DNA of 64,000 nt. It comes from Xylanibacter rarus (GTDB taxonomy: Bacteria > Bacteroidota > Bacteroidia > Bacteroidales > Bacteroidaceae). The stretch covers positions 186,001 through 250,000 of the forward strand of contig NZ_LFQU01000002.1 of assembly GCF_001275135.1 (NCBI RefSeq), read 5' to 3'. Positions 1-64,000 of the stretch are shown piece by piece. The notes under the pieces were generated by a model, which was not told where the DNA came from, did not search any database, and saw only the letters and a list, made by a program, of their open reading frames with translations. The number at the start of each line of letters is the position of its first letter. Position 1 is the stretch's first letter. The position numbers were made by a program, and so were the translations under genes.

Positions 1-507
1 TTCCTTCTCGACTTCCCCAACGACGAGGTAAAGAAGGGCTTTCTCACGATGATTGCTTCTTCGTATCTTCAGCCGCGCGAGCGTCTCAACGGATGGATAT
101 TCGATGTGATTGACGCCATGGAGGCCGGCGAGGCTGACAGTCTGCGCACGCTGTTCACCTCCTTCCTGTCGAGCATCCCCTACACCATGCGCCGCAAGGA
201 CAACGAGGCGGAGCGCGAACGCTACTTCCAGTACACATTCTATCTCATCATGCGGCTTATCAGCGTCTACACAGTTTACACAGAGAAGGTGCAGAGCCAG
301 GGGCGTGTTGACTGCGTGGTGGAAACTCCGCAGTATGTCTATATCTTTGAGTTCAAGCTCGACGGCACGGCAGACGAGGCTCTCAGTCAGATAGAAGACA
401 AGGGCTATGCCCGCGAATACGAATCAGACAGCCGCCGTGTGTTCAAGATCGGCGCCAGCTTCTCGTCGGAGACGGGAACTATATCCGACTGGAAAGTGCA
501 GGATTGA
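1..507 (+). CDS. C-terminal part of an AAA-ATPase-like protein with a PD-(D/E)XK nuclease-like domain (partial)
   Basis: The reading frame is open from the first base and ends at 507, so only the last 168 residues are present; the ATG at 49 is an internal methionine, not the start. The C-terminal half reads RVDCVVETPQYVYIFEFKLD, the core of the PD-(D/E)XK-type nuclease domain (PDDEXK_9) that ends a large Bacteroidetes family with an N-terminal AAA-ATPase-like domain. The D in RVD, the E and K in FEFK, and a following Q are the usual metal and catalytic positions of that fold. The family is abundant and multicopy in Bacteroidales, and its biological role is not settled. The gene is followed by an intrinsic terminator at about 580. 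I am confident of the family but not of any function. Confidence 0.85.
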   Translation, partial: FLLDFPNDEVKKGFLTMIASSYLQPRERLNGWIFDVIDAMEAGEADSLRTLFTSFLSSIPYTMRRKDNEAERERYFQYTFYLIMRLISVYTVYTEKVQSQGRVDCVVETPQYVYIFEFKLDGTADEALSQIEDKGYAREYESDSRRVFKIGASFSSETGTISDWKVQD

Positions 508-579
508 GCTTTCGCCTTACAGCAGATATGGCCGTAGGTTACGGCGACATAATAATAATTTTTGTTTTACATAGTTCAC

Positions 580-617
580 ATTCCGGTTCGGGCTTCGTGT
601 CCGGGCCGGATATTTTT
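580..617 (+). terminator. Rho-independent terminator after the PD-(D/E)XK gene
   Basis: A GC-rich stem of about 13 pairs (one bulged T) with a TTCGT loop spans 580-611 and is followed by TATTTTTTAT. It lies about 70 bases after the stop codon. The rest of the 508-834 gap holds the promoter of the next gene and no ORF that looks coding. Confidence 0.7.
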
Positions 618-753
618 TATCCATGACCAGCCATTTTACACCCGGCTGTGTTGCCGTTTTATATCGGGCTTATGGCCGTCTGATTTACATTAAGCGAGAA
701 TCCCGGCTGAATAATAAAGCCCTGTATGGGTTAAAAAAACTGCATGCCGGCTG

Positions 754-784
754 TTTATGATTAGCCAATATTTTTGTAACTTTG
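754..784 (+). promoter_or_regulatory. Bacteroidetes-type promoter of the PurF-like gene
   Basis: TAACTTTG at 777-784 fits the Bacteroidetes -7 consensus TAnnTTTG. TTTA at 754-757, 19 bases upstream, is a one-mismatch -33 element. The predicted leader is about 45 nt and has no clear Shine-Dalgarno sequence, as usual in this phylum. Confidence 0.65.
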
Positions 785-834
785 CAGCCACCGAAAACCA
801 TTCGGATTCTTGAACACTAACAAAAACATATCTT

Positions 835-2244
835 ATGGGAGGATTCTTCGGAACAATCTCGAAGTCGAATTGTGTTACAGACCTGTTCTACGGTACTGAC
901 TATAATTCGCATTTGGGAACAAAGCGTGGCGGACTTGCCACTTATAATGCGGAGGAGAAACAGTTTATGCGCTCAATCCACAACCTTGAGAGCACATACT
1001 TCCGCACTAAGTTTGAAGACGAGCTCGGCAAGTTTTCAGGTAACTCAGGCATAGGCATCATCAGCGACACTGACGCCCAGCCTATCATCATCAACTCACA
1101 CTTAGGACGCTTTGCCATCGTAACCGTGGGCAAGGTGAACAACATCAGCGAACTTGAGCAGGACCTGCTGGCCAGGAACATGCATCTGGCGGAGCTGAGT
1201 TCGGGCAAGACCAACCAGACCGAGCTCATAGCGCTGCTGATAATCATGGGCAAGAACTTTGTTGAGGGCATCGAGAATGTGTTCAACAAGATAAAAGGCT
1301 CGTGCTCGCTGCTGCTACTCACCGAGGACGGAATCATAGCGGCGCGCGACAAGTGGGGCCGCACGCCTATCGTGATAGGCCGCAAGGAAGGCGCGTTTGC
1401 AGCCACGAGCGAGTCGAGCAGCTTTCCTAACCTCGACTATGAAATCGACCGTTATCTTGGTCCGGGCGAGATTGTGCGCCTCAGGGCCGACGGCGTAGAG
1501 CAGATGCGCAAGGCCGAGAAGCAGATGCAGATATGCTCGTTCCTGTGGGTTTACTACGGATTCCCCACGTCATGCTACGAAGGCCGCAACGTTGAGGAGG
1601 TGCGCTTCGAGATGGGAAAGAAGATGGGACAGCAGGACAAGTCGGAGGTAGACTGCGCCTGCGGAATACCCGACTCGGGCGTGGGCATGGCTCTCGGATA
1701 TGCCGAAGGCAAGGGTGTGCCCTACCACCGCGCCATATCTAAATATACGCCTACATGGCCGCGAAGCTTCACTCCAAGCCGTCAGGAGCTGCGCAACCTC
1801 GTGGCAAAGATGAAGCTGATACCCAACCGCGCCATGCTCAAGGACAAGCGTCTGCTGTTCTGCGACGACTCTATCGTGCGCGGCACGCAGCTGCGCGACA
1901 ACGTTAAGGTGCTGTTCGACTACGGCGTGCGCGAGGCTCACGTGCGCATAGCCTGTCCGCCGCTCATCTACGGCTGTCCGTTCATCGGCTTCACGTCGTC
2001 GAAGAGCGACCTCGAACTGATAACGCGCCGCATAATAAAGGAGCTTGAGGGCGACGAGAACAAGAATCTTGAGAAATATGCCACCACAGGCTCGCCCGAA
2101 TATGAGCGCATGGTGGAGATAATACGCGAGCGCCTGGGCCTCACTTCGCTCAAGTTTAACACGCTCGAAAACCTCGTCGACGCCATCGGTCTGCCCAAGT
2201 GCAAGCTCTGCACTCACTGCTTCGACGGCACCGGCTGCTTCTGA
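835..2244 (+). CDS. PurF-like amidophosphoribosyltransferase paralogue lacking the catalytic N-terminal cysteine
   Basis: The 469-residue protein has the layout of glutamine PRPP amidotransferase: an N-terminal class II glutaminase (Ntn) domain (about 1-230) and a C-terminal type I phosphoribosyltransferase domain. The PRPP loop LLFCDDSIVRGTQ is present at about 340-352 (DD at 344-345). The start reads MGGFFGTIS. In PurF, residue 2 is the cysteine nucleophile exposed by methionine removal, and here it is glycine with no cysteine nearby, so glutamine hydrolysis by the normal mechanism should not be possible. The C-terminus is cysteine-rich (CKLCTHCFDGTGC), recalling the iron-sulfur ligands of Bacillus-type PurF. 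It may be an ammonia-dependent or regulatory paralogue; a canonical purF would then be elsewhere in the genome. The ATG at 835 is well placed behind the promoter. Confidence 0.85.
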   Translation: MGGFFGTISKSNCVTDLFYGTDYNSHLGTKRGGLATYNAEEKQFMRSIHNLESTYFRTKFEDELGKFSGNSGIGIISDTDAQPIIINSHLGRFAIVTVGKVNNISELEQDLLARNMHLAELSSGKTNQTELIALLIIMGKNFVEGIENVFNKIKGSCSLLLLTEDGIIAARDKWGRTPIVIGRKEGAFAATSESSSFPNLDYEIDRYLGPGEIVRLRADGVEQMRKAEKQMQICSFLWVYYGFPTSCYEGRNVEEVRFEMGKKMGQQDKSEVDCACGIPDSGVGMALGYAEGKGVPYHRAISKYTPTWPRSFTPSRQELRNLVAKMKLIPNRAMLKDKRLLFCDDSIVRGTQLRDNVKVLFDYGVREAHVRIACPPLIYGCPFIGFTSSKSDLELITRRIIKELEGDENKNLEKYATTGSPEYERMVEIIRERLGLTSLKFNTLENLVDAIGLPKCKLCTHCFDGTGCF

Positions 2245-2464
2245 CGTATTATATATAAGGCGGAGTCTGTAATTTCGGATTATAAAGGATGCATATATTC
2301 CCGTCATCCGTTCGGGCCGCTTTTCTGACTTTACCGGTGTCTTTTTGTCAAGTCCTGTCGGGCGTACAGTCAGCTATACTCTACCGTCGGATTACAAAAG
2401 TACACTTGCTAAAATGCAAAAAGCGCATCGGCCGAATTGACAGAATCCAGCCGTAAGCAATATT

Positions 2465-2513
2465 GAAGGTGAAGACCGGGCACTGATGCTTTGGCCGTTC
2501 ACCTTCTTTTTTT
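2465..2513 (+). terminator. Intrinsic terminator downstream of the PurF-like gene
   Basis: GAAGGTGAA at 2465-2473 pairs perfectly with TTCACCTTC at 2498-2506, followed by a run of seven T. It is about 220 bases after the stop codon. The remainder of the 2245-2621 gap shows no convincing gene and no clear promoter for the LRR gene. Confidence 0.6.
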
Positions 2514-2621
2514 ATTCCGCAGCAGCCGCAGTAACCTTTCAGCCTGCCTGCATAACGGCATACGGCGTGCATACTAGCAAGTCGATACGATATTATTAAA
2601 AACATTTCAACAGTTCATACC

Positions 2622-3716
2622 ATGATCATCAGACAGACATTAGTAGTGCTGACAGCCCTTCTGTCGGCATCGGCATGCGCCCTGGCGCAGACATTCAGCG
2701 TAGGAAACCTTACTTACTCGGTAACCGACAAGACTGCCGGCGAGGTTGACGTCAGCTCGTGCGAGAGCTACGAGAGCGAGATAGACGTGCCCGCCACGGT
2801 AAGCCACGGCGGCATCAGCTATAAGGTAACAGGCATAGGCATAACGGCATTCAGCGTCAAGAGCAGCCTCAGGCGCATAGGCCTGCCCGAGGGCATACGG
2901 CATATCGGAGAAGAGGCCTTTGCCTATTGCAGCCAGCTTACGTCGATGTCGCTGCCTGCCAGCGTGGAGAGCATAGGCAGCAAGGCGTTCAGCGGATGCC
3001 TTATGCTATCGCGCGTGAGCATGGGTAGCGGCGTCAGGAGCATAGGCAGCGGCGCGTTCATGGACTGCAGGTCGCTTCTGTCGGCTGCCGTTCCGGCCGG
3101 TGTGCGCATCATAGAGGCAGCCACGTTCGGCGGATGCAGCTCGCTCAGGGAGGTTAGCCTGCCCGAAGGTCTTGCCATAATAGACGACCTTGCCTTCAGA
3201 GAGTGCGGCTCACTCAGCTCGATATCCCTGCCCGGCTCACTGACTTACATCGGCGACGAGGCCTTTGCCTCATGCGGCAGCCTTGCCCGGATATCGCTTC
3301 CTGCCCGGCTCATGAGCATAGGCGACAAGGCGTTCAGCGGCTGCGTATCGCTCAGTTCGATAGTGTTGCCCGACAGTCTGATAAGCATTGGCGACGGAGC
3401 CTTTGAGAAGTGCCGCAGCATAAGCAGCATAACCATGCCCTCAGGCACCACCAGCATAGGCAGCGAGGCGTTCAAATATTGTATGAATCTTGGCAACGTG
3501 GTCATAGGCGAAGGCGTTACGTCCATAGGCGACAGGGCGTTCAGGGTGTGCACGTCGCTGCGCCAGATAACGGTAGGTGCAACGGAGCCGCCCGCAGTGG
3601 GTGCCGACGCCTTCTTCGGCGTGTCGCGCCGTACAGCGGTGCTTGTGCCCTCAGCCTCGCTCAATGCCTACCGCCAGGCTGCCGTGTGGCGCGAGTTCAA
3701 CATCCGGCCCATGTAG
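2622..3716 (+). CDS. BspA-like secreted leucine-rich repeat protein
   Basis: A signal peptide (MIIRQTLVVLTALLSASACA, cleavage near AQT) is followed by a short beta-rich lead-in and then about eleven LRR_5 (BspA/Treponema pallidum-type) repeats of roughly 23 residues, from about residue 75 to 345. The repeating pattern is LxxIxLPxxLxxIGDxAFxxC; ten repeats carry the AFxxC (or TFxxC) corner and the last is degenerate. The chain ends shortly after the repeats and I see no type IX sorting domain or lipobox, so it may be released or periplasmic. BspA-like proteins bind host proteins or other bacteria; no partner can be inferred here. It appears monocistronic. Confidence 0.85.
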   Translation: MIIRQTLVVLTALLSASACALAQTFSVGNLTYSVTDKTAGEVDVSSCESYESEIDVPATVSHGGISYKVTGIGITAFSVKSSLRRIGLPEGIRHIGEEAFAYCSQLTSMSLPASVESIGSKAFSGCLMLSRVSMGSGVRSIGSGAFMDCRSLLSAAVPAGVRIIEAATFGGCSSLREVSLPEGLAIIDDLAFRECGSLSSISLPGSLTYIGDEAFASCGSLARISLPARLMSIGDKAFSGCVSLSSIVLPDSLISIGDGAFEKCRSISSITMPSGTTSIGSEAFKYCMNLGNVVIGEGVTSIGDRAFRVCTSLRQITVGATEPPAVGADAFFGVSRRTAVLVPSASLNAYRQAAVWREFNIRPM

Positions 3717-3925
3717 CCGTGTGGCTGTCCTGTCATGCTTCTTGGCGCAGGGCGGAGGTTCATGCGTGCCGTGGCGCAGGCATCCGCAAGACCCTTGTTG
3801 CAAGTATCTGACTGACAGGCGTTTGCGCGTGCGATGCAAAAGACCGCAAATCAGCATGCAAAAGGTATGCTTTTAGGCTGCAAAAGGCCACCAGTCGCAG
3901 GGCAAAAGGCATGCTTTTAGAAAAT
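3717..3925. repeat. Intergenic GCAAAAGG-type repeat cluster
   Basis: The gap after the LRR gene contains two 19-base near-identical direct copies, GCAAAAGGTATGCTTTTAG at 3858-3876 and GCAAAAGGCATGCTTTTAG at 3902-3920, plus further GCAAAAG words. Each copy is partly self-complementary. Similar words recur in other gaps of this window (10.1, 15.4, 22.9 and 43.8 kb). No coding potential is seen. Confidence 0.55.
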
Positions 3926-4089
3926 AGCTTCAGGCGGCAAGCCGATGACTTAATATAATAAGGCGGCCGGAGGCGTCAGCATGCCTGCACGGCTAAACCT
4001 TACACCGGCCTGATGACCGGTATAGATTTTACAGCAGATCACGCCCCGAAAAATCTTCACCGGCGTGCCAAAGCGGAGCGTGTGTAGAG

Positions 4090-4155
4090 GTGTGGAACGG
4101 CGTTTCCACACTTTTTTGTGGAAAAATTCCACACCTCTTCCACACTTTTCCACAC
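4090..4155 (+). promoter_or_regulatory. Array of TTCCACAC palindromic boxes, candidate enhancer site for a sigma-54 activator
   Basis: TTCCACAC occurs four times in one orientation (4104, 4127, 4138, 4148). The first is paired with an inverted GTGTGGAA (4090-4097, spacer 6) and the second with TGTGGAA (4117-4123, spacer 3), giving two palindromes centred near 4100 and 4125. The last two copies are 10 bases apart, one helical turn. The array lies about 95-160 bp before the start site predicted from the sigma-54 promoter at 4223, where bacterial enhancer-binding proteins normally bind. The first palindrome followed by TTTTTT could instead act as a terminator, and TTTTCCACA resembles a DnaA box. 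Confidence 0.5.
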
Positions 4156-4222
4156 ATTACACAATTCCCCAAAATATCATAACCGCCTGATAATCACTGA
4201 TATAGCTGTTTCTGGCATAGTT

Positions 4223-4238
4223 TGGCACGGCTGTTGCA
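4223..4238 (+). promoter_or_regulatory. Sigma-54 (RpoN) promoter, -24/-12 type
   Basis: TGGCAC at 4223-4228, five bases, then TTGCA at 4234-4238 matches the RpoN consensus TGGCAC-N5-TTGCW at every defined position, including the invariant GG and GC. Transcription should start near 4249, giving a leader of about 47 nt before the small gene at 4296. No TAnnTTTG element is seen in the same place. Confidence 0.75.
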
Positions 4239-4295
4239 ATATGAATAAGCGAGAACATTGAAAATAAAATTATTAACAATAAAAAAGAAAGCATT

Positions 4296-4454
4296 ATGAA
4301 AAAGTTAGTTTTCGCTGCAGTAGCAGCTCTCGCATTGGTTTCAGTTAGCAACGTATTTGCAGGTCAGAACGAAAATAAAGTACAGAACACAGTAGTATCA
4401 GACACAACAGTAACAACTCCCGCTCCTGCAGACACAGTAGCTACAGCTGAATAA
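4296..4454 (+). CDS. Small exported 52-residue peptide
   Basis: ATG at 4296 opens a 52-codon frame that begins MKKLVFAAVAALALVSVSNV and has a typical Sec signal peptide ending near VFA, leaving a mature part of about 29 residues. The mature peptide is rich in T, V, A, P and D (for example VVSDTTVTTPAPADTVATAE) and has no cysteine, so it is not a lipoprotein. An A/G-rich stretch (AAAAAAGAAAG) precedes the start. The gene stands alone behind the sigma-54-type promoter and before a hairpin at 4528. The role is unknown; it could be an abundant periplasmic or envelope stress peptide. The signal peptide, the strong leader and the codon use support it as real in spite of its size. Confidence 0.75.
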   Translation: MKKLVFAAVAALALVSVSNVFAGQNENKVQNTVVSDTTVTTPAPADTVATAE

Positions 4455-4527
4455 AAAGTTCGGTTAAGACAAGAATAATAGGTTAATTCATTTTTTCGGA
4501 GATAAGGCGTTTTATCTCAAAAGCGAG

Positions 4528-4558
4528 CCCCGGAAGCTGTAACAGCCAGCTGACGGGG
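4528..4558 (+). terminator. Compound hairpin after the small peptide gene
   Basis: CCCCG (4528-4532) pairs with CGGGG (4554-4558) and encloses AGCTG/CAGCT (4535-4539 / 4547-4551). The following TTTGCCTTGTTT is T-rich but broken, so this is a plausible rather than a strong terminator. The 4455-4782 gap otherwise holds two TAnnTTTG boxes. Confidence 0.4.
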
Positions 4559-4638
4559 TTTGCCTTGTTTATATGCATCATGCCCGAAGGTGATACTAAA
4601 AAAGGCATAAAACTTACAAAAAGTGAACATTTTGCGGT

Positions 4639-4687
4639 TATTTTTGCCAAAATAATGCACCGTTGACATATTTTTACTTTATCTTTG
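4639..4687 (+). promoter_or_regulatory. Two candidate -7 boxes ahead of the hybrid kinase gene
   Basis: TATTTTTG (4639-4646) and TATCTTTG (4680-4687) both fit TAnnTTTG. The second gives a leader of about 90 nt to the ATG at 4783. Neither has an obvious -33 TTTG at the preferred 19-20 bp. Confidence 0.45.
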
Positions 4688-4782
4688 CAAAAATGGGACA
4701 TTGTTCCCGGCACGCCCGGTTGGCATGCAATACGACGCGCAGGCAGCGCTGAAGTCTGCGCTTGGACTAATACTTGAAACGG

Positions 4783-7389
4783 ATGAAGACAGGCGTACAG
4801 TTTAAGATAGCGGCGGGATACACGCTTGCAATATTGGTGCTCGCCCTGGCGGTGTGGCTGGTCTACGGCAACACCAGGGCCTTCATGCAGATAGACAAGG
4901 CCGAGCGCGAGTTTATGGAGCGGCGCGACGTGGTTGACAGTCTTATCTACTGCTTTCTCGAAACCGACAACTGCGAGAGGTCATTGTGCCTCGGCAACAC
5001 CGACGAGCTCGACAATTTCGACGCATCGCTCCGCAAGACCATGGCTCTGGCCGACTCGCTGAAGGCCATGGTCAGCGACAGTTCGCAATGTCTGAAGATC
5101 GACTCGCTGCGCAACATGCTCCTGCTGAAGCGCGAAAACACGCTGATGATTGTCGACGAGATGGCCAGAAACAACCCTGACAAGTTTTTCCGCGAGAAGG
5201 TAAGCAAGCTGCAGGAGGGGCAAGACTCGGTTGTGATACATCCAAAATCAGTAGAAGTGCAGGAGAACAAGGAGGTGGTCTACGACATCGTGAAGAGCAA
5301 GAAGGGCTTCTTTGCACGCCTTGCCGACGCCTTCCGCAAGCAGCATGCCGACACCATACAGGTGAGCAACCGCAGCCGCAAGGCCGTAACCGACTCTGCA
5401 CGCCACAGCATCAACATAGCCGACACCGTGGCCGGAGTGCTCAAGGAGATTAAGCGCGAGGAGCTGAAGGCGCGCAGGGCACGCCAGGAGCAGCTCGACG
5501 AGAAGCGGCAGACGCAGCAGCTGGTGGGCGTGCAGCTGGCCCGGCGCATAGAGCAGCTGCTCGAAGACATACGCGACGAGGAGCACCGCGCGCTGCAGGC
5601 AGCTATAGACACCGACCTGTCGGGGCGCCGCAGCGTCATGCTCAAGATAATATCGCTTGCCCTGGTGGCCGTCATGTCGGCGGTGGTGCTGCTGCTCTAC
5701 GTCAGGCGCGACATGCGCAGGGCACGCATCTACAGCGAGAACCTCGAGCGGGCAAAGGCCGAGACGGAGCGTATAATGGCGCAGCGCGAGCGTCTGCTGC
5801 TCACCATCACGCACGACATAAAGGCTCCGGCAGCCTCGATATCGGGCTTCATAGAGCTGCTCGGCGAATATGTCAGAGACGGAAAGGCGGCATCCTACCT
5901 GAGCAACATCAAGAATTCTGCCACACATCTGCTCCATCTGGTCAGCGCACTGCTCGACTATCACCGCCTTGAGAGCGGCAAGGTGGAGACGCGCAGCGTA
6001 AGCTTCAGTCCGCGACAGCTCGTCGACAGCTGTGCCGAAGGCATACGTCCGCAGGCCAAGGCCAAGGGTCTTGTCGTCGAGAGCGACACCTCCGGATGCG
6101 GCTCACGCCTGTGTCTGGGCGACGCCTTCCGCATAAAGCAGATACTCGACAACATTATAAGCAACGCCCTTAAATACACCGACCATGGCAGCATAGCCAT
6201 ATCGGCGCGCATGCAGGGCAGCCGCCTGCAGGTGGATGTGGCCGACACGGGACGCGGAATGACGCCCGAGGAGGCGCGCCGCATATTCAACGCCTTCACG
6301 CGTCTGCCCGGAGCGCAGGGCACCGAGGGCGTGGGCCTGGGCCTGTCGATAGCCCGCGAGCTGGCCACTCTGCTCGGAGGGCGCATCACGCTCGAGTCGG
6401 CCAAGGGCAAGGGCACAACGTTCCATGTGTCGCTGCCGCTTGAGTTCAACGGCAACGGCATGCAGGGCGACGAGACTGCGGCAACCGAAAGCAGGCCGGC
6501 AGGCGCCGGCAGAAAGCCCGGACACAGACCTGAGGGCATGACGGCCGACAGGATCAGCATACTGATTGTTGACGACGACCGCCTGCAGCTGCAGCTTCTG
6601 CGCGAGATGCTCACGGGCATTTCGGGCGGTAGATGGCACATAACGGCATGCAGCCATGCCGACGAGGCACTGAGGCAGCTTGCCGACCTGCGTCCGCACG
6701 TGTTCTTCATAGACATAGAGATGCCCGAGATGAGCGGCACGGAGATGGCTGCCCGCATATCCGGACGCTACGACACGCTGCTCATAGCCATGACGGCTCA
6801 CGAGCCGAGCATAGAGCCAAGACTGCTGGAGGCTGGCTTCGACGCGTGCCTTTTCAAGCCGTTCAACACCGGCCGCCTGTGTGCCACGCTCCAGGCTGCC
6901 ACAGGCATTGAGCTTGATGTCGGCAAGACGGTTGCCGGGAAGGCTGATGCTGACGGCTGCGGGGGCACCGATAAAGACGGCAACGGCGATGAATGCCGCA
7001 CAGACAAAGCACCTGACGCCACGGGAGACGACGACGGCGGCAGGACCGGAGGACACGACTTCGGGGCAGTAACCGAGTTTGCCGCAGGCGACAATGAGGC
7101 GTGCCGCGAGATTCTTTCGAGCTTCATGACCGAGATAGACGGCCACATGGCCATGCTCGACAAGGCCAAGGCAGGGCCCGACCGCACCGCCATAAGCCGC
7201 GTGGCACACAAGGCGCTGCCCATGCTGACCATGATAGGGGCGCGCTCTGTCGACGAGTTGAAGGCCCTGTCGCCCGAACACATAGGCAGCGTGACCGACG
7301 CCGACATGGCGGAAATGTGCGAAAAGATAGCCGGCGAGATGCGCCAGATAAGGCATGAGCTCGACGAAGAGATAAAGGCTCTTGGCTAA
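4783..7389 (+). CDS. Hybrid sensor histidine kinase with receiver and C-terminal Hpt domain
   Basis: A membrane segment near residues 7-27 is followed by a long, charged, coiled-coil-prone sensor region (about 28-285), a second membrane segment (about 286-308), a HisKA domain with H344 in ITHDIKAPAASISG, a HATPase_c domain (N box NIISNALKYTDHG, DTGRGM, GVGLGLSIA), a receiver with ILIVDDD and phosphoacceptor D644 in IDIEMPEMSG, a low-complexity D/G-rich linker, and a terminal Hpt-like helical domain with H809 in AHKALPM. The HK-REC-Hpt layout implies a four-step phosphorelay that ends on a separate response regulator. I chose ATG 4783; an in-frame TTG at 4774 is the alternative. The gene is followed by a TPR kinase and a NarL-type regulator, which could be the relay output, though this is inference. 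Confidence 0.9.
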   Translation: MKTGVQFKIAAGYTLAILVLALAVWLVYGNTRAFMQIDKAEREFMERRDVVDSLIYCFLETDNCERSLCLGNTDELDNFDASLRKTMALADSLKAMVSDSSQCLKIDSLRNMLLLKRENTLMIVDEMARNNPDKFFREKVSKLQEGQDSVVIHPKSVEVQENKEVVYDIVKSKKGFFARLADAFRKQHADTIQVSNRSRKAVTDSARHSINIADTVAGVLKEIKREELKARRARQEQLDEKRQTQQLVGVQLARRIEQLLEDIRDEEHRALQAAIDTDLSGRRSVMLKIISLALVAVMSAVVLLLYVRRDMRRARIYSENLERAKAETERIMAQRERLLLTITHDIKAPAASISGFIELLGEYVRDGKAASYLSNIKNSATHLLHLVSALLDYHRLESGKVETRSVSFSPRQLVDSCAEGIRPQAKAKGLVVESDTSGCGSRLCLGDAFRIKQILDNIISNALKYTDHGSIAISARMQGSRLQVDVADTGRGMTPEEARRIFNAFTRLPGAQGTEGVGLGLSIARELATLLGGRITLESAKGKGTTFHVSLPLEFNGNGMQGDETAATESRPAGAGRKPGHRPEGMTADRISILIVDDDRLQLQLLREMLTGISGGRWHITACSHADEALRQLADLRPHVFFIDIEMPEMSGTEMAARISGRYDTLLIAMTAHEPSIEPRLLEAGFDACLFKPFNTGRLCATLQAATGIELDVGKTVAGKADADGCGGTDKDGNGDECRTDKAPDATGDDDGGRTGGHDFGAVTEFAAGDNEACREILSSFMTEIDGHMAMLDKAKAGPDRTAISRVAHKALPMLTMIGARSVDELKALSPEHIGSVTDADMAEMCEKIAGEMRQIRHELDEEIKALG

Positions 7390-7446
7390 CCGCCGGCCGC
7401 GGCGTATGCAACGGCTGTTATTGCGCACGCCGACAGAACATACTAC

Positions 7447-7478
7447 GGCACGCAGGCTCCGCGCCTGATGTGCGTGCC
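7447..7478 (+). terminator. Hairpin between the two kinase genes
   Basis: GGCACGCA (7447-7454) pairs with TGCGTGCC (7471-7478) with an inner GGC/GCC stem. Downstream is ATCCTCTTTATT, a weak T tract, so it may be a terminator or an RNA-stability element. Confidence 0.4.
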
Positions 7479-7540
7479 ATCCTCTTTATTGCTGCTATTA
7501 AGACAAGCCTTATATTAATGAACCTTAACCTGTTATTACC

Positions 7541-9316
7541 ATGAAAGGATTACGACTGATTTTATTTTTGGCCGCAATGATGGCTGTTGTGCCTATGGCG
7601 GCTGCCGACAAGCTCAGTGAACTGAGGCAGAAGGCCGACGCGCTGCATGCCGGCGGAAAGAACGACTCGGCACTTATAGTGGCGCGCGAGGCTCTCGACG
7701 TGGCACAGAAAAGCCGCAACACCACGGCAATAGTGGGCATTAACTCGTCGATGGGCGTGTATCTGCGCACCATGGGCAAGACCGACGAGGCGCTCAGACA
7801 CTATAACGAGGCCATGAAACTCTGCACCACTGCCGAATTTAAGGCCAAGGCCGACGAGGACGCACGCCAGGAGGCGGCTGCCCTCTACCTAAACCTCGCC
7901 ACGCTGCACATAGACATGCAGCACAAGAAGGAGGCCATGTATTACGCCGGACTGTCGGTAGACTGGACGCAGAAGTGTGCCGACAAGGCCTTCAAGGCGC
8001 AGATGCTGTCGCAGAACGGACTGATGTTCCTCATGGCGGGCGACAACAACAAGGCTGCCGACATGCTGACACGGAGCTACGGCTACGCCATGGAGCTGGG
8101 ACAGACCGACGCTGCCATGAGCGCGGCGGCATATATGGTGGCCACGGCCGACAGACTGGGCGACAGGCGCGGGGCCGACATGTGGCGCGGACGGTGCCGC
8201 ACGCTGGAGCCCAAGGTGGAATCTACGATGACGCTCGTGGCATATTATCAGATATTGTGCAGCATTGAACTTAATCACGAAAACTGGCGCGGGGCGCTGC
8301 CGCTGTTCAAGAAGATTCTGACAATCAAGGGCATAGAGCAGATGCCCTTCGTGGTGTACGACTGCTACAACAACATGCACGAGGCCTACGCACGCCTGGG
8401 ACAGTGGGAGCAGGCCTACGGAGCCATGACCAAGGCCGTAGCCCTGAAGGACAGCTTGTTTGAGAGCCAGAAGGCCGAGAGCATGCGCGAGCTTACCGTG
8501 AAATATCAGGCCAAGGAGAAGGAACTCGAGCTGGCGCAGAAGAAGGCCGAGCTGGCCGAGACGCGCATGTATGTCAGCACGGGACTGCTCGTTGTGGCGG
8601 TGCTGGCTGCCATGGCCGTGGTCTACATCATGAGGCAGAGGCGCAGGGCGCGCATGCAGGCCGAGGAGTTTCGCAGGCTGCAGGCCGACACTGACCGCAG
8701 GCTCATGCAGAAGTATGTGGACGGACTGGAGAACGAGCGCGAAAGGCTGGCGCGCGAGCTTCACGACGGCGTGTGCAACAGCCTGTACACCGTGCAGCTG
8801 AAGATTGCCGCGGGCAACGGCGACGCCGCAGGACAGGCCGCCATGCTCGACGACTGCCGCGAACAGGTGAGGCGCATATCGCACGAGATGATGCCGCCGG
8901 AGTTCAGCTATGCCGACATAAGCATGGTGCTCGACGACTATCTGTGTCAGGCGGCAGGCGCAGGGCAGTGTGAGATAACGTATGAGGCCGTGCCCGAGGA
9001 TGCCGACTGGAGCCGCGTGGCCGACGCTACGGCGCTCGAGATATACCGCATAGCGCAGGAGGCCGTGGCCAACGCCATGAAGCACTCGGGCGCAACTCGC
9101 ATAGACGTGGGCATGAGGCTTGAAGGCAACAGCCTCAGTCTGACCATAAGCGACAACGGACAGCCACAGCAGCACGCATCGGCAGGCATCGGACGGCGCA
9201 CCATGAGGCAGCGAGCGGCGGCCATCAACGGACAGATAACCACGGAGAGCGAGGGCGGCACCACCACCGTCAGACTAACCATAAGCAGTCTGCCCGAAAA
9301 GAAGACAAGGCCGTAA
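7541..9316 (+). CDS. TPR-containing sensor histidine kinase of the NarX/HisKA_3 type
   Basis: The 591-residue protein starts with a signal peptide (MKGLRLILFLAAMMAVVPMA), continues with a periplasmic array of tetratricopeptide repeats (about 25-320), a coiled coil (KEKELELAQKKAELAETR), a single membrane helix (about 348-368) and a cytoplasmic HisKA_3 domain with H408 in ARELHDGVCNSL. A HATPase_c domain follows, with EIYRIAQEAVANAMKHSG as N box and ISDNGQP and GIGRRTMRQRA as the G boxes. This is a common Bacteroidetes design in which a periplasmic TPR sensor controls a NarL-type regulator. That partner lies 72 bp downstream and the two are probably co-transcribed. The sensed ligand is unknown. 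Confidence 0.92.
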   Translation: MKGLRLILFLAAMMAVVPMAAADKLSELRQKADALHAGGKNDSALIVAREALDVAQKSRNTTAIVGINSSMGVYLRTMGKTDEALRHYNEAMKLCTTAEFKAKADEDARQEAAALYLNLATLHIDMQHKKEAMYYAGLSVDWTQKCADKAFKAQMLSQNGLMFLMAGDNNKAADMLTRSYGYAMELGQTDAAMSAAAYMVATADRLGDRRGADMWRGRCRTLEPKVESTMTLVAYYQILCSIELNHENWRGALPLFKKILTIKGIEQMPFVVYDCYNNMHEAYARLGQWEQAYGAMTKAVALKDSLFESQKAESMRELTVKYQAKEKELELAQKKAELAETRMYVSTGLLVVAVLAAMAVVYIMRQRRRARMQAEEFRRLQADTDRRLMQKYVDGLENERERLARELHDGVCNSLYTVQLKIAAGNGDAAGQAAMLDDCREQVRRISHEMMPPEFSYADISMVLDDYLCQAAGAGQCEITYEAVPEDADWSRVADATALEIYRIAQEAVANAMKHSGATRIDVGMRLEGNSLSLTISDNGQPQQHASAGIGRRTMRQRAAAINGQITTESEGGTTTVRLTISSLPEKKTRP

Positions 9317-9375
9317 GACATAAAATTTCTTAAAAAACCACGGATTTCCGTTATTGCAAATATGAATGTATGGTA

Positions 9376-9383
9376 TAATTTTG
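9376..9383 (+). promoter_or_regulatory. Possible internal promoter that would start at the regulator ATG
   Basis: TAATTTTG fits TAnnTTTG, with a TTGC at 9354-9357 18 bp upstream. A start site 4-8 nt after the box would fall on the ATG at 9389, giving a leaderless or almost leaderless message. Co-transcription with the kinase gene is also likely. Confidence 0.4.
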
Positions 9384-9388
9384 CCCCG

Positions 9389-10072
9389 ATGAACGAGGCA
9401 CAAAAATATTTGCTGCAGGACCTGTCGGTTGCAATAGTCGACGACCACGCGCTGATTCTTGAGGGATTCAAGAGTCTGATGCAGGGCTGCAACGCCAAAA
9501 ACGTCGAGACGTTTGGCTGTGCGGCCGACCTGATTGACGCCATGGGCCGCCACAGCTTCGACATATACATAATAGACATAGGCCTGCCCGACATCGACGG
9601 CTTTGAGCTCATCGACAAGATACGCTCGCGCCACGCCGGGGCAAGGATAATAGTCAACACCATACATGAGGAGATATGGCTGCTAAGGCGCATGCTCGAC
9701 AAGGACGTCAACGCCATACTGTTCAAGTCGACCGACTTCATGCAGATGGTCAGCGCCATAGCGGCCGTGATGTGCGGCGAGCAGTATTTCTGCCCGGGAG
9801 TGAAGCGCAAGATATCGAGATACACGCAGCGCATAGAGCATCCGTCGGAGAGAGAGACCGACATACTGAGGGCGATAGCCGGAGGATACACCTCGAAGGA
9901 GATAGCCAACATGCTCTTCATATCTGAAAACACGGTTGAAGCCCACCGCAAGCGGCTCTTCGTGAAGCTGGGCGCACGCAACATTGCCGACCTGATAGTG
10001 AAGGCCATCGACCGCGGATACATCAACGCCTCGGAGATAGTGAAGGGCAACAAGAACGACAAGAACACCTGA
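9389..10072 (+). CDS. NarL/LuxR-family response regulator
   Basis: The receiver domain has the acidic pair in VAIVDDH, phosphoacceptor D63 in YIIDIGLPDIDG and the lysine in ILFKSTD. A C-terminal LuxR-type HTH follows (SERETDILRAIAGGYTSKEI, then ENTVEAHRKRLFVKLG). It is the expected partner of the TPR kinase just upstream (72 bp from its stop codon). I prefer the ATG at 9389; an upstream in-frame ATG at 9362 would add nine residues (MNVWYNFAP), but that stretch overlaps a -7-like box and does not look like protein. It might also take phosphate from the HK-REC-Hpt protein upstream. Target genes are unknown. Confidence 0.9.
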   Translation: MNEAQKYLLQDLSVAIVDDHALILEGFKSLMQGCNAKNVETFGCAADLIDAMGRHSFDIYIIDIGLPDIDGFELIDKIRSRHAGARIIVNTIHEEIWLLRRMLDKDVNAILFKSTDFMQMVSAIAAVMCGEQYFCPGVKRKISRYTQRIEHPSERETDILRAIAGGYTSKEIANMLFISENTVEAHRKRLFVKLGARNIADLIVKAIDRGYINASEIVKGNKNDKNT

Positions 10073-10121
10073 CGCCGGCACCGCTGTTGGCAGCCGACGT
10101 AATGTTTTGATATCCAGTATG

Positions 10122-10200
10122 TTATGAAACACGGCTTTTTGCACTGCAAAAGGCCGTGTTTTGCGTTGTAAAAGGCCACCTTTCAGCCCCTGAAAGGGCA
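10122..10200. repeat. Palindromic GCAAAAGGC repeat, possible terminator of the regulator gene
   Basis: AACACGGC-TTTTTGCA and TGCAAAAGGCCGTGTT form a hairpin of about 16 pairs (near 10122-10156) followed by TTGCG. A degenerate second unit (TAAAAGGCC) and a CCTTTCAG-CCC-CTGAAAGG stem follow it. It resembles the repeats at 3.86, 15.4, 22.9, 43.8 and 53.7 kb. Between 10201 and 10418 I see only a weak ATTTTTGC/GCGCAAAAAT inverted repeat and no gene. Confidence 0.55.
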
Positions 10201-10418
10201 CATATTGGGCGGCACGACCGTGTCCGGTAATATATCTTTACATTTCAGCGGCATCTTCCAGCGGCATGTACATGGCTGCCTGCGGCTGCCCCTATACGCA
10301 GGCACGGGCACGCGGCATTGCGCCTTCACGGTTATCTCATTTCTCGCCCTACGCCATCAGGCGGCTTAGGCCTATGTCAAGATTTTTGCCCGTGGCGCAA
10401 AAATGAGGGTGCGGCGGC

Positions 10419-10449
10419 TTTGCGTTTTAATGCGGTTGCATTAACTTTG
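10419..10449 (+). promoter_or_regulatory. Bacteroidetes promoter of the MFS exporter gene
   Basis: TTTG (10419-10422), 19 bp, TAACTTTG (10442-10449): a full match to the phylum consensus. The predicted leader is about 33 nt. Confidence 0.75.
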
Positions 10450-10486
10450 CATGCGTTTTTCAGGATAAATAATCAAAGCTAAGCAA

Positions 10487-11650
10487 ATGAAGAAAAGTCT
10501 GGTGGCTCTGGCCTTCGGCACACTTGCCTTGGGCATAGCCGAGTTTGTCATGATGGGCATCCTGCCCGATGTGTCGCGTTATTTCGATGTCAGCATCCCC
10601 ACTGCCGGCCACTGCATATCGGCCTACGCCCTGGGCGTGTGCTGCGGCGCCCCTCTGCTGGTGGCGTTCCACAAGTATCCGCTAAAGCGCCTGCTGCTGT
10701 TTCTTGCCGGCCTCATCCTCTTCGGGGCTGCTCTCTCGGCCATGGCGCAGAGCTTCGTCATGCTTGTCGTGGCACGTTTCATCTCAGGTCTGCCCCACGG
10801 CGCCTATTTCGGCGTGGCGTCCATCGTGGCAGTAAAGCTGGCCGACGAGGCGCACAAGACGAGTGCCGTGTCGATAATGGTGGCGGGCATGACCGTGGCC
10901 AACCTCTTCGGCGTGCCTCTTGCCACGGCTCTCAGCTCGCACATATCGTGGCGCTTCCCGTTCATGCTTCTCATCTTCATCAGCATCATCGTGATATACT
11001 ATGTGTGGAAGTGGATTCCGGCGTCGGTGGGCGCCCTGCCCGACGAGGGCTTCCGTCATCAGTTTGCCTTCCTTCGCCACGGCGCGCCCTGGCTCATCCT
11101 TGCCGCCACGATGCTGGGCAACGGCGGCATATTCTGCTGGTACAGCTACGTCAGTCCGCTGCTCACGTCGGTGGGAGGCTTTCCTCATGAGGCACTGTCG
11201 GCACTGATGATAGCCGCGGGATTCGGCATGGTGGCGGGCAACCTTATCAGCGGCCGCCTGTGCGACCGTCATCGCCCGGGACACGTGGCCGCCGTCACAC
11301 AGACCATAACCATAGCCACGCTGCTGCTGATATTCCTTTTGGCCGGCTACGGCTGGATATCGGCCGCACTGATGGTGGTGTGCACGGGCTGCCTGTTTGC
11401 CCTGAGCAGTCCGCAGCAGTTTCTTATACTTAAGCATGCGCCGGGCGGCGAGCTGCTTGGCGGCGCTGCCATACAGGTGGCGTTCAATCTGGGCAACGCC
11501 ATCGGAGCCTTCTGCGGCGGCCTGCCCATGGAGCACGGGGCCACTCCGCGCTGGTCGGCGCTCGTGGGCGTGCCCTTCGTCGTCATGGGACTCGTGGCTT
11601 TTATCTGTTTCTGCCGCAAATATGAGCGCCGAAGCGCTGCCGTTGACTGA
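10487..11650 (+). CDS. Major facilitator superfamily transporter, AraJ-like DHA1 family
   Basis: The 387-residue hydrophobic protein is predicted to have twelve membrane helices. The opening LALGTLALGIAEF-like segment (LAFGTLALGIAEFVMMGILP), a short charged loop and the ARFISGLPHGAYFGVASIVA segment in helix 4 are typical of AraJ/YdhP-type drug-proton antiporters (DHA1). Such proteins export sugars, drugs or metabolites by proton antiport at the inner membrane, and the substrate cannot be read from the sequence. It has its own strong promoter. The stop codon is 20 bp before the helicase gene, whose own -7 box lies in that gap. Confidence 0.88.
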   Translation: MKKSLVALAFGTLALGIAEFVMMGILPDVSRYFDVSIPTAGHCISAYALGVCCGAPLLVAFHKYPLKRLLLFLAGLILFGAALSAMAQSFVMLVVARFISGLPHGAYFGVASIVAVKLADEAHKTSAVSIMVAGMTVANLFGVPLATALSSHISWRFPFMLLIFISIIVIYYVWKWIPASVGALPDEGFRHQFAFLRHGAPWLILAATMLGNGGIFCWYSYVSPLLTSVGGFPHEALSALMIAAGFGMVAGNLISGRLCDRHRPGHVAAVTQTITIATLLLIFLLAGYGWISAALMVVCTGCLFALSSPQQFLILKHAPGGELLGGAAIQVAFNLGNAIGAFCGGLPMEHGATPRWSALVGVPFVVMGLVAFICFCRKYERRSAAVD

Positions 11651-11657
11651 AAATTGT

Positions 11658-11665
11658 TAACTTTG
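11658..11665 (+). promoter_or_regulatory. -7 box immediately before the helicase GTG start
   Basis: TAACTTTG fits TAnnTTTG and ends 5 bases before the GTG at 11671, so transcription should begin on or next to the start codon. No -33 TTTG at 19-20 bp is evident. Confidence 0.5.
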
Positions 11666-11670
11666 CATCT

Positions 11671-13560
11671 GTGAACAACATTCAGTCATCATCCGTTCAG
11701 GCCCTGCGCCAGCAACGCCTGCTGTTGGAGATAGAGTACAACAGCGAGAAGGAGGCCTTTCGCCGTCAGACCGAGACCACGGGACTGGCGCGCAAGGTGA
11801 AACGTGGCGACGCGTGGCATCCGCTGCGCTTCGTGCGCAGCTACTACAATTCGCTCAACCAGCTTTCTGTCGAGGTTGTGCGCACTGCCGACACCGACAT
11901 TGAGCACAACTTCGAGTTCGGACGCCCCGTGTGCTTCTTCCGCATGAGCGAGGCGACAGAAGGCAAGTCGATAAGATACTTTAATTTCACCGGCACGGTG
12001 AGCTATGCCGACGGCGACCGCCTTGTGGTCACCGTGCCCGACAACGCACCGGTGGCAGAGCTGCAGGCCACCGAAGGACTGGGCGTGCAGCTGTTTTTCG
12101 ACGAGACGAGCTACCGGCTTATGTTCGAGGCTCTAGACCGTGTGATAGGCGCACGCGACAACCGCCTTGCCTATCTGCGCGACCTGTTCTATTCGGGCGT
12201 GCCGGCTGCCGAACTGAGCTTTGCCCCGATAAGCTTTCCGTGGCTCAACAGGGCGCAGCAGGAGGCCGTCAACAAGGTGCTGCGCGCCAAGGACGTGGCC
12301 ATTGTGCACGGACCTCCGGGTACGGGAAAGACCACCACTCTCGTTGAAGCCATATACGAGACGCTGCGGCGCGAGAGCCAGGTGCTGGTGTGCGCACAGA
12401 GCAACATGGCGGTAGACTGGATTAGCGAGCGGCTCGTAGACCGCGGAATAAGCGTGCTACGCATAGGCAACCCGACGAAGGTGAACGACAAGATGCTGTC
12501 GTTTACCTACGAACGCCGCTTCGAGGCTCATCCCGACTATCCGCAGCTGTGGAGCATACGCCAGGCCATACGCAAGCTGCGGCAGGAGCGCAAGCGCCGC
12601 GACAACGGCTGGCACCAGAAGATGGACCGCCTGAAAAGCCGTGCCGTGGAACTCGAACTGAGGATAAACTCGCAGCTCTTCGGCGAGGCCAAGGTCATCG
12701 CCTCAACGCTTACGGGCAGCGCGAGCCACTTGTTGTCAGGGCAGAAGTTCGGCACGCTGTTCATCGACGAGGCGGCACAGGCGCTCGAAGCCGCATGCTG
12801 GATAGCCATACGCAGGGCATCGCGCGTGGTGCTGGCGGGCGACCACTGTCAGCTTCCGCCCACGGTGAAGAGCATTGCGGCGCTGAAGGGCGGACTGGGC
12901 ACAACGCTCATGGAGCGCATCGTGGCGCGCAAGCCGTCGGTGGTTACGCTGCTGACGGTGCAATACCGCATGAACGAACAGATAATGCGCTTCTCGAGCA
13001 ACTGGTTTTATGACGGACGCGTGGAGTCGGCGCCCGAGGTTAAGTACCGCGGCATACTCGACTACGACAACCCGATAACATGGATAGACACGTCGGAGAG
13101 CGGCGCTAAGGAGGAGTTTGTGGGCGAGAGCTTCGGCAGGATAAACAAGACTGAGGCCGAACTGACGCTCGAAGCCCTTAAAAACTACTTCACCAAGATA
13201 GGCCGTCAGCGCATAGCCGACGAGCATATCGACGTGGGCGTAATATCGCCCTACCGCGCCCAGGTGCAGCTGCTGCGCCGCATGGTGCGCAAGGCGGAGT
13301 TCTTCAAGCCCTACCGCGGCTGCATAACGGTGAACACCGTGGACGGATTTCAGGGGCAGGAGCGCGACATCATCGTAATATCGCTCGTGCGCTCGAACGA
13401 CGACGGGCAGATAGGCTTCCTGTCAGACCTGCGACGGATGAACGTGGCAATAACCCGGGCACGCATGAAACTGATAATAGTTGGCAGCGTGCAGACCATG
13501 ACTCGCCACGCCTTCTACAAGGAGCTGTACGGCTACGTGCAGGAGTCTGCCGGCATTTAG
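11671..13560 (+). CDS. Superfamily 1 DNA/RNA helicase (IGHMBP2/Dna2-like AAA domain protein)
   Basis: The 629-residue protein has an N-terminal OB/beta-rich region (about 1-190) and two RecA-like halves. Walker A is GPPGTGKTT at 214-222, Walker B is FIDEAAQALE around D366, motif III is LAGDHCQLPPT, motif IV is VQYRMN, motif V is NTVDGFQGQERDIIVISLVR and motif VI is NVAITRAR. This set is typical of Upf1/IGHMBP2-like 5'-3' helicases common in Bacteroidetes as single large ORFs; it should unwind nucleic acid in the cytoplasm, with unknown pathway. The start is GTG at 11671: the next in-frame methionine lies about 90 residues in and would cut into conserved sequence. The 132-residue gene that follows by 56 bp is probably in the same operon. 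Confidence 0.9.
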   Translation: MNNIQSSSVQALRQQRLLLEIEYNSEKEAFRRQTETTGLARKVKRGDAWHPLRFVRSYYNSLNQLSVEVVRTADTDIEHNFEFGRPVCFFRMSEATEGKSIRYFNFTGTVSYADGDRLVVTVPDNAPVAELQATEGLGVQLFFDETSYRLMFEALDRVIGARDNRLAYLRDLFYSGVPAAELSFAPISFPWLNRAQQEAVNKVLRAKDVAIVHGPPGTGKTTTLVEAIYETLRRESQVLVCAQSNMAVDWISERLVDRGISVLRIGNPTKVNDKMLSFTYERRFEAHPDYPQLWSIRQAIRKLRQERKRRDNGWHQKMDRLKSRAVELELRINSQLFGEAKVIASTLTGSASHLLSGQKFGTLFIDEAAQALEAACWIAIRRASRVVLAGDHCQLPPTVKSIAALKGGLGTTLMERIVARKPSVVTLLTVQYRMNEQIMRFSSNWFYDGRVESAPEVKYRGILDYDNPITWIDTSESGAKEEFVGESFGRINKTEAELTLEALKNYFTKIGRQRIADEHIDVGVISPYRAQVQLLRRMVRKAEFFKPYRGCITVNTVDGFQGQERDIIVISLVRSNDDGQIGFLSDLRRMNVAITRARMKLIIVGSVQTMTRHAFYKELYGYVQESAGI

Positions 13561-13616
13561 GCAGCATAAAGACATCAGAAAAAGCAGACATCGAAACATA
13601 ACAAACAAAGGAAGAC

Positions 13617-14015
13617 ATGCTTCAGAGAGACTACATTTCGCGACTTATACGTGAGTTTATGGCGGCGCTTCAGCGCTATCTCGAGAAGAACGAGGCAGGA
13701 GCGCGCCGCAAGACGGCCGAAGACCTGTTCCGCCAGTACTTCGGCTCGTATGAGTTTTATCACACGGCAACGCATGACGAGATAATGTCATCGTTCGAAA
13801 AGTATCCCGAGGAGGAGCGCATAAGCCGCATGGAGATGCTTGCCGAGCTGTATTATGCCGAGGCCGACGACCGTCCCGAGCCGTTCAGGACGCAGCAGCT
13901 CGACATGGCCCTCAGCCTGTTCAGGTTTATCGACGCCCACAGCCGCACCTTCTCCATCGACCGACAGAACAAGATAGGCGCGATAACAAAGATGATATAC
14001 AGCGGCGGAAAATAA
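13617..14015 (+). CDS. Conserved hypothetical helical protein downstream of the helicase
   Basis: The 132-residue protein is charged, has no signal peptide or membrane segment and is predicted mostly helical. I recognise it only as a Bacteroidales protein that often follows this helicase gene; notable stretches are YHTATHDEIMSSF and EERISRMEMLAELYYAEA. The arrangement resembles TPR/HEAT-like helix pairs. It begins 56 bp after the helicase stop, with no promoter visible between them, so the two are likely co-transcribed. The function is unknown; a helicase accessory role is inference from position only. Confidence 0.75.
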   Translation: MLQRDYISRLIREFMAALQRYLEKNEAGARRKTAEDLFRQYFGSYEFYHTATHDEIMSSFEKYPEEERISRMEMLAELYYAEADDRPEPFRTQQLDMALSLFRFIDAHSRTFSIDRQNKIGAITKMIYSGGK

Positions 14016-14039
14016 AAAAGGCACGCTTACTTGCGTGCC
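14011..14039 (-). terminator. Terminator at the convergent gene ends near 14.03 kb
   Basis: GGCACGC (14020-14026) pairs with GCGTGCC (14033-14039). Read on the minus strand the stem is followed by TTTTTTATTTT, so it terminates the flavodoxin-like gene, whose stop codon lies inside the hairpin. The same stem may slow plus-strand transcription from the helicase pair. Confidence 0.75.
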
Positions 14040-15007
14040 GAAAGTGTTACTGTTACGTTGCCCCTGCCGAGCAGTTCTTTAAGCTCTGCCTTACTCATGC
14101 CGTCTATCTTGCCCAGACGCGTGAAGTTCCACGTGTTGGTGTCGTAGTAGATAACGAAATTGTTGCCCTGATACAGTATCAGGTCGCCAGCCTCCGTGGT
14201 TATGTTCTCGTTGTTCTGCGGCAGCGTGTGGCCCAGGCTGCCCACCTTCTCAAAGTTGCCGTAGTCGCTCATGTCTATCACGATGTCGCCCTCTTTCAGC
14301 AGGTCTATCAGCGCTCTTGCCGAGCTGTTGTCTGCCATTGTGGCCGTGAGGGTGCGGCCGTTCACCTTTATGTTCATCTTACTGTAATTTATGTTGTTGT
14401 CTTCATCTGTTACGGTTTCCATCGACTTGATCCATTGTTCCACCTCACTGCGCTGAGTGCCTGCGCCAAACCTGCGCCCTGCGGTCCATGTGGCTCCGGG
14501 CGCGAGCGCCTGCAGCAGGGTTGCGCTTGAGCCTATGCCGCTCGAGCCTGACGTGCAGAAGGGTATTACGGTCTTGCCGCTGAGGTTGCAGCTCTCAACG
14601 AAGGTGTAGACAACGCGCGGCGCCTGCCCCCACCATATGGGGTAGCCAAGGTATATCGTGCGGCACTTGCTCAGGTCGGGCACGCTGCCCTTAATCTCCG
14701 GGCGTGCGTCGGGGTCGTTCTGCTCGAGCGACGAGCGCGACTGCGGGTTGCTGTAGTCGAGGTCTTCGGCGGTGTAAGGCTCTGCCGCCTCAATGCGCCA
14801 TGTGCCTGCGCCGGTTATGTCGGCTATGTGGCGCGCCACGCCTTCGGTGGTGCCGGTCTGCGAGAAATACACCACCATTACATCATCCGCCTGTCCGCCA
14901 GGCGTTGCCGGTGTGGTGCCGGCGGCGTCGCTGCCGTTGTCCTTGGCGCACGAGATATGCGATACGGCAAGGCAACACGCAACGACATAATAAAGAAACT
15001 TTTTCAT
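14027..15007 (-). CDS. Lipoprotein with a flavodoxin-like domain fused to a cyclophilin-like domain
   Basis: I start the gene at the ATG at 15007 because it opens a lipoprotein signal, MKKFLYYVVACCLAVSHISC, with the acylated cysteine at residue 20; the longer upstream frame does not look like protein. Residues 45-205 are a flavodoxin_4-type domain: VVYFSQTGTTEGVARHIA is the FMN phosphate loop and LGYPIWWGQAPRVVYTF follows. Residues 215-326 (MNIKVNGRTLTATMADNSSA to the end) match the small cyclophilin-like fold found alone or fused in Bacteroidetes. It should bind FMN outside the inner membrane and act as an electron carrier or reductase; the purpose of the second domain is unknown. It ends in a strong terminator and seems monocistronic. 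Confidence 0.85.
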   Translation of the reverse strand: MKKFLYYVVACCLAVSHISCAKDNGSDAAGTTPATPGGQADDVMVVYFSQTGTTEGVARHIADITGAGTWRIEAAEPYTAEDLDYSNPQSRSSLEQNDPDARPEIKGSVPDLSKCRTIYLGYPIWWGQAPRVVYTFVESCNLSGKTVIPFCTSGSSGIGSSATLLQALAPGATWTAGRRFGAGTQRSEVEQWIKSMETVTDEDNNINYSKMNIKVNGRTLTATMADNSSARALIDLLKEGDIVIDMSDYGNFEKVGSLGHTLPQNNENITTEAGDLILYQGNNFVIYYDTNTWNFTRLGKIDGMSKAELKELLGRGNVTVTLSARK

Positions 15008-15119
15008 ACTTACATAGTTTTTTGGTTCAACAACTGCTCTTGCTGTCTCTTCAGGCCAATGCCCCTGCATGGCGTAACTCGATTAAGAGCGCTGCGGAGC
15101 ATGCCTTTTTCTGACGCTA

Positions 15120-15127
15120 CAAAATTA
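15120..15127 (-). promoter_or_regulatory. Candidate -7 box for the flavodoxin-like gene
   Basis: CAAAATTA on the plus strand is TAATTTTG on the minus strand, a TAnnTTTG match, giving a leader of about 105 nt. No clear -33 element is seen. Confidence 0.4.
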
Positions 15128-15804
15128 TTATATTCCTGCATGCGGCATGGTATATTATTTACAGATAAATGTACCCAAAAAACGGAAAACGCCGTCTTCA
15201 CAGTCTTTTGCCATGTTCTGCCCCCATGCCAGCCTGCCACGGCGGCACTGAAAGGGCGCATCTGGCAGTGCGTAAGACTGACAGACGTGGAACATCATGT
15301 GGACATCAGAAACAAGACTCTTAGCATGAAAAAGCGGCAACGGAGACGGCCGGAAATGCTGCCAAGCGGCACCGACACACGACGGCGGCAGGCATCACCG
15401 CGCAAAAGGCGGCAAACGGCGATGCGAAAGCTATCCTTTCGGGCGCCAATATGCCACATATTGCAGCGCAAAAGGACAGCTTTTGCAAAATGGTCAAACT
15501 GCCGTGGAAAAACAGCTGAAATAAGTGCGCCCGCCTGCGGCATAAATCTCCGCAGGCGGGCGCATTGTCATCATGATGCAGCCTGACGCTTTAACCGCCA
15601 TAAGGCGCTATAATTCGGTCTGCATTTTGCTTTATATTTAGCTGAATTTCGTCTTGTTATCAGCATGAATGGCAGACTATGTCAAGAAGGAACGGACGAA
15701 AGAAGGGGAACAGAAAACTGAAAGACGGCTGAACACAGGAATACACATAAAGGATAAAACCGTATGGGGCATAATTGCCTACATGGGTTTACGTCCGCCA
15801 TTAG
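15128..15804. other. Non-coding gap with GCAAAAGG-type repeats and a perfect 15-bp hairpin
   Basis: Around 15400-15496 there are several GCAAAAG/CTTTTGC words of the family seen elsewhere in the window. TGCGCCCGCCTGCGG (15526-15540) and CCGCAGGCGGGCGCA (15550-15564) form a perfect stem with a 9-nt loop but without an adjacent T run. The long frames through this region have protein-unlike composition (R/H/C-rich) and I do not call them. Confidence 0.5.
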
Positions 15805-16395
15805 TCAGTGCCTCTTCTTCCTGCCGCGCGCCATCTCTGCCCTGATGCGGCTGAGCGACTGGGGCGTTATGAACAGATACGAGGCGATGTATTTCAGCGG
15901 CACGTGCTGCAGCAGTTCGGCCTTCTCGTCCAGCAGAGTCTCATATCGCTCGCGTGCCCTCGGCGCACCGCTGCTGAGCAGCCACCGCTCTATCTCGAAA
16001 ATCTCCTTCTCATAGAGCCTGCGGCCTATGCGCGCAGCCTCAACCGACGACATGAAGAAGTCTTCGGCGTCGCTGCGGCTTATGCCATAGACAACGCCGT
16101 CGCTCATGGCCTCGAGCGCTATCATCGACGGCATGTTGCCCACAAAGCACCACGACGAGAAGAGCATGTCGCCCTTTGACGCAAACCACAGGGTTATGTC
16201 GTTGCCGTCGGAATTGACATACGACGCGCGCCATATCCCGTCCACTATAATATATATGTCAGTGTTGCGCCCTCCCCTGCGCACAAGCGTGTCGCCCTTC
16301 AGTATCTCCATGCGTGTCATGTGCGCCTTGAGAGCCTCAACGTCGCTCATGCTGAGTCCGCTGCGCCGGCACAGACACTCCTCAAAAGTTTCCAT
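15805..16395 (-). CDS. Crp/Fnr-family transcriptional regulator
   Basis: Starting at ATG 16395 gives a 196-residue protein, METFEECLCRRSGLS, with a cyclic-nucleotide-binding-like beta-roll (about 25-130: GDTLVRRGGRNTDIYIIVDG, then GDMLFSSWCFVG) and a C-terminal winged-helix HTH ending KYIASYLFITPQSLSRIRAE. The longer frame upstream is R/P/C-rich and is probably leader. The arginine/serine cAMP-binding signature of true Crp is not evident, so the ligand is unknown. The family in Bacteroidetes commonly controls a neighbouring transporter. Here the MATE pump gene lies directly upstream on the same strand and is a plausible target. Confidence 0.85.
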   Translation of the reverse strand: METFEECLCRRSGLSMSDVEALKAHMTRMEILKGDTLVRRGGRNTDIYIIVDGIWRASYVNSDGNDITLWFASKGDMLFSSWCFVGNMPSMIALEAMSDGVVYGISRSDAEDFFMSSVEAARIGRRLYEKEIFEIERWLLSSGAPRARERYETLLDEKAELLQHVPLKYIASYLFITPQSLSRIRAEMARGRKKRH

Positions 16396-16614
16396 AATCA
16401 CACGTATTAAAATCGTTCGGCATACCTTTTGCCCGAATATCCCACAGCCAACGGCCTGCACCGGGCATTCAGCCGTCGTGCGTGCAGCCGCCCGTTGCGC
16501 CGGCACCGCTGTCTGACAGCACGTCAGCACACCTGCACCTGCATTCATCCCGGACAAGTCGGTACGGACAGCGACAGGCCGCGGCAGCCGCCGCCATAAG
16601 GCCATAGACAGCCG

Positions 16615-16646
16615 CAAAGGTAGCAAATCATTTCCGATTTCTCAAA
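16615..16646 (-). promoter_or_regulatory. Bacteroidetes promoter for the Crp/Fnr gene, overlapping the end of the MATE gene
   Basis: On the minus strand TTTG (16643-16646), 20 bp, TACCTTTG (16615-16622) fits the consensus. It predicts a 5' leader of about 210 nt before the ATG at 16395. Confidence 0.5.
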
Positions 16647-17971
16647 TACATCACAAAGATTAATACGCACGTAAGCAGCTCTGCCACGGGCACGGCGAGC
16701 CATATGCCGCTCACCCCGCACAGCTTGGGCATCAGCCAGAAGCACAGCAGCATGAGCACATAGCCGCGCATGGCCGTGATGAACATGGCGGCAGCGTCGC
16801 GCTCAACGCTCTGACAATAGCCTATGGCCACGATGTTGACGGCAAACGGCACGAAGCCCAGCGCAAACAGGGGCATGCCGCCCACGGCTATCGTGTTGGC
16901 AGGAAAGCCTGCCGGAATGAACAGCGACACTATGTCCGGCGCGAAGAAATACATTATCAGCAGAAACATCACGCCGCTGCCAAGGGCCGTAAACAGAGCC
17001 ATGCGCAAGGCAGAGCTTACCCTCCGGGTGAGCCGCGCGCCGTAGTTGTAGCTCAGAATGGGCTGAGCCGACTGCGCTATGGCGTTATACACCATGAAGA
17101 TTATCGGGAACACATAGCACGCTATGCTGTAAGCCGCCACGCCGTCCTCGCCGAGATAGGCTATGAACACATAGTTGCCGGCAAACATCATGGTGGCGAT
17201 GGCCGCCTCGCAGAGCAGCGACGGGAAGCCCAGACGGCACATATAGCCCACGTTGCGGCGCGTCATTCGCAGACTGCGCAGATGGGTCTTAACGCGGCAT
17301 AACTTTATGGTGCGCCCCATCATCAGCATATACCACAGCACCATGCCGGCACCGGCTATATAGCCAAGACTGGTGGCCACGGCTGCGCCTATCACGCCCC
17401 AGTGGAACACAAAGATAAAAAGATAGTCGAGAACGATGTTGAGCAGCGCCGGCACCACGTTGCACATCATGGCGTAGCGCGGCGAGGCGTCGAGCCTTAT
17501 GTAGAACATTCCGGCGCTGAGCATGGCGCTGAACACAAAGAACGGCACGGCACCGTAGATATACTCGACGGCAGGCGCGAGCAGACGCTCAGAGCTGCCA
17601 AGCAGGCAGGCCACGCCGGGCGCACGCCACACGATGAGCGCACTGAACGCCGCCACCAGCATGCTGAGGGCTATCACGGCCTGAGTGACGTTTATGCGCG
17701 CCGTCTTCGGCTTGCCGTGTGACAGATGGATAGACGCCACCACCGACGCGCCCACGCCGAACATAAGTCCGATGCCGGTATTTATAAGAAACAGCGGCGC
17801 AACGATATTCACCGCCGCCAGAGCATCGCTGCCAAGGCCGCGGCCAACGAATATGCCGTCGGTAATAACGAAAAGGGCCGACGACACCATGCCGAGCAAC
17901 GTGGGCATGAGCAGCTTGCTGAAAAGGCTTGACACCTTTGTTGTTCCGAAATCTATACTGTCCTTCATCAT
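16628..17971 (-). CDS. MATE-family multidrug/sodium antiporter
   Basis: The 447-residue integral membrane protein has about twelve predicted helices and the two-fold arrangement of MATE transporters: FSKLLMPTLLGMVSSALFVITD at the start, GVGASVVASIHLSHG after helix 2, and FVIAYLGEDGVAAYS-like sequence plus QSAQPILSYNYGAR in the second half. It should expel cationic compounds by sodium or proton antiport at the inner membrane. The start is ATG at 17971 or 17968 (MMKD). It lies 232 bp upstream of the Crp/Fnr gene on the same strand, and the two probably form a regulator-transporter pair. Confidence 0.9.
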   Translation of the reverse strand: MMKDSIDFGTTKVSSLFSKLLMPTLLGMVSSALFVITDGIFVGRGLGSDALAAVNIVAPLFLINTGIGLMFGVGASVVASIHLSHGKPKTARINVTQAVIALSMLVAAFSALIVWRAPGVACLLGSSERLLAPAVEYIYGAVPFFVFSAMLSAGMFYIRLDASPRYAMMCNVVPALLNIVLDYLFIFVFHWGVIGAAVATSLGYIAGAGMVLWYMLMMGRTIKLCRVKTHLRSLRMTRRNVGYMCRLGFPSLLCEAAIATMMFAGNYVFIAYLGEDGVAAYSIACYVFPIIFMVYNAIAQSAQPILSYNYGARLTRRVSSALRMALFTALGSGVMFLLIMYFFAPDIVSLFIPAGFPANTIAVGGMPLFALGFVPFAVNIVAIGYCQSVERDAAAMFITAMRGYVLMLLCFWLMPKLCGVSGIWLAVPVAELLTCVLIFVMYLRNRK

Positions 17972-18004
17972 ACTTTACGGTTGTTAGTTGTTGATATCGG
18001 GGCG

Positions 18005-18012
18005 CAAAAGTA
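18005..18012 (-). promoter_or_regulatory. Candidate -7 box for the MATE gene
   Basis: CAAAAGTA (plus strand) is TACTTTTG on the minus strand, a TAnnTTTG match, about 30 nt before the start codon. The rest of the 18013-18405 gap shows no gene, only AT-rich sequence. Confidence 0.5.
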
Positions 18013-18405
18013 AGTGTTTAAAAACGAAAGGCAGTTAACAATTGGTAATTTCTGCGGCTGACGGGGGATTTAATGACTGAAAAAGCATGTTTTTCACACG
18101 AAAAACATTGCAGCAACGGCTGCCGGAAGGATAAACAGGGGCATAATAAATGCTGCTTGTGATGCCCGGAAATCATTGTGCCGACAGACGGAGACGCAGG
18201 CTGCGGGGCATAACAAACAGCATAATTTATGCAGAACAATATATTTATAAAGTTAAAAATGCGGCACCATCAGGCGCATATCATGCCATGAGAATAACGA
18301 AGCGAGGCCATACTGCGCTGCCAACGGCAAGCTGTGCGGCAGCAAAACCCGGCCTTGCCGCACTGTCATGGCGTAGCGCTACACTGAACGAGAGCAGGCA
18401 AGGCA

Positions 18406-19137
18406 TCACTCGGCCATGCGCTCCTCGTTGAGAGCCTCCCTTATATAGTCGTTGTCGAAGGTGAACACGTGGTTGAGAATGCCGAACGACACGGCTCTCG
18501 ACTTGCCCTCTATGTTGATTGTACCTATGGAGAAGAGATAATAGTTGTCTACATCCAGAAACTGGCTTACGGCCATGTTGACCACGCCCGAGGCAAATAT
18601 GTTGCTGAACATGCCCCAGAAGCCCGATGCACCGCTGCTCTGACTTATGGCCGCGCTTATCTCGCCTGCCACGGCTTCGCAGTGCTGTTCGCGCGTAGGG
18701 CAGGTTACGGTGAGCGCAAAGGCTATGACAACGGCCACCACTATGCCTGCCACGCGGCCGCCGATGTGCCTGCGGCGAGGCTCATATATTATCTCTTCGG
18801 CAGCATCGGCCCTGCCCGACGTGCCGCTGCCTCCGCCCTGCCCGGCCGAATATGCCGCGCTGCCGGATGCGTCTGTGCGGTCGTCACGCCCGTCGTCAGC
18901 CTGCCCTGAAGCGCTCTCAGCACGTGCCGACGGCTCAAACGGCAGGGGCGGAGGCACGGGGCCGGGCTGCGCCTTGCCCTCCATGGCGTCCTTAAGCTCC
19001 CTCACCTGCCAGGCCGGAGTCCACTGCTCCATGCCCTCGGCCCACACAAGAGTCTCCGAAGAGAGGCCGCGCTCCATAAGTTCGCTTACGGAGAAAGGCC
19101 CCTGCTGCCGGTTGTCTGCATAAATAAAATATCTCAT
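18406..19137 (-). CDS. GYF_2-domain membrane protein of unknown function
   Basis: Residues 1-50 match the bacterial GYF_2 domain (YFIYADNRQQGPFSVSELME, then LVWAEGMEQWTPAWQV), a cytoplasmic peptide-binding-like module. A proline/serine/glycine/acid-rich linker (about 55-120) leads to one membrane helix (about 127-147, VAGIVVAVVIAFALTVTC). The C-terminal 90 residues resemble a small extracytoplasmic domain (DVDNYYLFSIG, then AVSFGILNHVF) like the one annotated DUF4359, which I cannot confirm. The start codon overlaps the stop of the upstream pectate lyase gene (TGATG), so translation is probably coupled. No link to pectin breakdown is known for this domain set. Confidence 0.82.
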   Translation of the reverse strand: MRYFIYADNRQQGPFSVSELMERGLSSETLVWAEGMEQWTPAWQVRELKDAMEGKAQPGPVPPPLPFEPSARAESASGQADDGRDDRTDASGSAAYSAGQGGGSGTSGRADAAEEIIYEPRRRHIGGRVAGIVVAVVIAFALTVTCPTREQHCEAVAGEISAAISQSSGASGFWGMFSNIFASGVVNMAVSQFLDVDNYYLFSIGTINIEGKSRAVSFGILNHVFTFDNDYIREALNEERMAE

Positions 19138-20297
19138 CAGTTACCCTCCGTCTTGTTCTTTCCGTATTTCTTGCTCCACTGCTCATACTTCTTAAACACC
19201 TTAAGAGCCTCAGAGTTGTACCAGCTGTAGCCTGTGCGGCGCTCGTGGCCTATCTCGCTGACGTCGAACTTCATCACGCCGTCGCGGTCGCAGAAGAATG
19301 GGCGGTTGTCCTCGAGCGTATAGAAGCGTGCCCACAGAGGCTTCGACACCTCGCCCTCGGCACACTTCACCAGGCGCCAGTCTTTCTTGCCGTCGCTGTT
19401 CTTGAAGTTCTCTATCTTGTATCCGTCTATCTCGTTCTGGCGGAACCACTCCACGGCTGCCTCAATGCAGTTGACCACCTCGGGCGCGGGCTTTGACAGC
19501 GACATGAGGAAGAGCACGATGTCGTCAGACTCCTGTCCGCTGAGCGACGCCAGCTCGAAGGCGCGTGCGTTGGCAGGCAGCAGGGTCTTCTCGTCGTGCT
19601 GCGCACACCACACCGTGGGCTTGCCGTTCTGCACATACTGCGTCTTCAGTATGCAGCTGATGCCCTTGTCGAGAGCCGTCTTGGCCTTCATCTTCACGCT
19701 GTCGGGGAAGAAGGCGAATGGAGCCTTGCCCAGACTTGCGTCGCGCATGATCTTCATCACGTTGATCATGGCGTCGTCGTTATATGTGATGTGCGTGTGA
19801 TACTTCTTGTTGTAGGGATAAAACTGCGGCCAGCCGCCGTTGTCATACTGTGCCTCAAAGAGATACTGCATGCCCCTGAGCACGGCGTCCTTATACTTCT
19901 CTGTGCCCGTGGCGTTATACAGCTTCGACAGGTAGATTATCTCGGTAGAGGTGGCGCGGTTGTCTATCGTGCTGTACTTGGCAATGCTCTTGTCGGCCTC
20001 TGCCTTTTTCTTGTCGGCGTCGGTCATGTTCCTGGCCATGTCGATGTTCTTCGGCCATCCGCCCGTGTTCTGCTGATACAGCAGCACGTTGTCGCCTATG
20101 CGCACTGCCTCGGCCGTAGTGAAGAACTCAGGCTCGAGATGTGCAGCCCACGACGTCCACGTCTTATAGGTTTTCTGCTTGTTGTCTTTCTTGTCTGTTT
20201 TAGTCTGACTTGTTTTCTTTGTCTGGCCCTCAGCCGGCGTTACGGCGGTAAGCGCGAATGTAGCGGCAAGAGCCATCACGATGAATCCTTTTTTCAT
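19137..20297 (-). CDS. Secreted pectate lyase, polysaccharide lyase family 10
   Basis: After a signal peptide (MKKGFIVMALAATFALTAVT) and a lysine/threonine-rich linker, the body matches the PelA/Pel-15E (PL10) fold, an alpha/alpha toroid that cleaves polygalacturonate by calcium-assisted beta-elimination. Family hallmarks are NTGGWPKNIDMA, STIDNRATSTEI, YDNGGWPQFYP, ITYNDDAM and VWCAQHDEKTLLPANARAFE. The length of 386 residues is normal for a single catalytic domain without binding modules. It should act in the periplasm or outside on demethylated pectin. It is the first gene of a two-gene unit with the GYF_2 protein, and it lies 4.8 kb from the PUL that begins at 25 kb. I find no convincing -7 box; 20298-20591 is otherwise empty. 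Confidence 0.92.
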   Translation of the reverse strand: MKKGFIVMALAATFALTAVTPAEGQTKKTSQTKTDKKDNKQKTYKTWTSWAAHLEPEFFTTAEAVRIGDNVLLYQQNTGGWPKNIDMARNMTDADKKKAEADKSIAKYSTIDNRATSTEIIYLSKLYNATGTEKYKDAVLRGMQYLFEAQYDNGGWPQFYPYNKKYHTHITYNDDAMINVMKIMRDASLGKAPFAFFPDSVKMKAKTALDKGISCILKTQYVQNGKPTVWCAQHDEKTLLPANARAFELASLSGQESDDIVLFLMSLSKPAPEVVNCIEAAVEWFRQNEIDGYKIENFKNSDGKKDWRLVKCAEGEVSKPLWARFYTLEDNRPFFCDRDGVMKFDVSEIGHERRTGYSWYNSEALKVFKKYEQWSKKYGKNKTEGN

Positions 20298-20591
20298 AAT
20301 TTAGGTATAAATGTAACGTTTGTTGTTTGTAAATAGTTAGTCGTTGCCTCATGTTTGTCAGCAAACCTGACGGCATTCATTTTATTTAGATGCATGCAGA
20401 CTGAAAAGGTTTAGTCATTACTTTGCATTTTAACCCAAATTAGCCGTCTGCCCCGTGTTCATCCGCCTGTCTGGCGTTGCGTGCGGCATGCCTTATCAAT
20501 CCTGACGGTCATCATACAGCACACAGCTTTATCTATTTTGCGCATTCATGCTTTCAGCCCGAAAGCATAACAGCCTATTGGGGGTTAAGGC

Positions 20592-21308
20592 TCACTTCAT
20601 TCTGAGTATCATCTTGCGCTCGTCTTCGGGAAACTTCTCGATGGCATAGCGCAGCATGGTGCGCGGCATCTGTGCATGATGCTCCATGACGAAGGCTCTC
20701 AGTCTGCCCATGTCGCGCTTGCCTGCCTCGCGCAGCATCCAGCCCGTGGCCTTGTGCATAAGCTCATGCGGATGACTGATGAAGCGCAATGCGAGGGCAT
20801 AGGTGTCGTCGAGGTCGCCCTGCTTTATGAAGGCATAGGTGGCCACCATGGCTATGCGGTTGTCCCATAGCAGGGGGCTGCCGGCAAGGGTGTAGAGCAG
20901 GTCGCGCGGCTTGTCGAGCAGATAGGTCCCCACGATATGCGGCGCACTGAGGTCTACGAGATCCCAGTTGTTGATGCGGTCTGTAACAGAGAGATACATG
21001 TCGGTAAGTTCGCGGCGCGCTCCGTCGTCGGCCTTCTTCATCTTCTCAACCATTATGAGCAGCGCGCAGAGCCTTATCTCGTGCCATTCCGACTGCATGA
21101 GCCGTCTTAACGTGTCGTTGTCAGCCGTCTTGTGCCGCTTTGCCACGCTTCGAGTCGCAGGCACCTTAATGCCCAAGAACTTGTCGCCATGCCCGTATTC
21201 GCCTTCGCCAGTCTTGAAGAAGCGCTGCAGCTGCTCGCTCTGTGCGTCGTCACGCAGCGCCGTCATCTCTCCGGTTATTATCTCATATTCCGTCTTTAAC
21301 ATATTCAT
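20592..21308 (-). CDS. DNA alkylation repair protein, AlkD-like HEAT-repeat glycosylase
   Basis: The 238-residue soluble protein is all-helical with the AlkD-family signature sequence along its length: FLGIKVPATRSVAKRH, EWHEIRLCALLIM, NNWDLVDLSAPHIVG, PLLWDNRIAMVATYAF and HELMHKATGWMLREAGKR. AlkD enzymes remove N3/N7-alkylated purines without base flipping, using W and D residues in the HEAT concave face; the WD in NNWDLVD and the WDNR segment are present. Starts at 21308 or 21302 (MNM) are equivalent. A full promoter lies directly upstream, and it is a diverged, inverted copy of the promoter of the divergent HAD gene. Confidence 0.9.
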   Translation of the reverse strand: MNMLKTEYEIITGEMTALRDDAQSEQLQRFFKTGEGEYGHGDKFLGIKVPATRSVAKRHKTADNDTLRRLMQSEWHEIRLCALLIMVEKMKKADDGARRELTDMYLSVTDRINNWDLVDLSAPHIVGTYLLDKPRDLLYTLAGSPLLWDNRIAMVATYAFIKQGDLDDTYALALRFISHPHELMHKATGWMLREAGKRDMGRLRAFVMEHHAQMPRTMLRYAIEKFPEDERKMILRMK

Positions 21309-21326
21309 TACCTTTGTTTATTACGG

Positions 21327-21357
21327 CAAAGATAGTGCAAGGTGAGTGTATGGCAAA
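21327..21357 (-). promoter_or_regulatory. Promoter of the AlkD-like gene, inverted copy of the HAD-gene promoter unit
   Basis: On the minus strand TTTG (21354-21357), 19 bp, TATCTTTG (21327-21334). The 34 bases 21360-21327 match the promoter at 21901-21934 at 31 positions, including the whole TTGCACTATCTTTG end. Confidence 0.8.
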
Positions 21358-21396
21358 ATGAATGCATATTATTTTTTATTTTCATTGGTTAAGCGG

Positions 21397-21669
21397 TATG
21401 AGTTGCGGATCACAGATCCTTATATTCTATGCTGTCGGATTGCAAATCCGACAGAACATTAGTCTTACAAAATGATAACACTATTTGTGGCTATATGTAA
21501 ATCTACAATACGAAAAACAAGACTGATGTCATCTGTATTTGATTACATATAAGACATATTTACGATGCGAAAAAACAAGGCTATTGTTCTGTCGGATTTG
21601 CACGAGTTGTTGAGCAAAGCGAAAAATCCGACAGCATAGAATATAAGGATCTGCGATCCGAAATTCATA
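21397..21669. mobile_element. MITE-like element with long terminal inverted repeats
   Basis: The 45-bp ends 21397-21441 and 21625-21669 are inverted copies with only three mismatches. An inner 18-bp exact inverted pair (21441-21458 / 21585-21602) extends the arms; a 22-nt insert interrupts the right arm. The core is AT-rich and has no ORF. The ends begin TATGA and finish TTCATA, and I could not define a target-site duplication with certainty. The structure resembles a non-autonomous miniature transposon or a very long cruciform. No transposase gene is in the window. Confidence 0.65.
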
Positions 21670-21690
21670 CTTCTTATATTATATAAAACA

Positions 21691-21941
21691 GGCTTCGCCT
21701 CGGCACTGCAAACTTAAAAAACTATGTCTTTCATTTTGCAGTGCACTCGGCTTGCACTATCTTTAAATAATATAGGCGGCGCCTCAACACTGCAAACTTA
21801 AAAAAACTGCGTCTTTCATTTTGCCATGCACTCGGCTTGCACTATCTTTGAATAATATAGGCGGCGCCTCGGCACTGCAAACTTAAAAAACTGCGTCTTT
21901 CATTTTGCCATGCACTCGGCTTGCACTATCTTTGCACTAAA
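21691..21941 (+). repeat. Three tandem copies of an 84-85 bp unit, each carrying the same promoter
   Basis: Units begin at 21691, 21775 and 21860 with GGC(T/G)(T/G)CGCCTC and run through GCACTGCAAACTTAAAAAA and CATTTTGC to the -7 box. The first promoter copy ends TATCTTTA (21758-21765) and is probably weakened; the second (TTTG 21820-21823, TATCTTTG 21843-21850) and third are intact. All keep the 19-bp spacer. Confidence 0.8.
21904..21934 (+). promoter_or_regulatory. Proximal promoter of the HAD hydrolase gene
   Basis: TTTG (21904-21907), 19 bp, TATCTTTG (21927-21934), full consensus; leader of about 27 nt. Confidence 0.8.
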
Positions 21942-21965
21942 TAAAGATAATTTCAGGAAAAGAGT

Positions 21966-22748
21966 ATGATTAAGGCTTTATTTTTTGACATAGACGGAAC
22001 ACTCGTGAGCTTCAACACACACGAGATACCACAATCAACGGTTGACGCACTCGAACAGGCAAAGAGAAACGGCGTGGGCGTGTATATATCTACCGGACGG
22101 CCGGTGAAACTGATCAACAACCTGCACGCCATAGAACATCTGATAGATGGATATATAACCACTAACGGCGCATACAGCTTCATAGGCGACAAGGTGGTGA
22201 GCTGCGTAGACATTCCGCTCGAGGACGCACGCACGCTGATACGGCTGGCAGACGAGATGAACTTTGCCACGATGGTGGTGGGGGCGAAAGACCTCACGGT
22301 GTATCATCCCGACGAGATGGTTGACAAGGTGTTCCGACAGCTGCTCAACGTCAACGACCTGGGCGAGGACATCAGTCTCGAAACGGTGCTAAGCCAGCCC
22401 ATACTGCAGCTTACGCCCATCATAGACGAGCAGCAGGAGAAGCTCGTCATGCCGCAGCTGCCCCACTGCATAGCCGCAAGATGGTATCCGGCATTTGCCG
22501 ACGTGACGGCGCGCGGGGCCGACAAGGGCAAGGCGCTGCAGCGCATGGCCGAACACCTGGGCATGGACATCAGCGAGACTATGGCCTTCGGCGACGGCGG
22601 CAACGACAAGTCGATAATCTGCGCGGCGGGCATAGGCGTGGCCATGGGCAACGCCATCGACGACGTGAAGGCGCTGGCATCATACGTTACCGACCATGTT
22701 GACAACGACGGCGTGAGCAAGGCGCTGCGCCATTTCGGCATAATCTGA
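21966..22748 (+). CDS. Cof-type HAD-superfamily (IIB) phosphatase
   Basis: The 260-residue cytoplasmic protein has the four HAD motifs: nucleophile loop FFDIDGTLVSF (D9/D11) at the start, ISTGRPV as motif II, K in ADKGKALQ as motif III and FGDGGNDKSII as motif IV. The cap between about residues 85 and 185 is of the alpha/beta IIB type. Cof/YbjI-type enzymes dephosphorylate sugar phosphates, phosphorylated vitamins and similar metabolites with broad specificity, so the exact substrate is not predictable. The gene is alone, behind a triplicated promoter, and diverges from the AlkD-like gene across the MITE-like element. Confidence 0.92.
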   Translation: MIKALFFDIDGTLVSFNTHEIPQSTVDALEQAKRNGVGVYISTGRPVKLINNLHAIEHLIDGYITTNGAYSFIGDKVVSCVDIPLEDARTLIRLADEMNFATMVVGAKDLTVYHPDEMVDKVFRQLLNVNDLGEDISLETVLSQPILQLTPIIDEQQEKLVMPQLPHCIAARWYPAFADVTARGADKGKALQRMAEHLGMDISETMAFGDGGNDKSIICAAGIGVAMGNAIDDVKALASYVTDHVDNDGVSKALRHFGII

Positions 22749-23571
22749 CGCCACGGGGGCGCACATGCCCCTGCCGGCGGCGGCATACCTACAGGCAGAA
22801 CACGCTGCACGGAGAGGCAGACTCTTGTAAACTTTTATGACAAAAGGCATGACGCTTGACGCTCTCAGAATGGCCACAGCCGTGACGACACGGCCGTTTG
22901 GCGCGAAAAAGCCGGAAAATCAGCATTTTTGCCAAGCATCTGACATTCAGGCATTTACATCAAAACGGCTGCTCGGTCGGCCGTGTTAAAAAACATTACT
23001 GTGCCGTTTGAGGTGCAAAAACGATAGGTTTAGGCACCGAAAGCGGTGCTCCTGCACCATGAAAAGCGCCCTTTTGGCGTCTGAAAATACCGGTTTTAAG
23101 ACACACAACGCACACAAAAGCTAACCGATGTTAATAAAAGAATATATTTGAAAACCATAATTTAACATCCGTTATACTTTGATTTTCCAGAACGGAAAAT
23201 AATTTTGTCCTGAGTTTTTACCATCTTCCTGCCCATATCCAGATGCCCAAAGCCGGCATAACGGCAACGACGGAAGCCCTGCAAACACGGCCGTGCGCAC
23301 GCATACGAACAAGACCGCTGCGCACGCGCGCACAGGCAGAGACAGGCGCATGCACATACACACGCGGCGCCCATAAGAAAAGTAACGCACAGGCGCACGT
23401 ACATAACATAAAAGACGCAACTTTACACTTATTAAATGACAAAGGGCAAACAAAGCAGCACAAAGACTTACAATCTGTAACTTTTCGTATTTTCCGATTG
23501 ATATAAATCAATTACGATAACATAAAACTAAAAAATATTTCAATTTTAATCTCATTTAAGATAAAAAATAT
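22749..23571. other. Long non-coding gap with dispersed repeats and alternating purine-pyrimidine tracts
   Basis: The gap of about 880 bp up to the next gene has no believable ORF. From 22905 to 23106 it holds GCAAAAA/TTTTTGC-type repeats, including one copy of a 49-bp sequence found inverted at 43.9 kb. From 23290 to 23366 it turns GC-rich with strictly alternating purine-pyrimidine runs (23319-23334 and 23346-23366). It then becomes very AT-rich up to the promoter of the secreted protein. Confidence 0.6.
22984..23032 (+). repeat. 49-bp repeat, copy A (inverted copy at 43878-43926)
   Basis: Every base of 22984-23032 is the exact reverse complement of 43878-43926; the match breaks on both sides. 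The core includes TGTGCCGTTTGAGGTGCAAA. Confidence 0.9.
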
Positions 23572-23579
23572 TACTTTTG
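23572..23579 (+). promoter_or_regulatory. -7 box of the secreted-protein gene
   Basis: TACTTTTG matches TAnnTTTG; the leader would be about 46 nt. The -33 region is AT-rich without a clear TTTG. Confidence 0.5.
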
Positions 23580-23630
23580 AAGAGAAATACAACATCAACT
23601 TATAATGTTTAACCGACTAAAAGTTAGCTT

Positions 23631-24806
23631 ATGAAGAAACTTTTACTTATTGCATTTACACTGTTCTCAATGAACACATTTGCACAGACACCAATGCTAA
23701 AGGCAACCAGACTGAACGGACTGAAAGCTGAAAACAGCATGAAATTTGAGACCTCCAACCGCGTTAACCTGAAAAAAGCAAACAGCACAAACAAGGTGAA
23801 GGCACAGGCAGCACCTGAAGGAACAACAAAATCATACTATGCAGACTACGGCGAGTCAGTAACTCAGGTAGGCCTAATGCAGAGACTGCACGTAAAAAAC
23901 GACATCGTGTTCGGCAATGACGGCACGGTAAGCATACCAAACATGTTCCTTAGCACTATTGTGGGCGAAGGCATATATCTTAAAGGTACATACGACGAGA
24001 GCACAAAGGAGATAACCATAGAGAACAATCAGGAGATATACAATCAAGACGGAATATCTCTGTTTGTTTGTAAAATGGACGCTGAGACAGGCGAACCTTT
24101 AACAAGCAGCAGCTTCAAGCTGTCGCTCGACCCCGAGAGCGGAATCTACTACTCTGCTGAAGGCGAATATCTCACAGCATTCATCACCAACGGCAGCCAG
24201 ACAGAGATTTACACCTACTGCACAGAGCTTTATTATTATCCGGCAGAACTCTTCCCCGAAGCCGTTTCACACAAATATACATACAGCGACTACTACGGAA
24301 ACAGCAAATCTGCAACTGTCGACATAGTAAACCTTGGCGATATTTGCTATATAAAGAGCCTCATGCCCGAATATCCTGAGGCATGGATGATTGGAATGTT
24401 TGAAGGCGACAACATCATCGTTTCTTCTTACGGAGTGGCAAGCGACGACACTGCACTGCTCTTTGGAACGACAACAGACTTTGTCGACGACTGTACGTTC
24501 ACATACAGCAGCTCGAGCGATTCTTACACATCTGAGAGCGGAATAGAACTGACTGACTACTTCTACTATCCCGGCGACAGCCAGAATGATGAAGGATACT
24601 ATTTCAGCGGATCTTGCAAAAACATGACCATAACAGGCAAGTCTACAACAGCCATCAGCAATGTTGAAAACAGCAACAAGGATGTCGTAGCAACAGAATA
24701 CTTCGACCTCTCAGGCCGCCGCATCAGCAATGCAGCCCAGGGCGTAAGCATCATGGTAAGCAAGTATGCCGACGGAACAAGCAAGGCAATAAAAATTATG
24801 AAATAG
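23631..24806 (+). CDS. Secreted protein of unknown function with a T9SS-type C-terminal tail
   Basis: A signal peptide (MKKLLLIAFTLFSMNTFAQ) is followed by a lysine/asparagine-rich segment (about 20-65) and a beta-rich body with many Y, S and T residues. The last 45 residues (TEYFDLSGRRISNAAQG, then VSKYADGTSKAIKIMK) look like the C-terminal sorting domains that direct proteins through type IX secretion in Prevotella and Porphyromonas. I recognise no catalytic domain. Base composition is visibly more AT-rich than that of neighbouring genes, and the gap on its left is long and repeat-laden, which may point to recent acquisition. The product is most likely exposed on the surface or released. 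Confidence 0.8.
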   Translation: MKKLLLIAFTLFSMNTFAQTPMLKATRLNGLKAENSMKFETSNRVNLKKANSTNKVKAQAAPEGTTKSYYADYGESVTQVGLMQRLHVKNDIVFGNDGTVSIPNMFLSTIVGEGIYLKGTYDESTKEITIENNQEIYNQDGISLFVCKMDAETGEPLTSSSFKLSLDPESGIYYSAEGEYLTAFITNGSQTEIYTYCTELYYYPAELFPEAVSHKYTYSDYYGNSKSATVDIVNLGDICYIKSLMPEYPEAWMIGMFEGDNIIVSSYGVASDDTALLFGTTTDFVDDCTFTYSSSSDSYTSESGIELTDYFYYPGDSQNDEGYYFSGSCKNMTITGKSTTAISNVENSNKDVVATEYFDLSGRRISNAAQGVSIMVSKYADGTSKAIKIMK

Positions 24807-24836
24807 GACATTATTTTTTGTGAAGAGCGCTTCATT

Positions 24837-24874
24837 GCCCGGCGTCAGACTCTCTGGCTCCGGGCTTTATTTAT
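24837..24874 (+). terminator. Terminator after the secreted-protein gene
   Basis: GCCCGG (24837-24842) pairs with CCGGGC (24860-24865), with an inner CAG/CTG stem, followed by TTTATTTA. Confidence 0.65.
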
Positions 24875-25059
24875 GTCCGCAGCGGCAAGTATACGGGCAG
24901 CCACCATGCAGCCAGTCAGGCGCCATGCAGCCGCATCATACCATTCACGGCGCCGCATGCTTCAGCCCTGCACATCCGCCCATGCCGCCCAAAAATCCTG
25001 TGGCAATGAGGCAGGCAAACTAACGGCAGCCATGCCCTGCGAAGGCAGATATGGGATAA

Positions 25060-25108
25060 AAGAAAGTCCGGCAGCCACGTCATCAGGACATGGCTGCCGG
25101 ACCTTTTT
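25060..25108. terminator. Bidirectional terminator before the PUL
   Basis: GTCCGGCAGCCA (25066-25077) pairs perfectly with TGGCTGCCGGAC (25091-25102). CTTTTTAG follows on the plus strand, and CTTTCTTTT follows when read on the minus strand. It mainly ends the alpha-galactosidase transcript. Confidence 0.8.
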
Positions 25109-25134
25109 AGTTTATTTCAAAAGCATCGGCCCCG

Positions 25135-27276
25135 TTATCTTGCCTTCAGCTCATACACGCGGCTGCTAAGCTTCTGCGCGCTGAAGAGCGGCAGACCAAC
25201 GGTCATGAGATACTCGCCCGAGTAGGTATTCACCTCGCCCTGCGAGCCGTCGGCACGGTTTATCTCGCGCACGTCATACTTCTTCGAAGCGTCGAGACCG
25301 TCCATCACCACGTTGTAGAGCTTCTCGCTGTAGCGCGGGAATATGTCGAAGGCAAACACCACGGCGCTGGCCTTGTCCTTGCTGACATACATCGTAGAGG
25401 TGTGGTTGCCCTCGTATGGCGACACGAGGCGATACTGGTCGCCGTCGAGTATCACGGGCTTCAGCCTGTTGAAGTCGGCTATCGACTGCTTGCAGTAGGC
25501 CAGCTCTCCTGCCGGAATGTCGTGCAGGTTGATGTCGAAGCCCATCTTGCCCATCATGGCCACGTTCACCCTGAACTTTATGCTTGCCGCCTTGTTCCAT
25601 GTAGTTACGTGGGCACACTGCACCTTGGCAGGGAACACCTGCGAGTAGCCCCACTGTATGAAGATGCGCTCCACGGGGTCGGTGTTGTCGCTCGGCCACA
25701 TCTCTACAAAATATTTCAGCGCCTCATAGTCGGTGCGTCCGCCTCCGCCCGAGCACAGCATCATGGGCAGGTCGGGATATTTTGCCTTGATGCGCTCCAG
25801 CACGTTGTAGAGTCCGCGCACGTAGTCAACATAAAGGTGTGTCTGCTTCATCTTCTCGTAGTTAGAGTAGATGTTGGTTATCGGGCTGTTGCAGTCCCAC
25901 TTGAAGTAGGCTATGTCGGGATACTTCGTCATCAGTCCGTCCACCACGCCGAACACATAGTCCTGCACCTTGGGGTTAGACAGGTCGAGCACGAGCTGGT
26001 TTCTGAAGTAATACTCCTCGCGGTTGGGCAGCGTTATCACCCAGTCCTTGTGCTTCTCATACAGCTCCGACTTGGGGCTCACCATCTCAGGCTCTATCCA
26101 CAGGCCGAACTTCACGCCCTGCTTCTTGGCCTCCTCCGTCAGTCGTCCTATGCCGTTGGGCAGCTTGTCGGCCGTAACCTCCCAGTCGCCCAGTGCCTGC
26201 GTGTCGCTGTGGCGCTTGTATTTGTTGCCGAACCATCCGTCGTCGAGCAGGAACATGTCAACGCCCAGCTCCTTGGCCTCGCCGATGAGCGAGAGCAGCT
26301 TGTTCTCATCGAAGTCGAAGTAAGTAGCCTCCCAGTTGTTCAGCAGCGTCATGCGGTCGCCCTGTCCGTCCTTTATCTGATACTTGCGTGCCCAGTCGTG
26401 CAGGTTGCGGCTGGCGTGTCCTGTTCCGCTCTGGCTCAGGGTGAAGATAAACTCAGGAGTCCTGAAGCTCTTGTTCTTTGCCACGGTGTACTGCGACGCA
26501 TAGGGGTTGATGCCGCTTATCACGCGCAGGCCGCCAAGATTGTCAACCTCGAACGTAAACCTGAAGTTGCCCGTCCATGCCAGCGTGCCCACCAGCACCT
26601 CGCCCTCTCTCTCAGTGGCCTTGCTGCCGAGCGACAGCTGGAAGAAGGGCTGGCAGAACATGTCGGCGCGCGCTCCCAGCTTGGTGTCTATCACCTTCTT
26701 GCCGAAGTAAAGCTCCTGCGTGTGGCTGCCCGCCTCGGTGGCCCAGTCGCCGTTATACTGTGTCAGGTAATATTTCGGCGCATACATGTGGAGCATCGAC
26801 GAGGCATACTTCTCGAGCGTTATGGCCGACTTCTCCCTGTTGAATATCTCGGTCCATGCCTTAAACACGTCTTCCTTGGCGTAGGCCACAAAGTGCATTG
26901 CCACCTCGTCGGCATACACGGGGTCGGCAAGGTATATCACGGTCTCCGTGCCGCCGTCGCATGCCTTTGTCTCGTGCCTCTTGTATTTCAGCAGCGTCGA
27001 AGGGTTGCCGTCAGAGCGCGTTATGTGGAGCGCAGGCTCAAAGTAGTCTTCCATGCCGTGTGTCATGTATGCCTCCTTGCCCTGCGGCAGCATGGCATAC
27101 TCGCTCTTGTCCGTAAGGCGCTTGCCGAAGTAGCTCTGGTACAGCCGGCCGTTGTCGCCCACGGTGAACACGAGGCTCGTGCTGCCGGTCTCTACCACAA
27201 TCTGTTCTTTGGCTCCGGCCTTGCAGACAAATGCCAGCAGGCCAAGTGCCACGAATAGTTTTGTTACGATTTTCAT
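25135..27276 (-). CDS. Exported alpha-galactosidase, glycoside hydrolase family 36
   Basis: The 713-residue protein has a signal peptide (MKIVTKLFVALGLLAFVCKAGA), an N-terminal beta-supersandwich (about 25-300), a TIM barrel (about 310-620) and a C-terminal beta domain. The catalytic pair of GH36 is visible: nucleophile D461 in AYFKWDCNSPI and acid/base D530 in EMWPSDNTDP. Also typical are FLLDDGWFG, GLWIEPEMVSP and MLCSGGGGRTDYE. It hydrolyses terminal alpha-1,3/1,4/1,6-galactosides, probably in the periplasm, because there is no lipobox or T9SS tail. It is the last gene of the minus-strand PUL, 76 bp after the SGNH esterase gene, and is probably co-transcribed with it and under HTCS control. 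Confidence 0.93.
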   Translation of the reverse strand: MKIVTKLFVALGLLAFVCKAGAKEQIVVETGSTSLVFTVGDNGRLYQSYFGKRLTDKSEYAMLPQGKEAYMTHGMEDYFEPALHITRSDGNPSTLLKYKRHETKACDGGTETVIYLADPVYADEVAMHFVAYAKEDVFKAWTEIFNREKSAITLEKYASSMLHMYAPKYYLTQYNGDWATEAGSHTQELYFGKKVIDTKLGARADMFCQPFFQLSLGSKATEREGEVLVGTLAWTGNFRFTFEVDNLGGLRVISGINPYASQYTVAKNKSFRTPEFIFTLSQSGTGHASRNLHDWARKYQIKDGQGDRMTLLNNWEATYFDFDENKLLSLIGEAKELGVDMFLLDDGWFGNKYKRHSDTQALGDWEVTADKLPNGIGRLTEEAKKQGVKFGLWIEPEMVSPKSELYEKHKDWVITLPNREEYYFRNQLVLDLSNPKVQDYVFGVVDGLMTKYPDIAYFKWDCNSPITNIYSNYEKMKQTHLYVDYVRGLYNVLERIKAKYPDLPMMLCSGGGGRTDYEALKYFVEMWPSDNTDPVERIFIQWGYSQVFPAKVQCAHVTTWNKAASIKFRVNVAMMGKMGFDINLHDIPAGELAYCKQSIADFNRLKPVILDGDQYRLVSPYEGNHTSTMYVSKDKASAVVFAFDIFPRYSEKLYNVVMDGLDASKKYDVREINRADGSQGEVNTYSGEYLMTVGLPLFSAQKLSSRVYELKAR

Positions 27277-27352
27277 GTCTTTACTGTGTTTTATTAGTTA
27301 AAAATATTTATGTCCTTAATGTCCTGATTTTCCTGTGCGCAGGGCCTCACGG

Positions 27353-29293
27353 TCAGCGTGAGCCTGCCTCAAACAGAGCCACGGGCAGCCCCGTAGGCCC
27401 GAACAGGTTGCCGCAGGGATAGTCGGCCCAGTTATATCTCACGGCCACTATGTTTCCGCCTGCGGTTATCCTTATGGTGCGCGCGTCGGTCTTCACGGCT
27501 TCGGGCGCAGCCCACTGCCCCTTGTCGGTCAGCACGATGAAGCCTCGCGGAGCCTCGCCCCTGGTAACCACGTCGCCGTCAAACCTCAGCACGGCCTCGC
27601 TGCCCTTTATCTCGCAGCTGCTCAGGGCGGGCGCCCTGTCGGTTATGTCGCTGAAGCCGTAGGCGCGCCGGAGGGCAACGAGCGACAGCCTGCGCGCCAC
27701 CTCCTGCTTGTTCTTTGGATGTATGTCGGTGCTGTCGCCTATGTCTGTCGTAACCACCATGGCCGTGCCGTCAAGGCTCAGCGCACCTGCCTGTGCCTGC
27801 CGCAGCGCTGCCCACTCAGAGTCGGGCTGCACCTGCACGGGCTTAAGATATGCCGCCAGCTGAACAAAGTAGAACGGCAGGCTGTCGTTGCCCCACAGGC
27901 GGCGCCAGTCGGATATAAGCCGGCGGAACAGCGGCCCATACTGGGCGGCACGCCCCACGTTGGCGCAGCCCTGATACCACAGCACGCCCTTTATGGGCAA
28001 CTGCCGCAGCGGATAGAGCATGGCGTTGTATAGCACCGTGGGGAAAGACGCGCTCTCGGCCGACACAGGACGCCGCGGCAGCTTGCCGAAGTCGGCAGCC
28101 ACCTTGTATGCCCAGTTGCCGTCGAGCGGCAGGCGGCTGTCGCCCTGCCGTGCAAACAGGTCTGAAGCGCTGCCGCAGATGCCGCCCTCGCCCTCAAAGT
28201 CGGTAACCCTTACGGTTATCAGAGCCTTGCCGCCCCTCACCAGCTCTGCCGGAACGGTGTAGGTGCGCTCCACGTTGTAGCCCGAGCCTTCGGCTATCTT
28301 TGTTCCGTTAAAGTAGGTGACGTCTTCGTCGTCTATGGCTCCGAGGTGCAGCTCTACGGGCTTTCCTGCCCATCCGGCAGGTATGTCAATTTCGCGCTGC
28401 ATCAGCACAATGCCGTTGAATCCGGGCAGGGCTGAGCTTTCCCACTGCCCCGGAACGGGCATCACGGGCAGACTGCCGTCGGCTGGCAGGCACACCTTGC
28501 CGCCGCTGTCGGCCACGCCCTCCGTAGCCATGCTCACCCACTCGGCCACGCGGCGCTCATATTCGGCCTTTATCCTGTCCTTGTCGAAGCCGTTGTCGGC
28601 CATCATGCCTGTCTCGTTCTCAAAGCCCTCAACCGAGCTGACGCCTGCATAGCTGCTCCAAGCCTCAGCCGGCGTGCCGCCCCAGGTGCAGTCTATCACG
28701 CCCACATGGACGCTAAGGCGCCTTGCCATCTCGCGGGCATAGAAGTATGCCACCGACGAGAAGTTCTCAACGGTCTCCGGCGTGCACGTGCGCCAGCCGC
28801 CCATGTTCACGTCGGTGTCGGCCGCGGGCACAAAGCTGCGCTGCTTGCTTATCTGCAAGAATCTCACTTCGGGATGATTGGCCGACATTATCTCGTGCCA
28901 GTAGTTCATCACCTTTCCCCAGCCGCCCACGGGCATCTCCATGTTCGACTGCCCCGAGCAGAGCCACACCTCGCCCGAATAGATGTCGTGCAGCGTGGTC
29001 CTGTCGCCGTCGTCGAAGGTTATCGTGTAGGGTCCTCCGGCCTTGGGCGTGGCCAGCCTGATGCTGAACGTGCCGTCGCTCATCACCTTAGCCGTCAGGG
29101 CATGCCTGCTCCACGAGGCCCTGACCTTCACCCTGCTGCCGCTGCTCCTGCCCGTTATGGTCCAGAGGCTCTGCTGCTGAACCACCATGCTGTCGGTAAC
29201 AAAGTGAGGCAGCACCACCTTTGCGTCTGCTCCGGCGGCACACAAGGCCACGGCAGCAGCTGCCGCAATGCGTCTGAAATTGCTTGTTTTCAT
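27353..29293 (-). CDS. Exported sialate-O-acetylesterase-like SGNH carbohydrate esterase
   Basis: The 646-residue protein has a signal peptide, and a SASA/DUF303 SGNH-hydrolase fold split by an inserted galactose-binding-like beta domain (about residues 275-375, PGQWESSALPGFNGIVLMQR onward). The nucleophile is S116 in VWLCSGQSNMEM; the Asp-His pair sits in TTDIGDSTDIHPKNK and WYQGCANV carries the block III Asn. Such enzymes remove O-acetyl groups from sialic acids or from plant polysaccharides, so the actual ester cannot be told. It lies between the HTCS regulator gene (128 bp) and the GH36 gene (76 bp) on the same strand. It probably unmasks acetylated residues so that the glycosidases can act. 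Confidence 0.88.
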   Translation of the reverse strand: MKTSNFRRIAAAAAVALCAAGADAKVVLPHFVTDSMVVQQQSLWTITGRSSGSRVKVRASWSRHALTAKVMSDGTFSIRLATPKAGGPYTITFDDGDRTTLHDIYSGEVWLCSGQSNMEMPVGGWGKVMNYWHEIMSANHPEVRFLQISKQRSFVPAADTDVNMGGWRTCTPETVENFSSVAYFYAREMARRLSVHVGVIDCTWGGTPAEAWSSYAGVSSVEGFENETGMMADNGFDKDRIKAEYERRVAEWVSMATEGVADSGGKVCLPADGSLPVMPVPGQWESSALPGFNGIVLMQREIDIPAGWAGKPVELHLGAIDDEDVTYFNGTKIAEGSGYNVERTYTVPAELVRGGKALITVRVTDFEGEGGICGSASDLFARQGDSRLPLDGNWAYKVAADFGKLPRRPVSAESASFPTVLYNAMLYPLRQLPIKGVLWYQGCANVGRAAQYGPLFRRLISDWRRLWGNDSLPFYFVQLAAYLKPVQVQPDSEWAALRQAQAGALSLDGTAMVVTTDIGDSTDIHPKNKQEVARRLSLVALRRAYGFSDITDRAPALSSCEIKGSEAVLRFDGDVVTRGEAPRGFIVLTDKGQWAAPEAVKTDARTIRITAGGNIVAVRYNWADYPCGNLFGPTGLPVALFEAGSR

Positions 29294-29421
29294 AGGTTAA
29301 AACATTTTGTCCTTATCATCTTCGCGGTCATGGCACGGGCCACGGCGCCGGCTTTCAGCGCCGGTGCCGGCACACATGCCGTTGCCGTAACGATCCTGGT
29401 CTGTCCGTTTTTTTATGGTGC

Positions 29422-32400
29422 TCAGCCGTTGCCCTGCTTCTCCCTGCACTGCTTCTCAAAGTCCTTCGGGCTTATGCCAAACTGCTTGAAGAACAGCTTG
29501 CTGAAATACGACGGCGACGATATGCCCACCATATAGCAGATGTCGCCTATGAGGTGCTTGCCCTCCTGTATGAGTTCGGCAGCCTTCTTCAGCTTGATGA
29601 GCCTGATAAGCTCAACGGGCGACATATTGAACACCGACTTTATCTTGCGCAGCAGGCTCGAGTGGCTCATGCACAGGATGTCGGCCATGCACTCCACATT
29701 GAAGTTGTCTTCGCCCACGTTGTCCTCTATAATCTTTATGACCTTGTTCATAAACTCCTCGTCGGCCTTCGTCATGTGCATGTTGTCCATGTTGAAGAAG
29801 GGCTTTTTGGAGAACGACTCGCGCTCGCGCCGCCTGTTGTCGAGCAGCGAACGTATGAGCTGGCGGAAGAACTTCACCGAGAAGGGCTTCTCTATATATG
29901 CCTCAGCACCGAGCTGCAGTCCCTTTATCTTGCTCTCGAGGTCGTTCTTGGCGGTGATGAACACTATTGGTATGTGCGACAGGTTGATGTCTGCCTTGAC
30001 CGCCTTGCACAGGCTGAAGCCGTCCATCTCGGGCATCATCACGTCAGACACTATCAGGTCGATGTGGCTGCCGGCCAGCTTCTCGAGAGCCTCCTTGCCG
30101 TTGCGCGCCGTCTCTATCGTGAACGACATGTTGGCCTGCTCGGCCAGAAACTCGCGCATGTTGTCGTTGTCCTCAACTATCAGCACGGTGTATCCGCCTG
30201 TGTTCTCCTTTGCCTGGTTGGTTTCTTCCTCGAGCAGATAGTCAGACGTGTCAACGGTCAGCTTGTTGTTGTGCTTTATGCCCTCCTTGTTCTGCGGCAG
30301 TATGGCCACAAAGGTGTTGCCGTCGCTGCCGTCGTCGGCCAGCTCAAGACTTCCGCCCAGCAGCGATGCGAGCGAAAGCGAAAGCGGAAGGCCTATGCCC
30401 ACGCCGTTCTCGCCGCTGTTCGACTTGTCTATCTGGTAGAAGCGCTTGAAGATTAGCTTCTTCTCGCTGTCTGATATCTTGTCGCCGTCGCTCGTAACCT
30501 TTATTATGAAGTTGCTGTCGTCTGTAGTGAGCGACACCTTCACCCTGCGGCGGGCATACTTCAGAGCGTTGTTAAGCAGGTTGCTCAGAATCTTGATGAC
30601 GGCCTCCCTGTCGGTAGAAACTATCACGGGCTCGTCGGCAACGTTTCTTATCAGCTCCTTGTCCTTCAGCGTCATGGCAGGCTCAAAGCGGTCAATGGTC
30701 TCGTTCACCAGCGCGCTTATGTCTACGTTCTCATATTTGAACGTAAGCCTGTTGGAGTCGATCTTCTGGAAGTCGAGCAGCTGGCCCGTAAGGTTGAGCA
30801 GCCGCTTGGTGTTCTGCCGCGTAACTTTCAGATAGTGCTGCACGCGGCTGTTGTTTATCCCTATCTCCTCTATGGCCTCGAGCGGCGCGTCGATCAGCGT
30901 CAGCGGCGTGCGTATCTCGTGGGCCACTTCGGTAAAGAAGTTCACCTTGTTCTGATACAGCTCCTTCTCCTTGTTCACGGCAAAGAGGTGCTGGCGCTCG
31001 CGCAGCTGCTTCTCCTTGTGGTTGCGGTAGAGCACAAACCACAGCATAACTCCGGCCACGATAAGTATAATGTATGCCAGATAGGCCCATTTAGAACTGT
31101 ACCATGGCGGAGTTATCACTATCTCAAGACTTTTGGTTATGGTCTGTCCGTGTGTGTCAACCTTTACACACAGGTTATATGTGCCCGGAGGCAGGTTGGC
31201 AAACGATATCTGGTTGCCCGACATGCTTATCCATTCTGAGTTGACGGGCTCGAGCTTGTAGCTGTACATGCTGCCGCTGGTAACGCCGAAGCTCGGCGAC
31301 ACCACCCTCAGCGAGAATGTTGCCATGTCGTAAGGCAGGGTGAGGCGTCTGGTGAACATGATGTTCTCCTTCAGCGGCGAGTTCTTTGTGTCTACGGTAA
31401 CTTCCTCGTTAAGTATCCTCAGCTGAGTGAAATACAGCGACGACTGCATGGTCTGGTTGTCTTCCTTGTCGGGGTTGAAGGCTATTATTCCGCCTATGCT
31501 TCCAAAGTAGAACAGACCGTCGTTGGCCTTGATGGCCGAGTTGTAGTTAAACTGGTTGTTGGGAAGCCCGTCTTTCACGGTGAACACTCTCACGGCCCTT
31601 GTGTCGGGATTAAACTTCACGAGGCCCTTGTTGGTGCCGAACCACAGGTTGCCGTTGTTGTCCTCAAGTATGTTGTACGCCACGTCGTCGGGCAGTCCCT
31701 CCTCTATTCCGAACGACGTGAAGTTGTCTTCTTTCTTGTTATAGCGGCTTATTCCGCCGCGGTCGGTAGACACCCACACGTTGCCGCGGCTGTCTTCCAT
31801 AAACGAGCTTATGCTGTTGGAGCGCAGCCCGCTGCGCGATGTCTCGCCCGACACGTATCTCTTGTATTTGCCCGTAGACGGCGTGTATCTCCATACGCCG
31901 TTGCCCATGGTGCCTATCCATACGGTGCCGTCGTGAGCCTCAAAGAGATTGAATATCCAGTCATAGCCGGTTTCGTTGACGTGCCTGAAGTCTTTCTGCC
32001 CGGCATCGCGGCGGTAGAGCGCGTAGCCAAGGCCCACCCACTCGTTGCCGCGGCTGTCCTTGAGATATGAATACACGCTGTTGTCCTTCTCCTTGATGTT
32101 AAGCACGGTTGACACCCTGCCGCTGCCGTCGACACGCAGCAGTCCGCCGCGCGAGAATCCGGCATAGACGCTGCCGTTGAATGCTGTAAGCAGCAGCACC
32201 GTCTTCTGTGCTGCCGTTATGTCACTGATTGCAGATATTATGTTAGTTGACGGATTGAGCGAGAACAGCCCCCTGTCCTCCGTTCCTATCCATATGCGGT
32301 TGTCGGCACTCTGCGTAAGTCCGTTGACCACCCTTCCGGTAAGCCCCGACCACAGGCCGAACACCTTAAAGTAAAACTTGTTTCTTGATGTGTAGTTCAC

Positions 32401-33426
32401 TCCGCCGAAAGACGTGCCTATCCACACGTCGCCGCTCCTGCTCTCGTAGAGACAGTAGATTATGTCGTCAGACAGACTGAACTTGTTGAGCGGATCTTCG
32501 TGCAGCACGGTCTCGGTGTTGTCATATTTGTTGAGGATATACAGTCCGTGCTGTGTTCCTATCCATATTTCGTCTTCAAAGCACTGCATGCAGCGCATGT
32601 ATATCTTGCCTTCTGCCGAGAAGTTTATTTTAGAGAATGTGTTATGCACAGGATTGTATCGAAACAGATAGCCGTTGGTAGACGCAAAGATAAGCGAGCC
32701 GTCGGTGTCTTCAACCACGGTGGTGAACATCACGCCCTCCATGTCCTGTCCGTCGGCGGCCACCACCCTTACAAACCTTCTGGCACGCTTGTCAAACTTG
32801 TATATTCCGGCGCTTGCCGTGGTTACCCACACGTCGCCGTTGTCGTCGACACAGATGTTAGACGGGAACTTTTCTTTCAGGTTGTCCTTTATCGGCGTTA
32901 CTGAATAATAGTCGACGCTCTGTCCGTGATAATGAAACACGCCGAGGTCGGGCAGAAGCACCCACACGTTGCCCTTGCCGTCGCCGTCGATGGTCTGCAC
33001 CCAGTTGTCGGGATACTTGCCGTTGCGCCTGTCCTTACGGTCAAGAAAGCTGAACGTGTCGGTCTTCGGGTTGTAAAGATACACACCGCGGTCTGTTCCC
33101 ACCCACATCATCTTGCGTTCGTCTTCATACAGGGCCGCAATGTTGTTGTTGCCCTGCTTCTTTTTGTGGTCAAAGCAGTTAAGCCTGCGCATGTCGAGGC
33201 CGTCGTAGCGGTGCAGTCCGTTCTTCGTGCCGAGCCATATAAATCCGTAGCTGTCTTCGGCCACACACTTTACGTTGCTCGACGACAGCCCGAAGGTGTT
33301 GTCAATGCGCTTGAACGAATAGTTGCCCGTGGCATAAGCCGGACATGCCGCCAGCAGGGCTGACGCAAGCACGGCCATGATAAGGGCTGCTATGGTTTGA
33401 GAGGCTTTAACTGTACTTTGCTTCAT
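29422..33426 (-). CDS. Hybrid two-component system regulator (HTCS) of the PUL
   Basis: The protein has 1334 residues from ATG 33426 (an in-frame TTG six bases upstream is less likely). In order it has a signal sequence, two periplasmic seven-bladed propellers made of Reg_prop repeats (IWLGTKNGLHRYD, VWIGTMGNGVWRY, LWFGTNKGLVKFN and others) and a Y_Y_Y domain (about 700-775). A membrane helix (about 780-800), HisKA with H836 in VAHEIRTPLTLI, and HATPase_c (LNNALKYAR, GVGIGLPLSLS) follow. The receiver has LIVEDND and D1128 in VSDVMMPEMDG, and the chain ends in an AraC-type HTH (about 1240-1334). HTCS proteins sense an oligosaccharide in the periplasm and directly activate the adjacent susC/susD and enzyme genes. 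It sits inside the locus, between the glycosidase and esterase genes. Confidence 0.95.
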   Translation of the reverse strand: MKQSTVKASQTIAALIMAVLASALLAACPAYATGNYSFKRIDNTFGLSSSNVKCVAEDSYGFIWLGTKNGLHRYDGLDMRRLNCFDHKKKQGNNNIAALYEDERKMMWVGTDRGVYLYNPKTDTFSFLDRKDRRNGKYPDNWVQTIDGDGKGNVWVLLPDLGVFHYHGQSVDYYSVTPIKDNLKEKFPSNICVDDNGDVWVTTASAGIYKFDKRARRFVRVVAADGQDMEGVMFTTVVEDTDGSLIFASTNGYLFRYNPVHNTFSKINFSAEGKIYMRCMQCFEDEIWIGTQHGLYILNKYDNTETVLHEDPLNKFSLSDDIIYCLYESRSGDVWIGTSFGGVNYTSRNKFYFKVFGLWSGLTGRVVNGLTQSADNRIWIGTEDRGLFSLNPSTNIISAISDITAAQKTVLLLTAFNGSVYAGFSRGGLLRVDGSGRVSTVLNIKEKDNSVYSYLKDSRGNEWVGLGYALYRRDAGQKDFRHVNETGYDWIFNLFEAHDGTVWIGTMGNGVWRYTPSTGKYKRYVSGETSRSGLRSNSISSFMEDSRGNVWVSTDRGGISRYNKKEDNFTSFGIEEGLPDDVAYNILEDNNGNLWFGTNKGLVKFNPDTRAVRVFTVKDGLPNNQFNYNSAIKANDGLFYFGSIGGIIAFNPDKEDNQTMQSSLYFTQLRILNEEVTVDTKNSPLKENIMFTRRLTLPYDMATFSLRVVSPSFGVTSGSMYSYKLEPVNSEWISMSGNQISFANLPPGTYNLCVKVDTHGQTITKSLEIVITPPWYSSKWAYLAYIILIVAGVMLWFVLYRNHKEKQLRERQHLFAVNKEKELYQNKVNFFTEVAHEIRTPLTLIDAPLEAIEEIGINNSRVQHYLKVTRQNTKRLLNLTGQLLDFQKIDSNRLTFKYENVDISALVNETIDRFEPAMTLKDKELIRNVADEPVIVSTDREAVIKILSNLLNNALKYARRRVKVSLTTDDSNFIIKVTSDGDKISDSEKKLIFKRFYQIDKSNSGENGVGIGLPLSLSLASLLGGSLELADDGSDGNTFVAILPQNKEGIKHNNKLTVDTSDYLLEEETNQAKENTGGYTVLIVEDNDNMREFLAEQANMSFTIETARNGKEALEKLAGSHIDLIVSDVMMPEMDGFSLCKAVKADINLSHIPIVFITAKNDLESKIKGLQLGAEAYIEKPFSVKFFRQLIRSLLDNRRRERESFSKKPFFNMDNMHMTKADEEFMNKVIKIIEDNVGEDNFNVECMADILCMSHSSLLRKIKSVFNMSPVELIRLIKLKKAAELIQEGKHLIGDICYMVGISSPSYFSKLFFKQFGISPKDFEKQCREKQGNG

Positions 33427-33560
33427 GATCAATTTGTTTGTTTCTGATAATACTTCTGCCGCCGGGCGGCAAGTGTGTTTCTGATGTCAGCCTTACGGCT
33501 TGTGCCATACTGATGCTTTATGCCGTGTCAGCCGGACTGATGCCGGCCATAAGCATGATG

Positions 33561-35921
33561 TTATTTTACGAGAATCTTCTTTGCCACCGGGCAGCCAGAC
33601 TCGAGCACTATCCTTGCCACATACACTCCGGCCTTGGCGTCAAAGGCTACGGCAGCGCTGCCTGCGGCTGACTTGAATGTGTCGTTCAGCAGCAATGCTC
33701 CCGACATGTCATAGACTGCAACAGATGATATGGCTTCGGGAGCCTCCATTGTAAGGCTCCCGTTGCTATAGTTGATTTTAACATTCTGTGAATTTCCTTC
33801 GGTTACACCGGCAATGCCTGTGCCGCCGCTGTTCTTGTCGATGCGGTACATTCTTACGTCGCACTGCGGAACGGCAACATTGAATCCGTTGCCTGTAACC
33901 TCAACCGTCTGACCTGTCCAGAGCTCCTTTATGCCCTTAACGTTGTCCTTTGATATGCCGAGGCGCTCAAAGTCGGCAGTCTTGGTGTACTGTGCTGACT
34001 TGTCGTAATTGAACACTACATAATAGAGAGCGTCTTCGGTGTCGAGCACAAACTCCTGGTCAACTCCGTAAGTGTACTTGTCGTAACGGCTGAACATCGT
34101 GGCGAGTCTGCCGTCTACCGGGCGGAAAGAGCGTCCGATGTGTGCCACGGCATTGATGTCGGCATTGGTGGCAATCTTCATTGCCAGGTCGCGCTCCGAC
34201 TGCTTGCCGGGATAAGATCCTGCCAGACTGTAGTTGTCGCCGAGCAGCACCGTGCCCGTCATGGCTCCGCAGGTGTATCTTATGCGTGCGGCTCCTTCGC
34301 TCTCAGCTCTCGAGAGCACGAGGTGGTCGGGGTCGTTGTAAGGATAAACGCGGTCGAGCCACCAGCCCAGCTCAATGCTGTTGAGCGTGTACATACTGTT
34401 GTCGAGCTCGCCCCAGCTGTCGCATGATATACGGCGTGCATGTCCCTTGGCAGGGAACACGGGCGCGATAGACAGGTCGACAAACATGCCGTCGGCCATC
34501 TCCAGAATCTTGTCCATACCGTAAGTGTAGGCCTGCATACCCGTTGTTATGCCCGGCTCATAGAACTTGTCGGCCTCGAGGGTTCCGTTGTTGATGAAGT
34601 CGAGCTTGATATACTCGAAGCCAAGGTCCTTGAACTTCTTGAATCTCTCTCTGTTATACTCGAGCGTACCGGGGTGAGTCGGGTCGAGAGCTATTGAGGC
34701 AATCTTTCTGAGCTGTCCGTTGGCCCTGATGGCTATGTCGGCCCATGTGTAAGGACTGCCTTCGTAAGGTCTGTACATGGCAGCCTGCGACTCGTTGCCC
34801 CAGTAAGAGAACGGTGTGTGATATATTCCGGGGTGCTGTCCGTTCTGCTTGCAGTGCTGCACGAAGCTTCTGAGCTGGTCGTCGCTGAGGTTGTCCCAGA
34901 AAGAGTCGAGCACGATGTAGCACTCGCCGTTCTCGTTGTGGAAGTTGTTAGGCTCGAGCTGCTGCTTGAAGAAGTCAGACACGTTGACAGCTCCCTCATA
35001 GTTTACGTGCTCTGCCATTCCGCCCCAGCTCTGCCATGCAAAGATGGTGCCCTTGTCCCACTTCAGTTTCGGGCAGAGCTTCTCGGTAGCCTCGCCCAGC
35101 TCCTCAAGACCGTTGCGCCAGTCGGCATAATATCCGAAGAAATACTTAGGCGAGCGCACTCTCTGTCCTGATATAGAGCCGTGCTTGGTGAGCGACGGGC
35201 GTCCTTCCCACACGTCGTTGGTGCGGCTGCTCACCACTCCGGCAGCCACCGTAAGGTTGCGCAGGCGGTTCTGTCCGTTAGGCGTAACGGTTATTCCGCT
35301 CTTCCAGTTGTCGTGTTCTATTGATCCCACTACGAGTCCCTGGCGGCTGAGCACGTCGTACATGGCCGACACCTCGCACGATGTGTTAGGCTGACCTATG
35401 CTCCAGGGCTGTGCCGAGTAGCCCACCCAGTTGTCGTTGTCGTGAGGCATGTCGTACACCACGTTCTCTCCGCCCGAGGGGAGGAAGGTCGTTGACGTGG
35501 TGCTCACCATCGGAGCAATGTAGTTGGTCTTTGTCGTTCCGCCCGTTGCCACGATGGCAGCCTCTACGAGCAGATAGTTCTTGCCCGGATAGATGTATAT
35601 CGACTGCTCTATGTTATCCTTTCCGGCAAGGCCCGAATAGGTGTATGTATACTTTGTTCCGCTGCCGAACACGTCGCTTACAGCCTCTGACGTGAGCGAC
35701 ACGCTGGGATAGTCTTTCGACAGGAGCTTCTCCTCGGCTGCGTTGTGCACCTCAACGTAGGCTCCCTTTATCAGCTGCTTGCCGTTCTGCTCGTAAGTGA
35801 GCGTCTTGGCCGACTCGTCGAATGTTATGTTCCATGCGCCGTCTGTAATATTGTGCTGTGCCGACATCCACGCAGGACATGCCAGCATAACGGCCATTGA
35901 TATCACTTTTCCTATTTTCAT
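33561..35921 (-). CDS. Clan GH-D-like glycoside hydrolase (alpha-galactosidase type) with T9SS-type tail
   Basis: Starting at ATG 35921, the 786-residue protein has a signal peptide (MKIGKVISMAVMLACPAWMS), an N-terminal beta-sandwich (about 25-270) and a TIM barrel (about 280-560) with IFAWQSWGG at strand 1 and FEYIKLDFINNGTLEAD at strand 4. The Asp of KLDF is the position of the nucleophile in GH27/GH36 enzymes; RISCDSWGELDNS may carry the acid/base. I cannot place it firmly in GH27, GH36 or GH31. The last 75 residues (SVAVYDMSGALLLND, then GVYVARIVLESGCPVAKKIL) form a type A-like T9SS sorting domain, so the enzyme is likely on the surface, unlike the GH36 enzyme in the same locus. It lies 134 bp upstream of the HTCS gene. 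Confidence 0.85.
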   Translation of the reverse strand: MKIGKVISMAVMLACPAWMSAQHNITDGAWNITFDESAKTLTYEQNGKQLIKGAYVEVHNAAEEKLLSKDYPSVSLTSEAVSDVFGSGTKYTYTYSGLAGKDNIEQSIYIYPGKNYLLVEAAIVATGGTTKTNYIAPMVSTTSTTFLPSGGENVVYDMPHDNDNWVGYSAQPWSIGQPNTSCEVSAMYDVLSRQGLVVGSIEHDNWKSGITVTPNGQNRLRNLTVAAGVVSSRTNDVWEGRPSLTKHGSISGQRVRSPKYFFGYYADWRNGLEELGEATEKLCPKLKWDKGTIFAWQSWGGMAEHVNYEGAVNVSDFFKQQLEPNNFHNENGECYIVLDSFWDNLSDDQLRSFVQHCKQNGQHPGIYHTPFSYWGNESQAAMYRPYEGSPYTWADIAIRANGQLRKIASIALDPTHPGTLEYNRERFKKFKDLGFEYIKLDFINNGTLEADKFYEPGITTGMQAYTYGMDKILEMADGMFVDLSIAPVFPAKGHARRISCDSWGELDNSMYTLNSIELGWWLDRVYPYNDPDHLVLSRAESEGAARIRYTCGAMTGTVLLGDNYSLAGSYPGKQSERDLAMKIATNADINAVAHIGRSFRPVDGRLATMFSRYDKYTYGVDQEFVLDTEDALYYVVFNYDKSAQYTKTADFERLGISKDNVKGIKELWTGQTVEVTGNGFNVAVPQCDVRMYRIDKNSGGTGIAGVTEGNSQNVKINYSNGSLTMEAPEAISSVAVYDMSGALLLNDTFKSAAGSAAVAFDAKAGVYVARIVLESGCPVAKKILVK

Positions 35922-36099
35922 ATTATTATTTATTTTTATTGAAGACAACGCCTGCCGCACAGGCTCTGTAACTGATGCCAGCCTTGCCGCGGCATGTCTT
36001 TATGATTACTTTACAACTATTAAACTGCCAGGGGCCTATTTTGTTGCATAACGGGTGCTTATTATTCTGCACCCTGCCCGGCTGTCTGTCTTACTTCCG

Positions 36100-36164
36100 G
36101 AATGAGAGTTCGGCCGGAGATTCTTGACGCCCTTTAAGTGGAAAACCTCCGGCTTCACTCATTC
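36100..36164. repeat. Compound inverted repeat between the FG-GAP and glycosidase genes
   Basis: GAATGAG (36100-36106) pairs with CTCATTC (36158-36164), and inside it GCCGGAG (36113-36119) pairs with CTCCGGC (36147-36153). It is 39 nt after the stop of the minus-strand FG-GAP gene. Without a T run it may serve as an attenuator or mRNA-stability element. Confidence 0.5.
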
Positions 36165-36202
36165 AGAAACAAACTTTAATTAATAATTTTAGAAAAACAA
36201 TA

Positions 36203-37987
36203 CTATCTGATGATAAATTTTCTCACCACTGCTGCTCCGTCCTTGCCTTCAGCCCTGACGATGTAGGCTCCGGCTTTAAGACCTGTCTGTACGGCCTGTC
36301 CGGCAGCAACCTTTGTGCTAAGCAGCACGTTGCCTGCCATGTCGGCCACAGTCAGCGTTGCGTCTGCGCTCACTGTTATGGCGTTGCCGCTGCACATTAT
36401 GCTGATGCCGGCGGCTCCGTCAGTTACAGTGTCTATGCCCGATGTGGGGTCATACTTGGCAAATGGTCCTGCCATCTTGCCTCCGTCTATTGCCTGCACG
36501 CCCCACTCCGCTATCTTATCTGAGCTGATGTTGAGCGTATAGCTGCGCGATGTCAGCGCGGCATTTACGTCGCCCAGTCTGAGAGCGCCCGTTGCGGGGT
36601 CGGCCGGAATGACCGTAACAAGGCTTCCGTCGGTCAGCTTGACATACACGTTGTAGCGCAGCGCCTCGGCAGGAGTCTTGCTGTCAGCGGCGGCGTCCCA
36701 TGTCAGCGTAACCTTTCCGCCGTCAGCCTTCATGGCGAGGTTGGCAGGTGCTGTGGGAGCCTCGTTGACGTTGCGCGAGCAAAGTCCGTTATACACGTGC
36801 ATGTGGGGCGCTCCGTCGTTGTTGTATCCCATTATTGCTATGTTTGGGAAACCGTTCTTGTTAATATCGTATGCAGCCACGGCCACGCCTCCGCGTGCCT
36901 TGCAGAGCAGGTCGTCATATTGTGTGAAGGCCAGTCCGCCCTCGTTGATTGCCACCACTGCCCTGCTCTCGTTGCTTGTCTCGCCCGAGTAGATGATGTC
37001 TATCATGCCGTCGCCGTTTACGTCTGCCCAGTCGCATCCGCTCTTGTGTGCTCCTGTGAGCGATGCGTCGACCTTGCTGAATGTCTCGTCGCCGTTGTTT
37101 CTGTAGATATATGCCACGCTTGCCCACGACTCTGTGCCGCTCTGTCCCGTAACGAAGAGGTCGAGACGGCCGTCGCCGTCAACGTCGACAAACATTATCT
37201 GGCCTTTCTCTGTTCCGGCAAAGGCGTCAGAAGTAACACGCGTGAAGGTGCCGTCGCCGTTGTTCTTGTTGATTGTTATGCAGTCGTTGCCCACGGCGTC
37301 GCTCCATCCGCTCACGGCCAGGTCGGGGCATCCGTCATTGTTGAAGTCGCCCACGGCCATTGTTCCGTTGCGCTGCGCGAAGAGTCCCGAGTCGGCAACC
37401 TTTGCGAAGGTGCCGTCGCCGCCGTTGTTCTTATACATCACCGGATTGCCGTCGGCATCCATCACCACGAGGTCCTGATAGCCGTCCATGTCGAAGTCGG
37501 CAATGGCCGTCAGTCCCATATACCAGCACTCCGACGTTCCGTTGTCGTCGCTGATGTTGAGGTTGCTCTCGAGCGCGAAGTTCTCCACCTTGGCAAAGGT
37601 GCCGTCGCCGTTGTTTCTGTAAAGTTCGTAGCCGTAGTTGCAGAGCAGATAGTCAACGTGGCCGTCGTTGTTGAAGTCGAATGCGCTCAGCGTGCTCTCA
37701 TAGGGCATGCTTGCGGGCAGCTTGACAGAGTTGTCAAGGTTGCCGCTGTTGTCGGTGGTTATCAGCACCACGTCTGGATTCCATCCGTTGTTAAGGTCGC
37801 GGCCCTTCACGATGAGGTCCATGTTGCCGTCGCCGTTGACGTCGGCATATACCAGGCTTCCGCGGAAATATGCCGTCGACACGCCTCCGGGCAGCGTCAT
37901 CTCATTGTACTGCGGCTTCTGCGAGGCTGCAAAGGCCGTACCGGCAGAGGCTATAAGAGCCGAGACGAGGTAAAGTTTTGCTTTCAT
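36203..37987 (-). CDS. FG-GAP/VCBS-repeat surface protein with fibronectin III-like domain and T9SS-type tail
   Basis: The 594-residue protein has a signal peptide (MKAKLYLVSALIASAGTAFA) and a seven-bladed FG-GAP/VCBS propeller (about 35-400) with calcium-binding loops DVNGDGNMD, DFNNDGHVD, DFDMDGYQD, DFNNDGCPD, DVDGDGRLD, DVNGDGMID and a degenerate DINKNGFPN. A fibronectin type III-like domain (about 405-505, APTAPANLAMKADGGKVTLT) follows. The last 75 residues (ATLTVADMAGNVLLS, then GAYIVRAEGKDGAAVVRKF) form a T9SS-type sorting domain. It follows susD at the position where PULs usually encode a surface glycan-binding protein, and that role is plausible, but the usual lipoprotein anchor is absent. 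It may instead be a cofactor-less lyase or binding protein; propellers of this type are found in both. Confidence 0.85.
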   Translation of the reverse strand: MKAKLYLVSALIASAGTAFAASQKPQYNEMTLPGGVSTAYFRGSLVYADVNGDGNMDLIVKGRDLNNGWNPDVVLITTDNSGNLDNSVKLPASMPYESTLSAFDFNNDGHVDYLLCNYGYELYRNNGDGTFAKVENFALESNLNISDDNGTSECWYMGLTAIADFDMDGYQDLVVMDADGNPVMYKNNGGDGTFAKVADSGLFAQRNGTMAVGDFNNDGCPDLAVSGWSDAVGNDCITINKNNGDGTFTRVTSDAFAGTEKGQIMFVDVDGDGRLDLFVTGQSGTESWASVAYIYRNNGDETFSKVDASLTGAHKSGCDWADVNGDGMIDIIYSGETSNESRAVVAINEGGLAFTQYDDLLCKARGGVAVAAYDINKNGFPNIAIMGYNNDGAPHMHVYNGLCSRNVNEAPTAPANLAMKADGGKVTLTWDAAADSKTPAEALRYNVYVKLTDGSLVTVIPADPATGALRLGDVNAALTSRSYTLNISSDKIAEWGVQAIDGGKMAGPFAKYDPTSGIDTVTDGAAGISIMCSGNAITVSADATLTVADMAGNVLLSTKVAAGQAVQTGLKAGAYIVRAEGKDGAAVVRKFIIR

Positions 37988-38398
37988 ATCTTTTATATAA
38001 ATTAAATAGGTTAATAATTACATGCTGTGCCTTTGAATGCCGGCTACGCCGCGCTCAGGGCCGCCTGTGCAGCCCGGGCAAGATGCCTGCCGATTATGTG
38101 GCACGCCGGCAACAATATGATTGGCTGTATTTTCATTTTTTTATCCTGAAGACTAAGGCTCCGGCAATGATGCCGATGATGCGTGTAAGACAGGGACTGT
38201 GTTTTCCTGTTTTGTTTTTTAAGGCGGGGCATAACCGGGCCAGTGTATGCCTGTAGGTTAAAACTGGTGTATGCTTCAGATATAACAGTTTGCAAGAATA
38301 TTTTTTATTATCATAAGCACACACGGCCCTGCTATGCCCCGCCTTTATAAGGCAGCGTGGCTGCAGCCTATGGCCAAGGCCGCAGCCCGCTGTGTTGT
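37988..38398. other. Non-coding gap between susD-like and FG-GAP genes with an inverted repeat
   Basis: AAGGCGGGGCATA (38221-38233) is exactly inverted at 38333-38345, with further partial pairing on its inner side, and GCCTTTATAAGGC (38341-38353) is itself palindromic. No promoter of the TAnnTTTG type is evident on the minus strand and no ORF looks coding. The fold could modulate read-through from susCD into the downstream genes. Confidence 0.45.
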
Positions 38399-39982
38399 TT
38401 ATCTGTAACCCTCGTTCTGGTCGTCCATGGTCATGTCCTCGTTCTGGTTGATCTCTGTCAGAGGTATCGGCCACAGAACGTTGTAAGCCTGGATTGTTCC
38501 CGAACGCTTAGCCCACTTGTTGCGCTCTGACACGTAGTCAAGGAAGTGGCCTGTGCGGATGAGGTCGAACTTGCGCCAGCGCTCGCCGAAGAGCTCGCGC
38601 ACGCGCTCTGTCATTATCTCCTTGCGGAACTCGTCCTGGCTCATGCCCTCGCTCCATGCCTTGTCGGCAGGCAGGCTGTCTTCCCATGCGCGCTTTCTCA
38701 CGATGTTCACCTGCTTAACGGCCTCGCCTGTCTGTCCCAGTTCGTTGAGACACTCGGCGTAGAGCAGAATGGCGTTGGCAAGACGCAGGAACGGGATGTT
38801 CTTGCCTGAGTTCCACTCGTTGTTGATGCCAAGGCCTGAGTGAGAGTCGGTGCGGAAGTCTTCATACTTCTTGATATGCGGCAGCAGCTCGTCGTGGTCG
38901 TCGCCCAGCTCCTCCCACAGGATGTTGTCGAGCGTAGGTGTCTGTCCGTAGTATGTGAAGTCGTAGCGTATAGACTCTTCCTTGCGTATGTCGCCGTCTT
39001 CCCATATTCCTCCGTCCTCAACGTTGCTGTATGCCCACTGTGAAGGCACGGCATGGTCGTAGCCGCTGTAGTAGCATCCGTCGCCGAAGTATGACTGAAC
39101 GGCACGCGAGCCTATCTGGAACTGCACGCTGTTGCAGTCAGGATAAACGTTGTTGAACTGCCACTCGAGTATCGACTCGCTTGTGTTTGTTATGCTGTAG
39201 TCCCACAGGTCATAGTAAGCCACGAGCTTGAAGGGGCCTTTCACAACGGTCTCGAGCGCATCCTTTGCCAGGCTGAAGTCGCGCAGGCCTGTCTCCTCGG
39301 GTGCTGCCATGTAGGCATATCCCAGCATCATAGAGGCTGCATAGCGTGTGGCGCGTCCAGGGTTGTTGGTCTCGGGGCAATACTGTGCGGCGTTCTTCAG
39401 GTCGTTGATGATAAACTGCCATACATCCTTTAGCGGCTGACGGCCGTAGCCCAGCTCGTCCTGACGGCTCACGTCGATGATAGGAATGCGTCCGTAGAGC
39501 ATGGCCAGCTCCATCATGAGTCCGCCGCGTATGAAGCTTGCCTCGCCGTAGAGTCCGGCTACCTTCTTGTCTTCGTCAAGATTGAGCTTTCCGAGCGAGT
39601 TTACTATCTTGGCAGCCTCGCTCACTGTGGGCCAGCGGTTCTCCCACTGCTCCACCACGTATGACAGCTCAGAGGTGAGCAGGGCGTCATACTTGTCGAG
39701 CGATCCGCGGCGTCCGCCGTCTTCCTTGAGCGCCTGGTATGCTCCCGACTGTATCTCGTCGGTTCCTACCATCTGCTCCCAGAGATACCTGTCGGTGAAG
39801 AGTCCGCGCCAGTTCTTGTAGAGAGTCTGCACGTTCGACTCTACATAGGCTGTGTCTGAATATATGATGTCTTCCGGAAGCGAGGTCTTCGGTCCTTCAT
39901 CCAGAAAATCCGAACATGAAGACATGGCAACGGCTGATATTGCCGCCAGGCCCAATGTCATTATTTTATTTTTAATTTTCAT
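38399..39982 (-). CDS. SusD-like outer-membrane glycan-binding lipoprotein
   Basis: The 527-residue protein has a lipoprotein signal with acylated C23 in AMSSCSDFLDEG and the SusD-like N-terminal and RagB/SusD C-terminal domains. Family landmarks are YGEASFIRGGLMMELAMLYG in the TPR-like helices, PFLRLANAILLYAECLNELG, and ERVRELFGERWRKFDLIRTG near the C-terminus. It forms the lid of the SusC transporter and captures the oligosaccharide at the cell surface. It starts 27 bp after the susC-like stop codon, so the two are co-transcribed. The glycan specificity is not readable from sequence. Confidence 0.96.
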   Translation of the reverse strand: MKIKNKIMTLGLAAISAVAMSSCSDFLDEGPKTSLPEDIIYSDTAYVESNVQTLYKNWRGLFTDRYLWEQMVGTDEIQSGAYQALKEDGGRRGSLDKYDALLTSELSYVVEQWENRWPTVSEAAKIVNSLGKLNLDEDKKVAGLYGEASFIRGGLMMELAMLYGRIPIIDVSRQDELGYGRQPLKDVWQFIINDLKNAAQYCPETNNPGRATRYAASMMLGYAYMAAPEETGLRDFSLAKDALETVVKGPFKLVAYYDLWDYSITNTSESILEWQFNNVYPDCNSVQFQIGSRAVQSYFGDGCYYSGYDHAVPSQWAYSNVEDGGIWEDGDIRKEESIRYDFTYYGQTPTLDNILWEELGDDHDELLPHIKKYEDFRTDSHSGLGINNEWNSGKNIPFLRLANAILLYAECLNELGQTGEAVKQVNIVRKRAWEDSLPADKAWSEGMSQDEFRKEIMTERVRELFGERWRKFDLIRTGHFLDYVSERNKWAKRSGTIQAYNVLWPIPLTEINQNEDMTMDDQNEGYR

Positions 39983-40009
39983 GGTTTTTCTATTTTAATG
40001 GTGATAGTG

Positions 40010-43000
40010 TTAGAAACTGAAGTTTAATCCGATTGTGTACGACCTTGTAGGCGGATAGTTGTAGTCGCCAAGTTCCGGGTCGAAGCCCTTATAGTCGGTT
40101 ATGGTGAAGAGGTTGCTTGCCGTGAAGTAGAGGCGGAGCGACTTCATGTGTATGCGCTTGAGCCAGTTGTCGGGCAGGTTGTATGCCAGGGTGAGCGTAG
40201 CCAGGCGCAGGTAAGACGAGTTCTGGATGTAGCGGTCGGTCTCCCATGCGTAGAACTTGTTGTAGCCCACGGTGTTTGTCATCACTCTTGGGAAGTAGGC
40301 GTCGGTGTTGCTCTCTGTCCAGTGGTCAGCCAGGTCGGTAGAAGCGTAGCTCAGACCTACAGAGCTTACGAGGTTCTCATAGTAAGAGCTGATTCTGTGT
40401 CCGCCGAGCGAGTAGGTGAATACGGCGTTGAGCGAGAGTCCCTTCCATGTAAGGTCGGTAGAGAAGCCTCCGTAGATGTCGGGGTCGGTGTCGCCGTAAA
40501 CGTAGCGGTCGTAAGAGTCGACCACGCCGTCGGGCTTGCCCTCAGGTCCGTCGATGTCGAGCACGAAGAGGTCGCCCAGTCCGATGGTGCGTCCGTTGAA
40601 GTCGACGTTCTCCCAGAGCTCGCGGTTGTTCTCGTTGGCAATGCCTCCGCACTTGTATGTGTAGATGTTGCTGAGCGACTCGCCTATGAAGATGTTGCCC
40701 GAGCGGTCGGTGCCGTTGAGTATCTCGTCAACGCCTGCATAGAGCTTCGTAACCTTGTTCTGGTCGTGCGACAGGTTGGCGCTGATGTTCCATGTGAAGT
40801 CCTTGGTGCGTATAGGTGTTGCGCCGATGGTGAGCTCGAATCCGTTGTTCTCCAGCTCTCCGATGTTCTCCACGGTGTAGGTGTAGCCCGATGTCTTTGG
40901 CAGCGAGTGAGACATGAGGAGGTTAGAGTTTCTGATCATGTAGTAGTCGAACGAGATGTTGAGCCTGTTGTCGAAGAATCCGAGGTCGGCTCCTATGTTG
41001 GTCTGCTTCTGCTTCTCCCATGTCAGTCCCGGTGTGCCGCGGCGGCCGTCGGTGCCGTAGAAGGCTTCGCCGTTGGATGCCTGCGGATAGTAGAGCGTGA
41101 GATACATGTAGTTGCTGATGTCCTGGTTACCCACAACTCCGTAGCCTCCGCGCAGCTTCAGGCGTGACAGATATGACTGCTGCGGGAAGAACTTCTCGTT
41201 GGTCATATCCCATGCGAGCGAGAATGACGGCAGGAAGCCCCATCTGTTGCCTGCTGCAAACTTAGAAGATCCGTCGTAGCGTCCGGTCAAGGTTACGTAG
41301 TAGCGGTGGTCGTAGTTATAGTTTACGCGTCCTACGTATGACATGAGCGATGAGTTCTGCAGGTCAGACTCTATCTCGCGGTTCTCTCTGTCGGCTGAGC
41401 TGCCCAGCACGTTCCATCCCAGGTCGTTGCTTGCGAAGCGCTTGCCGCCTGCCTTAACCACATTATATATATATCTTGATGCCGATGTTCCGAGGAAGGC
41501 ATTCAGGTTGTGCACTCCGTCAATCTGTGTGTCGTAGCTGATGGTGTTGTCCCACTGCCACTGTGTCTCGCCGAAGCGCTGCTGTGTGGCGTAGGCGTCG
41601 CCGTTCTTGTGGCGTATAGACTCCTGTATGCCTGTAGGTATAAACTGGTTCCAGCTCTGCTCTGATCTGTTCAGGGCGAATGTAGAGCGTATGTTGAGTC
41701 CCTTTATCGGGTTGATGTTCACATAGTTTGCCGATGTGAAGTGATAGCGTGCGCGCTCTGTCTTTATCTCCATAGAGTTGAACGGGTTGAAGTCGTTGTT
41801 GTTCTCCTCTGTGTGCACGCGCCAGTAGAGAGTCAGATATTCTTCGTTGTGGCGTGTGGCGTCGTCCATGTAGGGAGTGTAGTCGATGAGCGGGTTCGAC
41901 TTTTCGAGAGCCTTGTTATATACGTCGCCCGACGGCATGTCGTCGTGCATGTAGGTATAAGATGTGTTTGTACCTATCTTCAGCCAGGGCTTTATCTGTG
42001 TCTCGGCGTTGATACGGCCGTAGTATTTGTCCTGCTTTGTGCCCTTCACGATACCTTCGAGTCCGCTGTATCCGAGGCTTACATATACGTTGCTGTTGTC
42101 GCTGCCCTTAGAGAAGCTCACGCTGTGGTTGTGCTCAACGCCTGTCTGCGTAACCTGCTTCAGCCAGTCGTATGTCTTGCCGCTGCGGTAGCCTGCAAAC
42201 TCCTCGTCGGAGAACACAGTGTTAGAGCCCATTATCACGTTGTCCCAGTAAGCCTGCTTCTCCTCAGCCGTGGCGTTGGGGTTGTTGAAGGCGTATCCGT
42301 TGGCAAAGGCCTCGGCGCGCAGCTCGAATGTCTGCTGTGCGTTCATGGTCTCGGGGCGGTGGCCCATGGTAGAGAAGCTCACCCAGCCGTCGTAGCTCAC
42401 TGTGCCTTCGCCCTTGCGAGCCTTCTTGGTTGTAACCACGATAACACCGTTGGCACCGCGCGAACCGTAGAGGGCTGTGGCCGAAGCGTCCTTGAGAACC
42501 TCGATAGACTCAACGTCGTTGATGTTGATAGAGTTGAAGAATCCGAACTGGTTGTCCATAACCAGACCGTCTACTACATATATAGGTGACGAGCCCGAGT
42601 TGATGGTGTTGGTACCGCGGATCTTTATCGACGAATCGTCGCTCGGAGTGATACCCTTTGTGATGTTCACGCCGGCAACGCGTCCCTGCAGTGCCTCGTT
42701 GATGGTGGTCACGGGCTTCTCGGTCAGCACGTCGGCGTCGACATGCGACACGGCTCCCGTAAGGTCGCTCTTCTTCATGAGCACACCCACTACGACAACG
42801 CCGTCGAGTGAGCTTTCTGATGCCTTGAGCACAATCTTCATGCTGCCCGATGCCGGCACCTTCACCTCGCGGGTGTCATATCCGATGTAAGACACAACAA
42901 GCGTCTGTCCGCTCTTTGCGTCGACTTTGAAGTTACCGTTGATGTCGGTAGGCATTCCCGTGGATGTGCCTTTCAGCTGCACTGACGCGCCGATGAGCGG

Positions 43001-43108
43001 CTCAGCGTTTTCATCCACCACTTGTCCTGTCACTGTTGTCTGGGCAAAGACTGCCTGCGTGCAGAACAATGCCAGGAGCATTAATAAAGTAGAAAGTTTC
43101 CTTTTCAT
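40010..43108 (-). CDS. SusC-like TonB-dependent outer-membrane transporter
   Basis: The 1032-residue protein has a signal peptide (MKRKLSTLLMLLALFCTQAV), a CarboxypepD_reg-like domain (about 25-105, VTGQVVDENAEPLIGASVQL), a plug domain with IKIRGTNTINSG, SPIYVVDGL and IEVLKDASATALYGSRGANG, and a 22-strand barrel ending in the phenylalanine of YTIGLNFSF. There is no STN domain, so control by an anti-sigma factor is unlikely; this fits regulation by the HTCS of the same locus. It imports oligosaccharides across the outer membrane with energy from TonB, together with the SusD-like protein encoded next. Confidence 0.97.
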   Translation of the reverse strand: MKRKLSTLLMLLALFCTQAVFAQTTVTGQVVDENAEPLIGASVQLKGTSTGMPTDINGNFKVDAKSGQTLVVSYIGYDTREVKVPASGSMKIVLKASESSLDGVVVVGVLMKKSDLTGAVSHVDADVLTEKPVTTINEALQGRVAGVNITKGITPSDDSSIKIRGTNTINSGSSPIYVVDGLVMDNQFGFFNSININDVESIEVLKDASATALYGSRGANGVIVVTTKKARKGEGTVSYDGWVSFSTMGHRPETMNAQQTFELRAEAFANGYAFNNPNATAEEKQAYWDNVIMGSNTVFSDEEFAGYRSGKTYDWLKQVTQTGVEHNHSVSFSKGSDNSNVYVSLGYSGLEGIVKGTKQDKYYGRINAETQIKPWLKIGTNTSYTYMHDDMPSGDVYNKALEKSNPLIDYTPYMDDATRHNEEYLTLYWRVHTEENNNDFNPFNSMEIKTERARYHFTSANYVNINPIKGLNIRSTFALNRSEQSWNQFIPTGIQESIRHKNGDAYATQQRFGETQWQWDNTISYDTQIDGVHNLNAFLGTSASRYIYNVVKAGGKRFASNDLGWNVLGSSADRENREIESDLQNSSLMSYVGRVNYNYDHRYYVTLTGRYDGSSKFAAGNRWGFLPSFSLAWDMTNEKFFPQQSYLSRLKLRGGYGVVGNQDISNYMYLTLYYPQASNGEAFYGTDGRRGTPGLTWEKQKQTNIGADLGFFDNRLNISFDYYMIRNSNLLMSHSLPKTSGYTYTVENIGELENNGFELTIGATPIRTKDFTWNISANLSHDQNKVTKLYAGVDEILNGTDRSGNIFIGESLSNIYTYKCGGIANENNRELWENVDFNGRTIGLGDLFVLDIDGPEGKPDGVVDSYDRYVYGDTDPDIYGGFSTDLTWKGLSLNAVFTYSLGGHRISSYYENLVSSVGLSYASTDLADHWTESNTDAYFPRVMTNTVGYNKFYAWETDRYIQNSSYLRLATLTLAYNLPDNWLKRIHMKSLRLYFTASNLFTITDYKGFDPELGDYNYPPTRSYTIGLNFSF

Positions 43109-43315
43109 GTTAATTAGTATTGATTATTAATTATTCTTAATTTTTTCTTTTCTCGGCTCAGCCTCATTATGCCGGCTGACGTCCGCTCTGGGTTAAACTT
43201 GGAAATGTTAATGTTCACATGATTTTCTCTGTTTTACTTTTTTACGGTATTAAATGATTCAAGGTTTTTTATTTGTTATTAAATAAATTGTTCAGGCTGC
43301 TTTATCGCATTTTTC

Positions 43316-43440
43316 ATTTTCAGCCATTTTGCCACAAATTTTCTGTTGCAAAAATATAATATATAGGGCGACGAAAATGGAGCAAATTTGGCAAAAATTA
43401 GCAAAAATGGCTCAAATTGGCCAAAAAGCGGGGACTGAGG
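43316..43440 (-). promoter_or_regulatory. Candidate upstream control region of the susC-like gene
   Basis: CAAAAATA at 43349-43356 (plus strand) is TATTTTTG on the minus strand, a -7 match that would give a leader of about 230 nt. Around it are many CAAAA/TTTTG words and a short inverted pair (AGCCATTTT near 43322, AAAATGGCT near 43403). This is a plausible HTCS target, but no defined operator can be claimed. Confidence 0.35.
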
Positions 43441-43877
43441 GGCGTTTTTTTGCATTTTCAGGTCTGTATGTATAAATAAATTAACAGATTAGGGCCAACA
43501 GCCTACGGCGGCAAAAATCATTGACGGCAATGGGGTTCTGGGGCTGCACGGCGACTGGACAGCCACCATCTCGGTATCATATTTCTTTACAAAAACGTAG
43601 GGCTAAATTGTGATTATATTGTCATCATGCACGGCCATTCATATCTCTCTATTTTGCTGAAAACGGCAGCCGGAGGCAGCGGAAAAGGTAAAAAGTCAGG
43701 ACAAAAATTTTTCTCAATCTGGAAAATCAATTCATAATGGATGTTAATTCAGCAGGCTCACAGATGCTAAATATTTAACATACGTTCACCTTATGGTATC
43801 TTTCTCTGCCGCAAAATGATGCCTTTCGGGGCGCAAACGGGCTGTTTTTGCGCTGCAGAAGCACCTCTTCTGTGGCT

Positions 43878-43926
43878 TAAACCTATCGTTTTTGCACCTC
43901 AAACGGCACAGTAATGTTTTTTAACA
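43878..43926 (-). repeat. 49-bp repeat, copy B (inverted copy of 22984-23032)
   Basis: Exact reverse complement of the copy at 22984-23032, in another long gap 20.8 kb away. The core includes TTTGCACCTCAAACGGCACA. Confidence 0.9.
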
Positions 43927-44243
43927 ATGGGCACGGCATACCACAGAACGGCTTAACGCCCTGCACATCAGGCGGTTAACGCAGAAGTGCATTTTTGTGC
44001 AATTTTCAGCACCCAACCGCGGTTTCGCCACGGGCATGGCCATTCTGAGAGCGTCAAACGTAAATCATCGCGGCGCCACGCTGCCCAAATTTTGCCGTAC
44101 ATCAACGGCAGTTTTGGGTGAACATTCCGCCGGCTGCTGCGCCATACTGCTGGCAAAAAATGCTGACTGAAAACTACAAGACATCTGAAGGAAAGCAGCA
44201 TGACGGCAGACTGAAATCTACAGAAATGATGAAGAATAACAGA

Positions 44244-44340
44244 ACAACGGTCAACAGAAATTTACAGAAAGAATAAAGGAGAACAGCACAACGGTCAACA
44301 GAAATCTACAGAAAGAATAAAGGAGAACAGCACAACGGCA
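44244..44340. repeat. 44-bp tandem repeat, about 2.2 copies
   Basis: Units start at 44244, 44288 and (partial) 44332 with ACAACGG and contain ACAGAAAGAATAAAGGAGAA. The two full units differ at one base. A degenerate earlier fragment lies just upstream. Confidence 0.85.
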
Positions 44341-44469
44341 GAAGGAATAAGTCTCCTGCAGAGCAAAGATATATGCGGCATGATGACCTGCCCGGGCAGA
44401 GCGGCGACAAACTCCCGACGGAACGGGCATGCACGGCAGACGGACGGCAAGAGGCTGACAGGGGATATA

Positions 44470-44503
44470 AAAGAAGAGCGGCCTTCCGTCACCGGAAAGC
44501 CGC
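44470..44503 (-). terminator. Probable terminator of the GH95 gene
   Basis: GCGGC-C-TTCCG and CGGAA-A-GCCGC (44478-44503) form a stem which, read on the minus strand, is followed by TCTTCTTTT. It lies about 290 nt after the stop codon. Confidence 0.5.
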
Positions 44504-44793
44504 CCCTGTATATTACCCTGAATTGTGATTGCCCGATATTAATTAATAAAACAATTTATGGTAAAACTAAATCATGCAAATCTAAACTCAAACGTCAATA
44601 AACATATAATCATATAACATCAAAAGAAACTTTTTCTTATAGCAACCACACGGCCCGAAGGCCCCAACCTCTTTTTCGTTCGCGGCAGGAACATGCCGCT
44701 AATATAAAATCACTACACATTATATTTAAGACTAAAGACTTCGCATATCGTCATGTTTAAACAATATAAAATTCATAAAATTATATTATCAGG

Positions 44794-47127
44794 TCAGAAA
44801 TTTATGAGTTTTTCCTCTCCTTTCTTCAGCCTGATCTTGCCGCTGATGCCCTTCACGCTGAAAGTGCAGTCGGCCGTGGCCTTTATGCGTGCCGACGTCA
44901 TCTTGCCGTCGCGCCAGCTCATGTCCACCACGAGTCCGCCCTCGGCACACAATCCGCTGACATGGCCCGTGCTCCACTGGCTTGGCAATGCCGGCAAAAA
45001 CTCTATGAAGCCGTCGTAGCTCTGCAGCAGCATCTCGCACATTCCGGCAACGCTCGCCTCGGTGGCGTCGAAGCTGAATATGTCGTACTCTGCCATGGCA
45101 ACTCCTGCCGGCGACACGGTCATGAGGTTCTCGCGGGTGAACTTTCTGAACAGGTTCTGCAGCCATCCGTAGGCAGCCGGCGCGTCTTTCATGCGGGCAT
45201 AATAGCAAAGCATGTTGGCCGTGCTCCATTCGGTGTCTTCCCATCCCTTCTGTCCCGTCTGCATCTCGAGCCCCTTGCGCGCCGCTGCCATAAGGTCGGG
45301 ATTGCGCGTATAGGATATCTGTCCGAAGGGAAAGAGCGTCAGCAGATGCGACGAGTGGCGGTGGGCAGGGTCGCTGCGGCGCACGTCGTCGAGCCATTCG
45401 CGCACCTGTCCGTCGCTGCCCGTCATCAGTGGCGGCAGCATCTTTATGTCGCGCTCAAGGCGGCGGCGCATTGCCTTGTCGGTGCCGAGTATCTTCGACG
45501 CCTCTATGCATGCCGAATATATGTCGTAAACCACGGCGCGGTCTACCGTAGGCATCATCGACAGGCTTAGGTGGTTGCCCTTCTTCGACACGTATCCGTT
45601 CTCGGGCGATATGCTCGGTCCGGTTACGAGATAGCCCGTGCGCGGGTCTTTCACCATGTAGTCCATGAAGAACTCCGCCGTCCTTTTCAGCAGCGGATAG
45701 CCCGTGCGGCGCAGATAGTCGTTGTCGCGCGTGTAGAGATAGTGGCTCCACAGATGCGTGGCGAGCCATGCTCCGCCCGTTACGTTCATGCCCCAGCCTA
45801 CGCCCCAGCCCGGCGAGGTGTAGCCCCATGCGTTGCACACGGTGTGTGCCACCCATCCGCCGCAGCCGTACATCTTGCGCGCCGTCACGGCTCCGCTGTC
45901 GGCAAGCATGCTGATATAGCTGAACAGCGGCTCGTTGCATTCGGCCAGGTTGGCGCGGTTGGCAGCCCAGTAGTTCTGCTGTATGTTTATGTCGAGATGA
46001 TAGTCGCACGTCCATGGCATGTTGCATGCCCCGTTGTCGTTCCATATTCCCTGCAGGTTGGCACACAGAGGCATACCGCTCGGACGCGACGACGATATGA
46101 GCATGTAGCGCCCGTACTGAAAGAAGAGGGCGTCGAGCATAGGGTCGGATGCCCCTGCCTGCGCCAGCCTCAGGCGTGTGTCTGTGGGCAACTGGCAGCC
46201 TGCCCCCTCGCCAAATGATATGTCCATGCGCCCGAAGAGTGCCGTATAGTCGGCCACGTGGGCAGCCCGAAGAGCTCCGTAGCCCTTGCCTGCGGCCTTG
46301 TCAACAGTGGCAGCGCAAAGCTGCATGTAGTCTTTGTTGTTATAGTCGGTGCGCACATCTATTATAATGGTGAGCGCGTCGGCTCCCTCTATGGTTACTG
46401 TGGTGTCTGTCATGCTTACGGTTCCGCCCTCGGGCAGCAGTCTCACCTCGCCGCAGAAGCTCACTCCGCCCGCTCCGTGCAGCGGAAAGTCTACCTTGCC
46501 CGCCAGTGTCAGCCCGTCTTTCGTGGCCTTCACGCCGGCCTTGCGCAGCAGGTTAAGACCGAACGTAGCCGTTATCGCTCCCCTGCGGCTGGCAGTGTAG
46601 CGCATGGCTATCACGTCGTCGGGATAGTCGGCTATGTATTCCCTGCGGTAGTCTGTGTCGCCGCAGCTGAACGTAACGGCCACCACCGAGCTGTCCATGT
46701 CGATGCTCCTGCGGTAGTTGCGTATCTGTCCGCACGGATATCTGAAGTCGGCCACCATGTCGCCGAGCGGCAGATGAGTGCCGAAGGAGCGGCCCAGTCC
46801 GTTGAGATATTTGTTGCCCAGTTCGTTGCCGCGCTCCGGGTCGCCGTTGAAGAAGCAGCGGCGCATCTCGTCGAGCTTATCCTTTCCGCATATGTCGTTG
46901 TTAGATGCGTCGGGCTTTCCCGACCACAGGCTTATCTCGCCGAGGGCTATCCGCTCGCGGGCTATGCCTCCGTAGACCATAGCCGACAGGCGGCCGTTGC
47001 CCGCAGGCATGGCTTCCATCCATTCGCCGGCCGGCTGCTGATACCATAATATATTGTCGGCCCCGACCTGCAGGGCAGCAGTCATAATAAAGGCTAATAT
47101 GAATGTTATTCTTGATGTCATTTTCAA
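44794..47127 (-). CDS. Exported glycoside hydrolase family 95 enzyme (alpha-L-fucosidase or alpha-L-galactosidase)
   Basis: The 777-residue protein has a signal peptide and the GH95 layout: an N-terminal beta-sandwich (about 25-290), a linker, an (alpha/alpha)6 barrel (about 310-690) and a C-terminal beta domain. Catalytic-site landmarks are WTCDYHLDINIQQNYWAANR (Asn residues that activate the water), the general acid E509 in ISPENGY, and WEDTEWSTANMLCYYARM with RHSSHLLTLFPFG. The mechanism is inverting. GH95 members release alpha-1,2-fucose from host or plant glycans, or alpha-L-galactose from pectin and xylan side chains. It lies upstream of the susC-like gene on the same strand but 1.7 kb away, so it may be a separate transcription unit of the same PUL. 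Confidence 0.93.
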   Translation of the reverse strand: MKMTSRITFILAFIMTAALQVGADNILWYQQPAGEWMEAMPAGNGRLSAMVYGGIARERIALGEISLWSGKPDASNNDICGKDKLDEMRRCFFNGDPERGNELGNKYLNGLGRSFGTHLPLGDMVADFRYPCGQIRNYRRSIDMDSSVVAVTFSCGDTDYRREYIADYPDDVIAMRYTASRRGAITATFGLNLLRKAGVKATKDGLTLAGKVDFPLHGAGGVSFCGEVRLLPEGGTVSMTDTTVTIEGADALTIIIDVRTDYNNKDYMQLCAATVDKAAGKGYGALRAAHVADYTALFGRMDISFGEGAGCQLPTDTRLRLAQAGASDPMLDALFFQYGRYMLISSSRPSGMPLCANLQGIWNDNGACNMPWTCDYHLDINIQQNYWAANRANLAECNEPLFSYISMLADSGAVTARKMYGCGGWVAHTVCNAWGYTSPGWGVGWGMNVTGGAWLATHLWSHYLYTRDNDYLRRTGYPLLKRTAEFFMDYMVKDPRTGYLVTGPSISPENGYVSKKGNHLSLSMMPTVDRAVVYDIYSACIEASKILGTDKAMRRRLERDIKMLPPLMTGSDGQVREWLDDVRRSDPAHRHSSHLLTLFPFGQISYTRNPDLMAAARKGLEMQTGQKGWEDTEWSTANMLCYYARMKDAPAAYGWLQNLFRKFTRENLMTVSPAGVAMAEYDIFSFDATEASVAGMCEMLLQSYDGFIEFLPALPSQWSTGHVSGLCAEGGLVVDMSWRDGKMTSARIKATADCTFSVKGISGKIRLKKGEEKLINF

Positions 47128-47158
47128 AGTATCGGTTTAAGTTACAATTTTACGGCTG

Positions 47159-47166
47159 CAAAATTA
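47159..47166 (-). promoter_or_regulatory. -7 box for the GH95 gene
   Basis: CAAAATTA (plus strand) is TAATTTTG on the minus strand, 31 nt before the ATG. No -33 element at normal spacing is seen. Confidence 0.45.
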
Positions 47167-47324
47167 GCAAACATCGCAATACTATACGGAAACAAAATAT
47201 TCAGAAAATATAAATTTTACGCCAAAAGGAGCGAAATAGGCCAATAACAAGAAGTTAGAGCTATGATGTAAGAAACAAGAAGCATAAATTACTAATTATG
47301 AAATCTTAAATTAGGAATTATATA

Positions 47325-47445
47325 TTGTGGATACGAAGTTGGGCATCAGACAATTATGAAACGAGGTTCGGCGTCAGCTAATTGTTAATTATGAATCATG
47401 AATTATAAATTGTGAATGCAAAGTTCGGCATCAGCCAATTATGAA
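47325..47445. repeat. Imperfect direct repeats in an AT-rich gap
   Basis: Three copies of an approximately 25-bp motif, AAGTT(G/C)GGC(A/G)TCAG followed by AATTATGAA, occur between about 47334 and 47445. AATTTTTAATTT-type tracts occupy 47475-47510. The gap 47128-47520 has no gene. Confidence 0.55.
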
Positions 47446-47520
47446 TTACCCCAAAAGAAATCTCTCCCCTGTCAATTTTTAATTTTACTTTTTAATTTTT
47501 AATTTAAAAAATCCCGCTCT

Positions 47521-48405
47521 CTACGCCTTCGGTTTCGTGCGGTAGGCGCGCGGACTCATGCCCATTATCTTGCTGAAAAGGCGCGAGAAGTAATACGGGT
47601 CGTCCATGCCGAGCTTGTGGCATATCTGGTTCATGCGCATCTGCGTGGTGTCGAGCAGCAGGCAGGCACGCTGAATTTTCAGCAGGTTGATGTAGTTTAG
47701 CGGACTGTGCCCCGTCTTCGCCTTGAACAGCATGGAGAAATGCGACGCCGAATAGCCCGTGAAGTCGGCCACCTCCTGCAGCGTCATGTGGCGCTCTATG
47801 TTCTCTTTCATATAATGTATGGCTGCCTCCACCACGTTACCTTCGTCTATCTTCTCGCCCGCGCTGCGGTATTGGTGAACATAGCGGAGCGAGGCAAGAT
47901 AGTGGTGAAAGAGCGACATGGCGTAGCGGATGTTCTCTATGCTGTAGCCCGAATTGAGCGTCTCAAACAGCTCCTCGAACATGTTTATGCGGTTGCTGAT
48001 GCGCGAGTGTATGCCGGGATTCACCGACGTGGGGGCTATGGCGTCGGCGGCATAGTGCGGGGCGAGCACGCCCTTGAAGTGGATCCAGTAGATAGTCCAC
48101 GGCTCTTCGGCGTCTGCCTGATATCTGTGGGGCACTCCTGCGGGCAGTATAAAATACTGGTTGGCCGACACCTCATAGCTGTTGCCGCCCACCTCGTAGC
48201 TTCCGCGGCCGTCGATGCAATAGATAAACACATACTGGTCTATTGGTTCGCGGCGCTCGCGGTAGTGGTTTTCGGCCTTGGGATAATAGCCTATGTCGGT
48301 AACGTAGAGCACCGATACGATGGCGTCAGCTGCCATCATGTCGGTAACCATCTTGGGCAGCACAAGCGAGCGCTCGCCCGAAAATCCGCTCTTTATTCTA
48401 AGCAT
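47521..48405 (-). CDS. AraC-family transcriptional regulator with cupin-like sensor domain
   Basis: I start at ATG 48405 (MLRIKSGFSGERS, 294 residues) because the longer frame (48450) would pass the probable promoter. Residues 40-150 form an AraC-binding cupin-like domain (YVFIYCIDGRGSYEVGG, YFILPAGVPHRYQADAEEPW). The C-terminal 100 residues hold the two HTH motifs (LQEVADFTGYSASHFSMLFK and MNQICHKLGMDDPYYFSRLF). Such proteins bind a sugar and activate nearby genes. It diverges from the sugar porter gene at 48732, with back-to-back -7 boxes between them, and therefore most likely regulates the porter and the DUF5107/TPR gene. Confidence 0.9.
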   Translation of the reverse strand: MLRIKSGFSGERSLVLPKMVTDMMAADAIVSVLYVTDIGYYPKAENHYRERREPIDQYVFIYCIDGRGSYEVGGNSYEVSANQYFILPAGVPHRYQADAEEPWTIYWIHFKGVLAPHYAADAIAPTSVNPGIHSRISNRINMFEELFETLNSGYSIENIRYAMSLFHHYLASLRYVHQYRSAGEKIDEGNVVEAAIHYMKENIERHMTLQEVADFTGYSASHFSMLFKAKTGHSPLNYINLLKIQRACLLLDTTQMRMNQICHKLGMDDPYYFSRLFSKIMGMSPRAYRTKPKA

Positions 48406-48432
48406 GGCGTCAAACGGTGATAGACTATGATG

Positions 48433-48440
48433 CAAATATA
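48433..48440 (-). promoter_or_regulatory. -7 box of the AraC-family gene
   Basis: CAAATATA (plus strand) is TATATTTG on the minus strand, a TAnnTTTG match; leader about 25 nt. Confidence 0.5.
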
Positions 48441-48486
48441 CTGAAAACAATAATAAGATTGTCCATTTTATTCTGATTTTTTTCTA

Positions 48487-48517
48487 TTTTTTATATTCTA
48501 TAATGTCCGTAACTTTG
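48487..48517 (+). promoter_or_regulatory. Promoter of the sugar porter gene
   Basis: TAACTTTG (48510-48517) is a full -7 match; TTTT (48487-48490) lies 19 bp upstream. The leader would be about 207 nt. The 48406-48731 divergent gap has no other gene. Confidence 0.6.
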
Positions 48518-48731
48518 CGCTGTCAAACAATATAGCGGGCAACGGCGGCCGGCGGCACAAATAATAAGATAATAAAAAAACGCCGTAAAAAGGCTGCGGA
48601 ATGCATGACAACAGACAAGCTGCAGCCAATAAGAAAACGGCATGACGGGCACACGGAGGGCAACAAACATTGCCGGAAGTCGGCGCCATGGGAATATAGA
48701 AGAATGTCAAACTAAAAACCATAAGCAACCT

Positions 48732-50102
48732 ATGAAAACGTTTAACAAGGGTTTTGTATATTTTATCTGCATCGTCTCGGCCATGGGCGGACTGCTGTTC
48801 GGCTACGACTGGGTGGTGATAGGCGGCGCCAAGCCGTTCTACGAAGTGTATTTCAACATTGCCGACGACCCTCAGATGCAGGGTCTTGCCATGAGCATAG
48901 CCCTCGTGGGATGCCTCACGGGAGCCATGACCGCCGGCAGTCTTGCCGACCGCTTCGGCCGCAAAAAGCTGCTCATCGCCTCGTCAGTGGTGTTCCTGCT
49001 GTCTGCCTACGGCACGGGATACTTCAGCCATTTCAGCTATTTTCTGGCGGCGCGCTTCCTCAGCGGCGTGGGCATAGGCATGGCTTCGGGCCTCTCGCCA
49101 ATGTATATTGCCGAGGTGGCACCGTCGCACATACGCGGCAAACTGGTGTCGCTCAACCAGCTGACGATAGTGATAGGCATCCTGGCGGCACAGATAACCA
49201 ACTGGCTGATAGCCGAACCCGTGGTGCACAACACCATTGACACATGGAACTGCCAAACGGGATGGCGCTGGATGTTCTGGGCAGGAGCCTTCCCGGCGCT
49301 TGCCTTCCTCATCCTTGTGTTCTTCATTCCGGAGAGTCCGCGCTGGCTTGCCATGAAGGGCGACAACAGCAGCGCACGCGACATACTTGCACGCATAGGC
49401 GGCGAGAGCTATGCCGACGAGGAGCTGTGGGCCATATCTGCCGCAGCACAGGCCGACAACAAGCAGTACGGACTGCGCACGCTGTTCCGCCGTCCGCTCG
49501 TCAGGATAGTCATAATAGGCATCGTGGTGGCTGTGTTCCAGCAGTGGAGCGGCACCAACGTGATATTCAACTACGCCCAGGAGATATTCCAGTCGGCAGG
49601 CTATTCGCTCAGCGACGTGCTGTTCAACATCGTCGTAACGGGCGTCATCAACGTTATATTCACCATCGTAGCCATATTCACCGTCGAGCGCCTCGGCCGC
49701 CGCAAGCTGATGCTTATAGGCGCATGCGGACTGGCAATAATATATCTGGTGCTGGGCACATGCTATTATTTCGAGATAAAGGGCGTGCTGATGGTTGCAC
49801 TGGTGGTGTCGGCCATAGCCTGCTATGCCATGACTCTCGGCCCCGTGGCATGGGTGCTGATAGCCGAACTGTTTCCGAGCCGCGTCAGGGCAGTTGCCGT
49901 GGGCACATGCACCTTTGCGCTGTGGACGGGCAGCACCACGCTGACCTACACCTTCCCGCTGCTCAACAGCTCGCTCGGCAGCTACGGCACGTTCTGGATT
50001 TATGCCGCAATATGCGCCGCAGGCTTCGTCTACTTCATGCGCGTGCTGCCCGAAACGAAGGGCAAGTCGCTCGAGGAGATAGAGAAGGAGCTTACCAGAT
50101 GA
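48732..50102 (+). CDS. Sugar porter of the major facilitator superfamily
   Basis: Starting at ATG 48732 (MKTFNKGFVYFICIVSAMGG), the 456-residue protein has twelve predicted helices and the sugar porter signatures: GGLLFGYDWVVIGGA in helix 1, DRFGRKK between helices 2 and 3, PESPRWL after helix 6, VERLGRRKL between helices 8 and 9, and PETKGKSLEEIE at the end. It imports a monosaccharide, probably with protons, across the inner membrane. The upstream frame to 48642 is leader. The gene is divergent from the AraC regulator and 152 bp before the DUF5107/TPR gene. Which sugar it carries is not evident; xylose, arabinose, galactose and fucose are all possible. Confidence 0.92.
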   Translation: MKTFNKGFVYFICIVSAMGGLLFGYDWVVIGGAKPFYEVYFNIADDPQMQGLAMSIALVGCLTGAMTAGSLADRFGRKKLLIASSVVFLLSAYGTGYFSHFSYFLAARFLSGVGIGMASGLSPMYIAEVAPSHIRGKLVSLNQLTIVIGILAAQITNWLIAEPVVHNTIDTWNCQTGWRWMFWAGAFPALAFLILVFFIPESPRWLAMKGDNSSARDILARIGGESYADEELWAISAAAQADNKQYGLRTLFRRPLVRIVIIGIVVAVFQQWSGTNVIFNYAQEIFQSAGYSLSDVLFNIVVTGVINVIFTIVAIFTVERLGRRKLMLIGACGLAIIYLVLGTCYYFEIKGVLMVALVVSAIACYAMTLGPVAWVLIAELFPSRVRAVAVGTCTFALWTGSTTLTYTFPLLNSSLGSYGTFWIYAAICAAGFVYFMRVLPETKGKSLEEIEKELTR

Positions 50103-50254
50103 CGCCGCAACAGGGCGCCTGCCGCGCCCCACTGGGCATGAAGCGGCCATGGACATGACCGCAGGCAGACTTTATCGCATGCATGACATACAGCCACAAA
50201 CATTGCTGCAAAAGAAAAAACAAGAACAAATAACATAACAAAGGATTAAGAAAA

Positions 50255-53200
50255 ATGGTAAAAGCATGGAGAGAAAAGGTGGTGATACCTACCTACGAAG
50301 TGGGCTCACCTGAGAAAAATCCTATCTTTCTTGAAAAGAGAGTGTATCAGGGTTCGAGCGGAGTGGTTTATCCATATCCCGTGATCGAGTCGATTGCCGA
50401 CGAGAAAACCGACAAGGAATATGAGGTTGTCTTCATTGAGAACGAATATATAAAGGTGATGATTCTGCCCGAACTGGGCGGACGCGTGCAGATGGCTTAC
50501 GACAAGATACGCCAGCGCCACTTTATCTACTACAACCACGTGATAAAGCCGGCACTGGTGGGTCTGGCAGGCCCCTGGATTTCGGGAGGCATCGAGTTCA
50601 ACTGGCCGCAGCATCACCGCCCCAGCACCTACATGCCCGTTGACACGGCCATAGAGCACAACAGCGACGGCAGCGTGACGGTGTGGGTGAGCGAGATGGA
50701 GCGCATGTTCCATCAGAAGGGCATGGCAGGATTCACTCTGAGGCCGGGACATGCCTATCTTGAGATAAAGGGCGCTGTGTATAACCGCACCGACGTGCCG
50801 CAGACGTTCCTGTGGTGGGCAAACCCTGCCGTAGCCGTTAACGACCATTACCAGAGCGTGTTCCCGCCAGACATCAACGCGGTGTTCGACCACGGAAAGC
50901 GCGCCGTAAGCTCGTTCCCGATAGCAACGGGCACATATTACAAGATGGACTATTCGGCAGGAGTAGACATCTCTAACTATAAGAACATCTTTGTGCCCAC
51001 GAGCTACATGGCCGTTAACAGCAAGTATGACTTTGAGGGCGGCTACGAGAACGACACGAAGGCCGGAGTGCTGCACGTGGCAAACCACCACATCTCGCCC
51101 GGAAAGAAGCAGTGGACTTGGGGCAACGGCGACTTCGGACGCGCATGGGACCGCAACCTGACCGACACCGACGGCCCTTACATTGAGCTTATGGCAGGCG
51201 TGTACACCGAGAATCAGCCCGACTTCACATGGCTTCAGCCCTATGAGGAGAAGTCGTTTGTGCAGTATTTCCTGCCCTACCGCGAGCTGGGCGTGGTGAA
51301 GAACGCCACTAAAGACCTGCTGATGAACATCGATCAGGACGGCAAGTCGGGCAAGGTGAACTTCAAGATATTTGCCACATCGGAGCAGCACGTATGCGTC
51401 GAGCTGCGCAACGACGACGGAACGGTGTATTACAGCAAGGAGGTTACGATAACGCCTGAGAACATCATGGAGGAGAATGTGGACGTGAAGGGCGCCAAGC
51501 TCAGTCAGCTCAACCTCAGCATAACAGCCGGCGGACGCACGCTGCTGACATGGCACAGCGAGCCCGACGAGGTAAGACCTATACCCGACGCAGCCGAAGC
51601 TGCCCTGCTGCCCGAGGAGATAAAGACCACGGAGCAGCTCTATCTGACAGGTCTGCACCTTGAGCAATACCGCCACGCCACATACAACCCCGTCGACTAC
51701 TACGAAGAGGCTCTGCGCCGCGACCCGCTTGACGTGAGAAACAACAACGCCCTCGGTCTGTGGTACATCCGCAAGGGGCGCTTTGAGCGTGCAGAGAAGT
51801 ATCTGCGCACGGCTGTCAGGGTGCTGATGAAGCGCAACCCCAACCCGTACGACGGAGAACCGATATACAACCTCGGACTGGCGCTGAAGTATCAGGGACG
51901 CACAGACGAGGCCTACGACCAGTTCTACAAGTCGACATGGAACGGCGCATGGCAGGATGCGGGCTATTTTGCCTGCGCGCAGATATCTCTGATGCGCAAC
52001 TGCCTGACTGACGCCATGGACGAGATAGACCGCTCGCTGATACGCAACTGGCACAACCACAAGGCGCGCGCGCTGAAAACGACCATACTGCGCAAGGCGG
52101 GACGCAACGACGAGGCTCTGAAACTGATTGAGGAGTCGCTCGGGATAGACAGATTCAACTACGGCTGTCTGTTTGAGAAATATATCATAACTGGCGACGA
52201 CGACACGCTGCAGCTGCTGAAGACGATGATGAGACGATGCGCCAACAACTACGACGAGATAGCGCTCGACTACTGCGCGGCAGGCTGCGCCTGCGAGGCG
52301 CTGAAGCTGTGGAGCATAGCAATAGAAGAGGGAGCACTGACGCCGATGACATACTACTATATGGGCTGGTGCAACGCCGCAACCGACGCCGAGGCAGCCA
52401 AAGAGCTGTTTGCCAAGGCAGAGGCATATCCTTCTGACTACTGCTTCCCCAACCGTCTCGAAGCCGTGCTCGCGCTAAACTGCGCCATGGCATATCTGCC
52501 CCAGGCATCCAAGGCACCTTACTATCTGGGCTGCCTCTACTACGACAAGCGGCAGTATGACCTTGCGATAAAGGCATGGGAAAGATCGGCCGCAGCCGAC
52601 GACAAGTTCCCCACTGTGTGGCGCAATCTTGCCCTGGCTGCGTTCAACAAGCAGGGCGACAAGGACAAGGCCGTGAGACTAATGGAGAAGGCTTTTGCGC
52701 TTGACAACACCGACGCCCGCGTGCTCATGGAGCTCGACCAGCTATATAAATGCGTACGCCGTCCTCACGCCGAGCGTCTCGCTCTGCTAAGAAAATACGG
52801 CAACCTCGTTGCCAGGCGCGACGACCTGCTGCTCGAGGAGATAACCCTGCTCAACCAGACAGGACAGTATGAGGAGGCAAAGGCAAAGCTCGACGCCCAC
52901 ATATTCCACCCCTGGGAGGGCGGCGAAGGCAAGGTGCCGGCACAATATCAGTTTGCACGCGTCGAACTGGCAAAGAAGGCCATAGCCGAAGGACGACATG
53001 CCGACGCCGTGAGCCTGCTCGAAGAGTGCCTCACATATCCTCATCATCTCGGCGAAGGCAAGCTGCACGGAGCGCAGGAGAACGACTTCTACTATCTGAT
53101 GGGCGTGGCATACGACGCCATGGGACAGACCGACAAGGCACGCCAGTGCTGGCTGAAGGCAACCGAAGGCCCCACAGAGCCTGCCGCAGCGCTCTACTAC

Positions 53201-53533
53201 AACGACGCAAAGCCCGACAAGATATTCTATCAGGGCATGGCGCTGCTCAAGCTGGGCCGCACGGGCGAGGCCAACGGCCGCTTCCACAAGCTGGTGAACT
53301 ATGGCGAGAAGCATCTCTTCGACAAGGTAAGGATGGACTATTTCGCCGTCTCCCTGCCCGACCTCCTGATATGGGAAGACGACCTGCAGGTGCGCAACGA
53401 GATTCACTGCAAATACATGATGGCACTGGGCTACTGCGGACTCGGCAACAAGGACAAGAGCATGCGCTATCTTGGCGAGGCCGAAGCCCTGGACATCAAT
53501 CATCAGGGAATACAGGCATTCAAGACTTTATAA
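50255..53533 (+). CDS. DUF5107 and tetratricopeptide-repeat protein of unknown function
   Basis: The 1092-residue protein has no signal peptide. Residues 1-400 match the DUF5107 domain, a beta-rich mutarotase-like fold (EVVFIENEYIKVMILPELGG, GPWISGGIEFNWPQHHRPST, WWANPAVAVNDHYQSVFPPD, WTWGNGDFGRAWDRNLTD). Residues 480-1090 are TPR-type helix pairs (NNNALGLWYIRKGRFERAEK, YNLGLALKYQGRTDEAYDQF and others). Sequence and neighbours suggest a cytoplasmic carbohydrate-active protein: it follows a sugar porter, and an aldose 1-epimerase gene is next on the opposite strand. Conserved acidic and aromatic residues in the first domain would suit a glycosidase or epimerase, but I know of no proven activity. 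An intrinsic terminator follows at 53574. Confidence 0.85.
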   Translation: MVKAWREKVVIPTYEVGSPEKNPIFLEKRVYQGSSGVVYPYPVIESIADEKTDKEYEVVFIENEYIKVMILPELGGRVQMAYDKIRQRHFIYYNHVIKPALVGLAGPWISGGIEFNWPQHHRPSTYMPVDTAIEHNSDGSVTVWVSEMERMFHQKGMAGFTLRPGHAYLEIKGAVYNRTDVPQTFLWWANPAVAVNDHYQSVFPPDINAVFDHGKRAVSSFPIATGTYYKMDYSAGVDISNYKNIFVPTSYMAVNSKYDFEGGYENDTKAGVLHVANHHISPGKKQWTWGNGDFGRAWDRNLTDTDGPYIELMAGVYTENQPDFTWLQPYEEKSFVQYFLPYRELGVVKNATKDLLMNIDQDGKSGKVNFKIFATSEQHVCVELRNDDGTVYYSKEVTITPENIMEENVDVKGAKLSQLNLSITAGGRTLLTWHSEPDEVRPIPDAAEAALLPEEIKTTEQLYLTGLHLEQYRHATYNPVDYYEEALRRDPLDVRNNNALGLWYIRKGRFERAEKYLRTAVRVLMKRNPNPYDGEPIYNLGLALKYQGRTDEAYDQFYKSTWNGAWQDAGYFACAQISLMRNCLTDAMDEIDRSLIRNWHNHKARALKTTILRKAGRNDEALKLIEESLGIDRFNYGCLFEKYIITGDDDTLQLLKTMMRRCANNYDEIALDYCAAGCACEALKLWSIAIEEGALTPMTYYYMGWCNAATDAEAAKELFAKAEAYPSDYCFPNRLEAVLALNCAMAYLPQASKAPYYLGCLYYDKRQYDLAIKAWERSAAADDKFPTVWRNLALAAFNKQGDKDKAVRLMEKAFALDNTDARVLMELDQLYKCVRRPHAERLALLRKYGNLVARRDDLLLEEITLLNQTGQYEEAKAKLDAHIFHPWEGGEGKVPAQYQFARVELAKKAIAEGRHADAVSLLEECLTYPHHLGEGKLHGAQENDFYYLMGVAYDAMGQTDKARQCWLKATEGPTEPAAALYYNDAKPDKIFYQGMALLKLGRTGEANGRFHKLVNYGEKHLFDKVRMDYFAVSLPDLLIWEDDLQVRNEIHCKYMMALGYCGLGNKDKSMRYLGEAEALDINHQGIQAFKTL

Positions 53534-53573
53534 TTAATTTGTCTGTTGTTAACAAAACATGTTTTAATTACAG

Positions 53574-53609
53574 ATGCGGCGGGGCTGTGACAGTTCTGCC
53601 GCATTTTTT
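53574..53609 (+). terminator. Terminator of the DUF5107/TPR gene
   Basis: ATGCGGC (53574-53580) pairs with GCCGCAT (53598-53604), extended inside by G-U pairs and CTG/CAG, and is followed by TTTTT. Confidence 0.85.
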
Positions 53610-53639
53610 ATGCCGTCATGAAGTGAGCCGCCTGCAGTG

Positions 53640-53760
53640 CTGCTGATAAGGCATCGGCATACGGCTCGACATAAGGCGGCATATTGCAAGACGAAACGCG
53701 GCCTTTAACACGCCGGAAAGCCACGTTTTGCGAGCTAAAACGCCATATTTTACATTGTAA
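53640..53760. repeat. Degenerate intergenic repeat of the GCAAAAG family
   Basis: The stretch contains alternating words such as TATTGCAAGACGAAAC, TTTTGCGAGCTAAAACG and TTTTACATTGTAA, which look like decayed versions of the palindromic repeats at 10.1 and 15.4 kb. The gap 53534-53969 has no gene. Confidence 0.4.
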
Positions 53761-53896
53761 TTAAAATGGAAGGATTTTGTGTCGGTCAGTAATTTTTCTA
53801 TACATCCAATAAGCATTTTGTCAGAACAATAGACACTTTTGCTTACATATTTTAAAGCTATAAATACACGTAGGCAAAGGCCTTCACCGCAGAGCA

Positions 53897-53936
53897 ACAA
53901 AAAAACGCGCCCCGAAAGCCTATGGCAGGGGCGCGC
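53897..53936 (-). terminator. Terminator of the aldose 1-epimerase gene
   Basis: CGCGCCCC (53906-53913) pairs with GGGGCGCG (53928-53935); on the minus strand the stem is followed by TTTTTTTGTT. Confidence 0.85.
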
Positions 53937-53969
53937 TCCACGGTTGAAAACAAACCATGTTACTACTCT

Positions 53970-55022
53970 CTAACAATTAATCGAAAATGCGTATTTAATC
54001 ACATGGCGGTATGTCTCGCCCGGCATCAGCATCTGGCACGGCAGTGAAGGATGGTTGGGAGCGTCGGGAGCACCCTGACACTCAATGGCCACGCCGTCGT
54101 GGTCGGCATACCTTCGGCCGCTCTTGCCCACGGGCAGGTTGTCGGCAAGCCAGTTGCCCGTGTAGAGCATGGCTCCGCACTGTGTGGAGTAGACGCTCAG
54201 ACGGCGGCGGCTCTCATCGTCGTCGAGCACAGCCACGAGCCTCAGCCGGCCGTCGCCGTTCCATCCGTCTACGAAGAAGAAGTGGTTGTATCCCTTGCCC
54301 GTCCTCATGTTGCTGAAGTCGGCACCTATGTCCCTGCCCAGCGCCTTGGCCTGCAGAAAGTCCATCGGAGTGCCCTCCACCGGCTCTATGCTTCCCAGCG
54401 GAATGTCCGTGACGTCGGCAGGCAGCCATCTGTGGCAGTTAAGCCTGAGCCGCTGACCCAGGCACGAGCCCGAGCCTTCGCCCGCAAGGTTGAAGTAGGC
54501 ATGGTTGGTAAGATTGACAATGGTGGGCCTGTCGGCCGTTGCCTCATAGCTAATGGTCAGCTCGTTATCGTCGTTCCACACATAGTCAACCGCCACGTCC
54601 ATGGCTCCCGGATATCCCTCCTCGCCGTCGGCGGCATGATACGTGAACCTTACGCCGCCGTCATGAGGCTCGGCACCCCATATCACGTTGTGAAATCCGT
54701 CGTTGCCCCCGTGCAGCGCGTTGGGCGGATTGTTGATAGCCAACTGATACTCGTCCCTGCCTATGCTGAACCTGCCGCGCGCAATGCGGTTGGCATATCG
54801 TCCGGGCGTCTTTCCGGCGCATGCGCTGTCGTAGAGATAGTCGGCAGGCCGGGCATATCCCAGCACCACGTCGTCTATCCGTCCGCGTGCGTCGGGCACC
54901 CTTATAGCCGTGATGCCCGCGCCAAGCGACGACAGAGCAGCCTCGCAGCCCTGCGAGTTGACAAGGCGGAACACCCTGAACGTGCCCTTTGCCGAGCTTA
55001 TATCGTTGCTTAATATATCCAT
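53970..55022 (-). CDS. galM: Aldose 1-epimerase (galactose mutarotase)
   Basis: Starting at ATG 55022 (MDILSNDISSAKGTFRVF), the 350-residue cytoplasmic protein has the mutarotase beta-sandwich with the expected active-site positions: NPPNALHGGNDGFHN (substrate His), VNLTNHAYFNLAG (catalytic His), VEGTPMDF and a C-terminal VAIECQG that carries the catalytic Glu. It interconverts alpha and beta anomers of galactose or related aldoses. The start is decided by the promoter: a full -33/-7 pair lies at 55035-55065, so the upstream in-frame ATG at 55064 would not be transcribed. It lies tail to tail with the DUF5107/TPR gene, separated by two terminators, and is probably functionally tied to the sugar porter module. 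Confidence 0.92.
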   Translation of the reverse strand: MDILSNDISSAKGTFRVFRLVNSQGCEAALSSLGAGITAIRVPDARGRIDDVVLGYARPADYLYDSACAGKTPGRYANRIARGRFSIGRDEYQLAINNPPNALHGGNDGFHNVIWGAEPHDGGVRFTYHAADGEEGYPGAMDVAVDYVWNDDNELTISYEATADRPTIVNLTNHAYFNLAGEGSGSCLGQRLRLNCHRWLPADVTDIPLGSIEPVEGTPMDFLQAKALGRDIGADFSNMRTGKGYNHFFFVDGWNGDGRLRLVAVLDDDESRRRLSVYSTQCGAMLYTGNWLADNLPVGKSGRRYADHDGVAIECQGAPDAPNHPSLPCQMLMPGETYRHVIKYAFSINC

Positions 55023-55034
55023 CTTTTTTGCATG

Positions 55035-55065
55035 CAAAGTTAGCATCATGCGGCCGAAGGACAAA
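55035..55065 (-). promoter_or_regulatory. Promoter of galM, giving an almost leaderless message
   Basis: On the minus strand TTTG (55062-55065), 19 bp, TAACTTTG (55035-55042). A start 4-8 nt after the box leaves only about 5-9 nt before the ATG at 55022. Confidence 0.75.
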
Positions 55066-55170
55066 GCACGCGCATGTCAGAAAATGTAAATTATTCGTCA
55101 AAACGCCTGCCTGCGCCCTTATTTTCGGCAGAAAATAACAAGTGTTACGGCCAACATCATAAAGCATATC

Positions 55171-55202
55171 TTTGCTTTTATGGTAAAAAAATATTATTTT
55201 TG
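55171..55202 (+). promoter_or_regulatory. Promoter of the exported protein/CHAT cluster
   Basis: TTTG (55171-55174), 20 bp, TATTTTTG (55195-55202) fits the consensus. The -33 TTTG is itself the end of another -7-like box, TATCTTTG (55167-55174). The leader from the main promoter is about 45 nt. Confidence 0.65.
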
Positions 55203-55251
55203 CCAAAACGATTAACAATATATTATCACACAATCTAAAATCATTCACAAC

Positions 55252-56409
55252 ATGAATATTAAACATTCAGCAGCGTCGGCAGCATATCTTATTCTGGCAT
55301 TCATGGCCATATGGCTTGCACCGACTGAGACAAAAGCACAAGTAACCTACGAGACATTCATATACACGAGCGACGCCCTGAGCAGCGAGATACAGGACCT
55401 GAGCAACGAGCGCGCTGCCCGCGGAGGCTACATGGCCGACCTGGGCATGGCCATGGCAAACGCCGGAAAGGGCATTGCCGGGGGATACGTGACGAGCTTC
55501 ATCGACATGGGCGTCAACGCCATAGCATCGCTCATAACAAGACCTTCGCGACTGAAGAACGAATGGGAGGAGACGGTTAAGGCCGAGAGCACCTTTGAGA
55601 CCAAGTTCGGCACGGTGAGCGAGCTCAACGACTTTTATTCGGTGCCGTCGACAGACGGGGCGATGGACCCGCGCGGCATGCGCTTCAACGGCATAGGATG
55701 CCTGCGCCGCGGCGAGAAAGGCGACACCGTGTTCTACATATCATGCCACGTGGACCACAGCAAGCTCTACCGCATAGTGAACCACTCTAAGTTTGAGCTG
55801 GTGCTCGACACGCTCATACTATGCCCGAAGGAGTCTAACCTGCCCAACTCATCGCTGCCCCTGCCCTTCTATTTCAGCGAGCGCGGCAGCTATCAGATAG
55901 ACATGACCATGACGCTTACATCGTCGTGGATAAACGAGCTGACCGTGCTTCAGAAAGACAAGGAGCTGGGACGCTTCGAGCTGACCGTGCCCATCGACTC
56001 GTCGCAGGTGGCGGCCGACGGCAAATATCGCTACGTTCGCGGACGCAGCAAGGGCTCGCCACTGGTGATAAAGGGCGAGAGCTTCATCGTGCCGCGCTCG
56101 TTCATGGCATACCGCGACGAGAACGACCAGTATCACAACAGCTGGGGAACGGGCGAATACAAGATGTCTGTAACGCTGAAGGAGAGCTGCGACGTAACCG
56201 ACGAATACCGCGACGAATGGAGAAACGACCGCAAGCGCCGCAAGAAACTGACGCCGAAGGAGGGCTGGACCGACAACGTATGGAAGGTGATAGAGTCGCA
56301 GAAATGGGACGAGATATCAAAGCAATGGGTGATAACCACGCTGAGCGCACCTGCCGACATGATAACGGGCGACATAATAGACAAGCTCGACCTGACACCC
56401 GACAAATAG
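55252..56409 (+). CDS. Exported protein of unknown function, first gene of the CHAT cluster
   Basis: The 385-residue protein has a signal peptide with likely cleavage after TKA (ATG 55252, mature QVTYETFIYTSD). The first 90 mature residues are helical with a glycine/alanine-rich amphipathic stretch (MADLGMAMANAGKGIAGG) that could touch a membrane. The rest is beta-rich (FYISCHVDHSKLYRIVNH, LPLPFYFSERGSYQIDMTMT, RYVRGRSKGSPLVIKGESF) and charged, with an RNDRKRRKKL patch near the end. I recognise no known domain. It begins the plus-strand cluster behind a consensus promoter and precedes the first CHAT gene by 103 bp without a terminator, so the two are probably co-expressed. It could be a partner, target or pore-like component, which is speculation. 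Confidence 0.7.
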   Translation: MNIKHSAASAAYLILAFMAIWLAPTETKAQVTYETFIYTSDALSSEIQDLSNERAARGGYMADLGMAMANAGKGIAGGYVTSFIDMGVNAIASLITRPSRLKNEWEETVKAESTFETKFGTVSELNDFYSVPSTDGAMDPRGMRFNGIGCLRRGEKGDTVFYISCHVDHSKLYRIVNHSKFELVLDTLILCPKESNLPNSSLPLPFYFSERGSYQIDMTMTLTSSWINELTVLQKDKELGRFELTVPIDSSQVAADGKYRYVRGRSKGSPLVIKGESFIVPRSFMAYRDENDQYHNSWGTGEYKMSVTLKESCDVTDEYRDEWRNDRKRRKKLTPKEGWTDNVWKVIESQKWDEISKQWVITTLSAPADMITGDIIDKLDLTPDK

Positions 56410-56512
56410 CAACAGGCACATGCCTAAAGCCGGGAGGACGGATGGACAAGGCGCAGGCACGACATCAACAGGCACCCGGCAACGGCTGGACAACAATAAC
56501 ATAAAACGGCTT

Positions 56513-59500
56513 ATGAAACCACTGTTATGTCTATTTATACTTATGTCGCTTCTTGCCGCGCCGACGCATGCCGGCAAGACCTATGCTGCGGCAGCAAGCC
56601 ACGCCGCACACAGGGCCGCCGCACAGCAGGATGACGACAAGGCAAGGAGCGAAGCCATAACCTACATATTGGCCCACCGCAAATGGGCGGCTGCCAACGT
56701 AGACACGGCATTTGCCACAGACGCCGACCTGCTGAGGGCTGCCGCCGACGCCGCTGCCACGCTGTCGCGCGAGCCGGCATACACGGCAGTGCTGCGCAAG
56801 GCCGCAGCACTGGTGCCCGCACTTGCCGCATATGCATCATTCAGACAGACCGACAGCCTTGACCATGCCGACAGGCGCAAGACCGAAGCCCTCGAGGCCA
56901 TAGCCCTGGCAGCACAGAAGACAGTGCCGCAAAGGCCCAACGTGGAGGCAAGGGCAAGATACCACATAGCCGTAATATCCGTGCAGACCGACGCAGGCCG
57001 CGCATACAGCTCGATATGCGACGCCTGCAGGCTGGCAGAAAAGAGCCGCGGCGGAATAAGCAAGGACAGGATTACGGCCGAAACAATGCTCTACAACGCC
57101 ACACGACTCTTCATAAAAGCCAACTACACCGAGGGCGACTCTCCGCTGCTGTATGCCGAAGAGAGCAGGCTCGAGCACGATTTTCTCAGATACTTCAGAG
57201 GACGCAAGGGCACGGCAGACGACGCACTGACCATGTCGATGCTTGCCATGATAAGGCAGGGGCGCGGCTTCGGGCGCGAGTCTGACGAAGCCGACGTGGC
57301 AGAATTCGGCGGCAGCAGACCGGCAGAACTGCCCGACAGCGTGGCAACGGCCGAATGGCTCTTGGGCAGATACTACGTGAAAGAAGCCTTCAGGATAGCA
57401 TCGGGAGCGTTGGGATACAGCCATCCCGACGTGATGTCAATGCGGCTTATGACGCTTGCAGCCGGCTCGCCGTGCTTCGACAGCATGTTCGTCTACGCCC
57501 TTGCCTACTGGCCGCTGGGCACACCGATGCTATGCGACGTCAAGATAGCCAAATGGACTACAGCCCTTAACGAGGGGACAGACGTGTCGGAAAGCAGAAA
57601 ATACGCCACATATCTGAAATATTACCGCAACTATTACGGCGAAGACAGCAGGGCGTATGCCGACATGCTGCAGCAGGTGGCGCTGATAAGACTCATGGAC
57701 AACATAGCCGACGGACAGGCAGGCGACGGCTCGCAGCTGGTTGAGCTCTACATAAAACTGATGAACCGGACAGGCAGATGCGACGACAGATACATCGATG
57801 CGTGCGACGGATTCATGACGCTGGCATCGCTGGTAGACCCGAAGATATATCTCCGCCTGTCTGAAGAGATAATGAAATGTTATGCCGAAAGGAGCACGCA
57901 GCCCAGCTGGACGCGCGTGGCAACAGGCGGAAAGATAGCCACACGACTTGCACAGAACGCCGAACACGACAAGGCGCTCGACATGCAGCGCAAGACGGTG
58001 GACGAGGCAACGATGCTGCCCGGAACCATAGGACGCAGATATGAAGCCAAGGCACGATACGACCTGGCAGTGCTATACGGCAGCAGCGGACAGCCCGCCG
58101 ACTCGGCAACGGTGGACAGCTGCTGGCAGGCAGCACTGAAAACCTACGGCGAGGCAAGGCTCGAAAAGTTTATGCCGGCCATGAGCTATGCCGTGCATCT
58201 CGCTGACGAATACCGGCTCGACGATGCCGCCGGCGTGGTGACAAAGCTGATAAAGGACGACGGCAAGACCATGCGCAAGGCATATCTGGCAAGCGCCCGC
58301 ACCCTGCTCGGACGCATAAGGATGATGCAGGGCAAGAACGACAGGAAGACAAGGCGACTGTTTGAGTCGGCAGCCGAGCCGCTGCTGACAGACACCGCAC
58401 AGCTGCCGTCGCTCGCCGTAAACGGATATCTGTATCTCAGCGCATGGCACATCAGCGAGAACAGGCCCGACTCTGCCGAATTCTACCTTCAGCGAGGATA
58501 CCTCCTGGCAAAGAAGATAACCGACATTTCGCCCGGATTTTATCTCAACTTCTCAAAGAATCTTTACACTCTTTACATGGCTCTCGGACAAGACCACAAG
58601 GCTGAGGAGCTGAACGAGAGCATGATAGAGGAGCTTGAGAGAGACAACCTGCAGGGCACCACGACATATCTCGACTGCATGTGGAACCGCGTGGACATAA
58701 CGCGGCTGAGGACTCCGGGCAACCTCAACAAGATTTTCACGCAGTGCACGGGCATAATATCGCCCACATTCCTCGTATATAAAAGGGGCAACTACAACAA
58801 GGACATAAAGTATTCGTATGTGTTAAGACTGCTCACAAACATTGTAACCAACGGCACCAGACTGTATGCTACCACACCCGCTGCGGCGGAACAGCAGGAC
58901 GGAGCCGGAAACTCGCGCGAATACATAAGCAGCCAGCTGGGCGAACTGATACCGCAGCTGCTCGACATGGAACAGGGATATCCCGGCTTTGTGCAGGGTG
59001 CCGACTACCGTGTACTGCCCGAATACTATATGCTCATACAGGCTCTTGCCAACTATTACGGCATGGTAAGAGACACATCAAAGATCACTCACTACTACAG
59101 ACTGATGGCCGAAGCCGACTCGCTGTGCCACAGGCCGTGGACGGCGGCACAGAACATGGCAGGACTTTACGTCATGCGCGGCGACTTCAGGAGCGCGCTG
59201 CCCTACAACACCGAATGCTACAGGCAGCTTGACCGTTTCTCAATATTCGACCAGATACAGATAAGCCGCTGGCAGGCAGAGCTGTGCTATGCGCTCAACA
59301 GAGACGACGAAGCCGTGGAAGCGGCAGCCGGATACGCCGGTCAGATACGCAGATATGTGCTCTCAAACTTCGACTATCTTGGCTCTGACGAACGCGCGCA
59401 GTTTCTTGCCGACCACAGCACAAGCGGCCTGATGATCAACTGGATGCTGCCGCGCAAGAGCCGGGAGCTGGCAGCTCAGGCCTACGACGCAGCACTGTTT

Positions 59501-60922
59501 GACAAAGGTCTGCTGCTGCATTCGTGGGAACGCATACGCCGCTCGATAATACGCTCGGGCGACAATGCGCTGATATCTCAGCTCGACACGCTTGCACGCC
59601 TTAACGAAGCGGCACGCGCTCTCAACGCAGGAACAGGCGACACAGAGACGAGCAGGCAGCTGAGCGGCATACAGCAGCAGATAGAGCGCATAGAGAAGAG
59701 TCTGGCACGCAGCACCGAGGCCTACCGCACAGACACCATGAGAGTTGTGTCGTGGCAGGAGATAATAAAGGCACTCAGCCCCGGCGAGGCAGCCATAGAG
59801 TTTGTAGCCACCGACACGGCCATGGCTGCCCTCATAATAAAGCCCGGACTTGAACGTCCCGCTGCCGTGATGCTCAACGGTGCAAGACAGCTGACCGCGC
59901 TGCTCAGACAGACCGACTTCATGCCTGCCGAAACACGTGTGCGCAGACTCTACACCTTCGGAAGGTCAAAGCTCTACGACATAATATGGCGTCCGCTTGA
60001 GCAATATCTCGGCAACACGGCAACCGTATACTTCTCGCCCACAGGCGAACTTAACCGCATTGCCTTTGCCGCCATACCCGTATCGGCCGACAGCTGCCTC
60101 ATAGACAGATACGACCTGCGCCAGCTGTCTACCACGGCAAGACTCGTAAGCAGAGCCGGAAAGCACGACATAAAGACGGCAACCGTGTTCGGAGGCATCT
60201 ATTACAGCGACGGACAGGCCGCGCAGGCAGCAGGCAACGGCAGCAACAACACACGAGCAGCGATGCAGGAAGCCTTTGTATATCTTGACGAGACGCGACG
60301 CGAGACCGACGCCATAGCCCGATGCATGGCCAAAGCCGACATCAAGGCCGACACCATAACGGGCAGCAACGCCACCGAAACGGCATTCTACAAGCTCGAC
60401 GGACAGAGCACGGACATAATACATCTGGCCACGCACGGATTCTTCATAGACGGCTCAAAGGATGCCGACGAATATGCGTTCCTGCGCAACCATCCCGGCT
60501 CAAAGCACCACGCCATGCAGCGCACAGGACTTGCCTTCGTAGGCGCCAACGCCACATGGACGGGCGAACGCAAGCCCGACCGCGAGGACGGCATACTGAC
60601 CGCCAACGAACTGTCACTGCTCGACCTTGGCAACACCGACATGGCTGTGCTGTCGGCATGCGAGACGGCGCTGGGAAGCTACACCACCGAGGGCGTGTAC
60701 GGACTGCAGCGCGGATTTAAAGAGGCCGGCGTCAACACGCTGATGATGTCGCTATGGAACGTGAACGACCGCGCCACGGCGATATTCATGCAGGACTTCT
60801 ACAGGCTGTGGCTCGGCGGAATGACCAAGCGCGAGGCCTTCAGGACTGCCGTGAACAACATGAGACAGCAGCACCGCGAGCCGTTCTTCTGGGCTGCCTT
60901 CACCCTGCTTGACGCCGAATAA
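56513..60922 (+). CDS. Exported TPR-like CHAT-domain (caspase-like) protein, 1469 residues
   Basis: ATG 56513 opens a signal peptide (MKPLLCLFILMSLLAAPTHA). A longer frame to 56420 is less likely. Residues 25-1070 are a long helical, TPR-like solenoid. A C-terminal CHAT domain (about 1110-1469) carries the caspase-type dyad H1308 in IIHLATHGFF and C1383 in AVLSACETALG, with the usual GVYGLQRGFKEAGVNTLMMS and WNVNDRATAIFMQDFY. CHAT proteases cut protein targets after a signal received by their TPR part. Most described members are cytoplasmic, whereas this one has an export signal and would act in the periplasm or outside. No lipobox or T9SS tail is seen. It sits between two exported proteins of unknown function and is followed by a second CHAT gene. 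Confidence 0.88.
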   Translation: MKPLLCLFILMSLLAAPTHAGKTYAAAASHAAHRAAAQQDDDKARSEAITYILAHRKWAAANVDTAFATDADLLRAAADAAATLSREPAYTAVLRKAAALVPALAAYASFRQTDSLDHADRRKTEALEAIALAAQKTVPQRPNVEARARYHIAVISVQTDAGRAYSSICDACRLAEKSRGGISKDRITAETMLYNATRLFIKANYTEGDSPLLYAEESRLEHDFLRYFRGRKGTADDALTMSMLAMIRQGRGFGRESDEADVAEFGGSRPAELPDSVATAEWLLGRYYVKEAFRIASGALGYSHPDVMSMRLMTLAAGSPCFDSMFVYALAYWPLGTPMLCDVKIAKWTTALNEGTDVSESRKYATYLKYYRNYYGEDSRAYADMLQQVALIRLMDNIADGQAGDGSQLVELYIKLMNRTGRCDDRYIDACDGFMTLASLVDPKIYLRLSEEIMKCYAERSTQPSWTRVATGGKIATRLAQNAEHDKALDMQRKTVDEATMLPGTIGRRYEAKARYDLAVLYGSSGQPADSATVDSCWQAALKTYGEARLEKFMPAMSYAVHLADEYRLDDAAGVVTKLIKDDGKTMRKAYLASARTLLGRIRMMQGKNDRKTRRLFESAAEPLLTDTAQLPSLAVNGYLYLSAWHISENRPDSAEFYLQRGYLLAKKITDISPGFYLNFSKNLYTLYMALGQDHKAEELNESMIEELERDNLQGTTTYLDCMWNRVDITRLRTPGNLNKIFTQCTGIISPTFLVYKRGNYNKDIKYSYVLRLLTNIVTNGTRLYATTPAAAEQQDGAGNSREYISSQLGELIPQLLDMEQGYPGFVQGADYRVLPEYYMLIQALANYYGMVRDTSKITHYYRLMAEADSLCHRPWTAAQNMAGLYVMRGDFRSALPYNTECYRQLDRFSIFDQIQISRWQAELCYALNRDDEAVEAAAGYAGQIRRYVLSNFDYLGSDERAQFLADHSTSGLMINWMLPRKSRELAAQAYDAALFDKGLLLHSWERIRRSIIRSGDNALISQLDTLARLNEAARALNAGTGDTETSRQLSGIQQQIERIEKSLARSTEAYRTDTMRVVSWQEIIKALSPGEAAIEFVATDTAMAALIIKPGLERPAAVMLNGARQLTALLRQTDFMPAETRVRRLYTFGRSKLYDIIWRPLEQYLGNTATVYFSPTGELNRIAFAAIPVSADSCLIDRYDLRQLSTTARLVSRAGKHDIKTATVFGGIYYSDGQAAQAAGNGSNNTRAAMQEAFVYLDETRRETDAIARCMAKADIKADTITGSNATETAFYKLDGQSTDIIHLATHGFFIDGSKDADEYAFLRNHPGSKHHAMQRTGLAFVGANATWTGERKPDREDGILTANELSLLDLGNTDMAVLSACETALGSYTTEGVYGLQRGFKEAGVNTLMMSLWNVNDRATAIFMQDFYRLWLGGMTKREAFRTAVNNMRQQHREPFFWAAFTLLDAE

Positions 60923-61019
60923 GGCCGCTCCGACCCGACGGCACCTCCGACAGAGACAAGGGGAAAGACAGCAGAAAAGACGTGAATGAACATTGACTGA
61001 CAACTAAAATATTACTGAC

Positions 61020-61634
61020 ATGAGAAAAATATTATTGCTTGTGCTTGCCGTATGTGCATCGGCCATACATGCGCAAAACACAACCGAACTGATGATGAAG
61101 GCCGAAAAGGCGTGCATGATGATACGCGACGCCGTGACGGCACGCTCTGCCGACAACGTGATGGCGGGCATGGAGATGATAAGCGAGATACCGTTCAGCG
61201 AACTGACGCTAAGCTCTGTCGACACCAAGAGCGCCGTGCCGATGCGCGGACATCTGCAATATAACGTTGAATATCTTGACGAACTGCTGCTGAAAAACCT
61301 CGACATGGGACTCATAGAGGTTGAAGACGCCTACAAGATGAGGGCAACGAGCGCTCCGCTAAGATGCACCCACCGCGCCGTGGCGGCAGGCGGCAGCGTA
61401 ACTTACTCGATGATGGCGCAGGGCGAACAGCAGCTGATGGTGGTGCCCGAGTGCGGAGGCAAAGTGAATCTCTACGTAGACGACAAGGGCAGCGGCCGCA
61501 AACTGGCAGACAAGGCCGACGGAGGCAAGGACTGCTGCACGCTCAACTGGACGATAGAACGTGCCGGCGAGCTGGTGATTACCGTGGAGAACAAGTCGGA
61601 CAAAGACCTGAGCTTTATCATCGTGTCCAACTGA
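61020..61634 (+). CDS. Small exported protein between two CHAT genes
   Basis: The 204-residue protein has a signal peptide (MRKILLLVLAVCASAIHAQ), a helical segment rich in methionine (about 25-65: LMMKAEKACMMIRDA, then VMAGMEMISEIPF) and a beta-rich C-terminal half (about 110-204: CTHRAVAAGGSVTYSMMAQ, GKVNLYVDDKGSGRKLADKA, ELVITVENKSDKDLSFII) that resembles small pre-peptidase C-terminal/jelly-roll-like modules. I cannot assign a family. It starts 97 bp after the first CHAT gene with no promoter or strong terminator in between, and precedes the second CHAT gene by 242 bp. A role as regulator or substrate of the CHAT proteins is inference from position. Confidence 0.72.
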   Translation: MRKILLLVLAVCASAIHAQNTTELMMKAEKACMMIRDAVTARSADNVMAGMEMISEIPFSELTLSSVDTKSAVPMRGHLQYNVEYLDELLLKNLDMGLIEVEDAYKMRATSAPLRCTHRAVAAGGSVTYSMMAQGEQQLMVVPECGGKVNLYVDDKGSGRKLADKADGGKDCCTLNWTIERAGELVITVENKSDKDLSFIIVSN

Positions 61635-61876
61635 ACAGCCCCAGGCAGCTAAAGGCATCAGACAAGCTGAAACGGCCGAAGCGGCATGACAAGCCATAAA
61701 TTAGGCTCATCAAGCCCTGAAAGGTTATCAGAGAGCATGCTGTTTTGTCTGTTTGCGTATCGGTGCTTCCATCCGGATTATCACCACATATTCGGGTTAA
61801 GGCCAAAAATCCAGCTGCCGCAATATTATTTATACATGTTTTCTTAATTCTTAATTTTTAATTCCTGATTATCATC

Positions 61877-64000
61877 GTGTTTCGTTTTCTTGCATTATTG
61901 ATATTATCAGCCGCTGCCGCCACGGCAGAAGGACAGACGGTGGCAACGCTGCTCAGGGCCGACTCGCTGCGCAACGCGGGGAGCTATGCCGAGGCTATTG
62001 AAGCCTACCGTGAGGTGAACGACAAGAAAGGCATACCCGGATCGTGGCGGCTAAGGGCGCTGACGGGCATGGCCACGTGCAACAGACAGACGGGAAACTA
62101 TCGCGAGGCGCTCGAAAACTACCGCACAATTGACAGCAAAGGACTGCTCGACGTGCGCGGAAAACTGAACATGAGCAACCTGTATCTCACTCTCGGACTA
62201 TACGCCGACGCCGTAGACCTGCTCGAGCCGCTCAACGCCACGATAGGTCAGGACACACGGCTGATAAACCTTGCATCGGCGTATGCATATCTCGGACGCG
62301 GCGGCGACGCCCTGCAGCTGCTCGCCACGGCACCGACCGACGGCATGAGCGCAGAGCAGAAGGCCACGCTGACGGCCAACCGCGGATTTATAGAGATGTC
62401 GCTCGGACAGCACGAAGCGGCTGCGGCATCGCTCGGCAAGGCTGCAGGCATGCTGGCAGAGGGAGCCGGACGATACATCGTGATGGCAAACCTGGCGCTG
62501 GCTGAGAGCGGATGCGGACACGCTGACAAAGCCCTGGCGCACATAGACTCGTGCCTGACATGGCAGAAAACAAACCTCGGAGAGAAGCATCCCGACTATG
62601 CGATAAGCGTAAGAAAGCGTGCCGAAATTCTGCTGAAAGCTGGACGGAAGGATGAAGCGGCGGAGTGGTTTAAGACGTATTTCGGCCTTATGCGCAACTA
62701 TGTGTGCCGCTCGTTTGCCTTCCTTACCGACAAGCAGCGGCAGGACTTCTGGTTCAGCAACGAACCGCTTGTAACCGAATGTTACGCCACCGAGGCAGCC
62801 GACCCGCAGCTGCTCTACGACGTGGCGCTCTTCTCCAAGTGTCTTCTGCTGCAGGTTGAGCGCAACATAGAGGCCGAGGCACGGCGCGACACATCTGCAT
62901 CGAGGCTTTATGACAGCATAGCATCACTGAGGCGTGAGGCCGACAAGGGCAGCTCTGACGCACGGCAGCGCGACTCGCTCTACGCCGAAGCCGACAGGCA
63001 GGAGCAGAGACTGATGGCCATGATGGACGGATACAGGAGCTTCAACGCCAACATGAGGCTGACATCGGCCGACATAGCGCGGCGGCTGGGGCGCAACGAG
63101 ACGGCAATAGAGTTTATAAGATACGGCAGCACATCGGCGCGACGCTATGCCGCACTGACTCTTGACGGCACTGGCAAGGTGGGCTTCGTGCCGCTGTGGA
63201 CAGAAGACAGTCTGCGCAACTTCAGACTGACCGACGGCCGAACGCTCAACGAGGCGATGAACTCGATGCGCGCTGCCGACAAGAACGCCATATACACCGA
63301 CACTAAGCTTAGCTCTATGATATGGTCGAAGCTGAAACCGCTGCTGACTAAGCGCGGACGGATATACTTCGCGCCCGACGGTCTGCTGCATCTGCTTGCC
63401 ATAGAGAACATGACCGACGCCATGAACGGCAGCGACGTGTGCCGCCTCAGTTCTACGCGCGAGCTTGCCAATGACGACAAAGACATCAGGGGAAAAGCAC
63501 TGATAATGGGCGGAGTGAGCTACGACGAATGCGACGCAAAGACCCAGGACGACGCCACAGCAGCGCCCGACCGCAGCGCAAGCAGCATACTCTCTGCCCT
63601 GCATCTGCCGCCCGCAGCCAACGGAGCCTACGCCTATCTGCCCGCCACGGCGGCAGAGGCTGACACCATAAGGAGCATGATAGAAAAAGGCAACGGCATA
63701 AAGGCTGAATGCATAAAAGGCACGCAGGCCACCGAAACGGCCTTCAAGCTCGCCGCCCCGTCGTGCTCAATGATACATCTTGCCACCCACGGCTTCTGCT
63801 TTGCCGACACCGACAGGCCCGAGCCGCTGGCGTTCTGCCGCGACAGTCTGCGCGAAGACGACACGATGAGCCGCAGCGGACTGGTGTTTGCTGGTGCCAA
63901 CCGCATGGTGCAGCCGGCATACAGCGCCTACGACGACGGCATACTGCTGGCACGCGAAGCCTCAGAGATGCGCCTCGACAGGGCAGCCCTCGTAGTGCTG
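61877..64000 (+). CDS. Second exported TPR-CHAT protein (partial, runs off the window)
   Basis: A frame beginning with GTG at 61877 stays open for 708 codons to the last base. GTG is chosen because it opens a signal peptide (MFRFLALLILSAAAATAEGQ); the only nearby ATG (61836) is followed at once by a stop. Residues 22-260 are clear tetratricopeptide repeats (SYAEAIEAYREVNDKKG, NYREALENYRTI, LGLYADAVDLLEPL). A helical linker follows, and a CHAT domain begins near residue 430 with RRLGRNETAIEFIRYG. The catalytic histidine is H638 in MIHLATHGFCF. The window ends at RAALVVL, directly before the expected SACxT cysteine motif. The sequence ATETAFKL before the histidine is shared with the first CHAT protein (ATETAFYKL), so the two are paralogues. 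Confidence 0.85.
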   Translation, partial: MFRFLALLILSAAAATAEGQTVATLLRADSLRNAGSYAEAIEAYREVNDKKGIPGSWRLRALTGMATCNRQTGNYREALENYRTIDSKGLLDVRGKLNMSNLYLTLGLYADAVDLLEPLNATIGQDTRLINLASAYAYLGRGGDALQLLATAPTDGMSAEQKATLTANRGFIEMSLGQHEAAAASLGKAAGMLAEGAGRYIVMANLALAESGCGHADKALAHIDSCLTWQKTNLGEKHPDYAISVRKRAEILLKAGRKDEAAEWFKTYFGLMRNYVCRSFAFLTDKQRQDFWFSNEPLVTECYATEAADPQLLYDVALFSKCLLLQVERNIEAEARRDTSASRLYDSIASLRREADKGSSDARQRDSLYAEADRQEQRLMAMMDGYRSFNANMRLTSADIARRLGRNETAIEFIRYGSTSARRYAALTLDGTGKVGFVPLWTEDSLRNFRLTDGRTLNEAMNSMRAADKNAIYTDTKLSSMIWSKLKPLLTKRGRIYFAPDGLLHLLAIENMTDAMNGSDVCRLSSTRELANDDKDIRGKALIMGGVSYDECDAKTQDDATAAPDRSASSILSALHLPPAANGAYAYLPATAAEADTIRSMIEKGNGIKAECIKGTQATETAFKLAAPSCSMIHLATHGFCFADTDRPEPLAFCRDSLREDDTMSRSGLVFAGANRMVQPAYSAYDDGILLAREASEMRLDRAALVVL

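Follow-up and report, generated by a model that had tools for sequence, protein, structure and literature searches.

Predicted exported CHAT proteases and their candidate partner proteins in a four-gene cluster of Xylanibacter rarus

Results

The window analysed is a 64,000-nucleotide stretch of DNA from the gut bacterium Xylanibacter rarus. Towards its end, four genes are found in the order U385, CHAT1, U204, CHAT2, all on the + strand and downstream of a single promoter (Table 1), each located where the initial annotation had placed it. The same annotation had reported one clear promoter and no terminator of note, and both observations hold. The promoter pattern has 7 matches over the whole window, compared to 0.26 expected by chance, and no terminator-like site was found on the + strand between 55000 and 64000 (5 were detected, all on the − strand, against 9.8 expected). 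The four genes are likely carried by one transcript, and no more than likely because of the 242-bp gap that separates U204 from CHAT2.

Table 1. Positions of the features of the cluster, in window coordinates
Feature	Position	Strand	Basis
Bacteroidetes-type promoter, TTTG-N20-TAnnTTTG	55171..55202	+	pattern search
U385, 385-aa predicted exported partner, member of an unnamed family	55252..56409	+	ORF, family alignments
Arg57-Gly58 of U385, candidate cleavage site	55420..55425	+	column count over 112 members
CHAT1, predicted exported 1469-aa CHAT protease, H1308, C1383, D1419	56513..60922	+	Pfam CHAT 2.4e-55
U204, predicted exported 204-aa protein, putative CHAT2-subfamily partner	61020..61634	+	neighbour counts; no Pfam match
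CHAT2, predicted exported 833-aa TPR-CHAT protease	61877..64000, on to 64378 along contig	+	Pfam CHAT 6.3e-47

All four products start with a signal-peptide-like N-terminus, as judged by eye and with a crude rule, not a trained predictor. This rule was passed by 86 of 95 U385 members and 87 of 102 CHAT proteins, compared to 226 of 710 other ORFs longer than 300 aa. The whole set, initially claimed to be extracytoplasmic, is indeed predicted to be so from these N-termini.

Both proteases match the Pfam CHAT family (PF12770) above its curated cut-off of 24 bits, with scores of 188.5 bits for CHAT1 and 160.8 bits for CHAT2. The His-Cys dyad is intact in each of them. In CHAT1 it is formed by H1308 and C1383, exactly the residues first assigned. 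In CHAT2, the codon of H638 (63788-63790) lies inside the window and that of C711 starts at 64007, 7 nt outside; extending the sequence past 64000, as had been advised, revealed this cysteine. CHAT2 is complete beyond the window: it ends at contig position 250378, and the contig itself stops 340 bp further. When 106 CHAT proteins were aligned, CHAT1 and CHAT2 included (6 of 111 distinct ORFs were dropped as truncated or short, and the third CHAT of the genome was added), the His, the Cys and an Asp were invariant in all of them. TPRs had been attributed to both proteases. This stands for CHAT2, where Pfam detects them ahead of the CHAT domain, and does not for CHAT1, where Pfam found no TPR and the residues N-terminal of the CHAT domain match no family. 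Searches of PDB sequences with CHAT1 and CHAT2 gave nothing useful, and a CHAT profile retrieved a single, insignificant CHAT chain (8tl0, E 0.21). Separase suggested by analogy that the W.V.D motif might supply its Asp to the S1 pocket; this was considered and abandoned, as no alignment to separase could be shown.

U385 belongs to an unnamed and uncharacterised family, predicted to be exported. It has no match in Pfam, NCBIfam or PADLOC, and its best hit among PDB sequences is not significant (E 2.6). Seventeen members were compared to Pfam and not one matched, hence no gasdermin or nuclease family was recognised. CHAT1, CHAT2 and U204 had no match in PADLOC either, and a tblastn search with U385 (E 1e-5) found nothing in phage or plasmid collections; the idea of a mobile or catalogued defence cargo thus found no support in these searches. 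U385 displays the traits of its family: a signal sequence, an R-G, and a core with FY...DP, W, G.F, VPRS and G.G.Y. The core common to U385 and the remote members spans ∼200 residues, and a profile built from six remote members alone retrieves the window U385 at 3.2e-39.

Gene neighbourhoods were then counted. Related U385 loci were taken from 80 of 157 relatives; identical copies (over the last 150 residues) were removed and 2 of 97 members dropped as shorter than 340 aa, leaving 95 distinct members. The initial annotation expected the neighbours to recur beside homologous CHAT genes in related genomes, and this is what we observe: a CHAT gene lies within 300 bp of U385 in 78 of the 95 members (on the same strand in 76), and within 6 kb in 89. 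Two of the six remaining members are at contig ends. Among the remote members, a predicted exported C14 caspase gene is found within 300 bp and on the same strand in 8 of 16 loci, and a C14 gene within 2.8 kb in 10 of 16. C14 genes are sparse in these 16 genomes, with 71 matches in ∼62 Mb. Taking the CHAT neighbours together with the C14 neighbours of the remote members, we conclude that the U385 family tracks two branches of caspase-like proteases. Some related U385 loci also encode trypsin-like and TIR domains, none of which is present in the window cluster. The U385 locus L213 is situated at a contig end.

A census drawn almost wholly from loci picked for U385 gave 25 distinct U204-like genes, 19 of which are followed by a CHAT gene at most 60 bp downstream; U204 goes with the CHAT2 subfamily. 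U204 was considered as a possible PPC domain, which 4 of 19 aligned U204-like members match and U204 itself does not. Four of the 19 are more distant genes that are not adjacent upstream to CHAT, and one of this latter group matches PPC when searched alone. The alternating genes do resemble two pairs, one of U385 and CHAT1 and one of U204 and CHAT2, because each pair is found without the other and the opposite order occurs in one locus (L102). The tree used in this comparison is a quick one, computed after removal of rows more than 72% identical (121 reduced to 83); it has long branches, and 32 of its 80 forks are weak. The initial suggestion that each CHAT protein is paired with one neighbour is borne out in this respect.

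Conservation in the N-terminal part of U385 was examined by a column count over 112 members. An Arg, usually followed by Gly, occupies the same alignment column in 107 of them, and in the other 5, among which is the window U385, the R-G is displaced by 1-2 residues. This count is the real test of Arg conservation: an earlier figure of 95 out of 95 was true by construction, as the pattern used there picked an R with G, S, R or A directly after it from a 40-residue stretch. The Arg column is the sole one before W105 among the 40 most conserved, and in the divergent sets A1 and A3 the Arg is the only residue before W105 conserved in at least 90% of members. In closer relatives (A2, n = 78), Y38 and Y79 are invariant and several further N-terminal residues reach at least 90%, meaning that this part of U385 is not simply a free linker. 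The stretch that follows the Arg is Gly/Ala-rich and mildly hydrophobic. Two other features were tried and rejected: a separase-like D or E at P4 was too weak (48 of 95 members have one at the third position ahead of the Arg), and a transmembrane helix after the R-G is not general (threshold passed by 4 of 95).

The conserved Arg could be a cleavage site, and stands as a candidate. Positively charged residues precede the cut made by orthocaspases (PMC6426788), and Arg that made by separases (PMC4626109). Bacterial gasdermins are cut after Leu or Arg, the next Gly being essential in one that was tested (PMC9612521).

Discussion

The best-studied bacterial caspase-like proteases are parts of cytoplasmic defence systems, such as those of bacterial gasdermins (bGSDM) and Craspase, the latter of which cuts a partner protein. 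To our knowledge, little is known about the targets of exported ones. Since the family of the first partner adjoins two kinds of caspase-like protease in many relatives, a protease-and-target switch outside the cytoplasm is suggested. We tentatively propose, as a reading that is plausible though somewhat short of probable, that the cluster is made up of two exported pairs, each of a protease and its partner, and that CHAT1 cuts its partner U385 outside the cytoplasm, between R and G. We infer the export of the pairs, the cleavage and its site, the activation and the function as follows. CHAT1 would be a caspase-like cysteine protease, with the periplasm as its most likely site of action. U385 would be its dedicated partner, and most likely its substrate. 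Resting U385 would be kept inactive by its own short N-terminal segment, while the large N-terminal part of CHAT1 would sense a trigger, or be bound by it. The CHAT domain would then cut U385 after the conserved Arg (R57), and the cut would free the stretch that follows, together with the conserved core. CHAT2 and U204 would form a second, related pair. Several observations speak against this reading. CHAT genes are often found without U385 (36 genomes of the genus contain 21 CHAT matches, of which 3 are beside U385), and six of the 95 family members have no CHAT gene within 6 kb. The Arg persists in some remote members that lack a protease gene in the examined stretch, the N-terminal part is more than a free linker among closer relatives, and the segment behind the Arg is hydrophobic to a mild degree only.

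The main rival to a cleaved partner is a co-encoded inhibitor. U385 would then inhibit exported caspase-like proteases or serve them as a chaperone, and its Arg would be carried by a bait loop occupying the S1 pocket, so that the envelope is protected until the protease is needed. There are bacterial precedents for exported proteases encoded together with an inhibitor, the same CHAT and C14 pairing data fit, and a family going with both kinds of protease would suit a general inhibitor. However, the core shared with the remote members exceeds what a bait loop needs, and exported CHAT proteins do not need U385, since 11 CHAT matches and zero U385 matches were obtained in one genome of the genus (only the first few candidates per genome were scored in these searches, which makes absences soft). 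We consider an inhibitor rather unlikely. The Arg might also have no part in either reaction: U385 and U204 could belong to one envelope complex with the CHAT proteases, either as structural subunits or as sensors of a ligand, and be neither cut nor inhibitory. The Arg may indeed be structural, because it is kept in remote members without a protease gene in the examined stretch (L207, L208, L209, L211 and L213), and the further N-terminal residues conserved among closer relatives point the same way. CHASE2 membrane sensors (Pfam) are added in some loci (L171, L186 and L200), and five loci encode a fusion in which a kinase-like part and a hydrophobic stretch precede U204, an arrangement that looks like a signal-passing part. 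Yet the Arg is kept family-wide while its surroundings vary in kind and length, an unusual pattern for a residue with a structural role, and we regard such a complex as unlikely.

A very improbable reading is one of ordinary housekeeping, in which CHAT1 and CHAT2 would serve in envelope maturation, like the proteases seen alone in many Bacteroidales, and their neighbours would be unrelated genes that chance or a shared regulation keeps beside them. Relatives commonly have exported CHAT genes that lack U385 (a CHAT match is present in 19 of 60 genomes), and the third CHAT of the source genome is located apart from U385. But pairing across dozens of genomes, in two gene orders and with two protease families, is not expected from chance, and the U385-CHAT and U385-C14 counts already disfavour this explanation.

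The proposed cleavage of U385 by CHAT1 has parallels in known systems. In bGSDM operons, a caspase-like protease (C14 or CHAT) is likewise encoded beside the protein it activates (PMC9612521), and the site cut there, with its Gly, resembles the R-G of U385. That site is ∼20 residues from the C-terminus (PMC9612521), whereas the conserved Arg of U385 is near the N-terminus; moreover U385 and CHAT1 both carry signal-like sequences, and U385, matching no family in Pfam or PADLOC, is no gasdermin by profile. Protease-activated pro-nuclease pairs, including caspase-nuclease (canu), also consist of a protease and its partner, joined to several unrelated sensing systems and two protease kinds; the canu partner is a DNA-cutting nuclease (PMC12799240), whereas U385 has a signal sequence and no match to a Pfam nuclease (MBL-type). 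Craspase, of type III-E CRISPR (PMC9729208, PMC9935389), combines TPR and a CHAT protease, as CHAT2 does and CHAT1, by Pfam, does not; it is an RNA-guided complex, whereas the window proteins have signal-like sequences and no PADLOC match, and visual inspection of the ORFs of 48000-64000 showed no Cas7-11/gRAMP neighbour. A survey of prokaryotic metacaspases describes caspase homologs with an N-terminal helix, possibly a signal peptide, as well as operons of Bacteroidetes with several homologs each and a fusion to CHASE2; in contrast to our loci, no U385-like partner is named in the part of it considered here (PMC3501461). Trypsin-like and TIR domains, found in some U385 loci though absent from the window cluster, also occur among the peptidase effectors of NTP-dependent conflict systems, in a paper whose main text does not contain the words CHAT and RyR (PMC7159879).

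A broader scheme, which is speculative and in our view quite unlikely, would be a periplasmic caspase-like relay of Bacteroidia. Exported CHAT and C14 proteases would cut one shared family of exported executors between R and G, and in larger loci a signal would pass outwards from cytoplasmic TIR, kinase-like and FHA-like parts via membrane-spanning trypsin-like and U204 proteins, making an extracytoplasmic counterpart of the caspase-gasdermin pair. The U385 family points to what exported CHAT and C14 proteases are likely to act on in many Bacteroidales, and it offers one residue that can be tested. Caecibacteroides pullorum AN421 (L193), a strain with a name, has its four genes in the order seen here, so that work at the bench is feasible.

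Organization of the CHAT gene cluster

The four genes of the cluster, two of which code for proteins with a caspase-like protease (CHAT) domain, are presented in the table below. Read from the sequence, a signal-peptide-like stretch stands at the N-terminus of all four products. The His-Cys dyad claimed for CHAT1 in the initial annotation was recovered, both H1308 and C1383 being present. Since the contig runs to 250718, past the end of the window (G000:C2:186001-250000), CHAT2 could be read through its stop, and the cysteine that had been expected beyond the window was found there (C711, Cys codon from 64007).

Features of the CHAT gene cluster, in window coordinates
Feature	Position	Strand	Length	Description
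Bacteroidetes-type promoter	55171-55202			pattern match
U385	55252-56409	+	385 aa	signal-peptide-like start
CHAT1	56513-60922	+	1469 aa	Pfam CHAT 2.4e-55; H1308, C1383
U204	61020-61634	+	204 aa	signal-peptide-like start
CHAT2	61877 to stop at 64378	+	833 aa	Pfam CHAT 6.3e-47; H638, C711

One further CHAT match was detected in the window genome, on contig 27 (G000:C27, L033:2605-9106), with neither U385 nor U204 adjoining. This third CHAT is exported, ~40% identical to CHAT1, and has a TPR-membrane-AraC-type regulator gene downstream. Elsewhere, three near-identical promoter-pattern matches (TTTGCCAT.CACTC..CTTGCACTATCTTTG) were seen at 21327-21357 (-), 21820-21850 (+) and 21904-21934 (+); two are identical and in tandem, 84 bp apart, and the third is oppositely oriented.

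Most U385 relatives lie beside CHAT genes

Pfam, NCBIfam and PADLOC give no match for U385, its best E-value against PDB is only 2.6, and Pfam matched 0 of 17 aligned members of its family. Of 398 genomes from the genus, 35 contain the family; in the GTDB collection, relatives are encoded on 157 stretches, and the best 80 of these went into locus analysis. By title, these 80 belong to Bacteroidales groups; the exceptions are L147, titled just "bacterium", and L171, titled "Bacteroidetes". The Candidatus genera among the titles are placed in Bacteroidales as well. The closest GTDB relative, 77% identical, carries the title uncultured Prevotella (locus L117). Together, the genus loci and the best 80 of the 157 GTDB loci yielded, after removal of identical copies, a near set of 97 distinct ORFs, and the 95 of at least 340 aa were used for neighbour counts.

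A CHAT gene is found within 300 bp of U385 in 78 of these 95, on the same strand in 76 of the 78 (downstream in 48, upstream in 28), and within 6 kb in 89. Six members lack a CHAT in 6 kb (L121, L137, L149, L158, L173 and L184); two of them, L137 and L173, sit at a contig end, and the sequence downstream of L149 is just 2.1 kb long. The converse pairing fails: only 3 of the 21 CHAT matches in 36 genus genomes adjoin U385, and one genome, G019, has 11 CHAT matches and no U385 match. These 11 (L034-L044), like the 12 of genome G051, are scattered across many contigs, and L044 has U204 adjoining. In L120, L122, L123 and L126 the U385-CHAT gap is 743-793 bp; in L120 and L126 it contains one exported or lipoprotein-like gene (224-236 aa).

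Two probable pairs in one cluster

A CHAT gene follows within 60 bp in 19 of 25 distinct U204-like genes, counted in loci nearly all selected for U385 and so not an independent census. CHAT2 lies 242 bp downstream of the window U204, the gene following that of L119 is cut by the locus end, and four more distant U204-like genes (L107, L111, L114, L115) are not upstream-adjacent to CHAT. In a quick tree of 83 CHAT rows, CHAT2 falls in a group of 18 (support 99), 17 of which are U204-linked, the other (L113) being cut at the contig start; CHAT1 belongs to a five-row group (support 98), together with the third CHAT of the genome. The order U385-CHAT1-U204-CHAT2 also occurs in L117 and in L193 (Caecibacteroides pullorum AN421), while L102 has both pairs in reversed order and L119 an additional CHAT between the pairs. 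The alternation of genes had been taken to suggest two CHAT-partner pairs; with the tree groups and the recurring and reversed orders, the idea is well supported. On the CHAT tree, the state 'beside U385' (within 1 kb) needs 16 changes, compared with 24.8 when shuffled, and none of 500 shuffles came down to that number. The state is clustered, but with several gains or losses.

Half of the remote relatives lie beside C14 caspases

In the order, 7 genomes out of 393 had a match, and in the phylum 2 out of 395, counting the window's own. Six of the other matching genomes hold remote relatives, with a lipoprotein-like Cys in five of the six, judged by eye. With these six as its sole input, a profile retrieves the window U385 at 3.2e-39; it detected ten more remote members in 365 class genomes and, in 345 phylum genomes, nothing beyond one already-known member. 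In 8 of the 16 remote loci (L198, L199, L201, L202, L204, L205, L210, L212), an exported C14 caspase gene lies at most 300 bp away, in the same orientation; in L200 and L203 one lies within 2.8 kb. L206 has a CHAT 1.2 kb away on the opposite strand; the fetched stretch contains no C14 or CHAT in L207, L208 and L209 (one genus code), L211 and L213 (contig end). As C14 is sparse in the 16 genomes (71 matches in about 62 Mb), we estimate that chance C14 neighbours number well below one. CHAT and C14 are distinct families within one clan of caspase-like proteases. The finding of one exported family beside both is the strongest evidence that the family works with the protease.

A conserved arginine and the possible role of U385

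Across 112 aligned members (95 near, 16 remote and L197), one pre-core column is filled by Arg in 107; in the remaining five, window U385 included, R-G is shifted by one or two residues. Among the top 40 conserved columns (lowest 0.86), that of the Arg alone precedes W105, with the caveat that part of this region is missing from remote members. The 78 closer relatives of alignment set A2 conserve further pre-core residues, with Y38 and Y79 invariant; sets A1 and A3, which are divergent, conserve no residue before W105 but the Arg at 90% or above. In the 95 near members, with the Arg picked by pattern, the next residue is Gly (76), Ser (10), Arg (8) or Ala (1). The stretch after the Arg is Gly/Ala-rich and mildly hydrophobic (mean best 19-residue window of 1.20 on the Kyte-Doolittle scale, above 1.6 in 4 of 95). 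On the protease side, all 106 aligned CHATs retain the His, the Cys and the W.V.D-motif Asp, and so look like active enzymes.

That U385 and its protease act jointly is very probable. How they would do so is less certain. In the most likely scheme, to which we give slightly less than an even chance, CHAT1 would cut U385 at R57|G58 (Arg57-Gly58) outside the cytoplasm, and the cut would release or activate the U385 core. Orthocaspases usually cut after a basic P1 residue (PMC6426788) and separases after Arg (PMC4626109); in bacterial gasdermins the cut follows Leu or Arg, the next Gly being essential in the tested case (PMC9612521). Remote members without a nearby protease gene still keep the Arg, which counts against its being a cleavage site. 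In the main rival readings, U385 would instead be a co-encoded inhibitor, which we consider rather unlikely, or form with the protease a complex in which it is not cleaved, a shade less likely again.

Protease-partner pairs are of a known kind, as described for bGSDM (PMC9612521) and protease-gated nucleases (PMC12799240). In 2012, a possible signal peptide was noted on caspase homologs, as was the presence of several such homologs in a single operon in Bacteroidetes (PMC3501461), and CHAT proteins in a variable region of a Bacteroides fragilis T6SS were suggested to be immunity proteins (PMC11854122). Searches of open-licence PMC papers brought up no exported pairs with a U385-family partner.

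Larger related loci

In 12 larger loci (L103-L107, L110, L111, L114, L115, L167, L172, L197), the order beside U385 and CHAT is a ~500-aa protein (no Pfam match for that of L107), an FHA-like protein and a kinase-like fragment with U204; U385 is on the opposite strand in L167. In the parts of the FHA-like protein tested, Pfam finds a trypsin-like domain that passes the cut-off in three loci (L104, L107, L197) and falls short of it in L167, and FHA itself was under the cut-off; a membrane stretch precedes the trypsin part in 5 of 5 loci inspected. The kinase match is over the cut-off in L107 and under it in L114. Kinase-like fragment, hydrophobic stretch and U204 form a single protein in L111, L114, L115, L172 and L197, and such fusions would link cytoplasm and periplasm. 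TIR proteins are encoded nearby in five loci (L105, L107, L111, L186, L197) and CHASE2 proteins in three (L171, L186, L200). Judged by topology, the layout of the larger loci suggests that proteases outside the cytoplasm receive signals from within it. The window cluster is without FHA-like, trypsin-like, kinase-like, TIR or CHASE2 parts. Finally, two of the larger U385-CHAT loci are adjoined by a protein (L107:5237-7582 and L104:6714-9044) whose N-terminal part is hydrophobic and which has a Pfam RyR domain at its C-terminus.
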